From Cheilinus undulatus (lineage: Eukaryota > Chordata > Actinopteri > Labriformes > Labridae): 64,000 nt of DNA. The position numbers were made by a program, and so were the translations under genes. Location of the stretch: positions 41,857,874-41,921,873 of the forward strand of contig NC_054868.1 in the NCBI RefSeq assembly GCF_018320785.1, written 5' to 3'. Positions within the stretch are counted from its first letter, which is position 1. Every line of letters begins with the position of its first letter. The notes beneath the pieces are model-generated. The model was given only the letters and a program-made list of their open reading frames with translations, did no database searches and was not told the origin of the DNA. Below are positions 1 through 64,000 of the stretch, piece after piece.

Positions 1-979
1 TGGACAGGCCAGGGCCAAAAAAATTGATTTTTGCAAAATATGACCCCTTTAAGCTCAGCAAAACTGAAATAGGTGTATTTAAAATCTCTCCTATGTAAAG
101 GCCTGATTATCTATTATTTAAGACAAAAGAAAAATGAAAATAATTAAATATTGAAGATAATAGATGGTTGCAGCATTAGCTCAGTTCAGGCAAATATTGG
201 AGAAGAGACAATTTGAAATTTGAAGCTGCTTGCATCAGGTCACTCTGCTGCACTCTGAAAGCCTATCAGTTTACACAACTACCAATGGTGTGGACTGTGT
301 ATTATTTAAATAGGAATGACTCTGTGTGTCATTTTGTCTTTTCATCCAAGGTTTAAGGTTCTTTATTAGTACCCTAAAGGGTAAATTTGTTGTGCAGACA
401 GGAGTACAGCATCCAAGAGACAAAAAACAACAACAACAATGGTTCACAATACAAGACACAATCCACAAAACACATTTCATGGCTGTCTTGTAGCTGCATA
501 TAACTCATATGAATGAAGACAGTGTTAGTGAGTTATTTCCACAGTTGCAATTCTGCTTTTGTCACAGAAGTATAAACATAACAAAACAGGATCCAGACTT
601 TGGAGTGGTTTGGCCATTCAGAGGAAATTATGACTACCAAGACTGTATTTCACCAGAGCAACAACTGCTGATTATGCTGTGCAAACTGGCGACAGATGCA
701 CCATAACTATTTAGAAACATATACAGTAGTGTATGATGGATGTATTCCATTCATAAATGTTAAAACTGGCATGACTAGCTGACTTCCTCTCTGGGCTCCA
801 AGGCACTTATTGGTAACTGAAACATGGCAGTGGCAGTTTGATAAACTAATGTGCAGGCGACACTGTCTGCCAGCCTGCTTCAAGCTGCAACAACTCAGTT
901 CATATAGCTGCAACTGTCCCATTAAACTTTCTAAAACTGCTCTGTTGTGTTGCAGATCTTCAGCCTGAACTGTCCTTAC
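1..979. other. pcm1 intron, nothing recognised
   Basis: This is AT-rich intronic sequence upstream of the first visible pcm1 exon. The short open frames do not resemble PCM1 or any repeat protein I recognise. The next upstream pcm1 exon is not here. Confidence 0.6.
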
Positions 980-1576
980 CAAGGTTGTTATAGTTAACTA
1001 AAACTAACTAAATAACTAAGACTAAAATTCAAAAATCAGTGAAGTTAATTGAAACTAAATAAAAACAAAGCTTTACCAAAAGATTGAAAACTAACTAGAA
1101 CTGTATAGTGTGCTTACAAAACTAACTAAAATAAAATAAAAATGGAGACAAAATATTCTTAATTTTTATTCTTTGACACAACCATACTGAGTTGCACTGA
1201 CACACAAGTCTGGGGAGTGTAAAATTGCCAGATCTGATTGTTTAAACTTCACACAGTGGTAGTTTTATGTCTTGAGTTGTATTCAAACATTATCATTAAG
1301 TAATTAAAATGATAAGTGAAGAGTAGCCTGTTTTAAAATGTTTTTTTAAAATGAATGACACTCACTCAGCCCTGACATCTATCTGTAAGAAACTAAAACT
1401 AACTCTAAAACTTATTAAAACTGAAATAAAACAAAAAATTTTTGCAAAATAAAAACTACACTAAACTGACAAACAAGCAGTCAAAACTAATAAAAACTGA
1501 ACTGAAATCAAACACAGAAAGTGAAAACAAAATAGAAATAAAAACTAATGAAAAATCCAAAACTATTACAACCTTG
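980..1576. mobile_element. hAT-like MITE with 8-bp target duplication
   Basis: Terminal inverted repeats (left caaggttgttatagtt, right aactattacaaccttg) enclose 597 bases rich in aaaactaa-type repeats. A perfect 8-bp duplication, gtccttac, flanks it at 972-979 and 1577-1584. There is no coding capacity. The 8-bp duplication fits the hAT superfamily. It sits in the pcm1 intron. Confidence 0.82.
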
Positions 1577-1766
1577 GTCCTTACACCTCAAACACATCCA
1601 CCTTGTGTTAAAATGAAACAGAATAATCAGTGAAAGCAGCAAAGGGAAGGGGGTCTTTTTGTTGAGCTCGAGTTACAGAACAGCAGTCTTTAGCATCCAG
1701 TGACAGTGTATGCAGTTCTACTTATGCTTTGGTGTTTTCACAACAGTCACTGCTTTATCTCTGTAG

Positions 1767-4700
1767 GAACCCTCAGCACAGTGGGAACTGGACAGACCTG
1801 AACAGCCTGACAAACGGGCGCAGTATGAGGAGCAGTGCCACTAACAACAGAGATGGCAGACTGAACACAGAGTGTGAGATTAACAACCGGTCAGCAGCCA
1901 ACCTCCGCACCCTTAACATCCCCTCAGTCATAGGTACACACATGAAAATAAACACAGAGTTGCTGTTTGTGAGCATGCTTAGAAACTATGCTCTGTGGTA
2001 ATGCAGATTTTGAACAATACATCCACTTAGTCTAAAATTTCCTTAACTCCTCTTTTATTTAGAATGCCAGTACAATAGGGACACCCCTTACAATCAGGTG
2101 AAGGGCAACGATGATGATGAAGATGGTCTTGATAATGATGAAGGTGCACAGGCTGCAGCTCCAGACAGTGAGGCTTCAGGGTCCAGCCGTAGAAGCAGTC
2201 TGGGAAATGATGGAGGGTTTTCCCAGAAGGTTCATCGGCAGACAGCGAAGCAGAAATTGCGACAGCTTCAGGAGCTGGTGGCCATGGTTCAGGTAGGACA
2301 GTGTTCATCAACCCCATTTGGACAAGGGCCAGCTTGGGGCGGAACTTTCAAATAAACTAAAAACACTTTTAAAATGGTCTATTAACATATTTTTGTTTGA
2401 TATTTTATTTTCTTTCAAATATATGTAATTGTCTAGCTCTAACAGTGAGATAAATCCCTATATCACAGCCAGCCACAGGGGGAGATTGAGATATTTTAGC
2501 TGGATATTTCTGTGGCAGGCTCTCCTACAGGCTTTGGAGTGATATGTGAAAACCCAAGCAGGAAAGTTACACTCTAAAATGCCTAAAGCTGAAAGTTGAC
2601 ATAAAAAAATGACAGTTTTATCAGGAAAAAACTGATAAATCTTTGTTTAATATGCATAATATTTGCTAGTAACAGCTGACAGGTGGATTTCAGGAAAATG
2701 GATGAAACAAAGTAATTCCTGATAAACTTTTTCAGTTTCAGTCATTTCTGGTATTGTTTTAATGGCAATAGGAAGCTGTTTTTTTTTATGAATTTGATAA
2801 TGTTCTGAGGGCTAGATGGGAAGATGTGGGGGCCTGATGGGGCCCCTAGGCCACCAGTTAACGATCACTGAGGTAGGAGGAGGACAGAAGAATAGTCAGG
2901 GCTGTGGGTGCAGTTTTCAGCAGAATCAATGATTTTTGATTTTACCTTGCCCCATCAGCTCATACTGTAGATTTTGGACTTTCTGACTGATAGAAATCAA
3001 AGGGTTTCTGTTCATTTGTCAGACACAAATCAATGGTGTATCTTTTGCCTCATCCTCTTAATCATGTATTCTGATGCTTGCAGGAGCAGCACCCTGATTA
3101 AGTTTTCTGATGACACAGTTTTGCTGTCCCTTCTCCAAAGTCCAGTGCCAGGCAGGGATGATGCTTCACCTGATTTTATCTTTTGATGTGATAACTTTTT
3201 AAATTTGAATGCTCTAAAACCAAGGAGCTGATCTTTGATTTTAGACTGAGGAGAGAGTCAGCCCAGGGGTGTATCATGTTGAAATTGTGAATTACTGCAA
3301 ACACTGAGGCATATAATTGGATGATTAAGTTAAATTACATGTGAACACTGAGGCTATTGTTAAGAGAGGGAAACAGAGCATTTACCTTCGATAGTATTAA
3401 CTGAATTTTTTCCGAGTCAGTCCTGTGATACTTTGTTTTCATCAGTCTTTTTGAAAGCCTTCATTGTTTTCTTTTATCTGTTGGTTTCTCAGCCTCTGTG
3501 AAAGATGAAAACATTCAGAACAGTGTTGTTAAAATCTGTTCTGGGATCATTGGTGTGAGACAGAGATTTGAATTCCTTTTTTCTTTTTGTATCTGCTTTT
3601 CTAACAAATCCTCTGTAAGGCTAAATGTATGTCAGTGTCTTCTGGTCATGTGCTTTTAAGTGAATTTCCTCCATTGACCATCAGGAGATTGTTATGTTTA
3701 ACCTTTTTTTAAAACTAACCACTATTCTAAATTGTTTTGCCCCACTGCAACCAGATTACTAAATGCCTATTAGGTCTTATATTTATTACAGACTTACCTT
3801 TTTACCCTCACATCCATTTTAAATCTTTTAATTTAGATGATCCTCTGTTGCTCTTATTCATTCCATTTATTTATTAGTCATTTTAGGTTCTATTTTAGTT
3901 TTTAGCTTACTTGCTGTCTGTCTCTTTGTTTGTCTATCTTTTCATGTACAAGTTGCTCCAAACCACTTAACACCTAGAGGGAATAATGAAGTTGCTTTAT
4001 TGAACTGAAATAAATTTTTATTAGATGGCAGAACTGAATGTATTTTAAAGGTTGGGAAAGTTCTCTCTTTGGTAACTAACTGGTACTGGTTTGATAACTG
4101 GTATTGGAACTGATAATAAGGTGTTGAGTGAAATGATTTACTTTGATTCTTGATATGTCACATCTTGTATAAGGGATTATGAAAAAAGAGAAATTCTCTA
4201 AAAGCGGCAGACTTTTCCTAATTTTATGAGCTAAGATCTTGTTAATCCCTCTACATCAACAATAAAACACATTCTAGTACATTTTTTCTGACATGTCTTA
4301 AAAGAATCACTGCAAAATATGCATCCCTCTATATATCCAGAGTGATGACACAGATGTCACAACAGCTAACGAGGATGAAGTTTTACACCAGCAGCCCAAC
4401 AATACCAGATCAACAGCTGCTGGATCATTGGGGGCTTCGTCGAAACAGAATCCCAGAGAACTTACTCTCTCCAGCAAGGCCAGGTAAAGAATGTCTGATC
4501 AAGTCATTACTGCTCCCAAGATATTACTTTAACTGTGTTTGTTTTTTAAACCTGGACTGATCTTAATGCATCAAAACTCTTGTGGACACAGGGAGAAGTT
4601 GTATGAGGAGAAACTGCGTCAACAGAAACAGGAGCTGAAGCAGCTGCATGAAGAACGACAGAGGCTCATTGAAATCCAAGGCAAGATCCAGGACTTGCAG

Positions 4701-7700
4701 TGGGCTTGCCCTGATCTCCAGGTATTTCCCAAACAAGCACACACACACAAACTGCAAACACAAGAGCTTTTCTACATTGTTTGAATGATTTAAAAGGACA
4801 AGGAATCTAAAGTGGGATTGCATTTGATGTAGAAGTGTGTAGAGTTTTAACACACTTCAGATTTGAAAACATGAGGGTACACAATAAAAGGAAAGCACTG
4901 GACATTGCTTTAGCCCGGTAGCCCTGGGTTTGACTTTTACCCTAGGCCGTTTACTTTGTGTCATAACCTGCTCTCTGCTACTCTCTGCTGCCCTGTCCTC
5001 TCAGTAGGCCTGAAAGACCCAAAAATAATCTTAATAATAGAAATGAAAGTAGCACATCTCAGTAAAGAACACAGTTCAGAATTTCAAGAAGAAAAAAGTT
5101 GAATTGACACCACTGTGAAACTCAAAACTGGAACATGAATGCATTTCTTCCATTTTAGATAACATATATGAATTTAAAATACACCCATTGAAATCTTTGT
5201 GGTCTTCTTTCTAGTCCTCTCTATCCAGCTCTGTGAGTCAGCAGGGCTTGCTTAGGAAGGCTCCAGTGGCAGTTTCCACTCCAGCTCCAGTTCACACTTC
5301 CTCTGGGCTCAAAACCAACTCTGCTATGCTCAAACCCACTGCTCCAGAAGCTGCTACATCCTCAGTCACCGACAATGAGGTAACTGACACAAATATCCGA
5401 CACGTATCAGATCCTCATATTGCTGATTTATTAGTATTGTAAATCAAAATTCCAAAAATTAGATCTGCACTTTCAGGGCAGTACTGATTTATTTTTTCTT
5501 TGTGTGTGGTCAGCAGCTTTGGTCAGAGATGCGTCGCCATCAGATCTTGCGGGAAGAACTACGACAGCGCAGAAAGCACCTTGAGTCCCTGATGGCTGAA
5601 CATCAGAGGCGAAGTGGTCTCAATGACTCGCCTCGACGGATTGATGACCAAGAAGGCCTTGATACACCGTCGCAACCTGTTAGCAGGGATGAAAGGTAAA
5701 AGACACTCAGCTCAAAATATCACCAAATAGTTCTTTTCAACATTTCTTTTAATGTTTACAGTTAAAGGGAATGTAGAGAAGCCGCACATGAGCAACATTG
5801 CACTAGAACTCTTCAAACATGTTATTGTTCAATGGTGGTTATTTAAGCAACACTTTATACCACTTTGCCTTTGTTTTAATAGGACGATGGCTACCTGGGG
5901 TTCCACTCCTTGCCACCTTGATGATGATGAGGACGACGATGAGGATGATTATCACTCTGAGATGTGTGCAGAGGAGGAAGAAGAGCAGGAAGAATGTGCA
6001 GAGAGCAGCTCTGATGAAGACATCCATATCTACTCATCCAGCAGGAACCATGGCTCGTACAGTAACAGGAAGAACCATGGAAGGTGAGAAAAACTGAACA
6101 TATAAGACTGAAGAGACTACTGCTCTGATATATGTAACCTGCCTTTTAAACAATGCTCTATGTGGCTTTAGAAACCTGAAGCCTCCGCCAGCATTCTCAG
6201 GTGAAGTAAGTGGAAATCCATCCTTTTATAACAAGACAAATGCAAAACAGCAGCAGCAGTGCAGAAGTTTGAACCAGTCTATGAACCAGCATGGAGCTAT
6301 ACGACGGCAAGAGAACCTACGCTGGGCATCTGAGCTCTCCTTTGCAGAGGGCTCGTCGCACTGGCAGGAGCAGGTCAGCCAGCTGCAGAGACAGCTTGAC
6401 TTCAGCACCAGCATGTGTCAGACGCTCCTGCAGGACCAGCAGGTCAGTGCACTGAGCAAATACACAAAAACACACGGACACTCAATATGTTTACATGCTC
6501 AATTAAGTCACTGAGGCAGTATAACTAGACTTCAAAACAAAGACAAACTTTACATCTCTGTACATTTTGTAGATTTTCTCTACCTCACTTTAGGCACTTA
6601 TGCAATGTAGGCTATCCCTCATGCTTATTGTGATATTAAAAGATAGACAAAAATATGATTTCTGCTGCACAACACATTTATTCATATCCACTGTTGTGTC
6701 AAAGCCTGGCACAGGAACTGATGAAGGTGTGCAGATAACCTTATTCAGTCTGGGGTCAATTGTGTTGTGTAAATATAGATTTATCTACACCTGAATTATT
6801 TAGATGTCTTCGACTATGTTCATTGGGGTCATTATAGTTAGGGATTTATCATTAGTTTTTTCAACTGTGGTTTTTTTTTTTTTATGTAGCCTGTATACAG
6901 ACTGCTGTGTGAACAGGTCACTGTCCTGAACAGCTGAAATGAGCTGACAGCTGGGTTTATCCCCTTAACTATAGTCCAGCTTGTAAAACATAAATGTGAT
7001 ATGACCTTGTCCTTGATTGGAGTCTTCAGTGTCTTTAAACTTAGATGTAAAACTTTTCATTTTTCCTTTGGCACTCACTTCTGTGACTGGGCTGGTTACA
7101 AATAAACCCCTCAAGTTTTGCCTTTATAAAACCATCACCCCAAATACTTAAGAGCTCTTCACCTCACTGTCCCTTTACTGACTACCCCATCACTGCTGTC
7201 TTTCCTCTTTGTTTTTATTGACTGTGAGACTCCTGCCTCCACCGAATCTATTGTCCGCTGGTGTAGAATTGTAATGTGTTTTGCTCCACAATGGCAACTC
7301 AGAAAGAAGAAAAAAAAACCTTTGAACTGCAATGTGAATGTAGCTCTAGTCTGTTTTGAGAAATTTAATTTAGTTTGATTTGAGTTGGACCAACATGTTC
7401 ACAGGCATTTTAAAAGTCCAATTTTGTTCAGACTAGCACAATAAACTGACCTTTTTGAGCTACATGTAAACCGACTGACTGACCTCAGTAATATACTGTA
7501 GCTTGCTCATAAAATCTAAACACAATTTGAGTACTGTTTATTAATGATATTTGATTTGTCTTTTTAAAAATGATAAAATGGTTACCAGCCACCGTTGTCT
7601 TCTTTGCTCTCTGTCTTCCACAGTCACTCTCTTACATGTTACAAACCTTGCTGACTGGGCAGTATGGTATGTTACCCAACAATTTGTCATCGCCGCAAGT

Positions 7701-10700
7701 CCACCTGGTCATGTACCAGCTCAACCAGTGTTACACTCAGCTGACTTGGCAGCAAAATAATGTACAAAGGTAGTTAAAAATCCTTAAGATGAATTTTAGA
7801 AAACAACAATTTATCAGATTCATTTACTCACTTTTTTATTCTGCTAAACTTTTTTCTTTCAGGCTAAAGCAAGTCTTAAACGACCTCCTCCGGCAGCAGC
7901 AGCAGCAGCAGCAGACTTCGTCTTCAGCAGCAGGTTGGCAAACACAGAAGCATGGCTCAGCCCAAGAAACCAACTCTGCTCCCTCATCCTCCCCTGGTTT
8001 CTTCCCTTCCTTCTCGTCCAACCTGCAACCTCCAACCAACAACATGTCAACTGCTGCCTTATCCCCATTCCCTCCCAGTGAGACATACATATTTATAAGA
8101 TCTTATATGCCTTTATTATTATTCATCTAAGCAGTACTGTGCTAAAAATTTAGAATGTGGCTGAAAGTGTGGTGGATGCATTTTATCCTGTCTTCTAAGA
8201 ACAAATGAAGGTGTTTATTTTGGTTTTGCTGTGATATTTAGGAAATCAAGCAAAGAAAGATTGCTTAGAGTTTTTTAACATACATATCCATCACTCTTTC
8301 TAAAATTGCAGTTATTGAATACCTAAGTTAGAATTTGAAGTTTATTATGCTAACTGAACTTACTCTATACCAAAAATAAAGGTAAAACATCCACATATTT
8401 CTCGGAATGATTAACACCTTTTCCTCTATTTTCACTCTGCAGGCTTTAACTTATATCCCCTCTTCCCTGCTCCCATGGGTGATATCTCTCAAGGGGCAAC
8501 AGGTCAGGCAACTCCTGACCATCAGAAGCAGCAGCTTGACCCTAACACATCAATCAAAACAGAGTACATGAGTTTCCCTCCCCCTCTGCAGCGTTCTCCT
8601 CTAAACACCACTACAGAGAGAGGGTATGTCCATCAAACATCATATTTTCTAAAACAACAGACATTTATTTTTATTATCATTATTATTATTATTATTATTT
8701 TATTTATGTAGACATAATTTGTAAATTTTATTTGTTTTTAATATCCAGAGCTGCTGGCTGGCTTAAAACCTCGTACACAAACAACAACGTCCAGCATCGT
8801 CAGTCTAAAACAGATCCCCAGGAGTCCCCCACCTTCTCCCCGACTTTTGTCAACCGCCACGGCCGATCAGAAGAATTTGACAGAGTGTCACAGGAAAGCT
8901 TTAGCAGCATACCTGACCCTGTTGACCCAACCACCATCACAAAGACCTTTAAGACTGGACGTAAAGCCTCCGCACAAGCAAACCTGGCCTCCCGGAGTAA
9001 AACTCCCAATTGTAAGAGTCGGAGGAGGAGGAGCAAAGGGCAGAACAAGAACAGTGAAGGTAAAAAAAAAACGAAGATGGCTCTACCTCTATTATTGTAA
9101 ACAAATTACCAAAGATGTGATTGGGAGCAGCTTTGTTTGTGTTTTCCTTAGGCCATGAGAGTGACATTAGCAGCACTGCAGACTTTGCCCAGGAGAGAGC
9201 GCCACTGTCTCGTCAGAAGGATCAAAACAAAAGTCTGCTGGACAAGCTGACTCAAGAAAAACTGGACAGCAAGACTAAGCTTGGGAGTAAACGAAATGAC
9301 CTCTCTTCCGGTAGGGTTCAAGTTAATCTCATGACAGTTATACACCCCTCCTTTACCCCTCATGTCTCTGTGTTGTTTTTCTTTGTATGAGTGTAAAATC
9401 AGCATTATGTTTACCTTAAGTCTTGTCCTTTTTTATTTATTCTTTGCACATTTGCCATGACCACATATTTGATTTCAATTTTTGGTTACATTCTTTTGTT
9501 ATCACTTTAATTTGTCTTACTCACAGCCTATGCTTGGAGAACACCCTTCCTCTCTAACAGAATTGCATGCACAGAAGCACCAGGTAAACTCACAATGCCA
9601 AACCAGGCATCATTTGGCTCTTGTGTCTCCTGAACATCCCAAGCATGCTTTTCTTTTTGCCTTAAACTAAACCAAAGCCCCTGAATTTCATAGCAAACTT
9701 GTTTTTAACCCACATTTATCGTGCCGCCTGTATCTAATGCTATTGAATCTTGGACCTGCAGATGCAAGCAGTGACTTCTCACTCTTTGAGGCATTGAGGG
9801 AGACCATCTACTCTGAGGTGGCTACATTGATTTCCCAGAACGAGTCCCGCCCCCATTTTCTTATTGAACTCTTCCATGAGCTGCAGCTGCTCAATACAGA
9901 CTACTTACGGCAGAGGGCACTGTATTCCCTTCAGGTAATATTATACGGTACACATTTAACTACTATTGTCCCGATGGTATGCAACTGTTGAAATGAACAG
10001 AGCTGTGAAATGGGTGTTAGAGAAAAGTTATCTTACATTAGAATCTTTGAATCTAGAATGACGAGTTTTATCTATACAAACTGTCAAATTTGAAATTATT
10101 TGCAGTACAAAATTTGCGGTTGATTAAGGGTGAAGAAATTGAAATATATGTTGCTGTGAAACTTGGTTTACTGTTAGGCGGGAGATATGCTTGCTGTTTC
10201 ATCTTGTTTTATGGACATTTACTGCATCATGAGTGTTCTTGTAAAGATGCCTACCTGTACGTGACTTGTACCACTGGAGGATTCCTTTAGGGGGTACACC
10301 AGAGAGCTCAGGCAGTATACTACTATGGGATGCTTGGGATGTACACTACAAACAGACACTTGAAAATGGAATTATAATGTTAACGCTGAGATCAGGACTA
10401 GCACAATATTAACAACAGTAATTAATGGTAGAACTATATCAGCTCAGACTGATTACTGGTGGTCAGGACTCAACATCTGCACTTTTTTTTTTTTTTTTTT
10501 TAACATTTTGACCTGTGCATGGACATAACCCTTCTGATGTATTGGGTTCTTTAGTGCAGTGGTTCTCAAACTGGGGTCCGGGACCCCGGGGTCCCCGAGC
10601 CACAGTTTAGCGGTCCGCGAAATAATCTAAAATAAATTACTTAAGTCATTAAAAAGCAAATAAATACATATAGGAACCACAGGACCATAAAACAACCATA

Positions 10701-13700
10701 CTAAACCAAAAACAGCAACCAAAAACTCAGAAATGATTGTGACATATCACGTAAATCTAACAGTAGTCACGCATCAGTCACTTTGCTCCGGACACATTTG
10801 GTCCAGCTAGCAACTGTGGATAAATATTTTAGCACATCTACTTCATCAAGTGATGCTAGGCCCAAACCAGCTAAACTGAGAAAATATGATGACAGCTATC
10901 TCGAGTTTGGTTTTATAGAGAACAGATGGAAGGACAAGCAAGTGATGTGTGTTTTCATGTGAAGCCATAAAGCCCACCAAGCTACAGTGTAATCGGATAA
11001 CAAAGCATGCGGAATTTAAGGACAAAACAAAAGATTTTTCCCAACAAAAGGGTGAGGAACACATCTGCCAGAAAACACGAATGGCAAACCTGACCACAGC
11101 CTCAGAAAAAGCACAGAGGGCTTCTTATTTGGCTGCTCAAAGGATCGCAAAAAGTAAGAAGCCAAACTCAATTGGACAGAGCTTGTAGGTTGAAGAGTTT
11201 CAAACCTAGCATCTAGAAGTACAAATGGCAGTTAACATATGTTTAATCAGTGTGAGGATTTTGTGGGGATCCTTGGAAAATTTTCTGCCCCGTAAGGGGT
11301 CCCCAGCTCTGAAAAGTTTGAGAACCCCTGCTTTAGTGACTGTGTTTTATCAGTTTGTCTTAGTTGTTATTGTCTCTGCTCCTGAGTTGACTGTCACAAC
11401 CCCTACTCCTGTATACTGCCTCTATCACATATGCTCATACCTGGGGTTGACTTATACTGCTTTTTAAGGGCTGATAACAAAACTGATTAATAGCTCATCA
11501 GACTGATAACTGATATTTGGAACCGATATGCATGACATACGAAATGTAGCCTACTTAAGTGGCAAAAGCAAAATTGCATGATCAAAGGAGGACAATTAAC
11601 TATTTAGCCCTAGTTTTATCAGCATGAGAAATGGCACAGAACAACACAGTAGAAATGGGAAAATAGGAAGTGATGCCATATACTCACTGAGCACACATGC
11701 AACATCCAGCCATTCAGAGTGTGTTGTACAGGTACACCTCAAAAAGTTAGAATATCATGAAAAAGTTCAATGTTTTTTGTCACTCATTTCAGAAAGTGAA
11801 ACCCATATTATAGACTCATTACACATAGAGTGAAATATTTCAATCCTTTATTTCTTGAAATGTTGATGATTATGGCTTACAGATAATGAAAACCTAAACC
11901 CAGTTAACTTTGTGATTATTAACTTTATTGGCTATCTGTAAAATAAAATCCTGATATCAATTATTATCAATTATTATTATTTTTTTAGCTTTGGTAATGA
12001 TGTAACTTTGACAATCATGTGGATGAGAAAGAGATCTAAAAATCTAAAAATAGGTGGCTAGGCGAGAAATGTACCTATCAAGAAAGCTCAAGCAAAGTCC
12101 AAACATTAACTTGCCAAAGCACAACACTGCAACATTTTGCAAACATTGTTTGTTTTATGGAGATCTTGTGCTCTAGTGCCAGAGATCTAGTCTGACCTTT
12201 GGAGTCAACTGCAAGTGTAATTAGCTACAGCAGGTTTACCTGCACTTACTTCAGTAGTATTTACCCAGCAGGGAAACTCATTTCAATTTGATTGACTCAA
12301 AATTAAGGAAAAAAAAGTTTACAGAAATGACTATAAAAAATCCTTTGTATTAAGTTAAGATTTGTCAGGTCTGTCGTCAAGAGGAACAAAAGTTTCAAAC
12401 AGTTTAATGACTTGAAGGTTTTCCAATCATTTCTGTTGTGCTTCAGGCAGTCAGGGGATCAAAATGCTGATCAGCTTTGAAAACACAGCACAAAACAAAT
12501 TTGTGTCTACTTAAATGTTGATATATAATGGATTGGGTAGTTAGCTTCACTTTTATGCAGATGTGTCTTTAAGGAGACAAATAAATCATCATTAGATTAT
12601 CACTGATGGGTGCTGCTATGTCATTAGCATAGATAAGGCTCTGCATGTTTGTTCTCCACATAGTGTTTTACCTGTGTACCCAAAAACCTGCTGATATATG
12701 AGTGCTCATTACAGCTTTGATTATGAATGCAACACAAGTGGAAACCAGAGTGCTTCACATACTAAAGATCATTACCCTTGTTTAGGGACTCATTTCTACT
12801 GTATGTAGAATAGAAATAAAATGATACTAGACCATAAAAAACGCTTCTCCATCATTACAGTGTCTGTTTTCTCGATAAGGGCCTTGTTCTGAAAAACTGC
12901 CAAAAAATTGAACTTAGCATAGTAACAACAGTCCTTCCTTGTGTTCCTGGCAGGACATAGTGACCCGGCACCTAACAGAGAAGAGTGCAGCTGAGGACCA
13001 GTTGCCCCCTCTCGGCCCTGTGTCGTGGGCTGCAGGCTCTCAGTCTGAGCTCACACCCAGCGAGAGTCTGGCTACCAGTGATGCAGTAAGAGAGAAAGAC
13101 ATTATTGCTTCTCAGCATGGCTTTCTCACATGTCTCCACCAGTCCTGAGGACTTTTTATGAATCCTCACTATCATCCTCCCTCTGCTCTGTTTTAATCAC
13201 TTTTACTTGCCTCCTTCTCTATGTTTCAATACATCTTTCATTAGTTTCTTGTCTGCTTTCATCCTTCCTGGCCCTGTCCCTTTTCATCCTTCTACAACTC
13301 TCTTTATTCTCTGATTTTTAATTTCTCCTGCCCTCCTCTTCATTGTCTTTGAATTAAACTTGACAGCAAGACTTCAGAGGCCTGTCTGTTAAAAAAAAAG
13401 AGAGAGAATGACCCTCCTCTCTGCACGACTCTTTTGCCAGATCAGACATGTGTTCTTTGTTCTGGGCCAAAGTCCCTGGAGTTATGCTAATTGGCAGCAG
13501 GGCCTTTTGTCTGTCTAAATAAAGCCTTTGTTTAAGAATGATGGATGAAATGTCCAATTTTCCTCGTTAGGAGAAGCCACCAATGCTGTTTTTATCGCTT
13601 ATGGTGCAGTTTTTGTCTTGAATGTTTGAATGCTGTGGTGGACTCATAATAGACACTTGACCTATTCCAGGAGGTGGTGGAGAAAAACCTGAGGCTCACA

Positions 13701-16700
13701 CAGGACTCGGGGAAGAAGAGAGATGATGCAGAGTCTGTGGATAACGAAAGCACCATGTCAACCTCCTCCAACCTTGAACCATTTGCCAATGACGACTTGG
13801 GTAAAGTTTTGCATGTTGAAACAGTTAAATTTGTTGTGAAACAAGGGGCTGAAGCCTTTAAAATTGTGCACCTATAAACCTGTATCTACAACCTGACATA
13901 CTATTAAAATGTGTTGCTTACTGGCTTTTATTGTTATCAAACTTCACACTTTTTCTAGCAGAACTTCTCTGGGCTTTCTATGGAAAAGCAACAAAATTAC
14001 ACCACAGGATCAATACTATATGTCCAAAATAAATTTTTAAAAGTTAATTTATAAAACTCAGATTTTGGAAACTTGTTGACGTTGATCCTGTTGTGTAAAC
14101 TTGCTCTTAAATTGATATCCAGTAATGTTGTCCCTTTCTCTCGCTTCATTGATTTTTTAACTTTCTGGATGGCATTTCTCTCCTTTTTTCCCTGCTCACT
14201 GCCCTGCTCTCCCTTCTTTGCTGCTCTGATAGGAAACACGGTGATACATTTAGACAAGGCTCTGGCCAGGATTAGGGAGTATGAGCGCATGAAGCTTAAG
14301 GCTGAGTTTAACCCCTGCAATGCCAGCTCTGCAGGTGCAGGTGGCTCTGAGGTGTCAAATGCTGAACATACCTCTGCTAACTCTGCTGACCAAGCGGAAG
14401 GTACTGAATAAAAAAGCCTGCTTGAGTTCACCATGTGCAAATACTTACAGAAAATGTTGATCACCTGTGATTGGGTAGATTAAAAAGAAATGATGATGAT
14501 GTTGACATCTGTTACCAGGCGGAGCAGCCAGTGATGTGCGCTGCCCTCAGATTGACACCCAGCAGTTGGATCGTCAGATCAAAGCCATCATGACAGAAGT
14601 CATTCCTTTCCTCAAGGTGAGATGGGCAACTCAGGGAGCTGCAGCATGTATCATTAATATCTTTTTACTAGCTGTGCATGTGTATGTTTGTTTTTTTTTA
14701 TCAAAAATGGGGACAGTGCACATTAATTAACATTCACATTTAAATGTACCAGATTGTAGCAATAGGCCAATATCCATCTGTAGTCCCAGGCAGGTTGATG
14801 GTGCATGTGCACGTAAAACCTCATAACACACAGGTATCACAACAACAAGCAAAAGCCAAACAACAGCCTAAACTGTACATTACTCTCCTCATCTCTGGGA
14901 TTCTTGTTTTGAGTTGAGGACTCTGTTCAAGAACATGTATTTACTAATAATTAAACTGCTGTTTTTGCTCCCTGAATGAATTCCACATGACGAGGGAGAA
15001 AAGCTGTTAAAAGTGTCCCTGCTGGTTAACACTTCAAATTACTTGCAAAGCATTCACTGACAGTGTAAATCAGGAAGGCCACTTTAAATGGCTTTTCTCT
15101 CTCATAGTTTAAAATTGAACCATGAAATGAAAGGAGTTATTTGCTGTTTCCATCTTATGAAGTGCAGTTTCTGTTACAAAGTCACCTCCATTAGAAATAA
15201 CAAGCAAGCTGCACAAGTGGGCATGAGCATTTCCTGACTTACTGTGGTAGACTTCTCTACAATATGCACATTTGCTTGTTGCCTACTTTCTGTTACAATC
15301 ATGTGCTGTGTTTGAAGAAAAGGGTTTTCTGTACTAAAAAAGTTAATACTTGATATTTAAAAGTTTTGATGCTCATGGGGCGCGCCGGTAGTTGAGTGGT
15401 TAAGGTGCGCACCATGTACGCGGACAGCCCGGGTTCAAGTCTAGCCTGTGTACCATTTCCCGCATGTCTCTCCCCACTCTCTCCCCTGTTTCCCGAGTCT
15501 AACCACTGTCCTCCTCTATCTAATAAAGGCATGAAAAGGCCCAAAAATCAATCTTTAAAAAAAAAAAAAAAAAACAGTTTTGATGCTCAAATTGAATGTG
15601 GTCAAAACTTACTACCATTCTAAGTGTAAACAGTTATTAAATGAAGTTCCTCTGTAATAATGTTAATGTTTTTATTTTTATTAGGAGAACATGGATGAGG
15701 TTTGCTCCCTCCAGCTGCTGACATCCGTGCGGCGCATGGTCCTCACTCTCACCCAACAGAACGATGAGAGCAAAGAGTTTGTCCGCTTTTTTCACAGACA
15801 GCTTGGAGGCATATTGCAGGTATGACCGCTGCCAATATCTGGTCCCAGCCAAGTTTATGAAGATAAAAAACAAAACAAAGGAACTCTTTGACATTTCACT
15901 GTCTCTTTTCTTTCCAGGACTCTCTCAGTAAATTCGTGGGCCGCACTTTGAAGGACTGCGGGGAGGACCTCCTGGTGGAGATCTCCGAAATCCTCTTCAA
16001 TGAACTTGCATTCTTTAGGCTCATGCAGGATTTGGATAACAGCAGCAGCATTGCCTTGGCCGCCAAACACAAGAACAAGAAGAGGGTTGAGCAGCAGGTT
16101 AGTTCCCTATTCATGGCTTTTTGGGGGGTAAAATCATACGCTAGTTCCACGCTTAAATCAGTTTAAAAGAGGCTAATTTTGCTTTTGGTTTTAATGTATT
16201 CCTCTAATTAGGAAAACACAGACACTGGTGGAGATAAATCAGTTTCCCCAGCGTACACTGATGAAGACAAGGTCAGTCATTGAAGTACTGATAATGTAAT
16301 TGTCAATAGCAATTAGCGCTGCAGTAATTGGTTATACGATGATGTCTCTCTCTTTATTCCAGGACCAAGACGAGGCGGAGCAGGACGGTGATTCTACTCT
16401 AAAGGAGCATTACCTGCAGAAAGAGAGGAAGAACAGTGGGAGCAGTGAAGCTTCTGAGGCTGAAGAGGAAGAAGAGGACGAAGGGCAAGGACAAGAAATA
16501 CCTCTGTCTATCAGTAAGTTGAAATACTTGTCAATGAAATCAACTCAAATGAAATCAAAAGCTACTTTATCAAAGTTTTAGCCTAGGGTTGCACATATTG
16601 TAGAAATTTTTTTTTTTATTATTTTTTTTAATTGATCCTGTAAAATTTTTTATCATTTTTTAGAAATTGAATATTTATGTTATGGATTAAAGTAAATGTG

Positions 16701-19484
16701 GAAAAAGTTTGAGAATTATATATTTTTTTAAATATTTTTTTAACACCACAAAACTTAAGTATTTTAACAGGGGTGTGTAAACTTTGAATAGCACTGTGCA
16801 CATGCATATACATTCTTGCTTTAGTGTTTAACACTTGTCCCTTTTTTTCCCTTATGTAGGCCTCTCAAAAGCAGAGACTCAGGCTCTTACAAACTATGGC
16901 AGTGGAGAGGATGAGAATGAGGAGGAGGAAGTGGAGGAGTTTGAAGCTGGACCTGTTGATGTCCAAACCTCTTTGCAGGCATCTGCTGATGGACATGTGG
17001 AGCAGGAGGTCAGTGCTACAGTCAGGCATGGAGAGGTTTTCTTTAAATACATGACTATGACTTTAATGTTTTTAGTTGGTCTGACTTGTTTTTATTTCCT
17101 ACTTCAGGGCACAACACCCAGCAAAACCCAGGAGATCAAAACTGACCACAAGAGTCCAGAGAATGATGATGGTGAGGCCTTCCTCAGCGGAAAGTTTTCT
17201 CCTCCCTCTAAATGCCAATCTGACTTTTAGTCTCATGGAATTGCTGCATATCTAGACAGTTCATCAAACAAATGTTTCTTTGTTTTGTAGAAACCATCAA
17301 GTCAGCAGAGACTGTGGACTCCCCAGCAGAGGATTGTGACATGGCAGAGTGTCAGAGTCCTGAGAAGGAGACTAATGACAGAGCAACTACTGCTTCAGAG
17401 GGAGGCTCTACAGCCTCCCATGATCAGGACATCCCCAAAGAGCCCAACACCACAAGTAGCCCTGATACAGACTCCCCTGTGATGATCAACGTAGATGTAA
17501 GTTCAAGCCTCTAGATGATGAGTTTACCTGAACTTTTAAAATCAATGCTGTGGAATAAAAGCATCATGACTCAACCTGCCTTTTTGTACTGCAGGAGGTT
17601 GGCTCTGGGAACACCAGTCAGAAATCTGATGAAGAAGACTTTGTGAAGGTGGATGACTTGCCGCTTCAGCTTACAGTCATGTGTGAGGTGTGTAATAGAG
17701 AAGACATGAATATGTATTCTTATGAATTAAAGTAAAGTCACGGTTCAAAGTGTCTTCTAAAAATAACCTGTGTACTGTAATATTAGGAGGAGCTGCAGAA
17801 GAGAATAGTGGAGGAGCAGCAGAATAATAACCTGTCTGTGGAGATCCTGAATGGAAACACTGAATCGCTGACTGGGCTTGTGGGAAATGCTCAGGCTTTG
17901 AAGGAACCAGGTATCTATTAAGTAAATGTCACACCCACTTTCCACATTGTCTGTCTGTCCAGCATGCTGTACGTGCCATGCACTGGAGAGCAAATCACTC
18001 CATTGTCTAGTCAGTTTTAGGCTTTCCATGGCTTGCACTTCGATCTTAACCTGACAAGCCAGATAGACTGTTTCATAGCTATTGCAAAGATATATTTCAC
18101 ATTCATTTGGGAACGCTCCCATAGAAAGCATTTGGGAGGTGCAGGCCTTTTCAAAAAATTCTTGGAAGGTGATTGAATGTTCTGACACATTCATGATTGG
18201 CCAATCAGAGCAACAGGATAGAATGAGGTTGTACACAAGTGATTCTCCTGAGCTAAGAGGCTACCAGTAGTTTTTGAATGGTGGAGCTTCTCTGTGAATA
18301 GAATTTATGCCAAGGCCAGTTGGGAGATGTGCAGAAACATCTCATCTGCAAAGACAAGCTTGCAGTGTGGCTCTTTGCTCTTGTTTTAAAAAAACAATCC
18401 AGCTTCGATTAAATAGATCCTTTCCTACATCTATATCTGAGCTAATAGCTAGCGTAGCAGCAGCAAACCCATTCAGAAGCAGGCTGGGAAAAGAGCAAAA
18501 GCATCTTTTCTGTCATGAAAAGCTTTCAGTGTGGCTCTTTGTTCTTGCATTTATAAAGAAATGCTGTCCAGTTCTAACAAAAATGTATCTTTTGCTACAT
18601 CCAAGCTAATCACTCCGCTAGCAGTCATTATATACAGTATACCTTCTCACACTACAACTAACCCCTTTCCCCCATAGCGATCACAAACTAATGCCAAAGC
18701 AGGTTGTCATGAGAGTGCAAACATCTTTCTCATCAGAAAAAGCTTTAAATCTTTTTTCACACAGAAACGTGGCCCAGTTCTGGTAAAACTACAGCTACAG
18801 CTAATCCCTGCCCAAAGCTAACGCCTGTCTTGCTCTAGGAAAAAAGGTTGTAGCCGAACATTTTTAGACGTAGTTTTAGTTGCCAAAATGAACACTGTCC
18901 TTATGTCAACATCACATCACAGCAATGGCACATGCCACAAGTCATCAGTCGTCACAGATAGTAAGACGTCATGGATGTTGAGAAGTTAATCTCAGAGATG
19001 GAAAATTCCATGACTTTATGTGAAACCACACATCCTTTCTTGATAACAAACCTTTTAATTTTATAATGTACTTACCTGCATTTGAAGCAAAAGTATCAGA
19101 ATAATATGGAAATGAACAGCAAATCAACCCAGAAAGGCAAATGAACAGATACTTTACACGTTGTTCTCACTATACATGGTTGTTAACACATGATCTATCA
19201 ATTCCCTAGCTTGTAGATCTTAAGAGATCTTAGGTCTCCAGCTTCTCTGGGCAGTGTCCCAAAACCACGACATGGTCAGACTGTGTGGAAATTATTGTTA
19301 GTGGATTTGTTTGTGTAGTGACCAAATACGACAGAAAAGCCAAACAGGGTCTCCTGTTGAGTTTATAAAACCATAAAAATATTTATTTCTGTCACTGTGC
19401 ATGCATTAATCAAAAGTCTAACTCATCACTAAAATCTGTTTTTCTTTGTCTTTTTCAGAAATGGTTGGTGCCCAGGGGTTGTAA
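1767..19484 (+). CDS. pcm1: Pericentriolar material 1 protein, 3' two-thirds (5' exons outside window)
   Basis: PCM1 is the scaffold of centriolar satellites and is needed for centrosome protein delivery and cilium formation (family knowledge). I place 29 exons, all GT-AG with matching phases: 1767-1933, 2063-2292, 4341-4483, 4592-4721, 5215-5379, 5517-5695, 5883-6083, 6172-6442, 7624-7769, 7863-8077, 8443-8623, 8749-9059, 9152-9310, 9527-9583, 9762-9934, 12954-13085, 13671-13800, 14233-14400, 14519-14616, 15685-15819, 15918-16097, 16212-16271, 16363-16513, 16860-17008, 17108-17171, 17291-17496, 17595-17687, 17787-17910, 19459-19484 (about 1,480 codons). Recognisable PCM1 blocks include AAKQ/TAKQKLRQLQ-type coiled coil (exon 2), KLYEEKLRQQKQELKQL (exon 4), LWSEMRRHQILREELRQRR (exon 6), the acidic run in exon 7, DPVDPTTITKTFKT (exon 12), the strongly conserved ALRETIYSEVATLISQNE (exon 15) and LTNYGSGEDENE (exon 24). 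The protein ends EMVGAQGL. The first exon here starts mid-codon, so roughly the first 600 residues are encoded to the left. Confidence 0.96.
2950..3290 (+). mobile_element. LINE reverse-transcriptase fragment
   Basis: Translation gives DFLTDRNQRVSVH and, after a gap, LIKFSDDTVLLSLL, which contains the FxDD-type polymerase core in the diverged form common to fish L2/Rex-like LINEs. A further LNALKP/ELIFDF-like piece follows at 3200-3245. The copy is short, rearranged and dead. It lies in the pcm1 intron 2293-4340, where I see nothing else of note. Confidence 0.55.
4905..5040 (+). mobile_element. Degraded tRNA-derived SINE
   Basis: The layout resembles the SINE at 15376: a B-box-like ccctgggtttgactttt, then ctctgctgccctgtcctctc and a tail aggcctgaaagacccaaaaat. 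It is old and diverged and lies in a pcm1 intron. Confidence 0.45.
6443..7623. other. pcm1 intron, nothing recognised
   Basis: This is AT-rich intronic sequence with a T run near 6870. No repeat family or reading frame could be assigned. Confidence 0.5.
7894..7914 (+). repeat. Coding (CAG)7 tract in pcm1
   Basis: Seven consecutive CAG codons in pcm1 exon 7863-8077 encode a glutamine run directly after the coiled-coil LNDLLRQ segment. Uninterrupted CAG tracts are prone to length change, so this is a likely site of length polymorphism. Confidence 0.85.
8657..8705. repeat. TTA/ATT microsatellite
   Basis: Imperfect att/tta repeats (ttattattattattattatt core) lie in the pcm1 intron 8624-8748. 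Confidence 0.85.
10557..11330 (+). mobile_element. Non-autonomous hAT element with BED-finger transposase remnant
   Basis: The ends cagtggttctcaaac and gtttgagaacccctg are inverted repeats. A perfect 8-bp target duplication, ctttagtg, flanks it at 10549-10556 and 11331-11338. About 10949-11185 encodes a remnant of a hAT/ZBED-type transposase N terminus (CEAIKPTKLQCNRITKHAEF, then KTKDFSQQKGEEHI), resembling the tail of a BED-type zinc finger. Its first Cys-x2-Cys part and the catalytic region are missing. It is a 774-bp internally deleted copy in a pcm1 intron. Confidence 0.88.
11729..11900. mobile_element. Solo terminal repeat of a Tc1-like element
   Basis: It begins at a TA with caggtacacctcaaaaag and runs closely parallel to the left terminal repeat of the element at 49457 (gttcaatgttttttgtcac, ttacacatagagtgaaa, gttgatgattatggcttac). 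The transposase and right end are gone. Confidence 0.82.
11901..12953. other. pcm1 intron, nothing recognised
   Basis: This intronic sequence is rich in A/T runs, with no assigned repeat, up to the acceptor at 12952-12953. Confidence 0.5.
14617..15361. other. pcm1 intron, nothing recognised
   Basis: This is intronic sequence before the SINE at 15376. No repeat or coding signal was identified. Confidence 0.5.
15376..15575 (+). mobile_element. tRNA-derived SINE with target duplication
   Basis: The head ggggcgcgccggtagttgag contains an A-box-like part (gttgagtggttaagg). A B box, ggttcaagtct, is at 15432-15442. A tRNA-unrelated body ending in gcatgaaaaggccc and a poly(A) tail follow. The 14-bp duplication agttttgatgctca flanks it at 15362-15375 and 15576-15589, showing target-primed insertion. 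This is the best preserved SINE of the window. Confidence 0.9.
17930..18300. repeat. Probable interspersed repeat in the last pcm1 intron
   Basis: Phrases such as cctgacaagccagatagact and gattggccaatcagagcaac look like a common fish non-autonomous element from memory. I could not define ends or a target duplication. Confidence 0.35.
18330..18850. repeat. Degenerate tandem repeat of about 170 bp, three units
   Basis: Three units begin with related phrases: cagtgtggctctttgctctt (18363), cagtgtggctctttgttctt (18529) and a weaker ttaaatcttttttcacac unit (18740). Each is followed by a tccag-tt phrase and a ctacatc/ctac-agctaat phrase. The units are diverged and lie in the last pcm1 intron. Confidence 0.55.
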
Positions 19485-20115
19485 AGATTTATTTTGATAT
19501 CTGAAGATATACTGTTTTTTAGCAACACTATACTTAAACCCTCAATCAGTTCTGTCTATATGATTGTTGATTCTTTATCTGCTACTTTAAAGGAGCAAAG
19601 GCTCGTAATATTTGTCATAAAATAGCTGTGATCCCGAAACACAACGGATAAAACACCAATGCATAATCAACACTTAGTTTCATTTATTCCTGAATGTTAA
19701 TGTGATTTGTGGGTAATCTGGGGAGGGATATGTCTCTATGCTGCTGATGACCGTTTGTTAACAGTCAAGCTTTTATGAATCTCTATAGTAATGAAACTGC
19801 TCTGCAGATCCGCCTTAGCCCTGTTCTTGGTTCTGGGATCAGTCCAATCTAAGTTGTGTTTTTTATTTTTTAAATGTTTTATTTGTCTTTGCCTGGCCTT
19901 AATGCTGTATAGCTCGTCTCTTCTGCACTTGATTCCTAATTATTAAGAGATTACAGTCAGACTGCTTAATTGTTTCTCCATTTATTTTCTTTTTAGAGCG
20001 TAGGTTCAACTTTTATCCCTTCAGACACATCTTTATATATTTTTTGTTATTTCCATTGACTCTGCTGTAATAAAATGTTAACAACAGTTAAAAGTTTTAA
20101 ATAATAAAATACAGG
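19485..20115 (+). other. pcm1 3' untranslated region with two poly(A) signals
   Basis: The stretch after the pcm1 stop (19482-19484) has no reading frame of note. Two canonical AATAAA hexamers occur at 20079-20084 and 20103-20108, which gives a plausible end near 20120-20140. Homology to the second copy at 25970-26330 covers roughly 19690-20140. Confidence 0.7.
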
Positions 20116-20839
20116 ACCTTTCAAACATGGTGGTGTGCTGACTCATTTTGCTTTTTGGGGATCTTCTGGGCTGTCTGGTCATGTCTAATGCTCACTTTTA
20201 TTTATATGTCATGCTCACTTATTCTGAAACTCATCAAGAAAATCTGCCTACTGAAAAGTGCATTCTATAGTTTCTCTTTTTTTCTGAACTAGGGAATGAT
20301 GTAATTAAAACATGAACTGGCAAATAATCTATAAATAACATAAGGTTTTGGACAAATTATGTTTGTGGCGTTAAATATGGTAGGACTGCTTGTCTGTCCT
20401 GCAACCTGTTTTCTTAAAAATGATGCTGTGGAGTTTTTAGTAAGTATGTGTGGTGATTTACAAAAAATAGAACTTGCTTTTTAAGTGAAACAGCACAAAA
20501 GTGACATCATTTGATGCCACTTTTCCAAAAAACGATGGAACAAATCTAAAGGTTTGAGAGGCTTAGACAAGCACACAAGGTTGAACTTCTCACTCTTTTA
20601 GGTGAACTTCAACAGTTAAGTAACATGAGTGGGCATGAAGAGCATCCCAATGAAGATGACTAAACACAATAAATGGGGAGGGCTGATGGCATTTGTTTAA
20701 AAGATGAATGATACAACAGCTAGAGTAGAGCCGAAACACCCATGTTAACAGATGGGACACTGGCCACACTGGAAAATAAAGATACACAATAACTATTGTT
20801 CTTCTGAAACGTGTCTTAATACTTAGTTTTTATAATGCT

Positions 20840-21370
20840 GATTTATATCCAATAGCAGGCCCACCTACAGAAATGGCCGGGACCCTTAAAGACCCAGCAG
20901 GGGCCCTCCCCAGATGTGTTTTAATTATATAATCCCATGGGTGCTGAATCAGTAGTGCTATTGCCTGCCTGAGGCTAACATTCCCCTCCTTGGCCTGACT
21001 TTGATTAGCCTTTGCTGGGGTGAAATATCCCAACTAGCTGCCTCCTTTTCTCCTCCTTTCTGTTCTGCCATCCCAACCTGTGCACAGGATTTGGATCCTG
21101 CATTACCGGTTTAATAGCCCTCTTCACAATGTTAACTTTTTTAAAAAGTCTTTTATAGATGTAATAAAGCAGAGCCTAGGTTTTTGAAACCGGTTGCATT
21201 TAAATGAAGCACCCGATGGGCCCCCGATGAGACCGGTCCCCAGAAGGCCTTCCCTTCCCCCTCAGTGGTGGGGGAGGGGAGTTTGGTTCTAATTAGTTGA
21301 TTAGCAAGGGGTAACCGTAATGATTGACAGATGTGTAGACAAATCCGCTGAGAGGTAACAAACAGAGCCA
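20840..21370. other. Non-coding GC-mixed block upstream of the chimeric gene
   Basis: This block is less AT-rich than its flanks and free of recognised repeats. It contains a TGATTGACAG box (21321-21330), the consensus of PBX-MEIS/PREP homeodomain complexes, and a homeodomain-like taattagttgattag (about 21290-21304). It could be a conserved non-coding element. Conservation cannot be judged here. Confidence 0.3.
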
Positions 21371-21479
21371 CTGAAGTCGTTCAGATTTGTAGAACATTAG
21401 GTGTCTGCTTTAAACAGAAAAAACCCAATCTGTTTTACTGCAGAATCTCACTACTTTAGAATATTTTGGCGTTTTATCA

Positions 21480-21607
21480 GTGAGTTAAGTGAGTGTTGTT
21501 CTAAAAGAAGGGGCGTGACGCTCTACCAGCCGACCCTACTGCGCAAACTCCGACTAGCAAAATATGTCAGCGCCCTGCTCAACGGGAGGGGGTGGACACG
21601 CGTCGAA
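21480..21607 (+). promoter_or_regulatory. CpG-richer leader/promoter candidate of the chimeric gene
   Basis: The 130 bases before the chimeric ATG are visibly richer in CG dinucleotides (gggGCGtgaCGctc, ctgCGcaaactcCGac, acaCGCGtCGaaatgg) than the AT-rich flanks. The frame of the ATG stays open upstream to 21401, so a longer N terminus cannot be excluded. No TATA box is obvious. The call rests on composition and position only. Confidence 0.35.
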
Positions 21608-24600
21608 ATGGGAACACCGCACAGTGAAAGACTACGCTTGAAAATAGTGCAACAATTTCAAAATAATGTCCCTCAGCGTGAAATTGCAAAGAATTTGGGG
21701 ATGTCGGCGTCTACCGTGCACAATATCATTAAAAGATTCAGAGAATCCGGAGGCATCACTGTTCGCAAGGGACAAGGCCGAAAACCAATACTGGATGTCC
21801 GAGAGCTTCGGGCACTCAAACAGCACTGCATTCAAAACAGACACGATACTGTGGTGGATATAACTGCCTGGGCTCAGAAACACTTCAAAAAAACACTGTC
21901 TGTAAACACGGTTCGTCGCTACATCCAAAAATGTAAGTGAAAACCGTTAGTCTATGTAAGTGAATCGGTGTTTTGGTGTTTCGAGTGACCATGCTAACTG
22001 GTGGCATCCAGAAGAATGCGTCTGTGGTTGTCATAGTTACAACGGATTTTTTAAATCTTTGATTCCTATTGCAAATACTATTGTGTGTAATCTTCCGTTT
22101 TAAGCATATCTGACAAGTATAATTTGACTAAACAAAAACTGAAAAAGAGGACTTTAATAGCCCCTTTAACTACGACAACCACAGACGCTTTCGGCGGAAA
22201 GTCGCCAGTTAGCACGGTAACTTGTTGAACCGATACACCGGCTAATTGATAAAGTAAGTTTATCACTCTGTAAGTCTGTCCTGTGACGTTTTGTCTTTTG
22301 TTTGCATTGAGTTTTGTTCAGGTTTCTCACCTCGCTTCACCTTCCCCCTCCCCTCTCAGGTGTTTCCGCTTTTTTTCGTTCGAAAGAATCTTTAGCAAAC
22401 TACGGCAGTGGAGAGGATGAAAATGAGATGGAAACGGAGGAGTCTATAGCTGGATCTGTTGACGTCCAAACTCAGGCATCTGCTGTGGTAAAGAGGGAGC
22501 TGGATGTCATTGTTAAAATCAGGCTTTAAGATCCTCACTTGGATTATTCAAACCATTTTTAAAGTCTAACCCGTGTACTTGTGCCACATTTTAGAAGTCA
22601 ACGCAAAATGAAACCCAAGAGACAAACAGTGGCCAGAGGAGTGCTGGGAATCATGAGGATGAGGCTTCTTCTGTGGAGAGTTCCCTCACTAACACTGACA
22701 AAAGCAAGGTCAGTGAAGTACTTCCAATGTAAATGTCAGCCCAAATACTGCTGCAAATTTGTGCTGTCAATTGATGTCTCTCTCTTTATTCTAGGACCAA
22801 GAAGAGGCTGGAGGGGATTCCGCTCTCCAGGAGCATTACCTTCATAAGAGGAGGAAAACCAGCCAGAGAAGTGAGATTGAAAAGGAAGGAGAAGGATCTT
22901 CAGTTAGTAAGTAAAATGGTTTAAAGGGGCACTCCGATGTTTGCCTCTCTAACAGGCCTGATTTCATTGTAGTCCAACGCCCTTTTCAGACTCCATAACA
23001 GTGCTGCAGTGAGGCTCTGCTGTCATTACACCTTTGTACTTAAGCATTGCATCAGCAACAGTGAAATCCTGGATTTCCACTTGTTTGAGTTTACGTTGCA
23101 TTGCCGCAGTGCAGCAATGCTGCAGTGCAGAATCACAGAAGGCAAGGCGTGTAAACACAGCTTCACAAAAGCCTTTTTCACACATGCACATCATTTATTT
23201 TTTGAAGTAGGTTTCTTTTGTGATTCAAGAGATTATGAGTAGTATGGTTCTTATGCACAGAGAAAAATGGTCTGTCTTATGGTGTAAACCAAAACCAAAC
23301 TAAGTCATTGCCTTATAAAGAATAGTTAAAGCACAGAATCCTGTTTTAAGTATGTTCAACATAAAGACAAAGATCATATGGTTCACAAGTACACTCAGCA
23401 ACTTAACCTTTAGCTTTTAGTTGCAGGTTAAACGCCACATCAGTGGACAGAGTTTATTTGTTTTATGAGCTTGGGGAATGTGAGGATGACAGTCATTTTT
23501 AGTTTTACTGTCCCATTTGTGATGACTTGAAGGATGTACAGTATGTTTTGGAAAAATGTCTGCAATTAATGCTGTTTTTGTTCTGGTTGGACGAGAATGA
23601 AAAAGTTGACTTGTGTTTTAAAGAAGGAACTTTTTGTTGCATATTTTTGTCTCCCCATACCAGAGACCAAAGTTGAACTTCTTGACCATCATTCTCCAAG
23701 GTGTGTTTGACACAGAAAAAAACACCATAGTAGAGCACAAGTGAAACATGATGGAAGCAGCTACATGCTTTGAGGCTGTTTTTTCCTCCACTGGAACTGT
23801 TTGGCTATGGTTAGGGTGGATTGAATTATGAAAAGTTTCAAATGCCATTTGTGTTTTTGGCACAAAAGCTTTGGGTATCTGCTAGAAAGCAGGAGACAAA
23901 GAGGAGCTTTACCTTTCAGCATGACAACAACCCAGAGCATACCAAATCTATTAATGAATGGCTTCACTAGAAGATGATATAAGTTTAGGACTGACCTATA
24001 TAGAGTCCAGACCTTAATCTCGATATAAAAAAAAAAATATCTGAGGGGTTTCCTGAAGAGGGCTATGCACCGGAACTGCCCTCGTGATTGGGCAGATTTT
24101 GAACACTTGAAAGGAAGAGTGGGCAAACTTTGATTGATGAGAGAGGCTACTCTGACAGACTCCTAAAGATGTATTTATATAAATACTGGGTGACATTAAA
24201 GGTGGAAAATGTTCATAAATGACACATCGCCATTTTTTAATCATAAAAATGTGGCATTTTAACATAGATGTGAAGACTTTAGAGCCACTGAATGAGCAGA
24301 TTGAGTTTTTTCCACTGGATGTTGAGCATGCTGCTGAATTAGTCGTGTGCAATGAAAAGGATGCTCTACCCCCCCCCCGATTCTACAGTGCCTTAATGTA
24401 CTCACCCCCTGTGACATTTTCCCTCAAGATCAATCATGATCGATATATTTTTGCTTTTTAACAAATAAAAAATCTTTTAATGTCAAAGTTGGAACAGATT
24501 TCTACAAAGTAAATGTCAATTGAATAAACATATGCAACATGGAGTGATTGCATAATGATCTAATTCAAGGTTCAAAGGTGCATCCACTAAATACTGACTT

Positions 24601-25451
24601 GAAGGTGGTGAATATTTATGCAGAGATTTATTTTGCATTGCATATTTTTAGTTGCAGATATCTGTTTTCACATTGACATTAAAGAGTTTTTTTCTTTTTT
24701 GGTAAAGAATTCCTAATTTTATTGACCATGATTGATTTATAAAATCAATAAAAGGGTAAAACATCCAGGGGGTGAATACTTTTTGTAGGCACTGTAAATG
24801 CCATCAAAATAAATTGATTAAAAAAGTTAAAGTAAAGTAATGTGTAATGTCATTAGTGCAGCAAAACTGATTTGAACAAAATAAACAAAAAAAAAAATCC
24901 TAAAATAAACTTTAAAAATCAATTGTTGTAACTTTTTTCCCACCTTTATGCACAGATATACTCACACATACCATGCATACCATAACGTTAATGTAACACA
25001 TATGCCCCTGTGCTTTTTTCCCTCCAGAACCTCACAGATCAGAGCCTCAGGTTTTGTCAAACAACAGCAGCAGGGAGGAGGAGGATGAAGAGTGTGAAGC
25101 TGGACCTGCTGACGTCCAAAAGTCTTTGCAGGAGTCAGCTGATCAAAATATGGAGGAGGAGGTCAGTGTTTTAGTCAAGCACAGAATATCTTCTGTTAAT
25201 CACAGAGTCTTGAATGCTTTGACTCATTTTTCTTAATCTTTGTATAACCGTTCAGGTGACAACATCCAACAAAATCCAGGAGACCAAAGCTGACCTAAAC
25301 AGTCAAGACGGATATGTTGGTGAGTTGTTTTTTCTCCTGAAAGTTTCTTCAAATTTTGTCCATTATCTGTCATGAAGACTTTTTTCTTTGTTTTCTAGAT
25401 ATCCACAGCATGGATGTGGCCATTGATTTTTCAACAAAAGCGCATCATTGA
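21608..25451 (+). CDS. Tc1 transposase DNA-binding domain fused to duplicated PCM1 C-terminal exons (chimeric gene)
   Basis: Predicted exons: 21608-21932, 22360-22487 (or to 22505), 22595-22708, 22795-22906, 25028-25161, 25256-25319, 25399-25451; 309 residues with the shorter exon 2. The start ATG has A at -3 and G at +4. Residues 1-108 hold a Tc1-type bipartite paired-like domain: first helix-turn-helix (IVQQF, REIAKNLGMSASTVHNII), a basic GQGRKP linker, second helix-turn-helix (DITAWAQKHF, SVNTVRRYIQK). The DDE catalytic half is absent. The exon ends in t|GTAAGT, phase 1. Exon 2 begins in the matching phase and reads SKESLANYGSGEDENE, then DVQTQAS, paralogous to pcm1 exon 24. Later exons match pcm1 exons 22, 23, 24 and 25, and exon 6 has exactly the length (64 nt) and phase of pcm1 exon 25. 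The last exon gives a 17-residue tail ending in a stop. No frameshift or in-frame stop interrupts any exon. Inference: a DNA-binding protein carrying an acidic PCM1-derived tail. A transcribed pseudogene or a non-expressed chance arrangement is the alternative. Confidence 0.68.
21960..22245. mobile_element. Palindromic MITE-like element in intron 1 of the chimeric gene
   Basis: Two arms facing each other form a long imperfect inverted repeat. The left arm, about 21965-22043, contains atgctaactgg and gcgtctgtggttgtcatagtt. The right arm, about 22165-22235, contains actacgacaaccacagacgc and ccagttagcacggt. The loop between is AT-rich and non-coding. Exact ends and target duplication are unclear, so the superfamily is not assigned. 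Confidence 0.6.
23600..24200 (+). pseudogene. Tc1-like transposase remnant
   Basis: About 23910-23965 encodes FQHDNNPEHTKSINEWL, the region around the second catalytic Asp of Tc1 transposases. Downstream, gagggctatgcaccgg and gggcagattttgaacac match the C-terminal part of a fish Tc1 family from memory. Stops and frameshifts are present. It lies in intron 4 of the chimeric gene. Confidence 0.5.
24386..24794. mobile_element. Internally deleted Tc1-like MITE
   Basis: The left end cagtgccttaatgtactcac and right end tactttttgtaggcactg are inverted repeats, each followed outside by the TA target dinucleotide (24384-24385 and 24795-24796). The 409-bp copy has no transposase and lies in intron 4 of the chimeric gene. 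Confidence 0.8.
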
Positions 25452-25564
25452 AAAAGATTGATACTGATAAAGTAAAGTCTCCTCTTTTCAAAAACACTAT
25501 CCTTGCTCTCTTAATCTGTTCTTTATGTATGATTGTTTTTTGTACCTCTGCTTATTTAAGGTGC

Positions 25565-25950
25565 ACAGGCTTGTCAGAATCAGAATCATTTATTGTTATT
25601 GTACAAGATACAACAAAATTGTTTGTAGTTCATTCAGTACACGTGCAGTTCAATTCGGTGCAATTATCATTTATTATTGAAACTGCTCTGGGATATGTGC
25701 TGTTTTTCAGTCTGTTAGTTTTGGTTCATATTGTCCTGAACCGTCTTCCTGAGGGTAGCAGCTGGAACAGGTGATGTGCTGGGTGGGATGAGTCCTTCAG
25801 GGTGCTCAGGGCCTTCCTGTGGCAGCAGGACCTGAACAGCTCCTCTAAGGAGAGGAGAGCACAGCCAGTGATTTTCTGTGCTGTGTTGATGACTCTCTGG
25901 AGGGCTGTCTTCTCCTGAGCAGCGCAGCTGGAAAACCATGTCATGTCATG
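25565..25950 (-). mobile_element. 3' end of an L2/CR1-like LINE
   Basis: On the - strand, about 25944-25726 translates to the C-terminal reverse-transcriptase tail typical of fish L2-like LINEs (ALQRVINTAQKITGC, LEELFRSCCHRKALSTLKD, HPAHHLFQLLPSGRR). The - strand 3' end terminates near 25568-25590 in the ATTCTGATTCTGA-type tail of this group. It is 5'-truncated and starts with a short tcatg microsatellite. It lies inside the presumed 3'UTR of the chimeric gene, in antisense. Confidence 0.78.
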
Positions 25951-25969
25951 TCATGTCTGTCATGTGAAT

Positions 25970-26335
25970 TTGAGACAGCAGACAAAATGTATCACTGTTA
26001 ATGTTAAGGTTAGTGTTTGTAATCTGGGGAGGGCCTGTCTTTTTTATTACAGTTAGATTTTGTTGAATCTGTGGTAATGAAAATGTTCTTCAGATAAGCC
26101 TTAGCCCTGTTCTTGGTTCTGGAATCAATCTGACCTAAGTTGTGTTTTTTTCCAATATTTTGTTTGTCTTTGCCTGGCCTTAATGCTTAATATCTCGTCT
26201 CTGTAATGATATCTTTTTGTATACTGTTTGTTCTGTTGTCTCCATTGGTTATGCTGTAGTTAAAATGTTGGATACAATTATAACTTTTGAAGAATGAAAT
26301 ACTGGACTTTTCAAATATGGTGGTGTGTTGACCTG
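25970..26335 (+). other. Diverged copy of the pcm1 3' untranslated region
   Basis: Blocks such as gtaatctggggaggg, gccttagccctgttcttggt, ctaagttgtgtttttt, tttgcctggccttaatgct and tggtggtgtg recur in the same order as at 19710-20135. The duplication behind the chimeric gene therefore included the end of the parental transcript. Both parental AATAAA hexamers are altered here (gtagttaaaatg and agaatgaaat). Confidence 0.85.
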
Positions 26336-26863
26336 TTTTGTGTGCGAGTGATCTCATGTTGTGAACTGTTTGAGTTTGTTTAATGCTCTTGTGTTGGGCC
26401 TTTCTTCAGACATCTGGCTCATCATTTCTCAAAACTACTCTGTTGAGTGAATTTTATATTTGCACTTTTTAGATGAGATCATTCATGTGTGCACATTCAC
26501 ACTAGGGGGAGGAAAAAGTGACACATGCTGTCAAAACTTAAAATAGATTTTTATTGTTTCACTGATAAAATCCTGTAAAGGCCTATGCATGCTTGTCATA
26601 TCACAAGATGTTTGCATAAACAGTAAGTGCTTTATCGTGGCTTTAATCAGTATTTGCACATATAATTTTAGCAGCGTCAGAACAGACAAAACCTCGCACC
26701 CCCTTAAGATCTTTGGCACCCCCCTGGGGAGTCCCGGACCCCAGGTTGGGAACCAATGATGTACACCACAACTGACATCACTAAGATTTCATCCATGTTT
26801 TATAATCTATGCTTCAACCTTAATTCCTGGTATTAAAATATACCTGTGTCTGGTATCCTTTTA
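26336..26863. other. Intergenic spacer with a hAT-like end fragment
   Basis: About 26700-26755 holds a single hAT-type terminus (ggaccccaggttgggaacca) without a visible partner. The rest shows nothing recognisable. Confidence 0.4.
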
Positions 26864-27364
26864 CACTAAGGTTCTCAACTGGTGAGTCAGGACCCAAAAG
26901 TGAGTTGTGAACTGGTTCCTGAAAAAAAGAAAGTCAGCAAAATATCTTGCATACACGGAAGTCCTAGACTAGATGTATATGTCCATATACATTGTTTTGC
27001 TGGACAAGGAGTAAATTCTGGTTGTTTTCTTCAGCTCTTGCCTTAAGTATCATGTTGCCTTAGATGAAAATATATCCAAGAAAGTTGCTTTTCCTGTGAT
27101 AATTTCATTTTGTTAGAGCTCAAAAATATCCACCAGAATCTAAATTATAAAAAAAAAAAAAAAAAGAAAGAAATTGAATGTGTGCATGCATGTCAACCTA
27201 AAGTTTTGCCTGTCTCCTTGTTCAAGCATATGTTTGTTCCATCCAAGATCAAAACTGCATCATTATTGATTTGATTAATTTTAAAAACGTCAGAAATTTG
27301 GGTTGCAGTTTCAAATAATGGAAGCAGTGTTGGGTCCTATGGCTTGACCAGTTGAGAACCACTG
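26864..27364. mobile_element. hAT-like MITE
   Basis: The ends cactaaggttctcaactgg and ccagttgagaaccactg are inverted repeats, each followed inward by a tcaggaccca/tgggtcct match. The short string ctttta occurs on both sides (target duplication imperfect). It is about 500 bp and non-coding, between the chimeric gene and asah1. Confidence 0.72.
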
Positions 27365-27715
27365 CTTTTACTCCACTTGCCATTAAACTCGCACCACTTA
27401 TGCAAAAGTATTAAAAATGTTCTTTTCTTAGGTCTACTTTTGCTATCATAGGTTGAAAATTAACTGCCCTTTCTCCACAATTATCTGTTTTTTCCTCATT
27501 GCATTGCTAAAGCTGGACTTGTATAAAAGATAAACATTCATAGCTTTGTAATTATGTTACAAAGTGACAGAACGTTCACCCAGTCATTCTTCAAGTTTTT
27601 TTCAAAGCCTCTGCCTTTTCTCAAACGTTTCCTATCGAAGCTTTCCCATGTCAGGTTATAACATGCTTGCATGGAAAAAAAATCACATTACAAGAACCTC
27701 AAATTTGGGAATCCT

Positions 27716-28333
27716 TTTATTAAACATCTATTATACATAAAACAAATCAACTAGGAGGTACATTGGTCAGTATCAGAGTGTGAAATGATCAGTTTTACCC
27801 TCTAACTTGACTGTTGTCAGCAGCTTAATTAGGGTTATATAAACATCTACTCTCAGGCTGGGTCACAGTGAGGAGGCACAAAATGGTGAGTGTGGTCTGG
27901 CTTGGCAAAATTTGACATGAAGATGGAGAAATATTTTACATTTGTCTAGTTAAACACCTATACGCAGACATTTCCCTTGGCCCACACTAAGATCCACTGT
28001 AGGACTCATCCTGCAGATTAAACATCCTCATGGTTGACAGTAAACATCACAGAAGGAAAACCCAAGTTTGATTCACCTTTGTACAAAATTCCCTCAGAAT
28101 AGAAAAACCTAGGATTTAGTATTTTTATCAAAGCTTTAAGCAGACCTGAATTGTCAGAAAAACAAACACGTTAACAACGCCACACTTTGGTTTAGGTGAT
28201 TGGCAACAGTGCAAACACTGAAAAAGGAACAAACTTTAAAAGTTTTGCTCCAACATCAGCCGAGGTTGTCCCAGTTACAGGCTTTCCATGCAGGTAAGCA
28301 TTTACAGACTGATCTGGGTTCAAGGTTGAGGCA
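27716..28333 (-). terminator. asah1 3' untranslated region and poly(A) signal
   Basis: The stretch after the asah1 stop is non-coding on the - strand. An AATAAA hexamer on the - strand is at 27716-27721 (read as tttatt on +). This gives a 3'UTR of about 0.6 kb. No other gene is visible between here and the pcm1-derived sequence. Confidence 0.55.
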
Positions 28334-31300
28334 TTACCAGGGCATGCATGGGTTTGGACAGTCACGGATGTATGACTCCAGATTTCCCTCAGACACTTGC
28401 ATCAGGGTTGTGTATGTAGTCAACTGTAAAACACCAAAAAGTTTTTTTTTTCCACTGAACTTATTTGACTTTAATCAACAAATGCAAACACTGTTAGCAT
28501 ACTCACCTTGTTTAGCACTGGTTTAGTTGATAGCACATCGTACATGGTCTTTAGAGAGATGTTCTAGAAAAAAGATCAATGATGTTTTACCACTTTGATA
28601 AAACAGGAACATAAAGTGTCAGAGCTGAACTTCAGACCTTAAACCACATGACTGACATGACCCAGCTTTTACTTCTCCTTAAAAACACTCATATCCTTTT
28701 ATCAGAAAGTGTCGAGTCATGGTGAGTGACTCACTGTCTGTGTGGTCTGGTCCATGCACTTCATGGCCGGGGTTCTGCGATCGTCCAGGAAGAATGGGTC
28801 CTTCCAGTGATCGTAGTTTGTCTCCAGGACGTACCACCGGCCAAGCTTCAAGTCAATCCTGAAACAAAGAAATTAAATTTAAAGTCTCATCATGTGATGT
28901 GTGGATAAGTTGAGCCACTCACTGGTGAAAGTGAATTAAATCAGGTGATCTGAAACCAAAGCTGTCATTGGTTTTTAGGTTTTTTTAATGTGTTTTTTAA
29001 AGATAGACACCTGATGAGCAAAGCTGTGTCATGAAGACTCTTTCACATCTACCTACATTAAAAAAACATTATGAAAGTGCTGCTTTCTCTACAAATCAAA
29101 CTTAAACAAAATATAGCACTGTGCAGAACTTTAAGGCACGTTTGGCTAAAAAGCTGATGCCAAGTAAGGTGTAGATGTGGCGAGTAATGCCGACCTTACA
29201 CCAGACGACTTTGCTAAAACTAGTAAAAGACTAACATCAGAGACCCTCTCACATCTAAAGACAATTTGTTGGCAAATGGTGGAGTTTTTAGTGTCAGACT
29301 AAGATTTTGCAAAGACTGTCGGTCACTAATTACAAGACTACAATACGATTCCTTTTGAGATTATTTCCCATCATGCATCTGGTGGAAATTCACAACAACA
29401 ATTTTGGAGCAGAGAACAAGATGTAGAAGGAGATAGAGATCACATGATATCCCTTATAATCAGATGTTTTAAAGTCATTTACATCAAGTAGAAATTAAAG
29501 TAAAACACCAAAGCAACTTTACATGTTGCTTTTACTTTGAAAATCCCAGTGGAGGTTTACCGTTCCTGTCATGTCAGCCTGGAATGAGTTGACAAACAAG
29601 GTACACAAACACACAGGTGCAGAGATCTGACTGCAGCTCTGAGCAGAAAAGGTTTTCAATCTCTTTAGTTCTAAACGGACATTCAGCAGCTCTAGACTGA
29701 TCTATGCTCACGTTCATGATTTGACGATATGTCAATCACATGGCAGCAACCAATATATTTAGGTATCTTTAAACACGGCCAATATGATGTGCTGAAGTTG
29801 AAACCAAGCATCAGACTGTGAAAGATGTGTGATTTCCAATATATCTTCAGTAACCAAATAGCAGCATACAAAAAATGTACCCAATGCTACATAGTTAGTT
29901 TGAGCAGCTCCAACAGTGACAAACAAATCAATGTTTTACTGTGTTTATTTACAAAGGACTACTTGCAAAGCAGTGATTAAGTTGTGAATATATGGCCACA
30001 GAAATCTCTGAAATCAAAATGGCAAACATACTGTTTAGTTGGCATTGAAAGCTGTAAAAAAGTGCAGAAAAAGTCAGAATACTTACTCCAAGACATCCAG
30101 ACTGAGCAGTCTGGACCGAGTGATGATGCAGCCTTGGCCTGTGCTGTTTCCTCCGAGGATGAAGTAAGCCGGAGCCAGCAGCTTGGTCTGAGCCAGACGA
30201 TTTTTGGCTTCCTCGTAGCTGGATACAAGGAGAGAGTCATTGTTTGGACTGTACAACTGCGGTTTAAAACCCAGAGGAAGCACTCCGTTTTAATGCACCA
30301 CGAATCTGAATCAAAATTTAATCAAGCAGAACAAATAAATCTGCTTCAACACTGTTCTTTAAACTCTTGGACTAAAACTTGACTGTTTACCATGCCTTAT
30401 ATCAAATTGAAATTACTTGTTTCATTTAGATTTAGCCTATTTCTTCTAGCTTCTATTTTTTTAATCCTGTTTGCCTGTTTAGCCATGATGGTGTTTCTCG
30501 TCTTTTCTCAGTATGGTTGTATGTCTCATGTTAAGCATTATAATTGCTTAATTTTTAAAAAGCAATCTACTTATACTTGCTTTGAAAGCAATTGCACCAT
30601 GTTATTTTGAAAATTTAGAGTGGAGCTTTCACTATTCTACTTTTATTTAATACTTGAAGATAACTTGAGTCACCCTATTCCTTAAAGCCCAGTTGAAAAC
30701 CCAGATTCATACATACATCACAATGAGATGAAACTTATAACTGCTTGCAACAAGATCTTCTCGCTGCTGTCAATCAAGAAGACAATGTATCATTTCCATA
30801 GCAACAACTCTAGGCCCCTCATCTCAAATAAAGGGCACTCTTAATGCGTCAGCATACCAAGACATTTTGGACAATGCTATGCTTCCAACTTTGTGACAAC
30901 AGTTTGGGGAAGGCCCCTTTTCTATTCCTGCATGACTGTGTCCCAGTGCACAAAGCAGGGACAATAAAGACATGGTTTTGTGGGTCAGAGCCCTGACCCT
31001 TAACCCCATCGAGCACCTTTAAGACGAACTGGAATAAAGATTGTGAGCCAGGCCTTCTCATGCAACATCAGTGCCTGACCTCATAAATGCTCTACAGAAT
31101 GAACGGGCACAAATTCCTGAAGAAACACTCAAAAATCTTGTGCAAAGCCTTACAAGAAGAGTGAAGGTTGCTAAAGCTGCAAAAGGGGACCAAATCCATA
31201 TTACAGTAAATGTATTTGAATACAATGTCATGCAGACAAATAAGAGTGTTACTGACTATATAAAAAATAGTGCATCATATCATCATCCAGCCTGTGCTGC

Positions 31301-34300
31301 TTTTATGTGAACCTATATGATTGCTGCTTTAACATGAGGCAGAATAATACAGAGTACTGATTACAAAAACAGTACTCTGGAGCAACACCAGTGGACGAAA
31401 CTCCTAAAAGTAATTTCCAGTTTTAAGAAGGAATACCTGTTTGCCTTTTCTAGGACAGAGCGAGTGAGGAAGCTCATCCACATCCCATCTCTGTTTCCAA
31501 AGATCCACTCTAGAATTCCTGAAAGTGAAAAATCAGGGTGATGAAAACTAGTTAAAAACAGACCTTTCTGTATCTCTTAAGTGCAAAGTAAAACAGCTCG
31601 TCACTCACCGATGTATCCACCATCGAGGCTGAAGCGCTCGTTCATGGTCAGAGTGAAAACGTGCTGTGATGAAAATAAAATTCTTTCAGTAACAACCTAA
31701 TTTGAACTCACAAATCTGTTGCAATCATTACACTACTATATTACGTATGCCTGTATATGTTACCTTAATGGTTAAACTTTGCTTTTGTTCATAAAGAGCA
31801 GAGTTATCTGGAGTACATCCAAAAATTAGCATGGAGTCTCCGTGCCTCAGCAGCCATCCCTAATGTGCTTAGCTTGGTGAATCTTCAGTTAAATAACTTT
31901 AAATGACTTACAGGCTTGATGCCAGTCAGCATGCCGACATATCCTGCAAAGTTAGTCGATTTGAAGACCGTCTGGTTATTTCTCTTGAAGTCGAGGTTGA
32001 CCACCAGAGGCTTCAGCTTCTCACTAATGATCCATGACTTGTTTTTCACATCCCAGCTGTGAAGGAGAAAATGTTTTTCTCATGAAAAGTTACTTTACAT
32101 GATCTGAGTCACAGACAGGTGATTTTTAAGACAGGTGATTTTTAGTGATTCTTACCCCATAAACAGGCCAAAGTCAAGATTTCTGCCATGAATGAGGTTA
32201 CCTATTAAAGAGGAGACATGCTTCAGTGCCATTCTAATTATTTTAGGTTAATTCATATATTTGATTTAGGACTATGACTTACCCTTACTGTCTTCTGCAA
32301 CAATCGATGTGCAAACTGTGAATACCTCATAGAAGATGTTGAACAAGACGATTTCACCTGGATAACAAAAATCAAGGAAAACAAGTTTTTAAAAATGTGC
32401 AGAGGTGCATTCAGATTTTTAAATTTCTTACTTGAGTTGAGTTTTTTTTCACCTAGAGGAATCCCTGAAACTTCTGCAATTCCTTTCATTTCTTCACCAA
32501 AAGGTTCTGGGAGTGTAACTGCCATCAAAGGCTGCAAAATATTGCAAAGAAAATTTAATAGTAAAGCCCTTTGTGACGGTAAAATGTGTCCAACATTTTA
32601 AAGAAAACCTGATGCAGAGAGAATGAAATTACACTTACTAGTGTGATGTCCACCAGCTCTATCAACCTGCCACTGGGCACAAAGTCATCCGCCAAGTCTT
32701 TAATGGCCTGCACCATGCTAACCAGCTGAAGAGAGAGAGATTATGTGTTTAAAGGGGAATTTAGTGTAAGAAGTTTTAAATATTTCAGTGTTCTTACTTC
32801 TGTTTTCTTGTCAGAAATGACAGCTGCCCATCTCTTACTGGGCGGCAGGTCCAGGTCCACAGTGTACCAGCTGACACCTCCTCTGAACCTGAACAGAAGA
32901 TAAACTGTTAAACTCCTGAGGCAAAACATTATAAATGTTGACATCTAACAATCTGACACGATTCTATTATTCAATCTAATGTTGTAAAAAACTAAAGATT
33001 TATTTATTTTTTTGTGGATCAATTTCCCAAAATTAGTCATGCATCAGAACAACCTCTTCATTGTCTTTAAAGGAATCAAACCAGGATCTATTAATGTTAT
33101 TAGATGTTAATGTTACCATCTCTACTATACAGTCAATTCAGAAAGTATTCACACTCCCTCCAATTATTAATCTTTTTTTACATTGTAGCCTGATGCTATA
33201 GTCAAAAAACTACATTTTTATTCTCAATAATCTAAGCTCAATACCCTATCATGACAAAGAGAAAACTGAATTCTAAAAATGTTTGCAATTTTTTTAGAAT
33301 GAGAAATAGAAATATCACCTTTACATAAGCATTCAGAACCTTTGCAAAAACACTTGAAATTTAGCTCAGATTCCACTTGTTTCTCTTGATCGTTGCTGGG
33401 ATGTTTCTACACCTTGATTTGATTCCACCTGTGGTAGATTAAATTAATTGGATGTGACTTGGAGAGGCACATGCCTCTCTATAGAACGGATGAGCTTTCA
33501 TGTGATTTGCATCCCAGATCGGTGGAGGGCTGCAGTGATGGTTGTCCTTTTGGAACTTCGTCCCATCGCCACAGAGGTTCTCTGGAGCTCAGTCAGGTTC
33601 TTGGTCACCTCTCCTCCTAGGGCCCTTCTGTGTTGTGTCGAAATTCTTCCATTTAACAACTGTGGAGGCCATTGTGCTCTTGGGAACCTTCAGTGCAACA
33701 GATGTTTTTGTAGGAGATCTGTGCCTTGTATCAATCTTGTCTCTGAGCTCTGCAGACAGTTCCTCTGGCTTGGTTTTTGCTCTGATATACATCATCAGCT
33801 GTGAGGTCCTCTATAGAGAGGTGTGTGTGCCTTTCCAAATCATATCCAGTTGATTTAATTTACCACAAGTCAACTCCATTTAAAATGTAGAAACCTCTCA
33901 GCAAAGAACGAGAGAAATGGGAATCACCAGAGCTGTATCATGTGTTTTTGCAAAGGGTCTGAATACTTATGTAGATGTGACATTTCAGGGTTTTTAAAAT
34001 TATAGATACATTACATACATACATACATAACTGGCTCAAGGGCTTCTTAGACTTGCTGTCAATGGAGAGTGTGGCCTTAACTCTCAGTGGTACTGGTAAA
34101 CTAGATGCATTGTGGACTATTATCAGAGGAAATGACATAATGGAATAATAATCTGATTGTTCCCAAATTATGCAAGTATACTTGTGTATGTAAGAGAGTG
34201 ATAATGATGATGATGATGATCTGTACCAGTGTTTGACAACCCCTCCTTCCCCTTTTTGTGGTTGGATGTCATGTGATTTGTTTATGTCATTATTTTGCTT

Positions 34301-35862
34301 TCTATTCCAAAAATAAAGAAATAGAAAAAAAAAATCTAAATTTCAAATTATAATCGTTGCCACTGAGAGCAACGATAAAACCAACAGGCAATTTGATGAT
34401 AGCGCCATCATATTTTTAAAAATAATTTATCGACGATCTCCAGACTAAGCAGCTAACTGAAACATTAAAGCAGTCAACAGTATACTAACAGAGAAATGAA
34501 GCCCTGTTTCATTTCCTCAATATAGTGTCAGTGTCATCACACAGGCGCTTATGAAAGTGTGTTGCTTTCAAGTGCAGTTGGACATATCAGACTGGATATA
34601 ATACAATGATAAACTGGTGTAAGTAGGCAATCATTTTACAAAATAAAACAAAAAGATGCCCACAAATGTGAAAAAGAATCAAGAAAATATTTCAAAAACA
34701 AACTAAAATGTGTCTCTCATGTAATGACAAAAGAACCGCTGATTTTTTGTTCACAGAAATGAAACATGAGACTACAAATAATCCCTGATTGAAGTGTTCT
34801 CTATTTTAGATCACATTTCTGCACATTTTTATCACTGTAAGTAAGAGATACACCTATATACATTAACCAATATGGGTCAAACTCCGACAGCTCTTTTTCT
34901 ATGAATCCTGACTGCTTAGTAAACATACACACCTTCAACTTACATGCCCCTATTTAAGCCTTATGTTGCAGCAATGCTGGCCTGAAGTCCACAGTGCTTA
35001 GACTGTTAATCATTACTGGTTTAAACTGAACTAAGTACTGATTTTTTAGATTCATTTTTTGTTATATAGCATGTATTTCCTCATGAGCCAAAGCTGCTGT
35101 CTTCTATTCTCTTCCTTACAGGAGTGGGAAGGAAAAAAGTCTAACATTTTAATGTTTGACCAGCTTGAACCATTTAATTGCACCACTGACTATTAAATCC
35201 ACAACATATTAATTCAACAATGATAAAATGGTCAACATCTTGTGGATTTAGATTTGGTTCAGCACTTAAGAATCAGCAAAACCTAAATAAGTCAGAATTA
35301 CTGCGATAGTAAATCTGAAGTAGCAAAGCAGAGTTTTAATGATATAGAAAGTGAAAAGTTAAATATAATTTATTGAATGCCCAAATGTTCATTCAAATTA
35401 AGTTCATGAAACCTAAACAAACATTTTGTCTTTCTTCACCAAGGTCTTCATGGTACTTGATTTAACGACCATGCCCTTTAAATTTTCGCCCTAGTTTGGT
35501 TTTTCTACCTGTAAATGTTGTGAATTTGGATATTTACGAGGTGAGTGAAGGTGACACAGTTCAGTTACAAAGCACATACGTTACCAAACAAGTTAGCTGA
35601 CAACAAAGACACCAGTAATCGCCTAATGTTACTTACGTGGGACCCTTTGGCGGGTACATCTCAGCCCTGCAGTCTTCTGTATACTGTAAATAAGAAGGTA
35701 AAATAGATGATTCTATGACTTTAGTGCCGAAACACGAATTCTTCTAAAATAACGTGTGAAACAGCAGGATAACTACTCAAAGATGTCACTCACCGGCGGT
35801 ACAAACTGTGTCGATGCTAAGGAAAATAATGCCGCTAAAGTTAAGAAAACACAGTGGCCCAT
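28334..35862 (-). CDS. asah1: Acid ceramidase (complete, 14 exons)
   Basis: Acid ceramidase is a lysosomal amidase that splits ceramide into sphingosine and a fatty acid. Exons from 5' to 3' (- strand): 35794-35862, 35637-35683, 32798-32888, 32639-32725, 32453-32531, 32283-32357, 32156-32201, 31912-32056, 31609-31663, 31437-31518, 30087-30218, 28735-28858, 28507-28563, 28334-28423. Phases join to 392 residues (human 395). Residues 1-18 or so are a signal peptide ([13 protein letters not shown]). The nucleophile is Cys140 in [12 protein letters not shown], where the precursor self-cleaves into alpha and beta chains. [41 protein letters not shown] and [11 protein letters not shown] match family core motifs, and N-glycosylation sequons NKS, NQT and NST are present. 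The protein ends in DCPNPCMPW. The paralogue (asah1a or asah1b) is not resolved. Confidence 0.97.
28859..30086. other. asah1 intron 11 with faint repeats
   Basis: About 29105-29190 (gcactgtgcagaactttaag) resembles a stretch at 52640-52760, so both are probably copies of one interspersed repeat. About 29190-29420 has a TIR-like cagacgactttgc phrase. Class not assigned. Confidence 0.35.
30690..31290 (+). pseudogene. Tc1-like transposase C-terminal remnant in asah1 intron
   Basis: On the + strand the order is: a piece around ctgtgtcccagtgcacaaagc (HDCVPVHKA-like), a proline/asparagine region around 31000 (LNPIEHL-like), then [11 protein letters not shown] and [17 protein letters not shown]. These are the last third of a Tc1-family transposase, frame-broken. 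It is antisense to asah1. Confidence 0.65.
33130..33995 (-). mobile_element. Degraded Tc1-like element in asah1 intron 2
   Basis: The left end follows a TA and reads cagtcaattcagaaagtat. The right end (gggtctgaatacttatgtag) is eroded. On the - strand, 33795-33589 encodes the first helix-turn-helix half of a transposase ([29 protein letters not shown]). The catalytic half is absent. The remaining intron sequence to 35636 shows no assigned repeat. Confidence 0.7.
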
Positions 35863-36250
35863 TTTGAGAGATTTTACCCAACTTGTCCCCTATTGTGCGG
35901 AGGTTTGAGCATGAAGTTTACTGCGGAAGCTGCATCTGTTTATCTCGTGACACAGATACAAGGTACAAGGGGTGGAGGGGGGGCGATTATTTATAACGCA
36001 AATTTAAACGTTTTAAGGTCTATTAGACGACAGTAATTCATTGTCTTTGATAGAAATTTAAATAAAAGATCAAAATTTGTTTTTCTTGGTCATGAAAGTG
36101 AAAGCGCGTGACAAAAACGCTAGCGGCGTGATGTTCAACACCCCTCCACATCGACGCCAATGGTTTTTCCCACACGGAAGTGAAAATAAATAACATTACC
36201 ACTCGTGGTCAGTGTCTATTAATTCCCTCTTCAGCACCTGAGTGTGAACA
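35863..36250 (-). promoter_or_regulatory. asah1 upstream/promoter region
   Basis: The region upstream of the asah1 ATG contains a local cluster of CG dinucleotides at about 36105-36180 (aagcgcgtgac, aacgctagcggcgtgatg, catcgacgcc) and an ETS-like acacggaagtg at about 36172. No TATA box is obvious. The call is from position and composition. Confidence 0.4.
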
Positions 36251-38208
36251 CAAAATACAACCGAATACATTTTTCTAGTAGTTTCCCCTCGATGGTCAAC
36301 CTCAAATATGGGATTATCCATTTCTATTACTCTGCAGAATTACTTTCCCTCCTCTGTTTTTGACATGACAATCTAATTGAACATTATGTACGAAAATAAA
36401 TAAAGCCATATTTCAGATGTGGAGAAGATTTCTATTCCACAACCAGAGATGGAAAGGGTACAAGACAACTGTACTGAAGTAAAAGTAGTTATTTGTGTTA
36501 AAACTTACTTGAGAAAAGGAAACGTATGGGTTCATTAATGTAGGCATACTACAGTAAAAGTAAAAGTATTTAATTTGAAGTTTTCTTTATGTACTGACAG
36601 CTACTAAGGTTGGGACATTAATCAATTCAGATCAAATCGCAATACGGCCTTCTGCAATTTTCAAAATGCAGGAGGTGCAATATTTCTTTTCCCGAAATGT
36701 GTCAAAATACATTTTTGTAGCAGAGATGTTAGCTTTGCACACCATGCAAGAATTCAAATGAAATTTTTTGGGGGGAATACTTGGCAAAAATCCTACTTTC
36801 CTTAATTTTGTATACTTTTTCCCTACTCAAAACAAGAATGACAAAAATGATCACCCCCCTCATACTGAATTTGCAATATGATCCAAAATATTTTTCAAAA
36901 TTGTTCAGTTGTATTTGTTACTGATCTTGTATTGATGTTTAAACCACACTTGACAGAGGTCTGTTGTGTTGTCATGATGATTTCTTGCAAATAAATCTGG
37001 GCTTTCTATACTGACAATAACAAAATGAGAATATAAATCTCCAGCCGTGTTTTTCAGGTAAAGTCAGACCTTTATAATAAAGTGAAATACAGCTGTTGTG
37101 GGGTGTAATAGGGAATATTTCCCTCACTATTTGCTAATGTATAGTTAACAGAGGTGGAAAAAGTTAGAGTATTGTGCTCAAGTTTAATATTGTGTAAATA
37201 TTTTGCTTTCTTTAGCTCTAGAGAAAGTCTTCTGCATTTTTTTCAGAGAAAATATTTATGACAAGCTAAAAAAATCTTATGACATTTGAGAACCAAAAGA
37301 CAAAGCCAAAAAGTTTTATTGACACAAAAAAATCTGAACAGCCAAATAAATTACTATGTGATTTACCCAGGAAGCTTGTAGTATTGTCATATTCAAGTAA
37401 CTTTTTGTGCATTTATATTAAAAAGCTTAAACATCATATTTAACCAAAACAAAGTCAGCTGTAAAATAAGCCACTTCTTGTTAAAAAAAATGATCTGACC
37501 TCGTGAACAAATGTGAACATGTGAGACTGTGTCAGCTTCTGACTTTGATGAAACAGTTTGAAGAAGGCTTGAAGTTGACACTGCCATGAGATTTAAGATA
37601 TGGGATGAAAACTTTCATAGGGTCAAAGAGGAAGATCTGGACTAGCTTGCACCAAACTTTGACTGTATGAACACAACACCAGTTTCATGTTGGCTTAATC
37701 TAAGCCTTCACTGCTCATGTTAATTAAAAAATTACAGGTGTTTATTTGACAATTTAATATTCATGGTGTAAGAATCAAAGGTTCATGCATGAGACTAACA
37801 AGGGGATGGAGTAGAGGGCACATCCAATTCACTTTATTTCCTTTTCAACACACTTCATTTTTTATGGATTTATTAGTTTTGTGGGTGACATTTATCTTTG
37901 TCACAACAGAAAACAACTCAAAATCTGCATAAATACATCAAACAAACACTCTGACCTTTAATCAAAGGTCAGTTAAAGATCAATTTGAGCCGTTGTTTCC
38001 CTTGAGTGTTACAAACTCGGCTCCAGTTCGTGTAACATTTTACTGGCCAGTCAGTCGCCTGATTCGTTTACAAAATGTTTCATAGACATACAAAACAGAG
38101 GGCAATCTCTAAAAGTTAAACTAAAAAAAAAAAAGCTCTACAGCAAAGTGAAAGGACAAATATCTATTAATTGAAAGAACGAACCAACACCACTGATTTG
38201 ACCATGTT
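36251..38208. other. asah1-frg1 intergenic spacer
   Basis: This spacer is AT-rich. About 36440-36570 (actgtactgaagtaaaagta) resembles the end of a common fish non-autonomous element, and 36600-36680 (aggttgggacattaatcaat) resembles a hAT-like end. Neither has a confirmed partner. No gene was seen. Confidence 0.4.
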
Positions 38209-38324
38209 TTTTTATTACCATGATAAAAAACAATATAAGACTACATGAAAAGTAAGATCAAATGGCCAAATCTAAAAAATAAAGAAATTTACAAAACATT
38301 TCAGCAAGTTACAAACTTGAGTCT
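38209..38324 (-). terminator. frg1 3' end with poly(A) signal
   Basis: A - strand AATAAA lies about 110 bases after the frg1 stop (read as tttatt near 38210 on +). This would give a very short 3'UTR. Confidence 0.45.
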
Positions 38325-39729
38325 TCACTTGCAGTATCTGTCTGCTTTCATTTTGCTCCTCCTGTAATAAAAAAAACATCTTACTCTTATTAAAAATTCA
38401 ACGAATATGTATGGATGGATGGATTCTTTATTAATCCCGAGGGAAATTCAAGATAGATATGCATGACATCTTGTTTACATTACCTAATCTAACAAGATTA
38501 GTGTGGATTAGTGATAGTTTGTTTTTTAGACTGTGTGCAGCCAGTGGTTATGCAGACTTGTTTCGTACTGTAAATTCACTTGTTCATGCTCTATAATTCA
38601 TTAGAACGTGTGAAATATTACAGCATAAATCAATTCTCATATATCCTATTTTTTATCACAGCTCTGACTAACAGCAGGAGGCTACCTGAAGCAACTGGCT
38701 TCTTTAAATGAGACAGAACAACAGCTTCAGCATCTTGCTTTCTGTTCATGTATAAAGCAATATAATCCATGTTTCATTTTCATTTTACTAACCTTTTGGT
38801 TTAAGATTGACCTTTTTGATCCGTTATCTATCCTTTTTATCCCTATCTTTTATCCTTCTATTATCTTTTGGGGCTTTTGCTTTTATTTTTGACAGGACAG
38901 TTGCAGAGGGACAGGGAATATGGGAACAGAGAGTGGGGGAATACATTTAAAAAAGGATGACAACTTTTTTTTTTTTAATCAGTCACCTTTTTGAACACAT
39001 ATTAAAGAAGGAAACGGTGCAATGGAAACCAATTAAATCATTGCAAAATGTAGATTTTTTTGCCACATTTTGGGAGGAAGTTAACAATTTATTTGTACTC
39101 AATGCTTGTAAATTGGGAGCCTTTTATTGGTTCTGTATTTCTCAATAGTCTGAAAAATAAGATGTAGATTTTTTTCCACATTGAAACGCTTCTTGTATTT
39201 CCACTTGCTTTGTTGCTGTATCTTATTAATGTAGTGCTGTTTACTAGCGGTGAACCACAAGAATTATCTGCCAAAGTTCAACCCTTAATGATCAACTCCA
39301 TAAAGTTTGAAGTAGCCAGGGTTAATGCTGAAAGCTACTCACAAAGCATTCTGACTGCTTGCAGCTTTAAGCAAGAGAGCCCTCTGCAGTCATCAGACAT
39401 TTATAAACCTATAGGCTCTTGAGCTTTCATAAACATGTTGCCTACTATGTTTTTTTTTTTTTTAATTGATTAGCTTCATGAGTTGTATGCACTACACAGT
39501 AAACCAACATTTAATTTTGTGGATAAATTTCACGTTTGAGAGAGAAAAACTGCTTAAAAGTTCTGACGTATTTTGGCCTCACACTGCATCGGTTTCCCAA
39601 AATGCTTTGTGTGGAGCCCCCATACACCAGAAGCACAAGCTGGAATACATAGGCACTTTTAAAACAGCCTTTCTCCTTCAATAACCTTCACCTTACAGAG
39701 TTCAGTTTTTTTTTCTGAAAAGATGCCTC

Positions 39730-39764
<35 letters not shown>

Positions 39765-42700
39765 AAAATACATCATTACTAGGGCGCATTTGGGGGGGGG
39801 GGGTGTAGACTATGGATTTAAAAAAAAGCAATTATAAAAGCTGTTTATTAAGACTTTAATTTTGTGCCTTTGTGCCTTTATTGATAGTGGAGGACAGTGG
39901 ATAGAATCAGATACAGGGATGAGAGAGTGGGGGAGAGACATGCAGGAAAGGAGCTGTAGGCAGACTTGAACCTAGGCTGCCCGTGTACATGGGGCGCAAC
40001 CTTACCATTAGGCCAGCTGTGCCCCAAATTATTAAGAAAAGTTTTTTTTTTAAATGACAGACATCTATAATCATTTTTTTCTTTTTTTTTAATTCTAAAA
40101 GTGCATGAAGTTATGGGTGTCTGATGTCTGCAGCCATGTGCCTCTTGCTTTAAGCAGGAAGAGCACTTTTAACAGCTTTTCTCCCTCACTATTTGAATCT
40201 GATCCATTACTTTAATTTACAGTTTAGTAGAGGCACTTTATCTCAATTCAAAACAAAAGGCAAGCAACATGGGGGGAGGAGCTGGGCATTGCTTCACTTT
40301 TCAACTTCTGTTTCTGTTTTGATTTAGAGCCCCCTGGTGGTGGAATTTGGATATTGTGTGTTCTAAGTGTGAAATAGAATTTTATAGTTTGACTTGTGAT
40401 AAACTACTTTTTCTGTGAAGAAATGCTTATGGAGGATTGATGTCATGAAAAATTGAAACAAACTGTTTGAGAATAAATATCTAATGAGCTTATTTCCACA
40501 CCTGTCCAGCAACTCTTCATGGAACTTCCCGTCCAGTCTGGCTCGCTTCAGTGATGAGGTGTCTTCCTCGTTGACTCGGAGTCGCCGATCCTGAAAACTC
40601 TGAAACTTTTTCCTGCAACACACAACAGCATGAATATGACTTATGTGGATATGAAAAGGCAAACAACATGTAAACCTCTTTCAAAGACTGACAGGGACGT
40701 TTAAAGTCCCAGAAGGAAAGAGAAAAACAATAAATTATAATGCTGGAATTAACGAAAGCAGAGTACTAATATGATGACAGCAGCTGACTAGCAACAGGCT
40801 GATCGCTAAGGTGAGAAGCTGCTACGGTTTAATGTACACAGATTATTTACTGTGATATACAGCAGAAAGTATATTGGAGTAAGACTGGATGATGCTTTTT
40901 GACTAAAATATGCTTTTAAATGAAAACTTAATTTTGTCTTTGGGTCTTGAATTCAACAATGTAGCAGCTTTCCATGTGCGGATTGTCATCCTTTTTAATG
41001 CCAATGTGAAGTTCAGGGACATTTTTCATGACAAAAGTGCACGTAAGGGGTTAAAATGGTCTTTTACTTAAATATGAGCAACAAAAACAATTTCTTTAGA
41101 TATCCACCGCAACACAGCATTTAACAACCATGTCGTTTTGTCAGAAACGTGTTTGACATTTAGTTTCCTTTTCCTCTGCTTGTGTTTTACAATTCCCGGG
41201 CTACACTCCATCCTCAAAGGCGTTTTAGACACTAAACACTACATCAAGACGCGAGCTCAAGGGCAGCCATTATCAACATGTCAGCATGATGAGTCCATTT
41301 CCCCGGCGTTCATCGGAAACAAATAATAGAGTGGGATCACAAGCCAAAGCATGCCAAGCAAACAACAGCTTCAGACACATTGCTGGGATCTTAATAGGCC
41401 ACAGATGGGCCATATATAAAACACTCTGAGCATTAGATGCTGAAATGTCCAAACCAACCTTTCCCCAACCCATCCCTGCCTCTAACAGCACCATCAACTG
41501 CATCTTTATAGCTGTGGGACTGATGAAACGATAACCTAAAGGCATGATCTGGCATCCAGAGATGTGATTTTGTTGTCAAATTCTTGTCACAGCAGACTGA
41601 CATGATGGGAAGATAATGGGGAGGAAATTGCCTCGTTTCCCCTTCAATCAGAATAAAGGGCTTCAGCGCTTATTTAAGGGTTGGTTGACAGGTAAGTATA
41701 CTGCTTAAACTGCACAATGTCAAACGGTTGTGAAACATAAGTGTAATTATAAACACAATGTGACAACAGTTTACAGGCAAAGAAACCCTTAAAGTCACAT
41801 TAAATGTCTGGAACAAGAGAAACAATGGATAACGTGTTGGCATGACTGGAAATAAACATCTTTGGGGTACAAGCTGAAAGAGCTTGTTGACTTAAGGGTC
41901 ATTTAAGCTCCAGTTCAATATTCATATCGATATGCATGAAGCCTTCATTCCATACTCTACATTTATTTCATTCATATTTCTGCATGTTATCTCTTAGCTT
42001 ACCAATACAGGCTAAATGCTGCATTATCACTGATAATGTTTGGAGCTGTTTAGCCAACAGTTCAAGCCAGAGCACTTTACTTGGGAAAATGGCAGGCCTA
42101 CTTTTAGGAAATATTTGCGTTTGTGAGCACATCTGATGTTGGCTTGCCTAGGCAGACTGCTATTACAGAACAGCTATGCAGGGATCAGTTGGAGCTGCAG
42201 CAAAGGAGAGGTGGAGGTCCGTGTGAGAATGCAGCCTCTGGTGAATTAATTTTTGACCATGCATCCTAATGTAACAGACACACCTGTGTATATGGACAGT
42301 GACAGTTGTAGATCTATTTTTGCATTTGGTTAATTTTTATAGTAAAACAGTAAGGTTTTGTGTATTAGAAAACACTGCAAAAAATGATTGAACCTGTCAT
42401 TTTTAGGACTCTTTGTGTTTGTTTGTTTTTTAGCTTTTATTTTGGCAGGATGCTGGACAGAAAAGGAAATAGGTGGAGAGAGAAAAAATTTGAACCCAGC
42501 CTTGTATGCTTAGGAGATAAAAGCCTTTATGTACAACAAACCACAGGGCCATTTGCACCCCCATCTCTGATAAGACTAGGCAATAAGACAGTATTTCAGG
42601 TTATTTTAAAAAAAGGAGGGATGACTCAGTTTCATATCAGAGCAGTTCTCCACTGCAACTAACTAAACTTAAAACAAAAAGTAAGGAAATTTGTGTTTGG

Positions 42701-45700
42701 TACATTATTTCTTTGTTGTAATAATGCTTCTTGGCAATAAATTTTATACCGTTGGAAAGCCTGTTTATTACCCTTAAAATGGTGCCACATTTGTAAGGAA
42801 CATGCATTTGTGGGATGAGCAGCAGAGCTGAGTATGTGGGTTGCACCCATAAAAAATGTGCCAAATCTCCTCTGCCGAACAGCTGATTCTGCCATTGATT
42901 CTTGTTTGGTGTTCGGTGGATTGGATGACTGAAGTCTGAAGAAACAAAGACATACTGACAATTTAACAATTTATTCATTTAACAAACAGGAGCCTCAGTA
43001 GCATGTGGAAGAACCATACACAGCCACAACAGCCTGGCACGTCCTCCTCATGCTAGTCCCCAGCCTGGTCACACACTATGGCGGGATGGCATCCCATTCT
43101 TCAACCAGCATTTGCCGCAAGTCAGCCAACGTGGTTATGTTGGTCACTCTGGCATGAACAGCACACCCAAGCTGATCCCACAAGTGTTCAATGGGGTTAA
43201 GGTCAGGACTGCTGGCAGGTTATTCTATCCTCTCCACTCCAAAATTCTGGAGGTAGTCTCTGATAAACCCCTCTCTGAGGGGGCGAGTGTTGTCATCTTG
43301 GAGGATAGAGTTCTTGCTGACAAGGTGAGAAAACGGTATTCTTGGGGTGTTGTCTTCTTGGGATGCCCACTTCGCGGCCTGTCTGACATTACCCATTCTA
43401 TGGAACTTGGCCTTCAGTTTGGAGATGGTACTAGGGTTCACTCCAAACAATGTCACAACTTAGTTTTGCGGAACATCAGCTTGAAGTTGCCCAACCGACG
43501 GGGCCTATCCAGATCAGTCAAACGTGGCATGCCAATTCTTGAAGCAGACATCTACTGACCACTGGAACAGGGACCATGCTCACAGGTCAGCACCTGGGGG
43601 TACCAGAAGCTCAAAACAAGAGTCAATAGCAACAGCAAAATAAGCTGTTTGGCAGTGGCAGAGAAGATCTGGCACATTTTTCATGGGCGCAACCCACATA
43701 CTCAGCTCTGCTGCTCATCCCACAAATGCATGATCCTTACAAATGTGGCATCATTTAAAAGGGAATTAAACAGGCTTTCCAACGGTATAAGATTTGTTAC
43801 CAAGAAGCATTGCTACAACAAAGAAATAATGTACCAAACACAAATTTCCTCACGTTTTGTTTTACGTTTAGTATAGTATCTGCTAAAGGCATTTGAACCA
43901 ATGCCTTGCTTGCCGCAAGTACAAAAAAGTAACCAAGGCCAGAATTTTGGCTTAAGACTACAGAAATCCTGCACAAAATTCTAGCAAGTCTCTTATTTAT
44001 AATGCAGGAAAATACCTGTGAATTTATAGTATCTCTGTAGGAAGAACAGCAAAGGTTTGCATGGTGGAGTACAGGACAAACTGGTCGAAAAAGTGTGGTT
44101 TAAAACAGTGGTTCTCACCTGGTCTAGTCTTAATTTTTTAATAGATCAAATTTATTTGACAACAAGTACTTAATTTTACAAAATGTGACTAAACAAAGAG
44201 GTAGGACAAGAATGCCATTATAGAAATCCTAAACTTCTATACATGCATACGTTGTATTTTATTACATTTCCCATGATAAGGTGAACATTTTGGTTGTTTT
44301 CCAGAGATTTTGAGAAACAATATTTAAGTGTGGAAACCAGTTTTTTTTTTCCTCAGAAAAGGAGTTAAACAGGTTTAGATTTCATGAGAAGACTAAAATG
44401 TACACATTATCATGTAAAACAGGGTGAAATAAAGTGTATGAATGTACTTTAGCTTCCATACATCATGGACTTTTAGCTTCAGTTTTTTTCCACAAACGTC
44501 TTCACGACCCACCAACACCAGCTCTGCGAACGCTTTTGGGTCCTGGCCCACCAGTTGAGAACCACTGATTTAAAATGAGCAACATTTTGGATTATTAAAT
44601 TGTGCAACAACCGCCTCTTATTAAATAATGTATAACTTCAATACTGTAAGCCGTGAAATTGTATTACAGCTCATTAAACAATGCTCCTTTAAAAAAGGGT
44701 CGCTGGTCGATATTTGAATCCACCAGAAGCAGGAAAATGAAAAAGTCAATTTCCAACCCTGCTGTGCATGTTTCTGTTTCCAGACAGTCCTATTTATTTT
44801 GCTGTTTACATCTCTGTGTATGTGCGTATTGTGTTTACGTGCTGTTTTTTCACTTTATGGACTCTTGGGCTACAGTTGAAGTAAAAGACTGTTTGTAAAA
44901 CTTTTTAATAGTTATTGACACTATGTCAGAGAGAAGCTAGTAACACTGATAATTTGAGGGTGTGGATTGGTGCGGTGGTGCATTTACTGTGCTGCAAGGG
45001 TTGTCAGCTTTTATTACGGCTGTGAGCTCTTAAAGACTTCCACCAGTTGTTACCAGTAAAATAGAAGGTTTTCTTTGTCTGTTGATGTTTTTAGACATCT
45101 AAAGAGAGAAAGCCATGTGAATTACAGGGAAAGGCAAGGATCTGACAAAGTACAAAGAAGAAAACAAAATATGTGTTGCCAATTTAATAGTTATTTCCTA
45201 GTTCATGGTATGTTGATGTCTCAAATCTGTTCCTTTGCTTTTCTGACACAAATATGAGTAAAACTTGTGTTTAATGATCTTGTAAGAATATTTTAGATGA
45301 CTTGAAACACAAGGATATTATTAATATGGGCTCCTCTTTATGATCTTAAAAATAAAAAAAGGCCAGTAGAATATAGAAGGAAAATTTCTATACTGTTTTT
45401 TTTCCTGTCTGACTCTGCTTAAAGTTTTGGATGAAAGGGTTAACTGCTCTGTCAGAACCAACTTATTAAAGTTTTTCAGAGGACAGATTATTTATGAGCC
45501 ATAAATTTGAAAGTTTAAATAACGCAGATGAAGTTTTGGGTTTAAAATGCTACTTTTAAGAGGACAGGAACTAATCAGCTAAGATAAAAGATGATGCTTT
45601 GTCCAAAGGGAGAGCTAAAATTGACATGAGCCAAAAATTTGCCCAAAGTAGTTTAGCTCTGTATTTATCATGCAAGTTAACCAACTGAAATAGGGCTGAA

Positions 45701-48700
45701 TGATTTGCAAAAATAATCTAATTGTGTTTTTTTCCCCCAATATTGAAATATGCGATTATTCTTAGGTCAATTTTCGGTCCTTTTCACCAAATTCAAGCAA
45801 TAAATAGTTCCATAAATGAGAGCATGTGCATTGAAAACAATGAAATAATTTCAGAAGTAATTAATCTATCGTAGCATGAATCTGAACATGGGGGTGCAAG
45901 AAGCTTTAAGCTATAAAGGAAGCGGCTGGGGTGGAGGAGGTGTAGCTGGCTACCAGCTGACCGCAGCTAGGGTATGACTTTTGTGAAGTAGCGATAGGCT
46001 TCAACAGTTTTATTTACAATGAGCTAACTATTTTTGCTCATATTGCAAATGTGACGTCATTTGCTTTGTTTAGTAGTTGTTTAAGGACATTTATTATAAT
46101 TTTTACGTCACTCATTTTGATTAAAAAACATTCATAAAACAGGAAAAGGAGGATTTTTGTAAACCATTATAAAAATGACGAATGTTTGCATAATGTGCAT
46201 ACAATCTCTGCTGCAAAAACGATTTATTAAACTGGTATTCTGACACTTTTCAAGTTAAAGAAATATTGCAACTTGTAAATTGTAAACTTGTAAACAATTT
46301 GTAAATTGCAGCACGCCAAATTGCGATTTAATCCAATTTGTGATTAATTCCCCAGCCCTAAACTGAAATGCAAGCTATTTCCTCCAACAGTATTTAAAAA
46401 GTTTTGGGGTTTCAGGCACTTCAACTGCCAACAAAATCCAGATCAAGAAAACATCTACAGAAAATAAGATTGAAGTAGGGTTGTCAAAATCCTTAATACT
46501 CTGACACTTGAAGTGGGCGTGGTCTAACACAGAAAAGCAGAAGTACAGTCATTCCAGCTGGAGGGCTGTACGAAAAGTTCTGCATTTGAGCTCGTGAAGT
46601 ATGAAATCTTGGCCAGAACTAACTTTGTTCTTGTTCTTGCCACCTCAAGAAAATGAACAAATTTCTTCGTTCTTGCGGAGTATGTATCAGGCTCTAGGGC
46701 CGGCTCAGACTACAAGAATTCAGACAGATTTTGGCCCAACTGCACTATCTCACCTTGTCAAACATTGAGTCTGATTATAAGCATCGGGAATGACAAACAA
46801 TCTTGTAGTATGATATAATTAACAACACTTCTAAGATGCCCAATGGCCACGACTCAACTAGACTAGCATGTCATAATTTTCCTTGCATAGTCGTCTGGTC
46901 TGACACCCTGACCTGACATCAATGACATGAATCCTGACACCTACCAATAGAAAAGCATTTGCCCCTCATCTTAGTATCATAATTTACCAGAGTCACATTA
47001 AACAAGTCCCGTCGTTTTCTCCCCGTCTGTATTTACACTGTATTTATGTCTAAATACAGTGATTTTCTTGACATTCTATCACATTTATACCTCATATTCT
47101 ACTTGAAGGAGAACTGACCCATGTTGTCCTCTTGATACATTAGGAAGAGCCCATAATTGTTTGTTTTGTTTTTTTTTCTCTCTTCTGACAGAGCAAAACA
47201 CCACAAGCATCAATTAGAGTGCTTTTATGATTCACTCTCTTGGACCCTCCCTCCTGATGATCTGTGAACTTGCACACAGTCATAGAGACTGTGGTGACAT
47301 ATGATGAGTAGTCAGGATCAAAACGATTGTGTAGTCTGAGCCGACCTTCACTCCTATTTCTAACCCAGAGCTATCCTGAGAGGAAGAGACCCAGCACATT
47401 AAGAAAATATTTGGGCAATTTAGACAGCATGCAGAAGTCTGCCTGCATTTTTTGGTAATTAAAAACAAGAAATCACCCAGTACTTAGTGCTGAGGAGTTT
47501 ATTCTAAAAGAAGGTATCCATATTGTCTGATCTTTACTAAAGTCATGTCAGAGTTTAAAAATCTGCTTTCATAACTCCCTTACTTGGATGCAGATACAGG
47601 TCAACATGGGTTTGCTCAGTCAGCACTAAAGTTAAAGAGTGTGTAGGTTACGTACACATAATTGACCTCACAGGACTTCACGTTGCCCCTGTCTTCTTCT
47701 GCAATGTCGTCTTTACGCTTGACCTCCCGCTCTGCATTCGACCTGATCTGTTCATCATTCAGGGACAAAAAGACACAGAACGGAAGGAGAGTTTTGCATT
47801 AAATATCAATAAGTTGAACCCCCTGAAGTGAGGTCACACATATTTTCCCTTTCCATCTCCGGTCCCCACAGAGATGGCATGCTTAAAAATAAAAGGATTA
47901 ACATGCAACCTTGTGGAAGAACACAATTTACACATCACCTTCACCATCTCGCCTTCCCCTGCTGTCTTGCTCTTGGCCACGATGTCCCCGCTGTCACTGT
48001 AGGAGATGAAACAGCTATTTGCTGCCAGGAGAGCCATTTTGCCCTGAGGCGGAACAGAAAGAGACACAGAAGAGGAGGCAGTAGATTAGATAGAATTGCA
48101 GTGGGATTGCTTGTTGTGACAGGCATGAAAGGGTGCCCGATATTTGATGTTAAAGAGTCTCAAGGTTGTGCCGGGCAGGTTGTTTAAAGGTTCAACAAAG
48201 CATCAAGGCGAGAAGTGTGCTAAAGTGATAAGGTAGATGCATTCTGAATAATGAATTAGTTGTTCTGGACTAAAGTGAAGTGTTATCTCTCCTGGACTTA
48301 ACTCCAATCAGCCATGAGGTGAGCTGTGAAAGGCAGCAGATGAGAGGTAAATATGAGCGCCAATGTAAAAGTGTCTTTAATCTAAAACTCTGACTGATGT
48401 TTACGAGGACATTCATAAAAATAAAACATGTTTTTAAATAAAGATAAGGTACAGCTTTCATAACGTTATGTAACTACACTGTCAGTCTCTCACTATTTGA
48501 ATGACATGAAATGCCAAAAAAGACAAAATATACATTCTGAAATTCTGAAAAAGTCAACATTCTCATTTTTTTCTGACAAATTCAGCACCCTAAAAATTAT
48601 CCAATAAAGACTTTTTAGATAATCATACTGATAATTTCTTATTGTCAACTGTACATTTAATTGCCAGCTATTTCTATAATCATGATTCTTTTTGAGTAAA

Positions 48701-51700
48701 TAAAAAAATAGGAATTCCAGCTTGTCAAATGTGATATCTGTTTTCTTTACTTCTCTGTGATGTGTGTATAAGTGACGCTATGTGCATACACAAACTAAAT
48801 AAACACTGTACTCTCCTTACAGAGACTCTGCAGAGGTCTTTAGCAGCAGCATTGAATCATTTTACACTGTTATGATGAACTTGTTACCCATTTGGGGCTC
48901 TTGAGCAACCAGAGTAGTTTATGCAGGGGAAGAGGAGGGGCTGGGAGCTGTGATCCAAACAGGTCAGCTCCCTGTCTTCACTAGCTGCCGCGCCAACATT
49001 TTTAAAGTGTCAGGGGCATCTCTGTTATCTTTATAATTTCCAGTTTGGCTTCGTTTCCTGTCATGGCAGCTGCTGCTCTTCCTCTCTGTGGCATACTGAT
49101 CTCGCAAGACAGTTTCACCTTAACGAGAATTCTTGTGACGTTTCAATCTTGTCACGTCCCTACTAAATGGACTTCAGCTTGTCTAGTGCTTTTCTAGTCC
49201 CAAGTTCAGGTCTGGCCTATGGCTACTTTCCCGTATGTCCCTCCCCGGCTCTCTTGTCCCTGTTTCTGACTATCCGCTGTCCTCCTCTATAAGCGAAGGC
49301 ATAGAGTTTTTTAAACTGCAGGTCACATCCACCATTTCACCCCACATTCATACACTGATGACAGAGGTTACTATGGAGAATTGGCCATCAGTATTAGCCA
49401 ATTCCATTCATACACATCCATAACATCAACATTAAACCAATCCCCCAATCAAAGTACAGGTACATCTCAAAAAATTAGAATATCATGAGAAGTTCAATAT
49501 TTTTTGTCACTCATTTCTGAAAGTGAAATCCATATATTATATAGAATCATTACACATAGAGTGAAATATTTCAAGCCTTTACTTCTTGAAATGTTGATGA
49601 TTATGGCTTACAGATAATAAAAACCCCAAATTCATTGTCTCAGAAAATTAGAATATTGTGAAAAAGTTCAATATTGAAAAGTCATGGTGTCACACCCTAA
49701 TCAGCCAGTTAACTCCAAACACCTGCAAAGGTTTCCTGAGCCTTTAAATGGCCTCTCAGTCTGGGTCAGTAGGCTACACAATCATGGGGAAGACTGCAGA
49801 CTGGACAGATGTCCAGAAGACAGTCATTGACATCCTCCACAAGGAGGGTAAGCCACAAAAGGTCATTGCTAAAGAAGCTGGTTGTTTACAGAGTGCTGTA
49901 TCCAAGCATATTCATAGAAAGTTGAGTGGAAGGATAAAGTGCGGTAAGAGAAGGTGCACCAGCATAAGGGAGAACCACAGCCTTGAGAGGACTGTCAAGC
50001 AAAATCCATTCAAGAATTTGGGGGAGCTTCACAAAGAATGTACTGAGGCTGGAGTTGGCGCATCAAGAACCACTACGCACAGACAAATCCTAGACATGGG
50101 CTACAAATGTGGCATTCCTCGTGTCAAGCCACTCCTGAACCAGAGACAACGTCAGAAGCATCTTACCTGGGCTGTGGAGAAAAAGAACTGGACTGTTGCT
50201 CAGTGGTCCAAAGTCCTCTTTTCAGATGAAAGTAAATTTTGCATGTCATTTTGAAATTAAGGATCCAGTTTCTGGAGGAAGAGTAGAGAGGCACAGAATC
50301 CACTTTGCTTGAAGTCTAGTGTGAAGTTTCCACAGTCAGTAATGATTTGGGCTGCCATGGCATCTGCTGGTGTTGGTCCACTGTGTTTTCTGAAGTCCAC
50401 AGTCAACGCAGTCATCTACCAGGACATTTTAGAGCACTTCATGCTTCCTTCTGCTGACAAGCTTCATGGATATGCTGATTTCATTTTCTAGCAGGACTTG
50501 GCACCTACCCACACTGCCAAAGGTACCAAAAGCTGGTTCAATGACCATGGTGTTACTGTTCTTGATTGGCCAGCAAACTGGCCTGACCTGAACCCCATCT
50601 ATGGGGTATTGTCAAGAGGGAGATGAGAGACACCAGACCCAACAATGCAGACGACCTGAAGGCTGCTTTCAAAGACACCTGGGTTTCCATTACACCTGAG
50701 CAGTGCCACAGGCTGATCGCCTCCATGCCACACCACATTGATGCAGTAATTCATGCAAAAGGAGGCCCAACTAAATATTGAGTGCATAGAAATGAACATA
50801 CTTTTCAGAAGCCTGACGTTTCTGTTTAAAATACCGTTATCGTATATTGTATTCAAGAAATAAAGGCTTGGAAAATTTCACTCTATGTGTAATGAGTCTA
50901 TATAATATACGGGTTTCACTTCTGAAATGAGTGACAAAACGTATTGAACTTTTTCATGACAATCTAATTTTTTGAGATGTACCTGTATTTGGCAAGTCAG
51001 CCGAAATGCAAAAATCATTGTGAAATATCTCCTATGTGGGGGGGTATGTAAAGTCATTTCTATGGAGGTGGTACAAAACCTTAAAAACTAGCTTGTTTCA
51101 GCTGGCTGAAAATGCCTGAAGTACTTCAAAAGCAGAAGAACTTATTGATTAATTTGATTAATTGACCAGATCTACAATTCCACTTGTACTGAAACATATC
51201 AATGTAATGTGCATTTTTTTCCTCTATGTGAGACTGTACTCACTTTTATTTCTCTCTACCAGTTGGATCCAGCTTTAATCCACACATTCATTGACTGACA
51301 TTTGGAAAGACATTAAAGATCTACTCACATCCTGAAAGACTGCTTCCCATTGTTCCCTGGCACCAATGGCATCAGAGCGTCCCACTACCAAACCATCAGA
51401 GTTGATACCCAGGTATTTGCCATATCCAGACTTCAAGGCTACCCTGCAACAACAAAAAATAATCAAATCAAACTCGACAATGGCAGCACACTAGCGCAGC
51501 ATTTAAAGTGCACAAACAGTGGAATAATGAGTGCTATTTTCTTTTTTTATCTTTGTAACAAGAAAGATACTGCTACCCCTCTGGACACATATTAAATCCG
51601 TGTCCGAGAGATTATCTGTTGATGAAAATTCAAAGTGCAGTTTGTTTTTGTTTACTCACCTTGTGTCAGAAAGCTTGATGGCTGTAAACTGCTCTGGGGG

Positions 51701-54700
51701 GTCAGGTCCTTCATCAGCTGAAACATACAAAACAGTGTTTACCTTTCATTGATGGATGTTTGTAGAAGTGTTATCACAACACCAGAATTTAAAACTTTAA
51801 TACCAGTAAAAATCCAATCATTTCTGGGAAAGAAGAAGACCTAGGCACCTGATTCTGTCTTTTTTAATATGCAGGCAAAATCCTTTATAGTGTGTAATGT
51901 CATGGTCAGACTACATGTTTTTACAACATTACAGACCTATATTGCAGTTTTTGATTGTTTATCCTGTGTAATCAGTCACAACAAATGACAATCTAGAATA
52001 CATCAGGGGCGACTCATAACTTCCTGACAGAAAGTGTATCTCATACATGATAGACTCAGCATGTATGAGATTCCTTGCACTCGCTCTGTCTTTGGTCAAA
52101 GAGCTTTTAATGTTTTCACTCCATCGTCTTGGTCAGAGTTACAGGGTCATCTTAAACTTGAGCGTCATGTTAGTTTAGGAGATTTCAAAGCTAGAATTAG
52201 GAAACATTTGACCAGTGTGTGCACGTTTTTCTGCTGAAAGCTGCTGATTTGTTGATTGATGTAACCTTTGTTCAATGTCGTGTTCTATTGTCATATATGT
52301 GAAATTTATCATGCTGCTGTCTTTGCCAGGACTCCCTTGTAAAAGATATTTTTTAAATTTCAATGGGAATAAATCATGGTTAAATAAAGGTTAAATAAAA
52401 TAAAATAAAAATAAAAAACATGTTAAATTTTTCTGTCTGCCATCTCTGATTTAGTCTCTCACATCAGTGGAGATGACCAATGAGAGCAAAGATTGCTCAA
52501 GTGCTAAAGTCACAAGTGTAACAAAGCAAACAGCAAAGTGAAAGAAGGATGACAAAGTTGGGACTGTATGTAGAAATGTGAGATGGAGAAAAAGTTGGTT
52601 GAGGTATGGCAACAAACTTCCCAGCGAGAAATAGCAGACATAAAGTACTGAGCAAAACTTCTAGGCATGTTTTGGCCAAAAATTGAGGTGGAAATAAGGC
52701 ACAGATGTGGTGAGTCAGCCGCCTGAGGGCACCATCAGGCAGAAAGGAGGACTGAAGAACCCTGGTCATGCTCTGGACTTGCATATTACCAGGGGCATTG
52801 GGAAAAAAATCCTTAAAAAAGATAAGTACATCCACACCTTTAGGGCAGGAAGGGGTGGATGTGGTAAGTAAGCACAGGCTAGAGTGCTGTCCGGTCAGGT
52901 AGTAGGGCCTTCTGGTTGTGCTGTGGAGGTCCAAGGGCCCGAAAATTGCTGGTGGTCCCTGGGCACATAATTAGGTGTGAAAGGGCCTGGACAAAAGAGA
53001 TGCAGTCGAGCTTGGCCTTAGCTGCCAAGCATCAAGGTCAAGCCCCCTCCAGCCCCAGGGTGTGGCGTATCAGGCCCCACAATTAATCCTTAGTGCCCTA
53101 CATGCCTAAAACGTATGCAAATGACTGTACATCAGCACAAAAACCCTGTCTGCAATGATGTCATTCAAATAAGATTTGGACATAGAAATTCTGGAGGGGG
53201 AGGGGTCGCTTTTCTTAGACACAAGTAAGAGGAGCTCAAGGGAAAAAAAGGTTGGGAACCATTGATTTTCTTAGAAAGTGTAACCGTGTTGCTCACAGCA
53301 GCTTTTGTTTAAAAAACATGGTAATTTTGTTAAATACTTGTTGATGAACACAGTGTTATCGATGATGATGATGAGAGGTCTCACATTAATGTATTTTGTT
53401 TCATTGCTGATGTTTACAGCAAAAAAAAGAAGTCTAGATCTTTGCTTGTGCTGTACTTATCCTCAGAGGTGAATGCTTTGGACTGCTAAATGACTCTGTG
53501 ACATTATCAAATATGACTGATGTGTTGTTCTGCAGATTAAAGCTTCTCAAATAGCTAACAAGATAAATCTTGTTAAACAAATAATGTTAGGTAGTCAAGT
53601 TTATTTATAAAGCCCTTTTCATGAGACAAGCTTAGACTCCATGTGCTTCAAGGGTAAATGCTTACAAAGTACACGAGAAAAGTAAAACCTTATGCAAGAA
53701 AAACAAAAAATACTCAATAAAGGGAATGAATGAAAAAAAATGGAAACATAGTAAATCACAAAAGGAATAGAGTCTTTAAAATGAATGACAACTCCTAGAT
53801 AAATGCACTCCATTTATTCAAGATTTAACCAACATCTTGTGCAAAAAGATATGGTCTATGTCTGTGTTTAAAAGAAGATACAGTTAAAGCAGACTTTAAT
53901 TCCTGTGGTAAAGAATTTAAGAATTGGACAGTAATGACTGAAAGCACTAAGAGCTGATCTAGAGTTAAGTGATATACAGAACCGGCACCAACATATCTAA
54001 TACCTACTGTACCGAATTACAAGACAGCTTTCAGTGCTGCATTTTGGTACCTCACCACCCCAACACAATCCACGCCACTCCAAAGGAAAGGTATGAAATA
54101 CTGTATGTGAATATGCAACACTTTTTTCCTTTACTTTTATAGTCTTCTGGGATCTTATTTCTGAATCATATATGATATTGAGAAAGCTTTTATTAAGCTG
54201 CTGACTTTTAAAACACTTTTCTCTTGAAAGTATCGATTCAGGCACTCTTTGGGCATTGGCACCTTTTAAAAAGGATCAACTTAGCACCAGTATCACAGAA
54301 CGCCTAACCCTAGAGAGTAGAAGTGAAACTAAAAATGATGCATTCAAACCTGCTGTTTTTTATTAGAGCCCTGGCAGCTGCCTATTAAATAAGTTGGAGC
54401 GTATGTAGCAGCTCATTTGTAACACAAAGTGAAATGTAGTCAGGCCTTCTGGAGATGAATCCATGAACTAGCTTTTCCGACAGAGATAGGAAGCCTCTCA
54501 CTTTGGAAATGTTTGTGAGATTTGAGATATTTGCTACATAATCCTGAAAACTGAGCAGAGGTGGGAGAAAGTCATTGTTTTGCAAGTCTCAAGTAAGTCT
54601 CAAGTCCTTAATCCCAAGTCTCGAGTCAAGTCTCAAGTAAAGATGTGCAAGTCCAAGTCAAGTCTCAAGTAAAGACAAGACAAGTCGAGTCAAGTCCGAA

Positions 54701-57700
54701 GTCGTAGGCTTGAAATTTTCGAGTCCTTACAAGTCATAAGCACTGTTTTACCAAATAAAATGCCATTTTAACAATGCAACAATCTATTAAACTTGACAAA
54801 CACAATGAATACATTTTGAATTGTCTTATTTTTTAAATAAAATAAGACCAGTGTGACAGAACTTAATAACACAGAAAAGGAGTGCTGACACAGCATTCAG
54901 GATGTAGTCAGTGCTAAGTGGTGCAACAACAAATGAACTTCTGAAGACGTTGTACAGTCATTTTAACTCACAATGACAGAATAACGGTCACGTTAGTTCA
55001 GCGGTACTCAACCTTATTCTACCCAGCAGCTACATTGTCTTAAAAATACTATTGTGAGAGTCACATTCCAAAACCGGTGCATGTGATGATCAATCTATCC
55101 ATGGTTGAAATGAAACAGTGAATTGGTGGATTATTGTGTTGTTAAATGGGATGCAATAGGCTACATAAAAATGTCTGTATGGTGTCAGAAGAAAGGATAT
55201 TTCACTGATAATAAGCATATGGTTTTATTCATGTAAGTTCCAACTGGACTAAAGTCTTTTTAAAATATCAGAATGTGCTGACTTACAGCTATGAGAAGCT
55301 TTTCAAAGAGCTGATGAATCATGGGTGTCTGTTTGGGTATTAACATTTCATATTTGGACATTTACTGTAGTTCTGTGGCTCTGTTAACTTAAAGTTGTGC
55401 TTTATATTTTTTTCCTCAAATTATTATTGCTTTTAGCAAAAGGGGGAGGGTCCCCATATTGGTCTTTGCCCTGGGCCTCCAAATGGCTAAAGCCAGCCCT
55501 GCCTCACACCAGCAGCTCCCCCTCACAAATCTTTCTGTCCTGCCAGTTTGCTGCTTTCATTTTCTGTTTCTGCCATTTTGACAGTATTCATTATTAGTAC
55601 TTTTAAGATCAAATAAAACACCCACGTTTGGACAAGTTTTACTCAATTTTACATTATTTCAAAATGTGATCCGTGTGTTTTTTGCTCGTTGATGGTGATG
55701 CGCATCGCAAAAGTCATCATCAAATACGAGTATGGGAGAGCATCGGCAGGGAGTGACTGAAGAAATGTGTTCAAACGAGGGCATCAGAAGCTTAACTTTG
55801 AACACAAGACAGCACACCTCTATGAATGAACTTACTGAAGAGATGCCACGTCAGTGGATTTCCTCTGCGCTCTTTTATGCACGTTCCTCCATCCTGGACG
55901 ATAATTATATACAAGTTTTCATTTGAATTTGGAAGTTAAAGTGTGTCTTCTTTGTGTGGGCTTAGATTTATTGATATGACTTATTCCAACAGTCTTTACT
56001 GTTGAGATTTTTCACATTTATAGAGGATTTCGGGAGGATTTTTTTAAGTAAGCCTTAAAAGAGGTGCAACTGGTCACTAAAGAGCCACATGCAGCTTCAG
56101 AGCCGTGGGTTGAGTATCACTGCGTTAGTTGAATACTTTCAATGGGGGCACATTTTACTGAACGCACTCACTGAAAATCTCAAGTATTTTCAAGTCATCG
56201 AACTAAAGTCTGAGTCATGTCCCGAGTCATTGATGTCAAAGTCCAAGTAGAGTGCAAGTCTTTGATGATATTGTCAAGTGGAGTCAAAAATCATCAAAAT
56301 CGTGACTCGAGTCTGACTCATGTCCAAGTCGTGTGACTCGAGTCCACACCTCTGAGATCTTCATCTAGAATAACACTTGTGTTTTGGTGCACTCACATGT
56401 TCTACTGACAGTGGAGCTAGCAAAGAAAGAATCTGTTCCCTCTGAGTCTTTTGACCTACTAAGAGAATCTCTGTTTTGTCCTGATTTAATAGTAAAAAGT
56501 TAGTTGCCATTCAATGTTTTCAATCTGCAAAGCACTGAATGAGGTCACTGATTGGGCTGAGTTTGTTCCTAGTGAATGATATATATAAATGAGTGTCATC
56601 GGCACAGAAACAATATGAACTATTTTATTTATATTATACTGAGATGAGACTGATCTTTAATTTTTTCACAGTAAAAGCTTTCGCCTCACAGAAACAGTCA
56701 TGTAGTACTAAATTAATTACAGTGTTACAACCATGTGCTATTATTAAAATGAGCATAATTTGCTCTCATGAGTTTATCCTTGAGATCTGCTTCATGTTTT
56801 ACTTATATATTCTTATAATTAATAATGCAAAGCCTCCAGCTACATGGCACTGTGCTGATTTGGGTTCAGCTCAGCACCACTTAATGAATATTTTGAATAA
56901 TTTGAATAAGATATGAAAGGAACTGTTGTCTTTTATTTTATGTTTGTTTCACACTGAGGTCACCTGAGGTTCTCATGACTTTATAAAACTGTTCTGCTAG
57001 TGATCAGGTCACTCTGAGACCTTCACAATAAATCAAATTTTTGTGTGTCATGCAGGGTTCAGGTCAGGGAGAGCAGCACCTGTGAGACATTTTGGAGGAA
57101 TCATGAATAAGCTTGAAGTAAAATGTGTCACAAGCTGCCTTTTTTAGGCTTATTATCTTTAGAATATGTCAGACGATGGCATAAGTGTGTTCCCTCTGAC
57201 CTGCAGGTGAATGTGAACAGTTTTTGACGTTTTCTAAAATGCTGCATCATCCACTGAGTGGTGCCGGAGCAGAAAATCCAGTAAAGAGAAGTAAATCTGT
57301 AATCTCTATTTCTAAACTTTTCTCTCTTTCATCTCCCAGAAATGAGCTTATGCGCATGCAGAGGATGAAGACCCACTAAGGGAATTGGGATGTTTCAATC
57401 TCCAAGCTGTTTCCGCTGGTTCTCACAAAACGTGGGCTGAATTATCTGCTGGTAGTGTCTCCTTCCGGGCAGACTGTTTCAATGATAGCCACTCCCCTCT
57501 GAAGTGCCTGAAGGCAGAAGTGAGGGAGAACTCAGGAGTTTGCTCTGTCCTTACCCTCAACTCAACCCCTGCTCAGCCTCTTCAGTCTGGTGTCTGGATT
57601 TAAGACTTAAAATACTTACTGCTCTGTGGACTGGAAGCAAACACGCACCCTTCATCCTCACAGTGCCTCAAGTCTACAGTAAACGTAACTGCAAACGTTC

Positions 57701-60700
57701 AGTCTGAAGTCCTTCAAGTTTGCCCAACAGTGGGATGGGTGAGCAGACGGAGAATATGCATCTTTACTCAGAATGCACACAGAGGTTGGTAAGATTTTCA
57801 AAACTTTTCAGTGCCACTTGTTTTAAAGACACCCCTGTGCATCTAAGACATGGTGACCTAAGATTAACATCCCTGTCTTTTATATCTAAAACCCTAATTT
57901 TAAAAAATTGGTGCACCATGTAAAATGTAAATAATAACCAAATGCAATAATGTGCAAATCTCACAATCCCATATTTTATTCAAACCAGAACATAAACAAC
58001 ATATAAAAAAGTATGGACAGGGCAACAAAAGGCTAGAAAAGTAAGTGGTACTAATAAAGAACAGCTGCAGGAGCACCGTGCAACTAATTAGGTCAATTAA
58101 CAGGTCAGTCACATGACTGGGTATAAAGTGAGCATTTTAGAGAGAGAAAGTCTCTCAGAAGTAAAGAAGGGCAGAGGTTTAACAATCTGCAAAAAACTGT
58201 GTCTAAAAATCATGGAACAATTTCAGAAAAATGCTTGTAAATGTAAAACTGCATATACTTTGAATGTCCTACCAACTACAGTACATAATATCACCAAAAT
58301 ATTCTTCTGATACTTAAACAGCTATTTGGATTTTTGCTTTAACTTCATTTAAGTTTAAGACTCTGGTATGCAATATACCTATAATGACATGCAGGCCAAC
58401 CTAAAAAAACAGATGCAGAATACAGAGAACAGGGAGATGCAGGGGGAACAAAGAGGGAGCTGCAAAAACAAATAAAACAGGCAGAGCTGCATTGATATAT
58501 AGGATGGATTTATGGCTGTTTTAGCCATTAATAAATGTTAAACTTATTCTAAAGATGGACATATTCAGTTGGCTGATACAAAAAAAGAACATTACACAAC
58601 ATCAAGAATCAGTTGTTTTCCCTTAATGAGAAAAAAAACCCTCCAAAAAATGTGTGTTTGTGTATGACAGCTGTATCATTTATACTTGTATCTTGTTTTA
58701 TATTTTCGGGGCATTTTTTGCTTTATTCATCGTGGAGGACAATGGATGGAGTTGGAAACAGGGATTAGAGTGGGGCGGAGACATGCAAGGAGAGGAGCCA
58801 CAAGCCGGACTTGAACCTGGGCCTCCTGTGTACATGGGATGAGCCTCAACCACTAGGCCCTCTATGCCCCTTAGGCTCCATTTTTGTGTGTAAAGGGAGC
58901 ATAATTGAGCCTTTAGTCTATCATTCTTGAGTTATAGGTGATTAAGCCATTACCACAGCTCATCTTCAACATACAACAAAGCCACTAAGATTACAGGACT
59001 TTTCTAAAATTGTGATGAATAACAAATTCTGTAAAAATCTTCTTAAAAAAGGAAACTTAACTTAAACATATGCCATTATTACATTATGTATCTTGCCACT
59101 GCATTATGTAACATAATTGCTGTTTCATACGATTTCTAAAAATAAAACTATATTTTTTCGCTGACTATAGCTTTTAATTTTGTAAAGGCAAATGTGAACA
59201 TAACATCAGAGTAATACTCAAGAAAAGAAAGGTTAAAATCTGAATAAATCAGTGGAACATTTTTTCTGAGGAATGTTGGCAATGGATTTCTTGGGATTAT
59301 TTAAAAAGCAATAAGAAATAACATAACCCAAAATAAGATATTTTGCTTACATACTGCTAGCAAAAAGGAGGAAAAGCTCAAGAAACACTGTGGAAACACA
59401 AGTATAAACTTTCTCCCATGCACAGAAATAATTGGCTCATAGTTAAAAAGCAATTTCACGGTGAGTTAGGTATCCCCACCTCAATACAGAGACATTTCTC
59501 TGCTGGAAAAAAGTGATCAAATTGAGTGAAAGTCTCAGCAGCTGTTAGAACGACCCGACACCTCTGAAATTACTCGGTCAAACCCTGAAGCCACTCTGAC
59601 ACATCTTCTTACCTCTGTGGGGTGCACCAAGTGTGAAGAGGCCGCTATCCAGGGCATGGACGTACGAGTTGTTCTGCATTTCTATGGCAACCGTTCCACT
59701 GATTTCCCCAAAGCGGCTGACGGTCCACCAGCCAGCTGGTGAGCAGAGGGAGCCATGTCAAAAGGCGTAGTAACAGATGACTATGCTGTGTTCTTAACAG
59801 CTACAGCGATATGAAAGTCCAGTTTCCCATTAAAGGGCAACTTCTGGAGCAACGCACACTTTAACTCTAGTTAGGGCTTATAAATTGCATTTAGTTTCTT
59901 AGACACAAAATTCCCCATTCATTCAGTATTGGTCTGGTAGGTTTGTTAGTGGGTTTTGAAAGCTACAGGTCTGTTTATGACGATCTGCAGCTTGGCCGAT
60001 TAAGTAAAAAAAAAACATGAGACAAAATCAAACACAACAGTCACCCCAAAACAAAAATGGTAAGAAAAAATGAAATAAACATTTATTACTCTCAGCAGTC
60101 TTATAAAAAAAAGTGGTTTCACATCAGTATTCTCCTGCAAATTATCTCCCTACACAAATCTAAACCTGTTATTGTCAGTAAATCACAACCCAAATTTTGA
60201 TATGCTAATACCAAATTGAGAAATCAGAACAATTTTTGAAGCCATTTTTCCCGTCCTATCTCAAAGACTGTGTCAAAATAGATTCGTTTATCCATCTGCT
60301 GTTTATTTTCAAGAAATGACACAGCTTCTAACAAAGGTGAACAAGATGTAAAAAAAAAACCTTGTCTGCTTCAGCAATTTAAGCAAATAGTTTAGAACTT
60401 ACCGACAAAATCTGTTTTTGCTTCATCATCTTCTGCCTTTCTCTTCTTATCTTTATGCTTCTTCTTTTTCCTGTTTGAAGAAAATATGTCAGTAAAATTA
60501 AGAAAATGGATCTTCACCAGCATTTGCTTCACATGATGAAGACTGTTAAACAAAGGCAAAACAACAACAACAACAACAAAAACCTCTGAACAGGTGCCCT
60601 AAACAAAACAGCATGACTTCTATTTTTTTTTAATTTCTGGTGCTTGTGTTTGTTTGTTACTTTATGATATTAGTTGACTAACTTTATATACAGAAACACC

Positions 60701-61283
60701 TCTAAGAGTGGTAATTCTTGTTTTCCTTTGTATTCTCAGTCTTACAAAGAAGAGCTGTTGTCCAGGTGTAGTTGTCGGTCTGAACTACAAAGTGATGTGC
60801 TATTATACTGTGGTTTCCTCTATGTTTTTAGCAAACCGTCATGCTAATAATTTAGCTACGAAGAAGACATGACCTATATATCGGACATTTCTACCGATAT
60901 ACTGTATTTTGGGCAAAGTAGGTCCCCTGAATTTAAACAGTGTTGATGTGCTAGGCTAACAGCTAGGTCAAGAAGGGGCTAACGTGCCAACACCTACGGT
61001 AGTCTTTGTTAACACGTGGCCGTTAAAGTTTGATTATGATTTCACTGAAATCAGTACACACGTTAAAGTAAAAACACCGGAAGGTTTGCTCAAAGTAACG
61101 TAACATGACGTTAGCCTCTGCTAGCTTTAGCATAGCTCATAGAAAGGCATTAAGGTAACCACAGGAGCAGTGAGCAATCCTGTAAAATAAAAGTTTAGTT
61201 GTACTAAGTAAAAGACATACGTACCCTTTATTAAATCCCTTTAAAACCAATTTTGTTGATTTAACGTGAGAATATTCAGCCAT
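38325..61283 (-). CDS. frg1: FRG1 protein (complete, 9 exons)
   Basis: FRG1 is a nuclear/nucleolar and spliceosome-associated protein that also binds actin (family knowledge). Exons from 5' to 3' (- strand): 61225-61283, 60403-60470, 59613-59735, 51660-51717, 51329-51443, 47939-48043, 47656-47747, 40502-40612, 38325-38361. They join in frame to 255 residues (human 258). It starts [16 protein letters not shown], followed by a lysine-rich nuclear localisation signal at residues 21-31 ([11 protein letters not shown]). The fascin-like beta-trefoil follows ([50 protein letters not shown]), then [17 protein letters not shown] and [11 protein letters not shown], and it ends MKADRYCK. The exon 7 donor is placed at tatgt|gtacgt because only that gives the conserved NYVKKFQ junction. 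Introns are large and repeat-filled (about 7 to 8 kb for introns 3 and 7). Confidence 0.97.
38405..38455 (-). mobile_element. LINE/SINE 3' tail remnant
   Basis: The sequence atggatggatggattcttta followed by ttaatcccgagggaaattca is, from memory, the inverted 3' tail of fish Rex/L2-type retroelements. Only about 50 bases remain. Confidence 0.4.
38870..38945 (-). mobile_element. SINE tail fragment
   Basis: It matches the body (not the tRNA head) of the SINEs at 39862 and 58700: gacaggacagttgcagaggg and gagagtgggggaatac. Confidence 0.35.
39734..39762. repeat. Long A homopolymer
   Basis: An uninterrupted A run of 29 bases, followed at about 39791 by a G run. Both are probable assembly or polymorphism hot spots. 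Confidence 0.95.
39862..40026 (-). mobile_element. tRNA-derived SINE, inverted
   Basis: Read on the - strand it starts ggggcacagctggcctaatg, has the B-box-like ggttcaagtct, and ends in a tail matching the 15376 SINE. It lies in frg1 intron 8. Confidence 0.75.
42420..42570 (-). mobile_element. Degraded tRNA-derived SINE, inverted
   Basis: The - strand head ggggtgcaaatggccctgtg and a diverged B box (gctgggttcaaatt) are followed by the family body. It lies in frg1 intron 7. Confidence 0.5.
42661..43873 (-). mobile_element. Tc1-like element with long inverted repeats and deleted transposase
   Basis: The inverted repeats are about 230 bp. The left (42661 on) contains ggaaatttgtgtttggtaca and ataccgttggaaagcctgtt. 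The right (to about 43873) carries their complements. On the - strand, 43456-42999 encodes [13 protein letters not shown], then [28 protein letters not shown], and [13 protein letters not shown]-like and [18 protein letters not shown]-like parts. Most of the middle of the transposase is deleted. It lies in frg1 intron 7. Confidence 0.8.
44106..44567. mobile_element. hAT-like MITE
   Basis: The ends cagtggttctcacctgg and ccagttgagaaccactg are inverted repeats, with an 8-bp near-perfect duplication (gtttaaaa left at 44098-44105, atttaaaa right at 44568-44575). It shares ends with the element at 26864, so it is probably the same family. It lies in frg1 intron 7. Confidence 0.82.
45691..46360. mobile_element. 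hAT-like MITE with perfect target duplication
   Basis: The ends are tagggctgaatgatttg and attaattccccagcccta. The 8-bp duplication aactgaaa flanks it exactly at 45683-45690 and 46361-46368. The sub-terminal stretch gccaaattgcgatttaatcc is typical of a widespread fish hAT MITE from memory. It is 670 bp and non-coding, in frg1 intron 7. Confidence 0.85.
46690..46915. repeat. Possible MITE
   Basis: The left gccggctcagactacaag and right gtcgtctggtctgacaccc stretches form a weak inverted pair. No target duplication is evident. Confidence 0.35.
49185..49310 (+). mobile_element. Degraded tRNA-derived SINE
   Basis: A caagttcaggtctggcc B-box remnant is followed by ccgtatgtccctccccggct and gctgtcctcctctataagcg, parallel to the SINE at 15376. 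The head is lost. Confidence 0.5.
49457..50985 (+). mobile_element. Near full-length Tc1-like transposon
   Basis: It is a 1,529-bp element flanked by TA (49455-49456 and 50986-50987). Inverted repeats of about 160 bp start caggtacatctcaaaaaatt and end aattttttgagatgtacctg. One transposase gene lies between them on the + strand. It is inserted in frg1 intron 5. Confidence 0.92.
49784..50781 (+). pseudogene. Tc1-like transposase, disabled
   Basis: The product would be the DNA transposase of the enclosing element. It starts [21 protein letters not shown] helix-turn-helix ([18 protein letters not shown]) and the first catalytic Asp block (VLFSDESKF) are intact. The frame is lost just after this (stop at 50252-50254). 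The rest ([30 protein letters not shown], then [23 protein letters not shown]) carries further stops. It ends near 50781. It is inactive as it stands. Confidence 0.88.
52000..52410 (+). mobile_element. 3' end of an L2-like LINE
   Basis: The frame at 52034-52237 gives a C-terminal LINE ORF2 tail ([35 protein letters not shown]). It is followed by a 3' tail with gactcccttgtaaaaga and a ttaaataaaggttaaataaa simple repeat. It is 5'-truncated, in frg1 intron 3. Confidence 0.72.
54554..56355. mobile_element. Element with caagtc/gactcgagtc subterminal arrays
   Basis: The left end starts cagaggtgggagaaagtc and continues for about 170 bp with many caagtctcaagt units. The right end is the complement type (gactcgagtccacacctctg), preceded by 190 bp of similar units. 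No transposase is seen. No clear target duplication was found. The interior is interrupted by the hAT-like element at 54999. Confidence 0.65.
54999..56122. mobile_element. hAT-like element nested in another repeat
   Basis: The ends cagcggtactcaacc and ggttgagtatcactg are inverted repeats. A perfect 8-bp duplication, cgttagtt, is at 54991-54998 and 56123-56130. It is 1,124 bp with no convincing transposase. Confidence 0.85.
57895..58315 (+). mobile_element. 5' fragment of a Tc1-superfamily element related to the chimeric gene's first exon
   Basis: It starts aaaattggtgcaccatgtaa and has the non-coding leader of a common fish transposon (acaaaaggctagaaaagtaa, cagaagtaaagaagggcaga). From 58215 it has acaatttcagaaaaatg through acagtacataatatcacc, which aligns with 21652-21735 in the chimeric gene (acaatttcaaaataatg to accgtgcacaatatcatt). 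It breaks off at about 58310. It lies in frg1 intron 3. Confidence 0.65.
58700..58870 (-). mobile_element. tRNA-derived SINE, inverted
   Basis: The - strand head ggggcatagagggcctagtg and the B-box-like aggttcaagtccggc are followed by the family body. It lies in frg1 intron 3. Confidence 0.75.
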
Positions 61284-61420
61284 AGCTCTATGTAGTAGCC
61301 ACCAGCACGTCTGCTAGCCAGCGTACGAGTTCTGTGTCCTGTTACAGACACAACAAGTACGGCAGGCGCGAAGGACCAACATGCTTTACCATCAACAACA
61401 ACAACCAAAAATACAATTCT
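61284..61420 (-). promoter_or_regulatory. frg1 upstream/promoter region
   Basis: Directly upstream of the frg1 ATG there is a modest CG-dinucleotide cluster (cagcacgtctgc, cagcgtacgag, gtacggcaggcgcgaagg). This is the only promoter-like composition near this gene. No TATA box was seen. Confidence 0.4.
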
Positions 61421-61965
61421 GATAAGGTGGTTATAAAATCTTCTTAGATATCGAGTTACCCGAGAGGATTATCAATGCTGTACAACTATATTTCGTACAA
61501 ATAGTAGATGAAACTCTTACAACAGCTTTGTTAAAATGTTTATTTTTCTTTTTAGTTCTTTAAATTCTACAACAAGGCTAAGGTGCCCTAAGGAAAACCT
61601 TTGAAGCTCAATTTATGGCCATTTTCTGGATTTCATGAGCCGGATACCAAAATGTTAACCTCTTTTTGAAGAGTAAACACGTTATGTGATCTTGTTGGGA
61701 GTTGAGCCATTGCCAACAAATAAGAATCTTGGGGAATCGACTGGTTTGGGTTTTTTATTCATAGCCTATATCAATATCAACATAGGTTTAACTGCTCAGC
61801 CTCTATATTTTTTCATTATACAACATAAAGTAACGGTACTGCAAAGCCATATTTCCTGGGTTGTAAGGACCCACAATACCATAGTCTACGCATCATGACG
61901 GTCAGGGATATGATTTTTGTGCAATATTTTAAGTTTTTTTGAACAAAGACATGGGATTAATGACT

Positions 61966-61966
<1 letters not shown>

Positions 61967-62020
<54 letters not shown>

Positions 62021-62045
62021 TCCTATATAGATAGCTATATATAGA
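61967..62045. repeat. (CT)n/(TA)n compound microsatellite
   Basis: About 19 CT units run straight into TA units (62007-62025). It abuts the left end of the Tc1-like element at 62051. Confidence 0.95.
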
Positions 62046-62050
62046 TATAT

Positions 62051-62779
62051 CAGTTGCAAGAAAAAGTATGTGAACCCTTTGGGATTTCTTGGATGTCTGC
62101 ATAAATTGGTCATAAAATGTGTTCTGATCTTCATCTAAGTCACACCAAAAGACAAACACAGTCTGCTTAAACTAATACTGCACAAAAAATGATATGTTTT
62201 CATGTTTTATTGAACAAAACATGTAAACATTCACAGTGCAGGTTGGAAAAATTATGTGAACCCCTAGGCTAATGACTTCTCCAAGAGCTAATTGGAGCCA
62301 GGAGTCAGCCCACCTCCAAAAAAACAATTGCTGCACGTTTGAAGTTTGCAAAAGAGCACCTGGATGTTCCACAGCACAACTGGCAAAATATTCTGTGAAC
62401 AGATGATCACACCAGACATCCCAAGAATATTGCTAAACTGAAACAGTTTTGTAAAGAAGAATGGTCCAAAATTCCTCCTGACCATTGTGCAGGTCTGATC
62501 TGCAACTACAGGAAACGTTTGGTTGAGGTTATTACTGCCAAAGGAGGGTCAACCAGTTATTAAATCCAAAGGTTCACATACTTTGTCCACCATGCACTGT
62601 GAATGTTTACGTTTTGTTCAATAAAAACATGAAAACATCATTTTTTGTGCAGTAAAAGTTTAAGCAGACTGTGTTTGTCTTTTGTTGTGACTTAGACGAA
62701 CATCAGAACACATTTTATGACCAATTTATGCAGAAATCCAAGAAATCCCAAAGGGTTCACATACTTTTTCTAGCAACTG
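62051..62779 (+). mobile_element. Internally deleted Tc1-like element
   Basis: The inverted ends are cagttgcaagaaaaagtatg and tactttttctagcaactg, with long terminal repeats (ttgaacaaaacatgtaaaca on the left and its complement on the right). A transposase relic between them is reduced to frame-broken pieces (62310-62560, e.g. caaaagagcacctggatgtt). Confidence 0.8.
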
Positions 62780-64000
62780 TATATGATTTTTTTTAAAGTC
62801 CTGCCCTTCCCAGCCGCTTTATATGGGAGGTTTTCCAGATAAATGTGAAATATATCACTGGTTATATGTTAGTCTACCTTGCATGTCAACATTTTCATAA
62901 TTTATGAAGTGTTTTTTTTCTTTTGATTCATTTTCAAAATAAAAGAGAAGAATTGAAAATATAGATTTTTGCTTAAATAAGTAGACTACACTATGAATAG
63001 CTAAATTTTAAGCCTCTTTTGCCATTTTCTGTGTATGGGGCTTTTATTTTGAAAGGTAACACACCTCAATCCTGCCACATCAATGACCCTCCAGTCTCAG
63101 AGTTTGAAAAACAGGCCTTTTCTCTCTCTGTCTTCTAGTTATTTTAATTTTTGAAATGGAAATCTTTGCAGCTTTTGCTCCTGTTAAGAATGTAAATGGC
63201 ATCTTTGCTCGGCTTGAGCAGATAAACAATTTCCTTTCAGGATTACACGGCAAGTTTTATTGGGATACTAGATTAGGTCGTTTAATACATGACCATCACA
63301 GTGACTTAATTTGTCTTCCATTTATCAGATTTCATCATAGTAGATCATAAATCATTAGACACACCTTATTTCACCTTAAACACACATAAACTGCCTTCCA
63401 CCCACCCACACTGTCCAGAAATGTTAAATGTTCTCTGAGGTGAACCCTGGGGACCTCTCCCTCAAACACACTAATCACCTGGAAAGGAAGGCAGGGTGGT
63501 CGACCTCAAGCACGGCGTCCTCACATAACTTCTATGCTAATGATGCTTCATTTAACGGCCGTGGCCCAATCAGGAGCCTCTGAGAGGAGGTAATAAATCA
63601 TTTGTGGATGGTGTCAGGAAGTGAAATAAATTAGACAGTGGGTTGTGTTATCTGCTCACTGCAGTGAAACTCAACTGGTAAGAACTCAATCACCTGACTA
63701 AAAAAAGTTGACAGACTGGAGAAAAATGATGAGAGCAGCCCCAAAAAAAAAAAAAAAAAAAAGCCAAAATAACTCCATCAGTGAACTCCATCTTAACTGA
63801 TGCAGGAGAGAAACTCGTGGTGTACCTTCCTGAGCTTCCCGGTGGTGCTGTGCTGGAGGAAAAGTTGTTTCAGTATGGAGGATTAATCCGGTCAGAAAAG
63901 CCTTGTAGCTTTAAAGACGTGAGCCGCAGGGGTTTTCAGAAGTCATGAATCAACATTTTGCCTTCCTGAGCTGAATCCCACTTGTAGGCTCCTTCTGTCA
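62780..64000. other. Intergenic, nothing coding recognised
   Basis: No gene or repeat was assigned. About 63500-63640 is less AT-rich and repeat-free (aacggccgtggcccaatcag, gaggtaataaatcatttgtg) and could be a conserved non-coding element. An A run lies at about 63742-63761. Confidence 0.4.

Follow-up and report, generated by a model that had tools for sequence, protein, structure and literature searches.

Does the Cheilinus undulatus genome contain a host-transposase fusion gene, in which the bipartite HTH of a Tc1-type transposase forms exon 1 and a partial PCM1 duplicate supplies the remaining exons? The locus lies in a 64-kb window, the whole stretch of DNA analysed here (positions 41857874-41921873 of its contig, in a genome of 1.17 Gb), and we consider it probable that it is such a gene. 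This reading, put forward in the original prediction, is favored by the substitution pattern of exon 1, by a CpG island, by the limits of the transposon homology and by the open frame, but draws little from the PCM1-derived tail, which is hardly constrained.

Re-deriving the exons from the sequence gave a spliced open reading frame from 21608 to 25451, with seven exons and 309 amino acids followed by TGA, in which the phases match throughout and all six introns are GT-AG (Table 1). The host-derived exons lie downstream of the HTH exon in the same frame, with splice sites that are usable at the sequence level. Exon 1 was recovered as originally described (325 nt, a Tc1-type bipartite HTH, a GTAAGT donor and phase 1), and so was exon 2, whose acceptor at 22360, in matching phase and followed by the PCM1-like NYGSGEDENE, is the best-scoring one between 21940 and 22600. 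That the exons following it are PCM1-derived with conserved splice sites and phases holds for the six GT-AG introns and for the frame, which is open to the TGA, but the exon-2 donor is weak. Scored with a weight matrix, donor 21932 reaches 8.9 (parent PCM1 donors, 5.5-9.0) and acceptor 22360 reaches 14.7 (parent acceptors, 3.0-15.2), values equalled by 0.04% and 0.006% of window positions, respectively. By the same matrix, the exon-2 donor, GTAAAG, scores 4.6, the lowest among the six donors of the duplicate; an alternative donor for this exon at 22505 keeps the frame and is weaker than GTAAAG. A donor-like site at 22253 within intron 1 scores 9.1, slightly above donor 21932. The same intron carries a hairpin-like inverted repeat (21966-22050/22156-22240). 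A phase match would arise by chance alone in one case out of three; the features that stand above chance are the way the substitutions are distributed, the CpG island, and the coincidence of homology limits with exon limits. The existence of further copies of the fusion was rejected, as the 200-residue tail, used as query against the genome, matched four times and always at this locus; this search missed the parent PCM1 exons too, so distant copies could have escaped it.

Table 1. Positions within the window of the predicted fusion gene, its candidate promoter and the parent gene
Feature	Position	Strand	Description
Exon 1	21608..21932	+	Bipartite HTH (DNA-binding domain of a Tc1-type transposase); codes for residues 1-108 and 1 nt more; length 325 nt, end phase 1
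Intron 1	21933..22359	+	GTAAGT...CTCTCAG
Exon 2	22360..22487	+	First copy of PCM1 exon E_c, with NYGSGEDENE; its donor GTAAAG is weak
Exon 3	22595..22708	+	Hybrid: 5' part from PCM1 E_d, 3' part from E_a
Exon 4	22795..22906	+	PCM1 exon E_b; codes for the basic KRRK cluster
Exon 5	25028..25161	+	PCM1 exon E_c, copy 2
Exon 6	25256..25319	+	PCM1 exon E_d, copy 2
Exon 7	25399..25451	+	Last coding exon with TGA; place matches parent's last exon, sequence poorly alignable
3' region	25452..26350	+	Has stretches of 73-83% identity with the 3' region of parent PCM1
CpG island, candidate promoter	21100..22500		Surrounds exon 1; core CpG o/e about 0.9-1.1
Parent PCM1	2047..19484	+	Reaches beyond the upstream edge of the window; final eight coding exons at 16212-19484

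Exon 1 matched the Pfam profiles HTH_23 (48 bits) and HTH_32 (39 bits) above their cut-offs; because the transposase-specific profiles HTH_SB (23) and HTH_Tnp_Tc3_2 (18) scored below theirs, its assignment to Tc1 rests on genomic relatives. A DNA search of the genome returned exon 1 itself and 39 others with 72-76% identity (the best 40 of 1,618 first-look candidates), and in the protein search (the best 150 of 11,623 first-look candidates) the best other match was 60% identical. The 42 family copies used below are the distinct ones among the loci fetched as best matches from these two candidate sets. Past the exon end, their consensus enters a Tc1-type catalytic frame containing LWSDESKF, and exon 1 is therefore the DNA-binding half of that transposase. 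An AlphaFold model built from the single sequence places six helices in residues 1-108, as two sets of three with a loose linker (mean pLDDT 79, pTM 0.39). Foldseek gave no match for this model at E 0.001; the paired domains of Pax5 and Pax6 took ranks 1 and 4 and the Tc3 DNA-binding domain rank 3, with E values of 0.03-0.08. The recognition-type helices are close to the family consensus (13 of 14 residues identical in H3 and 7 of 8 in H6), with 77 of 108 identical over the whole domain. A search of viral contigs yielded one weak match of 41 residues, a search of a genome contig collection yielded none, and the best PDB match by sequence was an unrelated CRISPR-repeat-binding protein (E 9e-5).

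The homology to the transposon ends near the ATG and just beyond the splice donor. On the downstream side, the family consensus, which would carry the catalytic DDE domain, was unmatched in 21933-22360 (p 0.39) and in 21933-25400 (p 0.17); on the upstream side, the 260-nt family consensus was unmatched in 21300-21607 (p 0.22). With neither the catalytic part nor the upstream flank matched, the possibility that exon 1 belongs to a whole transposon was rejected. Also rejected was the idea that the DDE-like remnant in the intron near 23.9-24.2 kb comes from the same element, as this remnant is separated from exon 1 by three PCM1-derived exons and gave no significant match to the family consensus (p 0.17). 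Because simulated transposon flanks are detectable up to about 45% divergence, the real ones are undetectable, and pS of exon 1 is 0.48-0.50, the data fit a capture long ago, after which neutral sites came close to saturation and the amino acids of exon 1 alone persisted. The alternative is that the fragment arrived alone, without flanks.

Most family copies are decayed: 37 of the 42 have at least one in-frame stop (78 stops in total), 19 have frameshifts, and two have neither. Exon 1 has diverged by 23% from the family majority consensus (copies, 13% on average), with no stop and no indel. At 0.263, its terminal branch exceeds those of all copies (mean 0.137, maximum 0.251). Its 73 differences from the consensus fall on the three codon positions as 20/11/42, an excess at third positions (P 1.9e-5), and the copies average 16.3/12.6/13.4. 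Silent changes make up 37 of the 73 vs 27% in the copies (P 1.6e-5); with CpG sites left out, the excess is modest (28 silent and 34 replacement changes vs 392 and 894 in the copies; P 0.017). Among the 11 changes private to exon 1, five are silent (P 0.15) and eight lie at third positions (P 0.009). The dN/dS of exon 1 against the family consensus is 0.22 (0.12-0.39), or 0.19 (0.10-0.34) with a CpG-restored consensus, a low value that may in part date from the active transposon, before capture, and because the source element was under selection while active, some of the silent divergence may likewise predate capture. The pooled pN/pS of the copies is 0.80-0.81, and none of the 42 is as low as exon 1. 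Neutral sequences simulated at the divergence of exon 1 stayed stop-free in 2.9% of runs; these simulations, and those of the tail below, score stops alone and start from the family consensus (exon 1) or the parent exons (tail). Measured against the family consensus, these results indicate purifying selection on the transposase part, a signal that combines changes from before and after capture.

Exon 1 sits in a region where CpG o/e is about 1 (21.3-22.5 kb) vs a window mean of 0.30; the only other intervals of the window above 0.8 are 35.6-36.5 and 61.0-61.5 kb. Within exon 1 the ratio is 0.93 vs a mean of 0.14 and a maximum of 0.48 in the 42 copies, and over about 1 kb of context it is 0.97 vs a mean of 0.18 and a maximum of 0.38. 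For the copies, this context is the central kilobase of each locus and overlaps the copy, which does not in every case lie at its centre. PCM1 provides a positive control, its first coding exon being directly preceded by an island with a CpG o/e of 1.0-1.1. The idea that a young transposon left the island as a by-product was rejected, the ratio being low in the 42 relatives and 0.20 in a Tc1-type element of the window. The repeats of that element are 88-91% similar.

The parent PCM1 gene, on the plus strand with its stop at 19484, adjoins the predicted fusion gene on its upstream side, and both the four of its exons that were tested singly and its spliced tail match Pfam PCM1_C. A PCM1-like N-terminal coding sequence begins about 8 kb upstream of the window; from its likeness to PCM1, we take it to be the start of the gene. 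The region at 22.36-26.35 kb is a partial duplicate of the PCM1 3' end; it comprises E_a to E_d, the place of the last exon and portions of the 3' region, and its BLAST stretches show 72-83% identity. Its exons follow in the order E_c, hybrid E_d/E_a, E_b, E_c, E_d and last exon, and because the E_c/E_d pair occurs twice, the duplicated unit itself has been repeated once. The original picture of a series of PCM1 exons has to be modified in this respect; in addition, exon 3 is a hybrid, and alignment to PCM1 is poor for the last exon and for the 5' part of exon 2. The PCM1 affinity as such stands, the spliced product scoring 50.4 bits with PCM1_C (cut-off 27.4; profile positions 328-473 of 628). 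The tail is acidic (45 acidic and 19 basic among 200 residues) and carries KRRK at residues 207-210; the parent tail compared with it has no K[KR]x[KR]. The LIR EEDFVKV is encoded in the parent exon at 17595-17687 and is absent from the 309-residue product. According to passages in two reports, the LIR of human PCM1, EDFVKV, near the C terminus, binds GABARAP (PMC5526835, PMC6499816).

Constraint on this tail is far less apparent. The pooled dN/dS of parent vs duplicate is 0.47 (0.29-0.73), a figure that includes the parent's own constraint, and the differences are spread over the codon positions as 44/47/58 (P 0.09). When the two parts of the gene were treated separately, as had been proposed, selection was detected in exon 1 (dN/dS 0.19-0.22 against the family consensus) and is doubtful in the tail, where copy 1 vs copy 2 of the duplicate gave 0.73 (0.29-1.70); two dN/dS tests of the tail did not reject neutrality. 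Identity with the parent is 66-78% for E_c and E_d vs 54-56% for the intron between them, and 62% for E_b vs 72% for the intron preceding it. Even so, about 190 PCM1-derived codons are still open, without a stop anywhere in the tail, and simulated neutral sequences of 190 codons stay stop-free with a probability of 0.05 to 0.001 at distances of 0.15 to 0.375. In E_b, E_d and the second E_c, the net gain or loss in length is a multiple of three. The amino acids of the PCM1 tail thus seem barely constrained, and because of this it is the DNA-binding half that carries the signal of selection.

This imbalance between the two halves invites readings without a fusion. Exon 1 might be a domesticated DNA-binding protein in its own right, of about 110 residues, transcribed from the CpG island and read through the donor to the TGA at 21938-21940, with the PCM1 exons as a neighbouring relic or a minor splice form. 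The selection and CpG evidence all concern exon 1, an in-frame TGA does lie two codons past the last complete shared codon, and the tail is weakly constrained. We nevertheless regard this as unlikely: a near-consensus GTAAGT donor stands exactly at the domain end, where none of the 36 family copies examined over the aligned stretch has it, the best acceptor nearby is in the matching phase, and the open PCM1-derived codons are improbable under neutrality (0.001-0.05). A different possibility is that the island drives a non-coding or short PCM1-tail transcript, the first coding exon being exon 2 and the transposase exon being 5' untranslated or skipped; this version must be called very improbable, for although exon 2 has an in-frame ATG (ENEMETEES) and the island extends into it, the amino-acid conservation of exon 1 is left unexplained.

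Alternatively, the locus could be a relic, a transposon fragment intact by chance beside a decaying PCM1 duplicate, whose silent changes come from a small sister subfamily while its element was active. Intact fragments do exist (the two copies mentioned above), the tail is nearly unconstrained, and with 11,623 first-look candidates genome-wide, some are expected to be in frame with something. Moreover, two copies (L025 and L039) have 13 and 11 of the 73 differences in common with exon 1 (copy median, 6) and group with it, with a weak support of 0.55. Against this, the excess at third positions persists (22 of 39; P 0.0025) when the differences common to the five most similar copies are removed, with 17 of the 39 being silent. 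A young fragment should also retain its flanks, none of which are detectable, a CpG island is unexpected at a dead fragment, and the tail has no stops. On balance, a relic is improbable, and the fusion gene is the reading that we prefer.

In the sequence, a Tc1-type fragment with an ATG and the whole bipartite HTH lies in a CpG island upstream of the partial tandem PCM1 duplicate, and the donor at the domain end matches in phase the strong acceptor that opens the first of the duplicated PCM1 exons. If the fusion gene is accepted, its action may be envisaged as follows: transcription would start in the island, and exon 1 would be spliced to the PCM1-derived exons; the resulting 309-residue protein would enter the nucleus by means of the candidate KRRK signal and bind DNA through its inherited recognition helices, at transposon ends or elsewhere; and its acidic, disordered tail would either act on transcription or be merely tolerated. 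Most likely, the product of transcription from the CpG island is a nuclear protein that uses the inherited helices to bind DNA. It should not act as PCM1, because the rest of PCM1 and the GABARAP-binding LIR are missing. Since the domain is conserved while the tail drifts, the pattern suggests that the selected function is DNA binding, perhaps simple site occupancy. More tentatively, and with considerable doubt, one may think of a fish-specific regulator born by Tc1 capture, which still recognises the termini of the extinct transposon from which it came and thereby acts on an existing set of genomic sites, its DNA-binding half being selected while the acidic tail drifts and a nuclear signal has been gained.

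If real, this gene would extend splicing-based transposase capture to fish and to a host partner without an effector domain, and would be a fusion whose halves differ in constraint, the domain being kept and the tail drifting. Setting a captured exon against the decayed members of its source family, with respect to codon-position pattern, homology limits and CpG content, also offers a test for such fusions that needs only one genome. None of the literature matches listed concerns a PCM1-transposase fusion, as judged by title or the start of the abstract.

Transposase capture in tetrapods, including KRABINER, was reportedly described by Cosby et al. in 2021. The principle appears already established in tetrapods and worms, and in tetrapod host-transposase fusion genes splicing joins transposase DNA-binding domains to host exons, according to the passages that treat them (PMC12062965). 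The gene predicted here has the same composition, a transposase DNA-binding domain with host exons in a predicted spliced arrangement. It differs from the tetrapod fusions outlined in those passages in that it comes from a fish, its Tc1-type domain comes first, its host part is no KRAB-like effector domain but the truncated tail of a centrosomal scaffold, and it is known from genome sequence alone. SETMAR and CSB-PGBD3 begin with the host part and keep more of the transposase, whereas here the DNA-binding half alone is retained and is placed first. What it has in common with these two is the fusion of transposase sequence to a host gene, as stated for them in the same source (PMC12062965). The F-box A2 genes of Caenorhabditis, described there as carrying a Tc1/mariner HTH domain, are likewise host genes that captured this kind of domain, which according to a section heading is uninvolved in the process tested there (PMC12062965); from that account, they form a multicopy worm family with an F-box, whereas the Cheilinus gene is a single locus with a PCM1 tail. 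With PCM1 itself, the predicted gene shares homologous exons E_a to E_d and a homologous 3' region, but the LIR exon and every PCM1 exon farther upstream are missing from it, and it carries a DNA-binding domain.

Exon 3 of the duplicate, a partial tandem copy of the PCM1 3' end, consists of portions of two PCM1 exons that are separated by an intron in the parent gene, and this hybrid exon is a mark left by unequal exchange inside the PCM1 tandem array. The 3' regions of PCM1 and of the duplicate are 77-83% identical, a level exceeding that of most coding parts, and they are perhaps a conserved 3' UTR element.

Features in the window, among them parts of the PCM1 duplicate and the candidate fusion gene
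Feature	Window position
3' region, PCM1	19782-20150
3' region, duplicate	26068-26340
Hybrid exon 3	22595-22708
Inverted repeat, intron 1	21966-22240
Catalytic-domain-like remnant, intron 4	23850-24170
Second strong CpG island of the window	35301-36600
Other Tc1-type element	49452-50990
Further terminal repeat copy	11726-11894

Within the candidate fusion gene, the inverted repeat (85-nt arms, 73% complementary) is CpG-rich and possibly represents a small hairpin element. Intron 4 carries a stop-containing frame that, judged by eye on the translated sequence, resembles a remnant of a Tc1-type catalytic domain (FQHDNNPEHTKSINEWLH...SPDLN). Further downstream, the second CpG island reaches an o/e of up to 1.11. 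The other Tc1-type element, of whose terminal repeat one further copy was found, has terminal repeats approximately 89% alike and a frame carrying an HTH_Tnp_Tc3_2 domain (41.5 bits).
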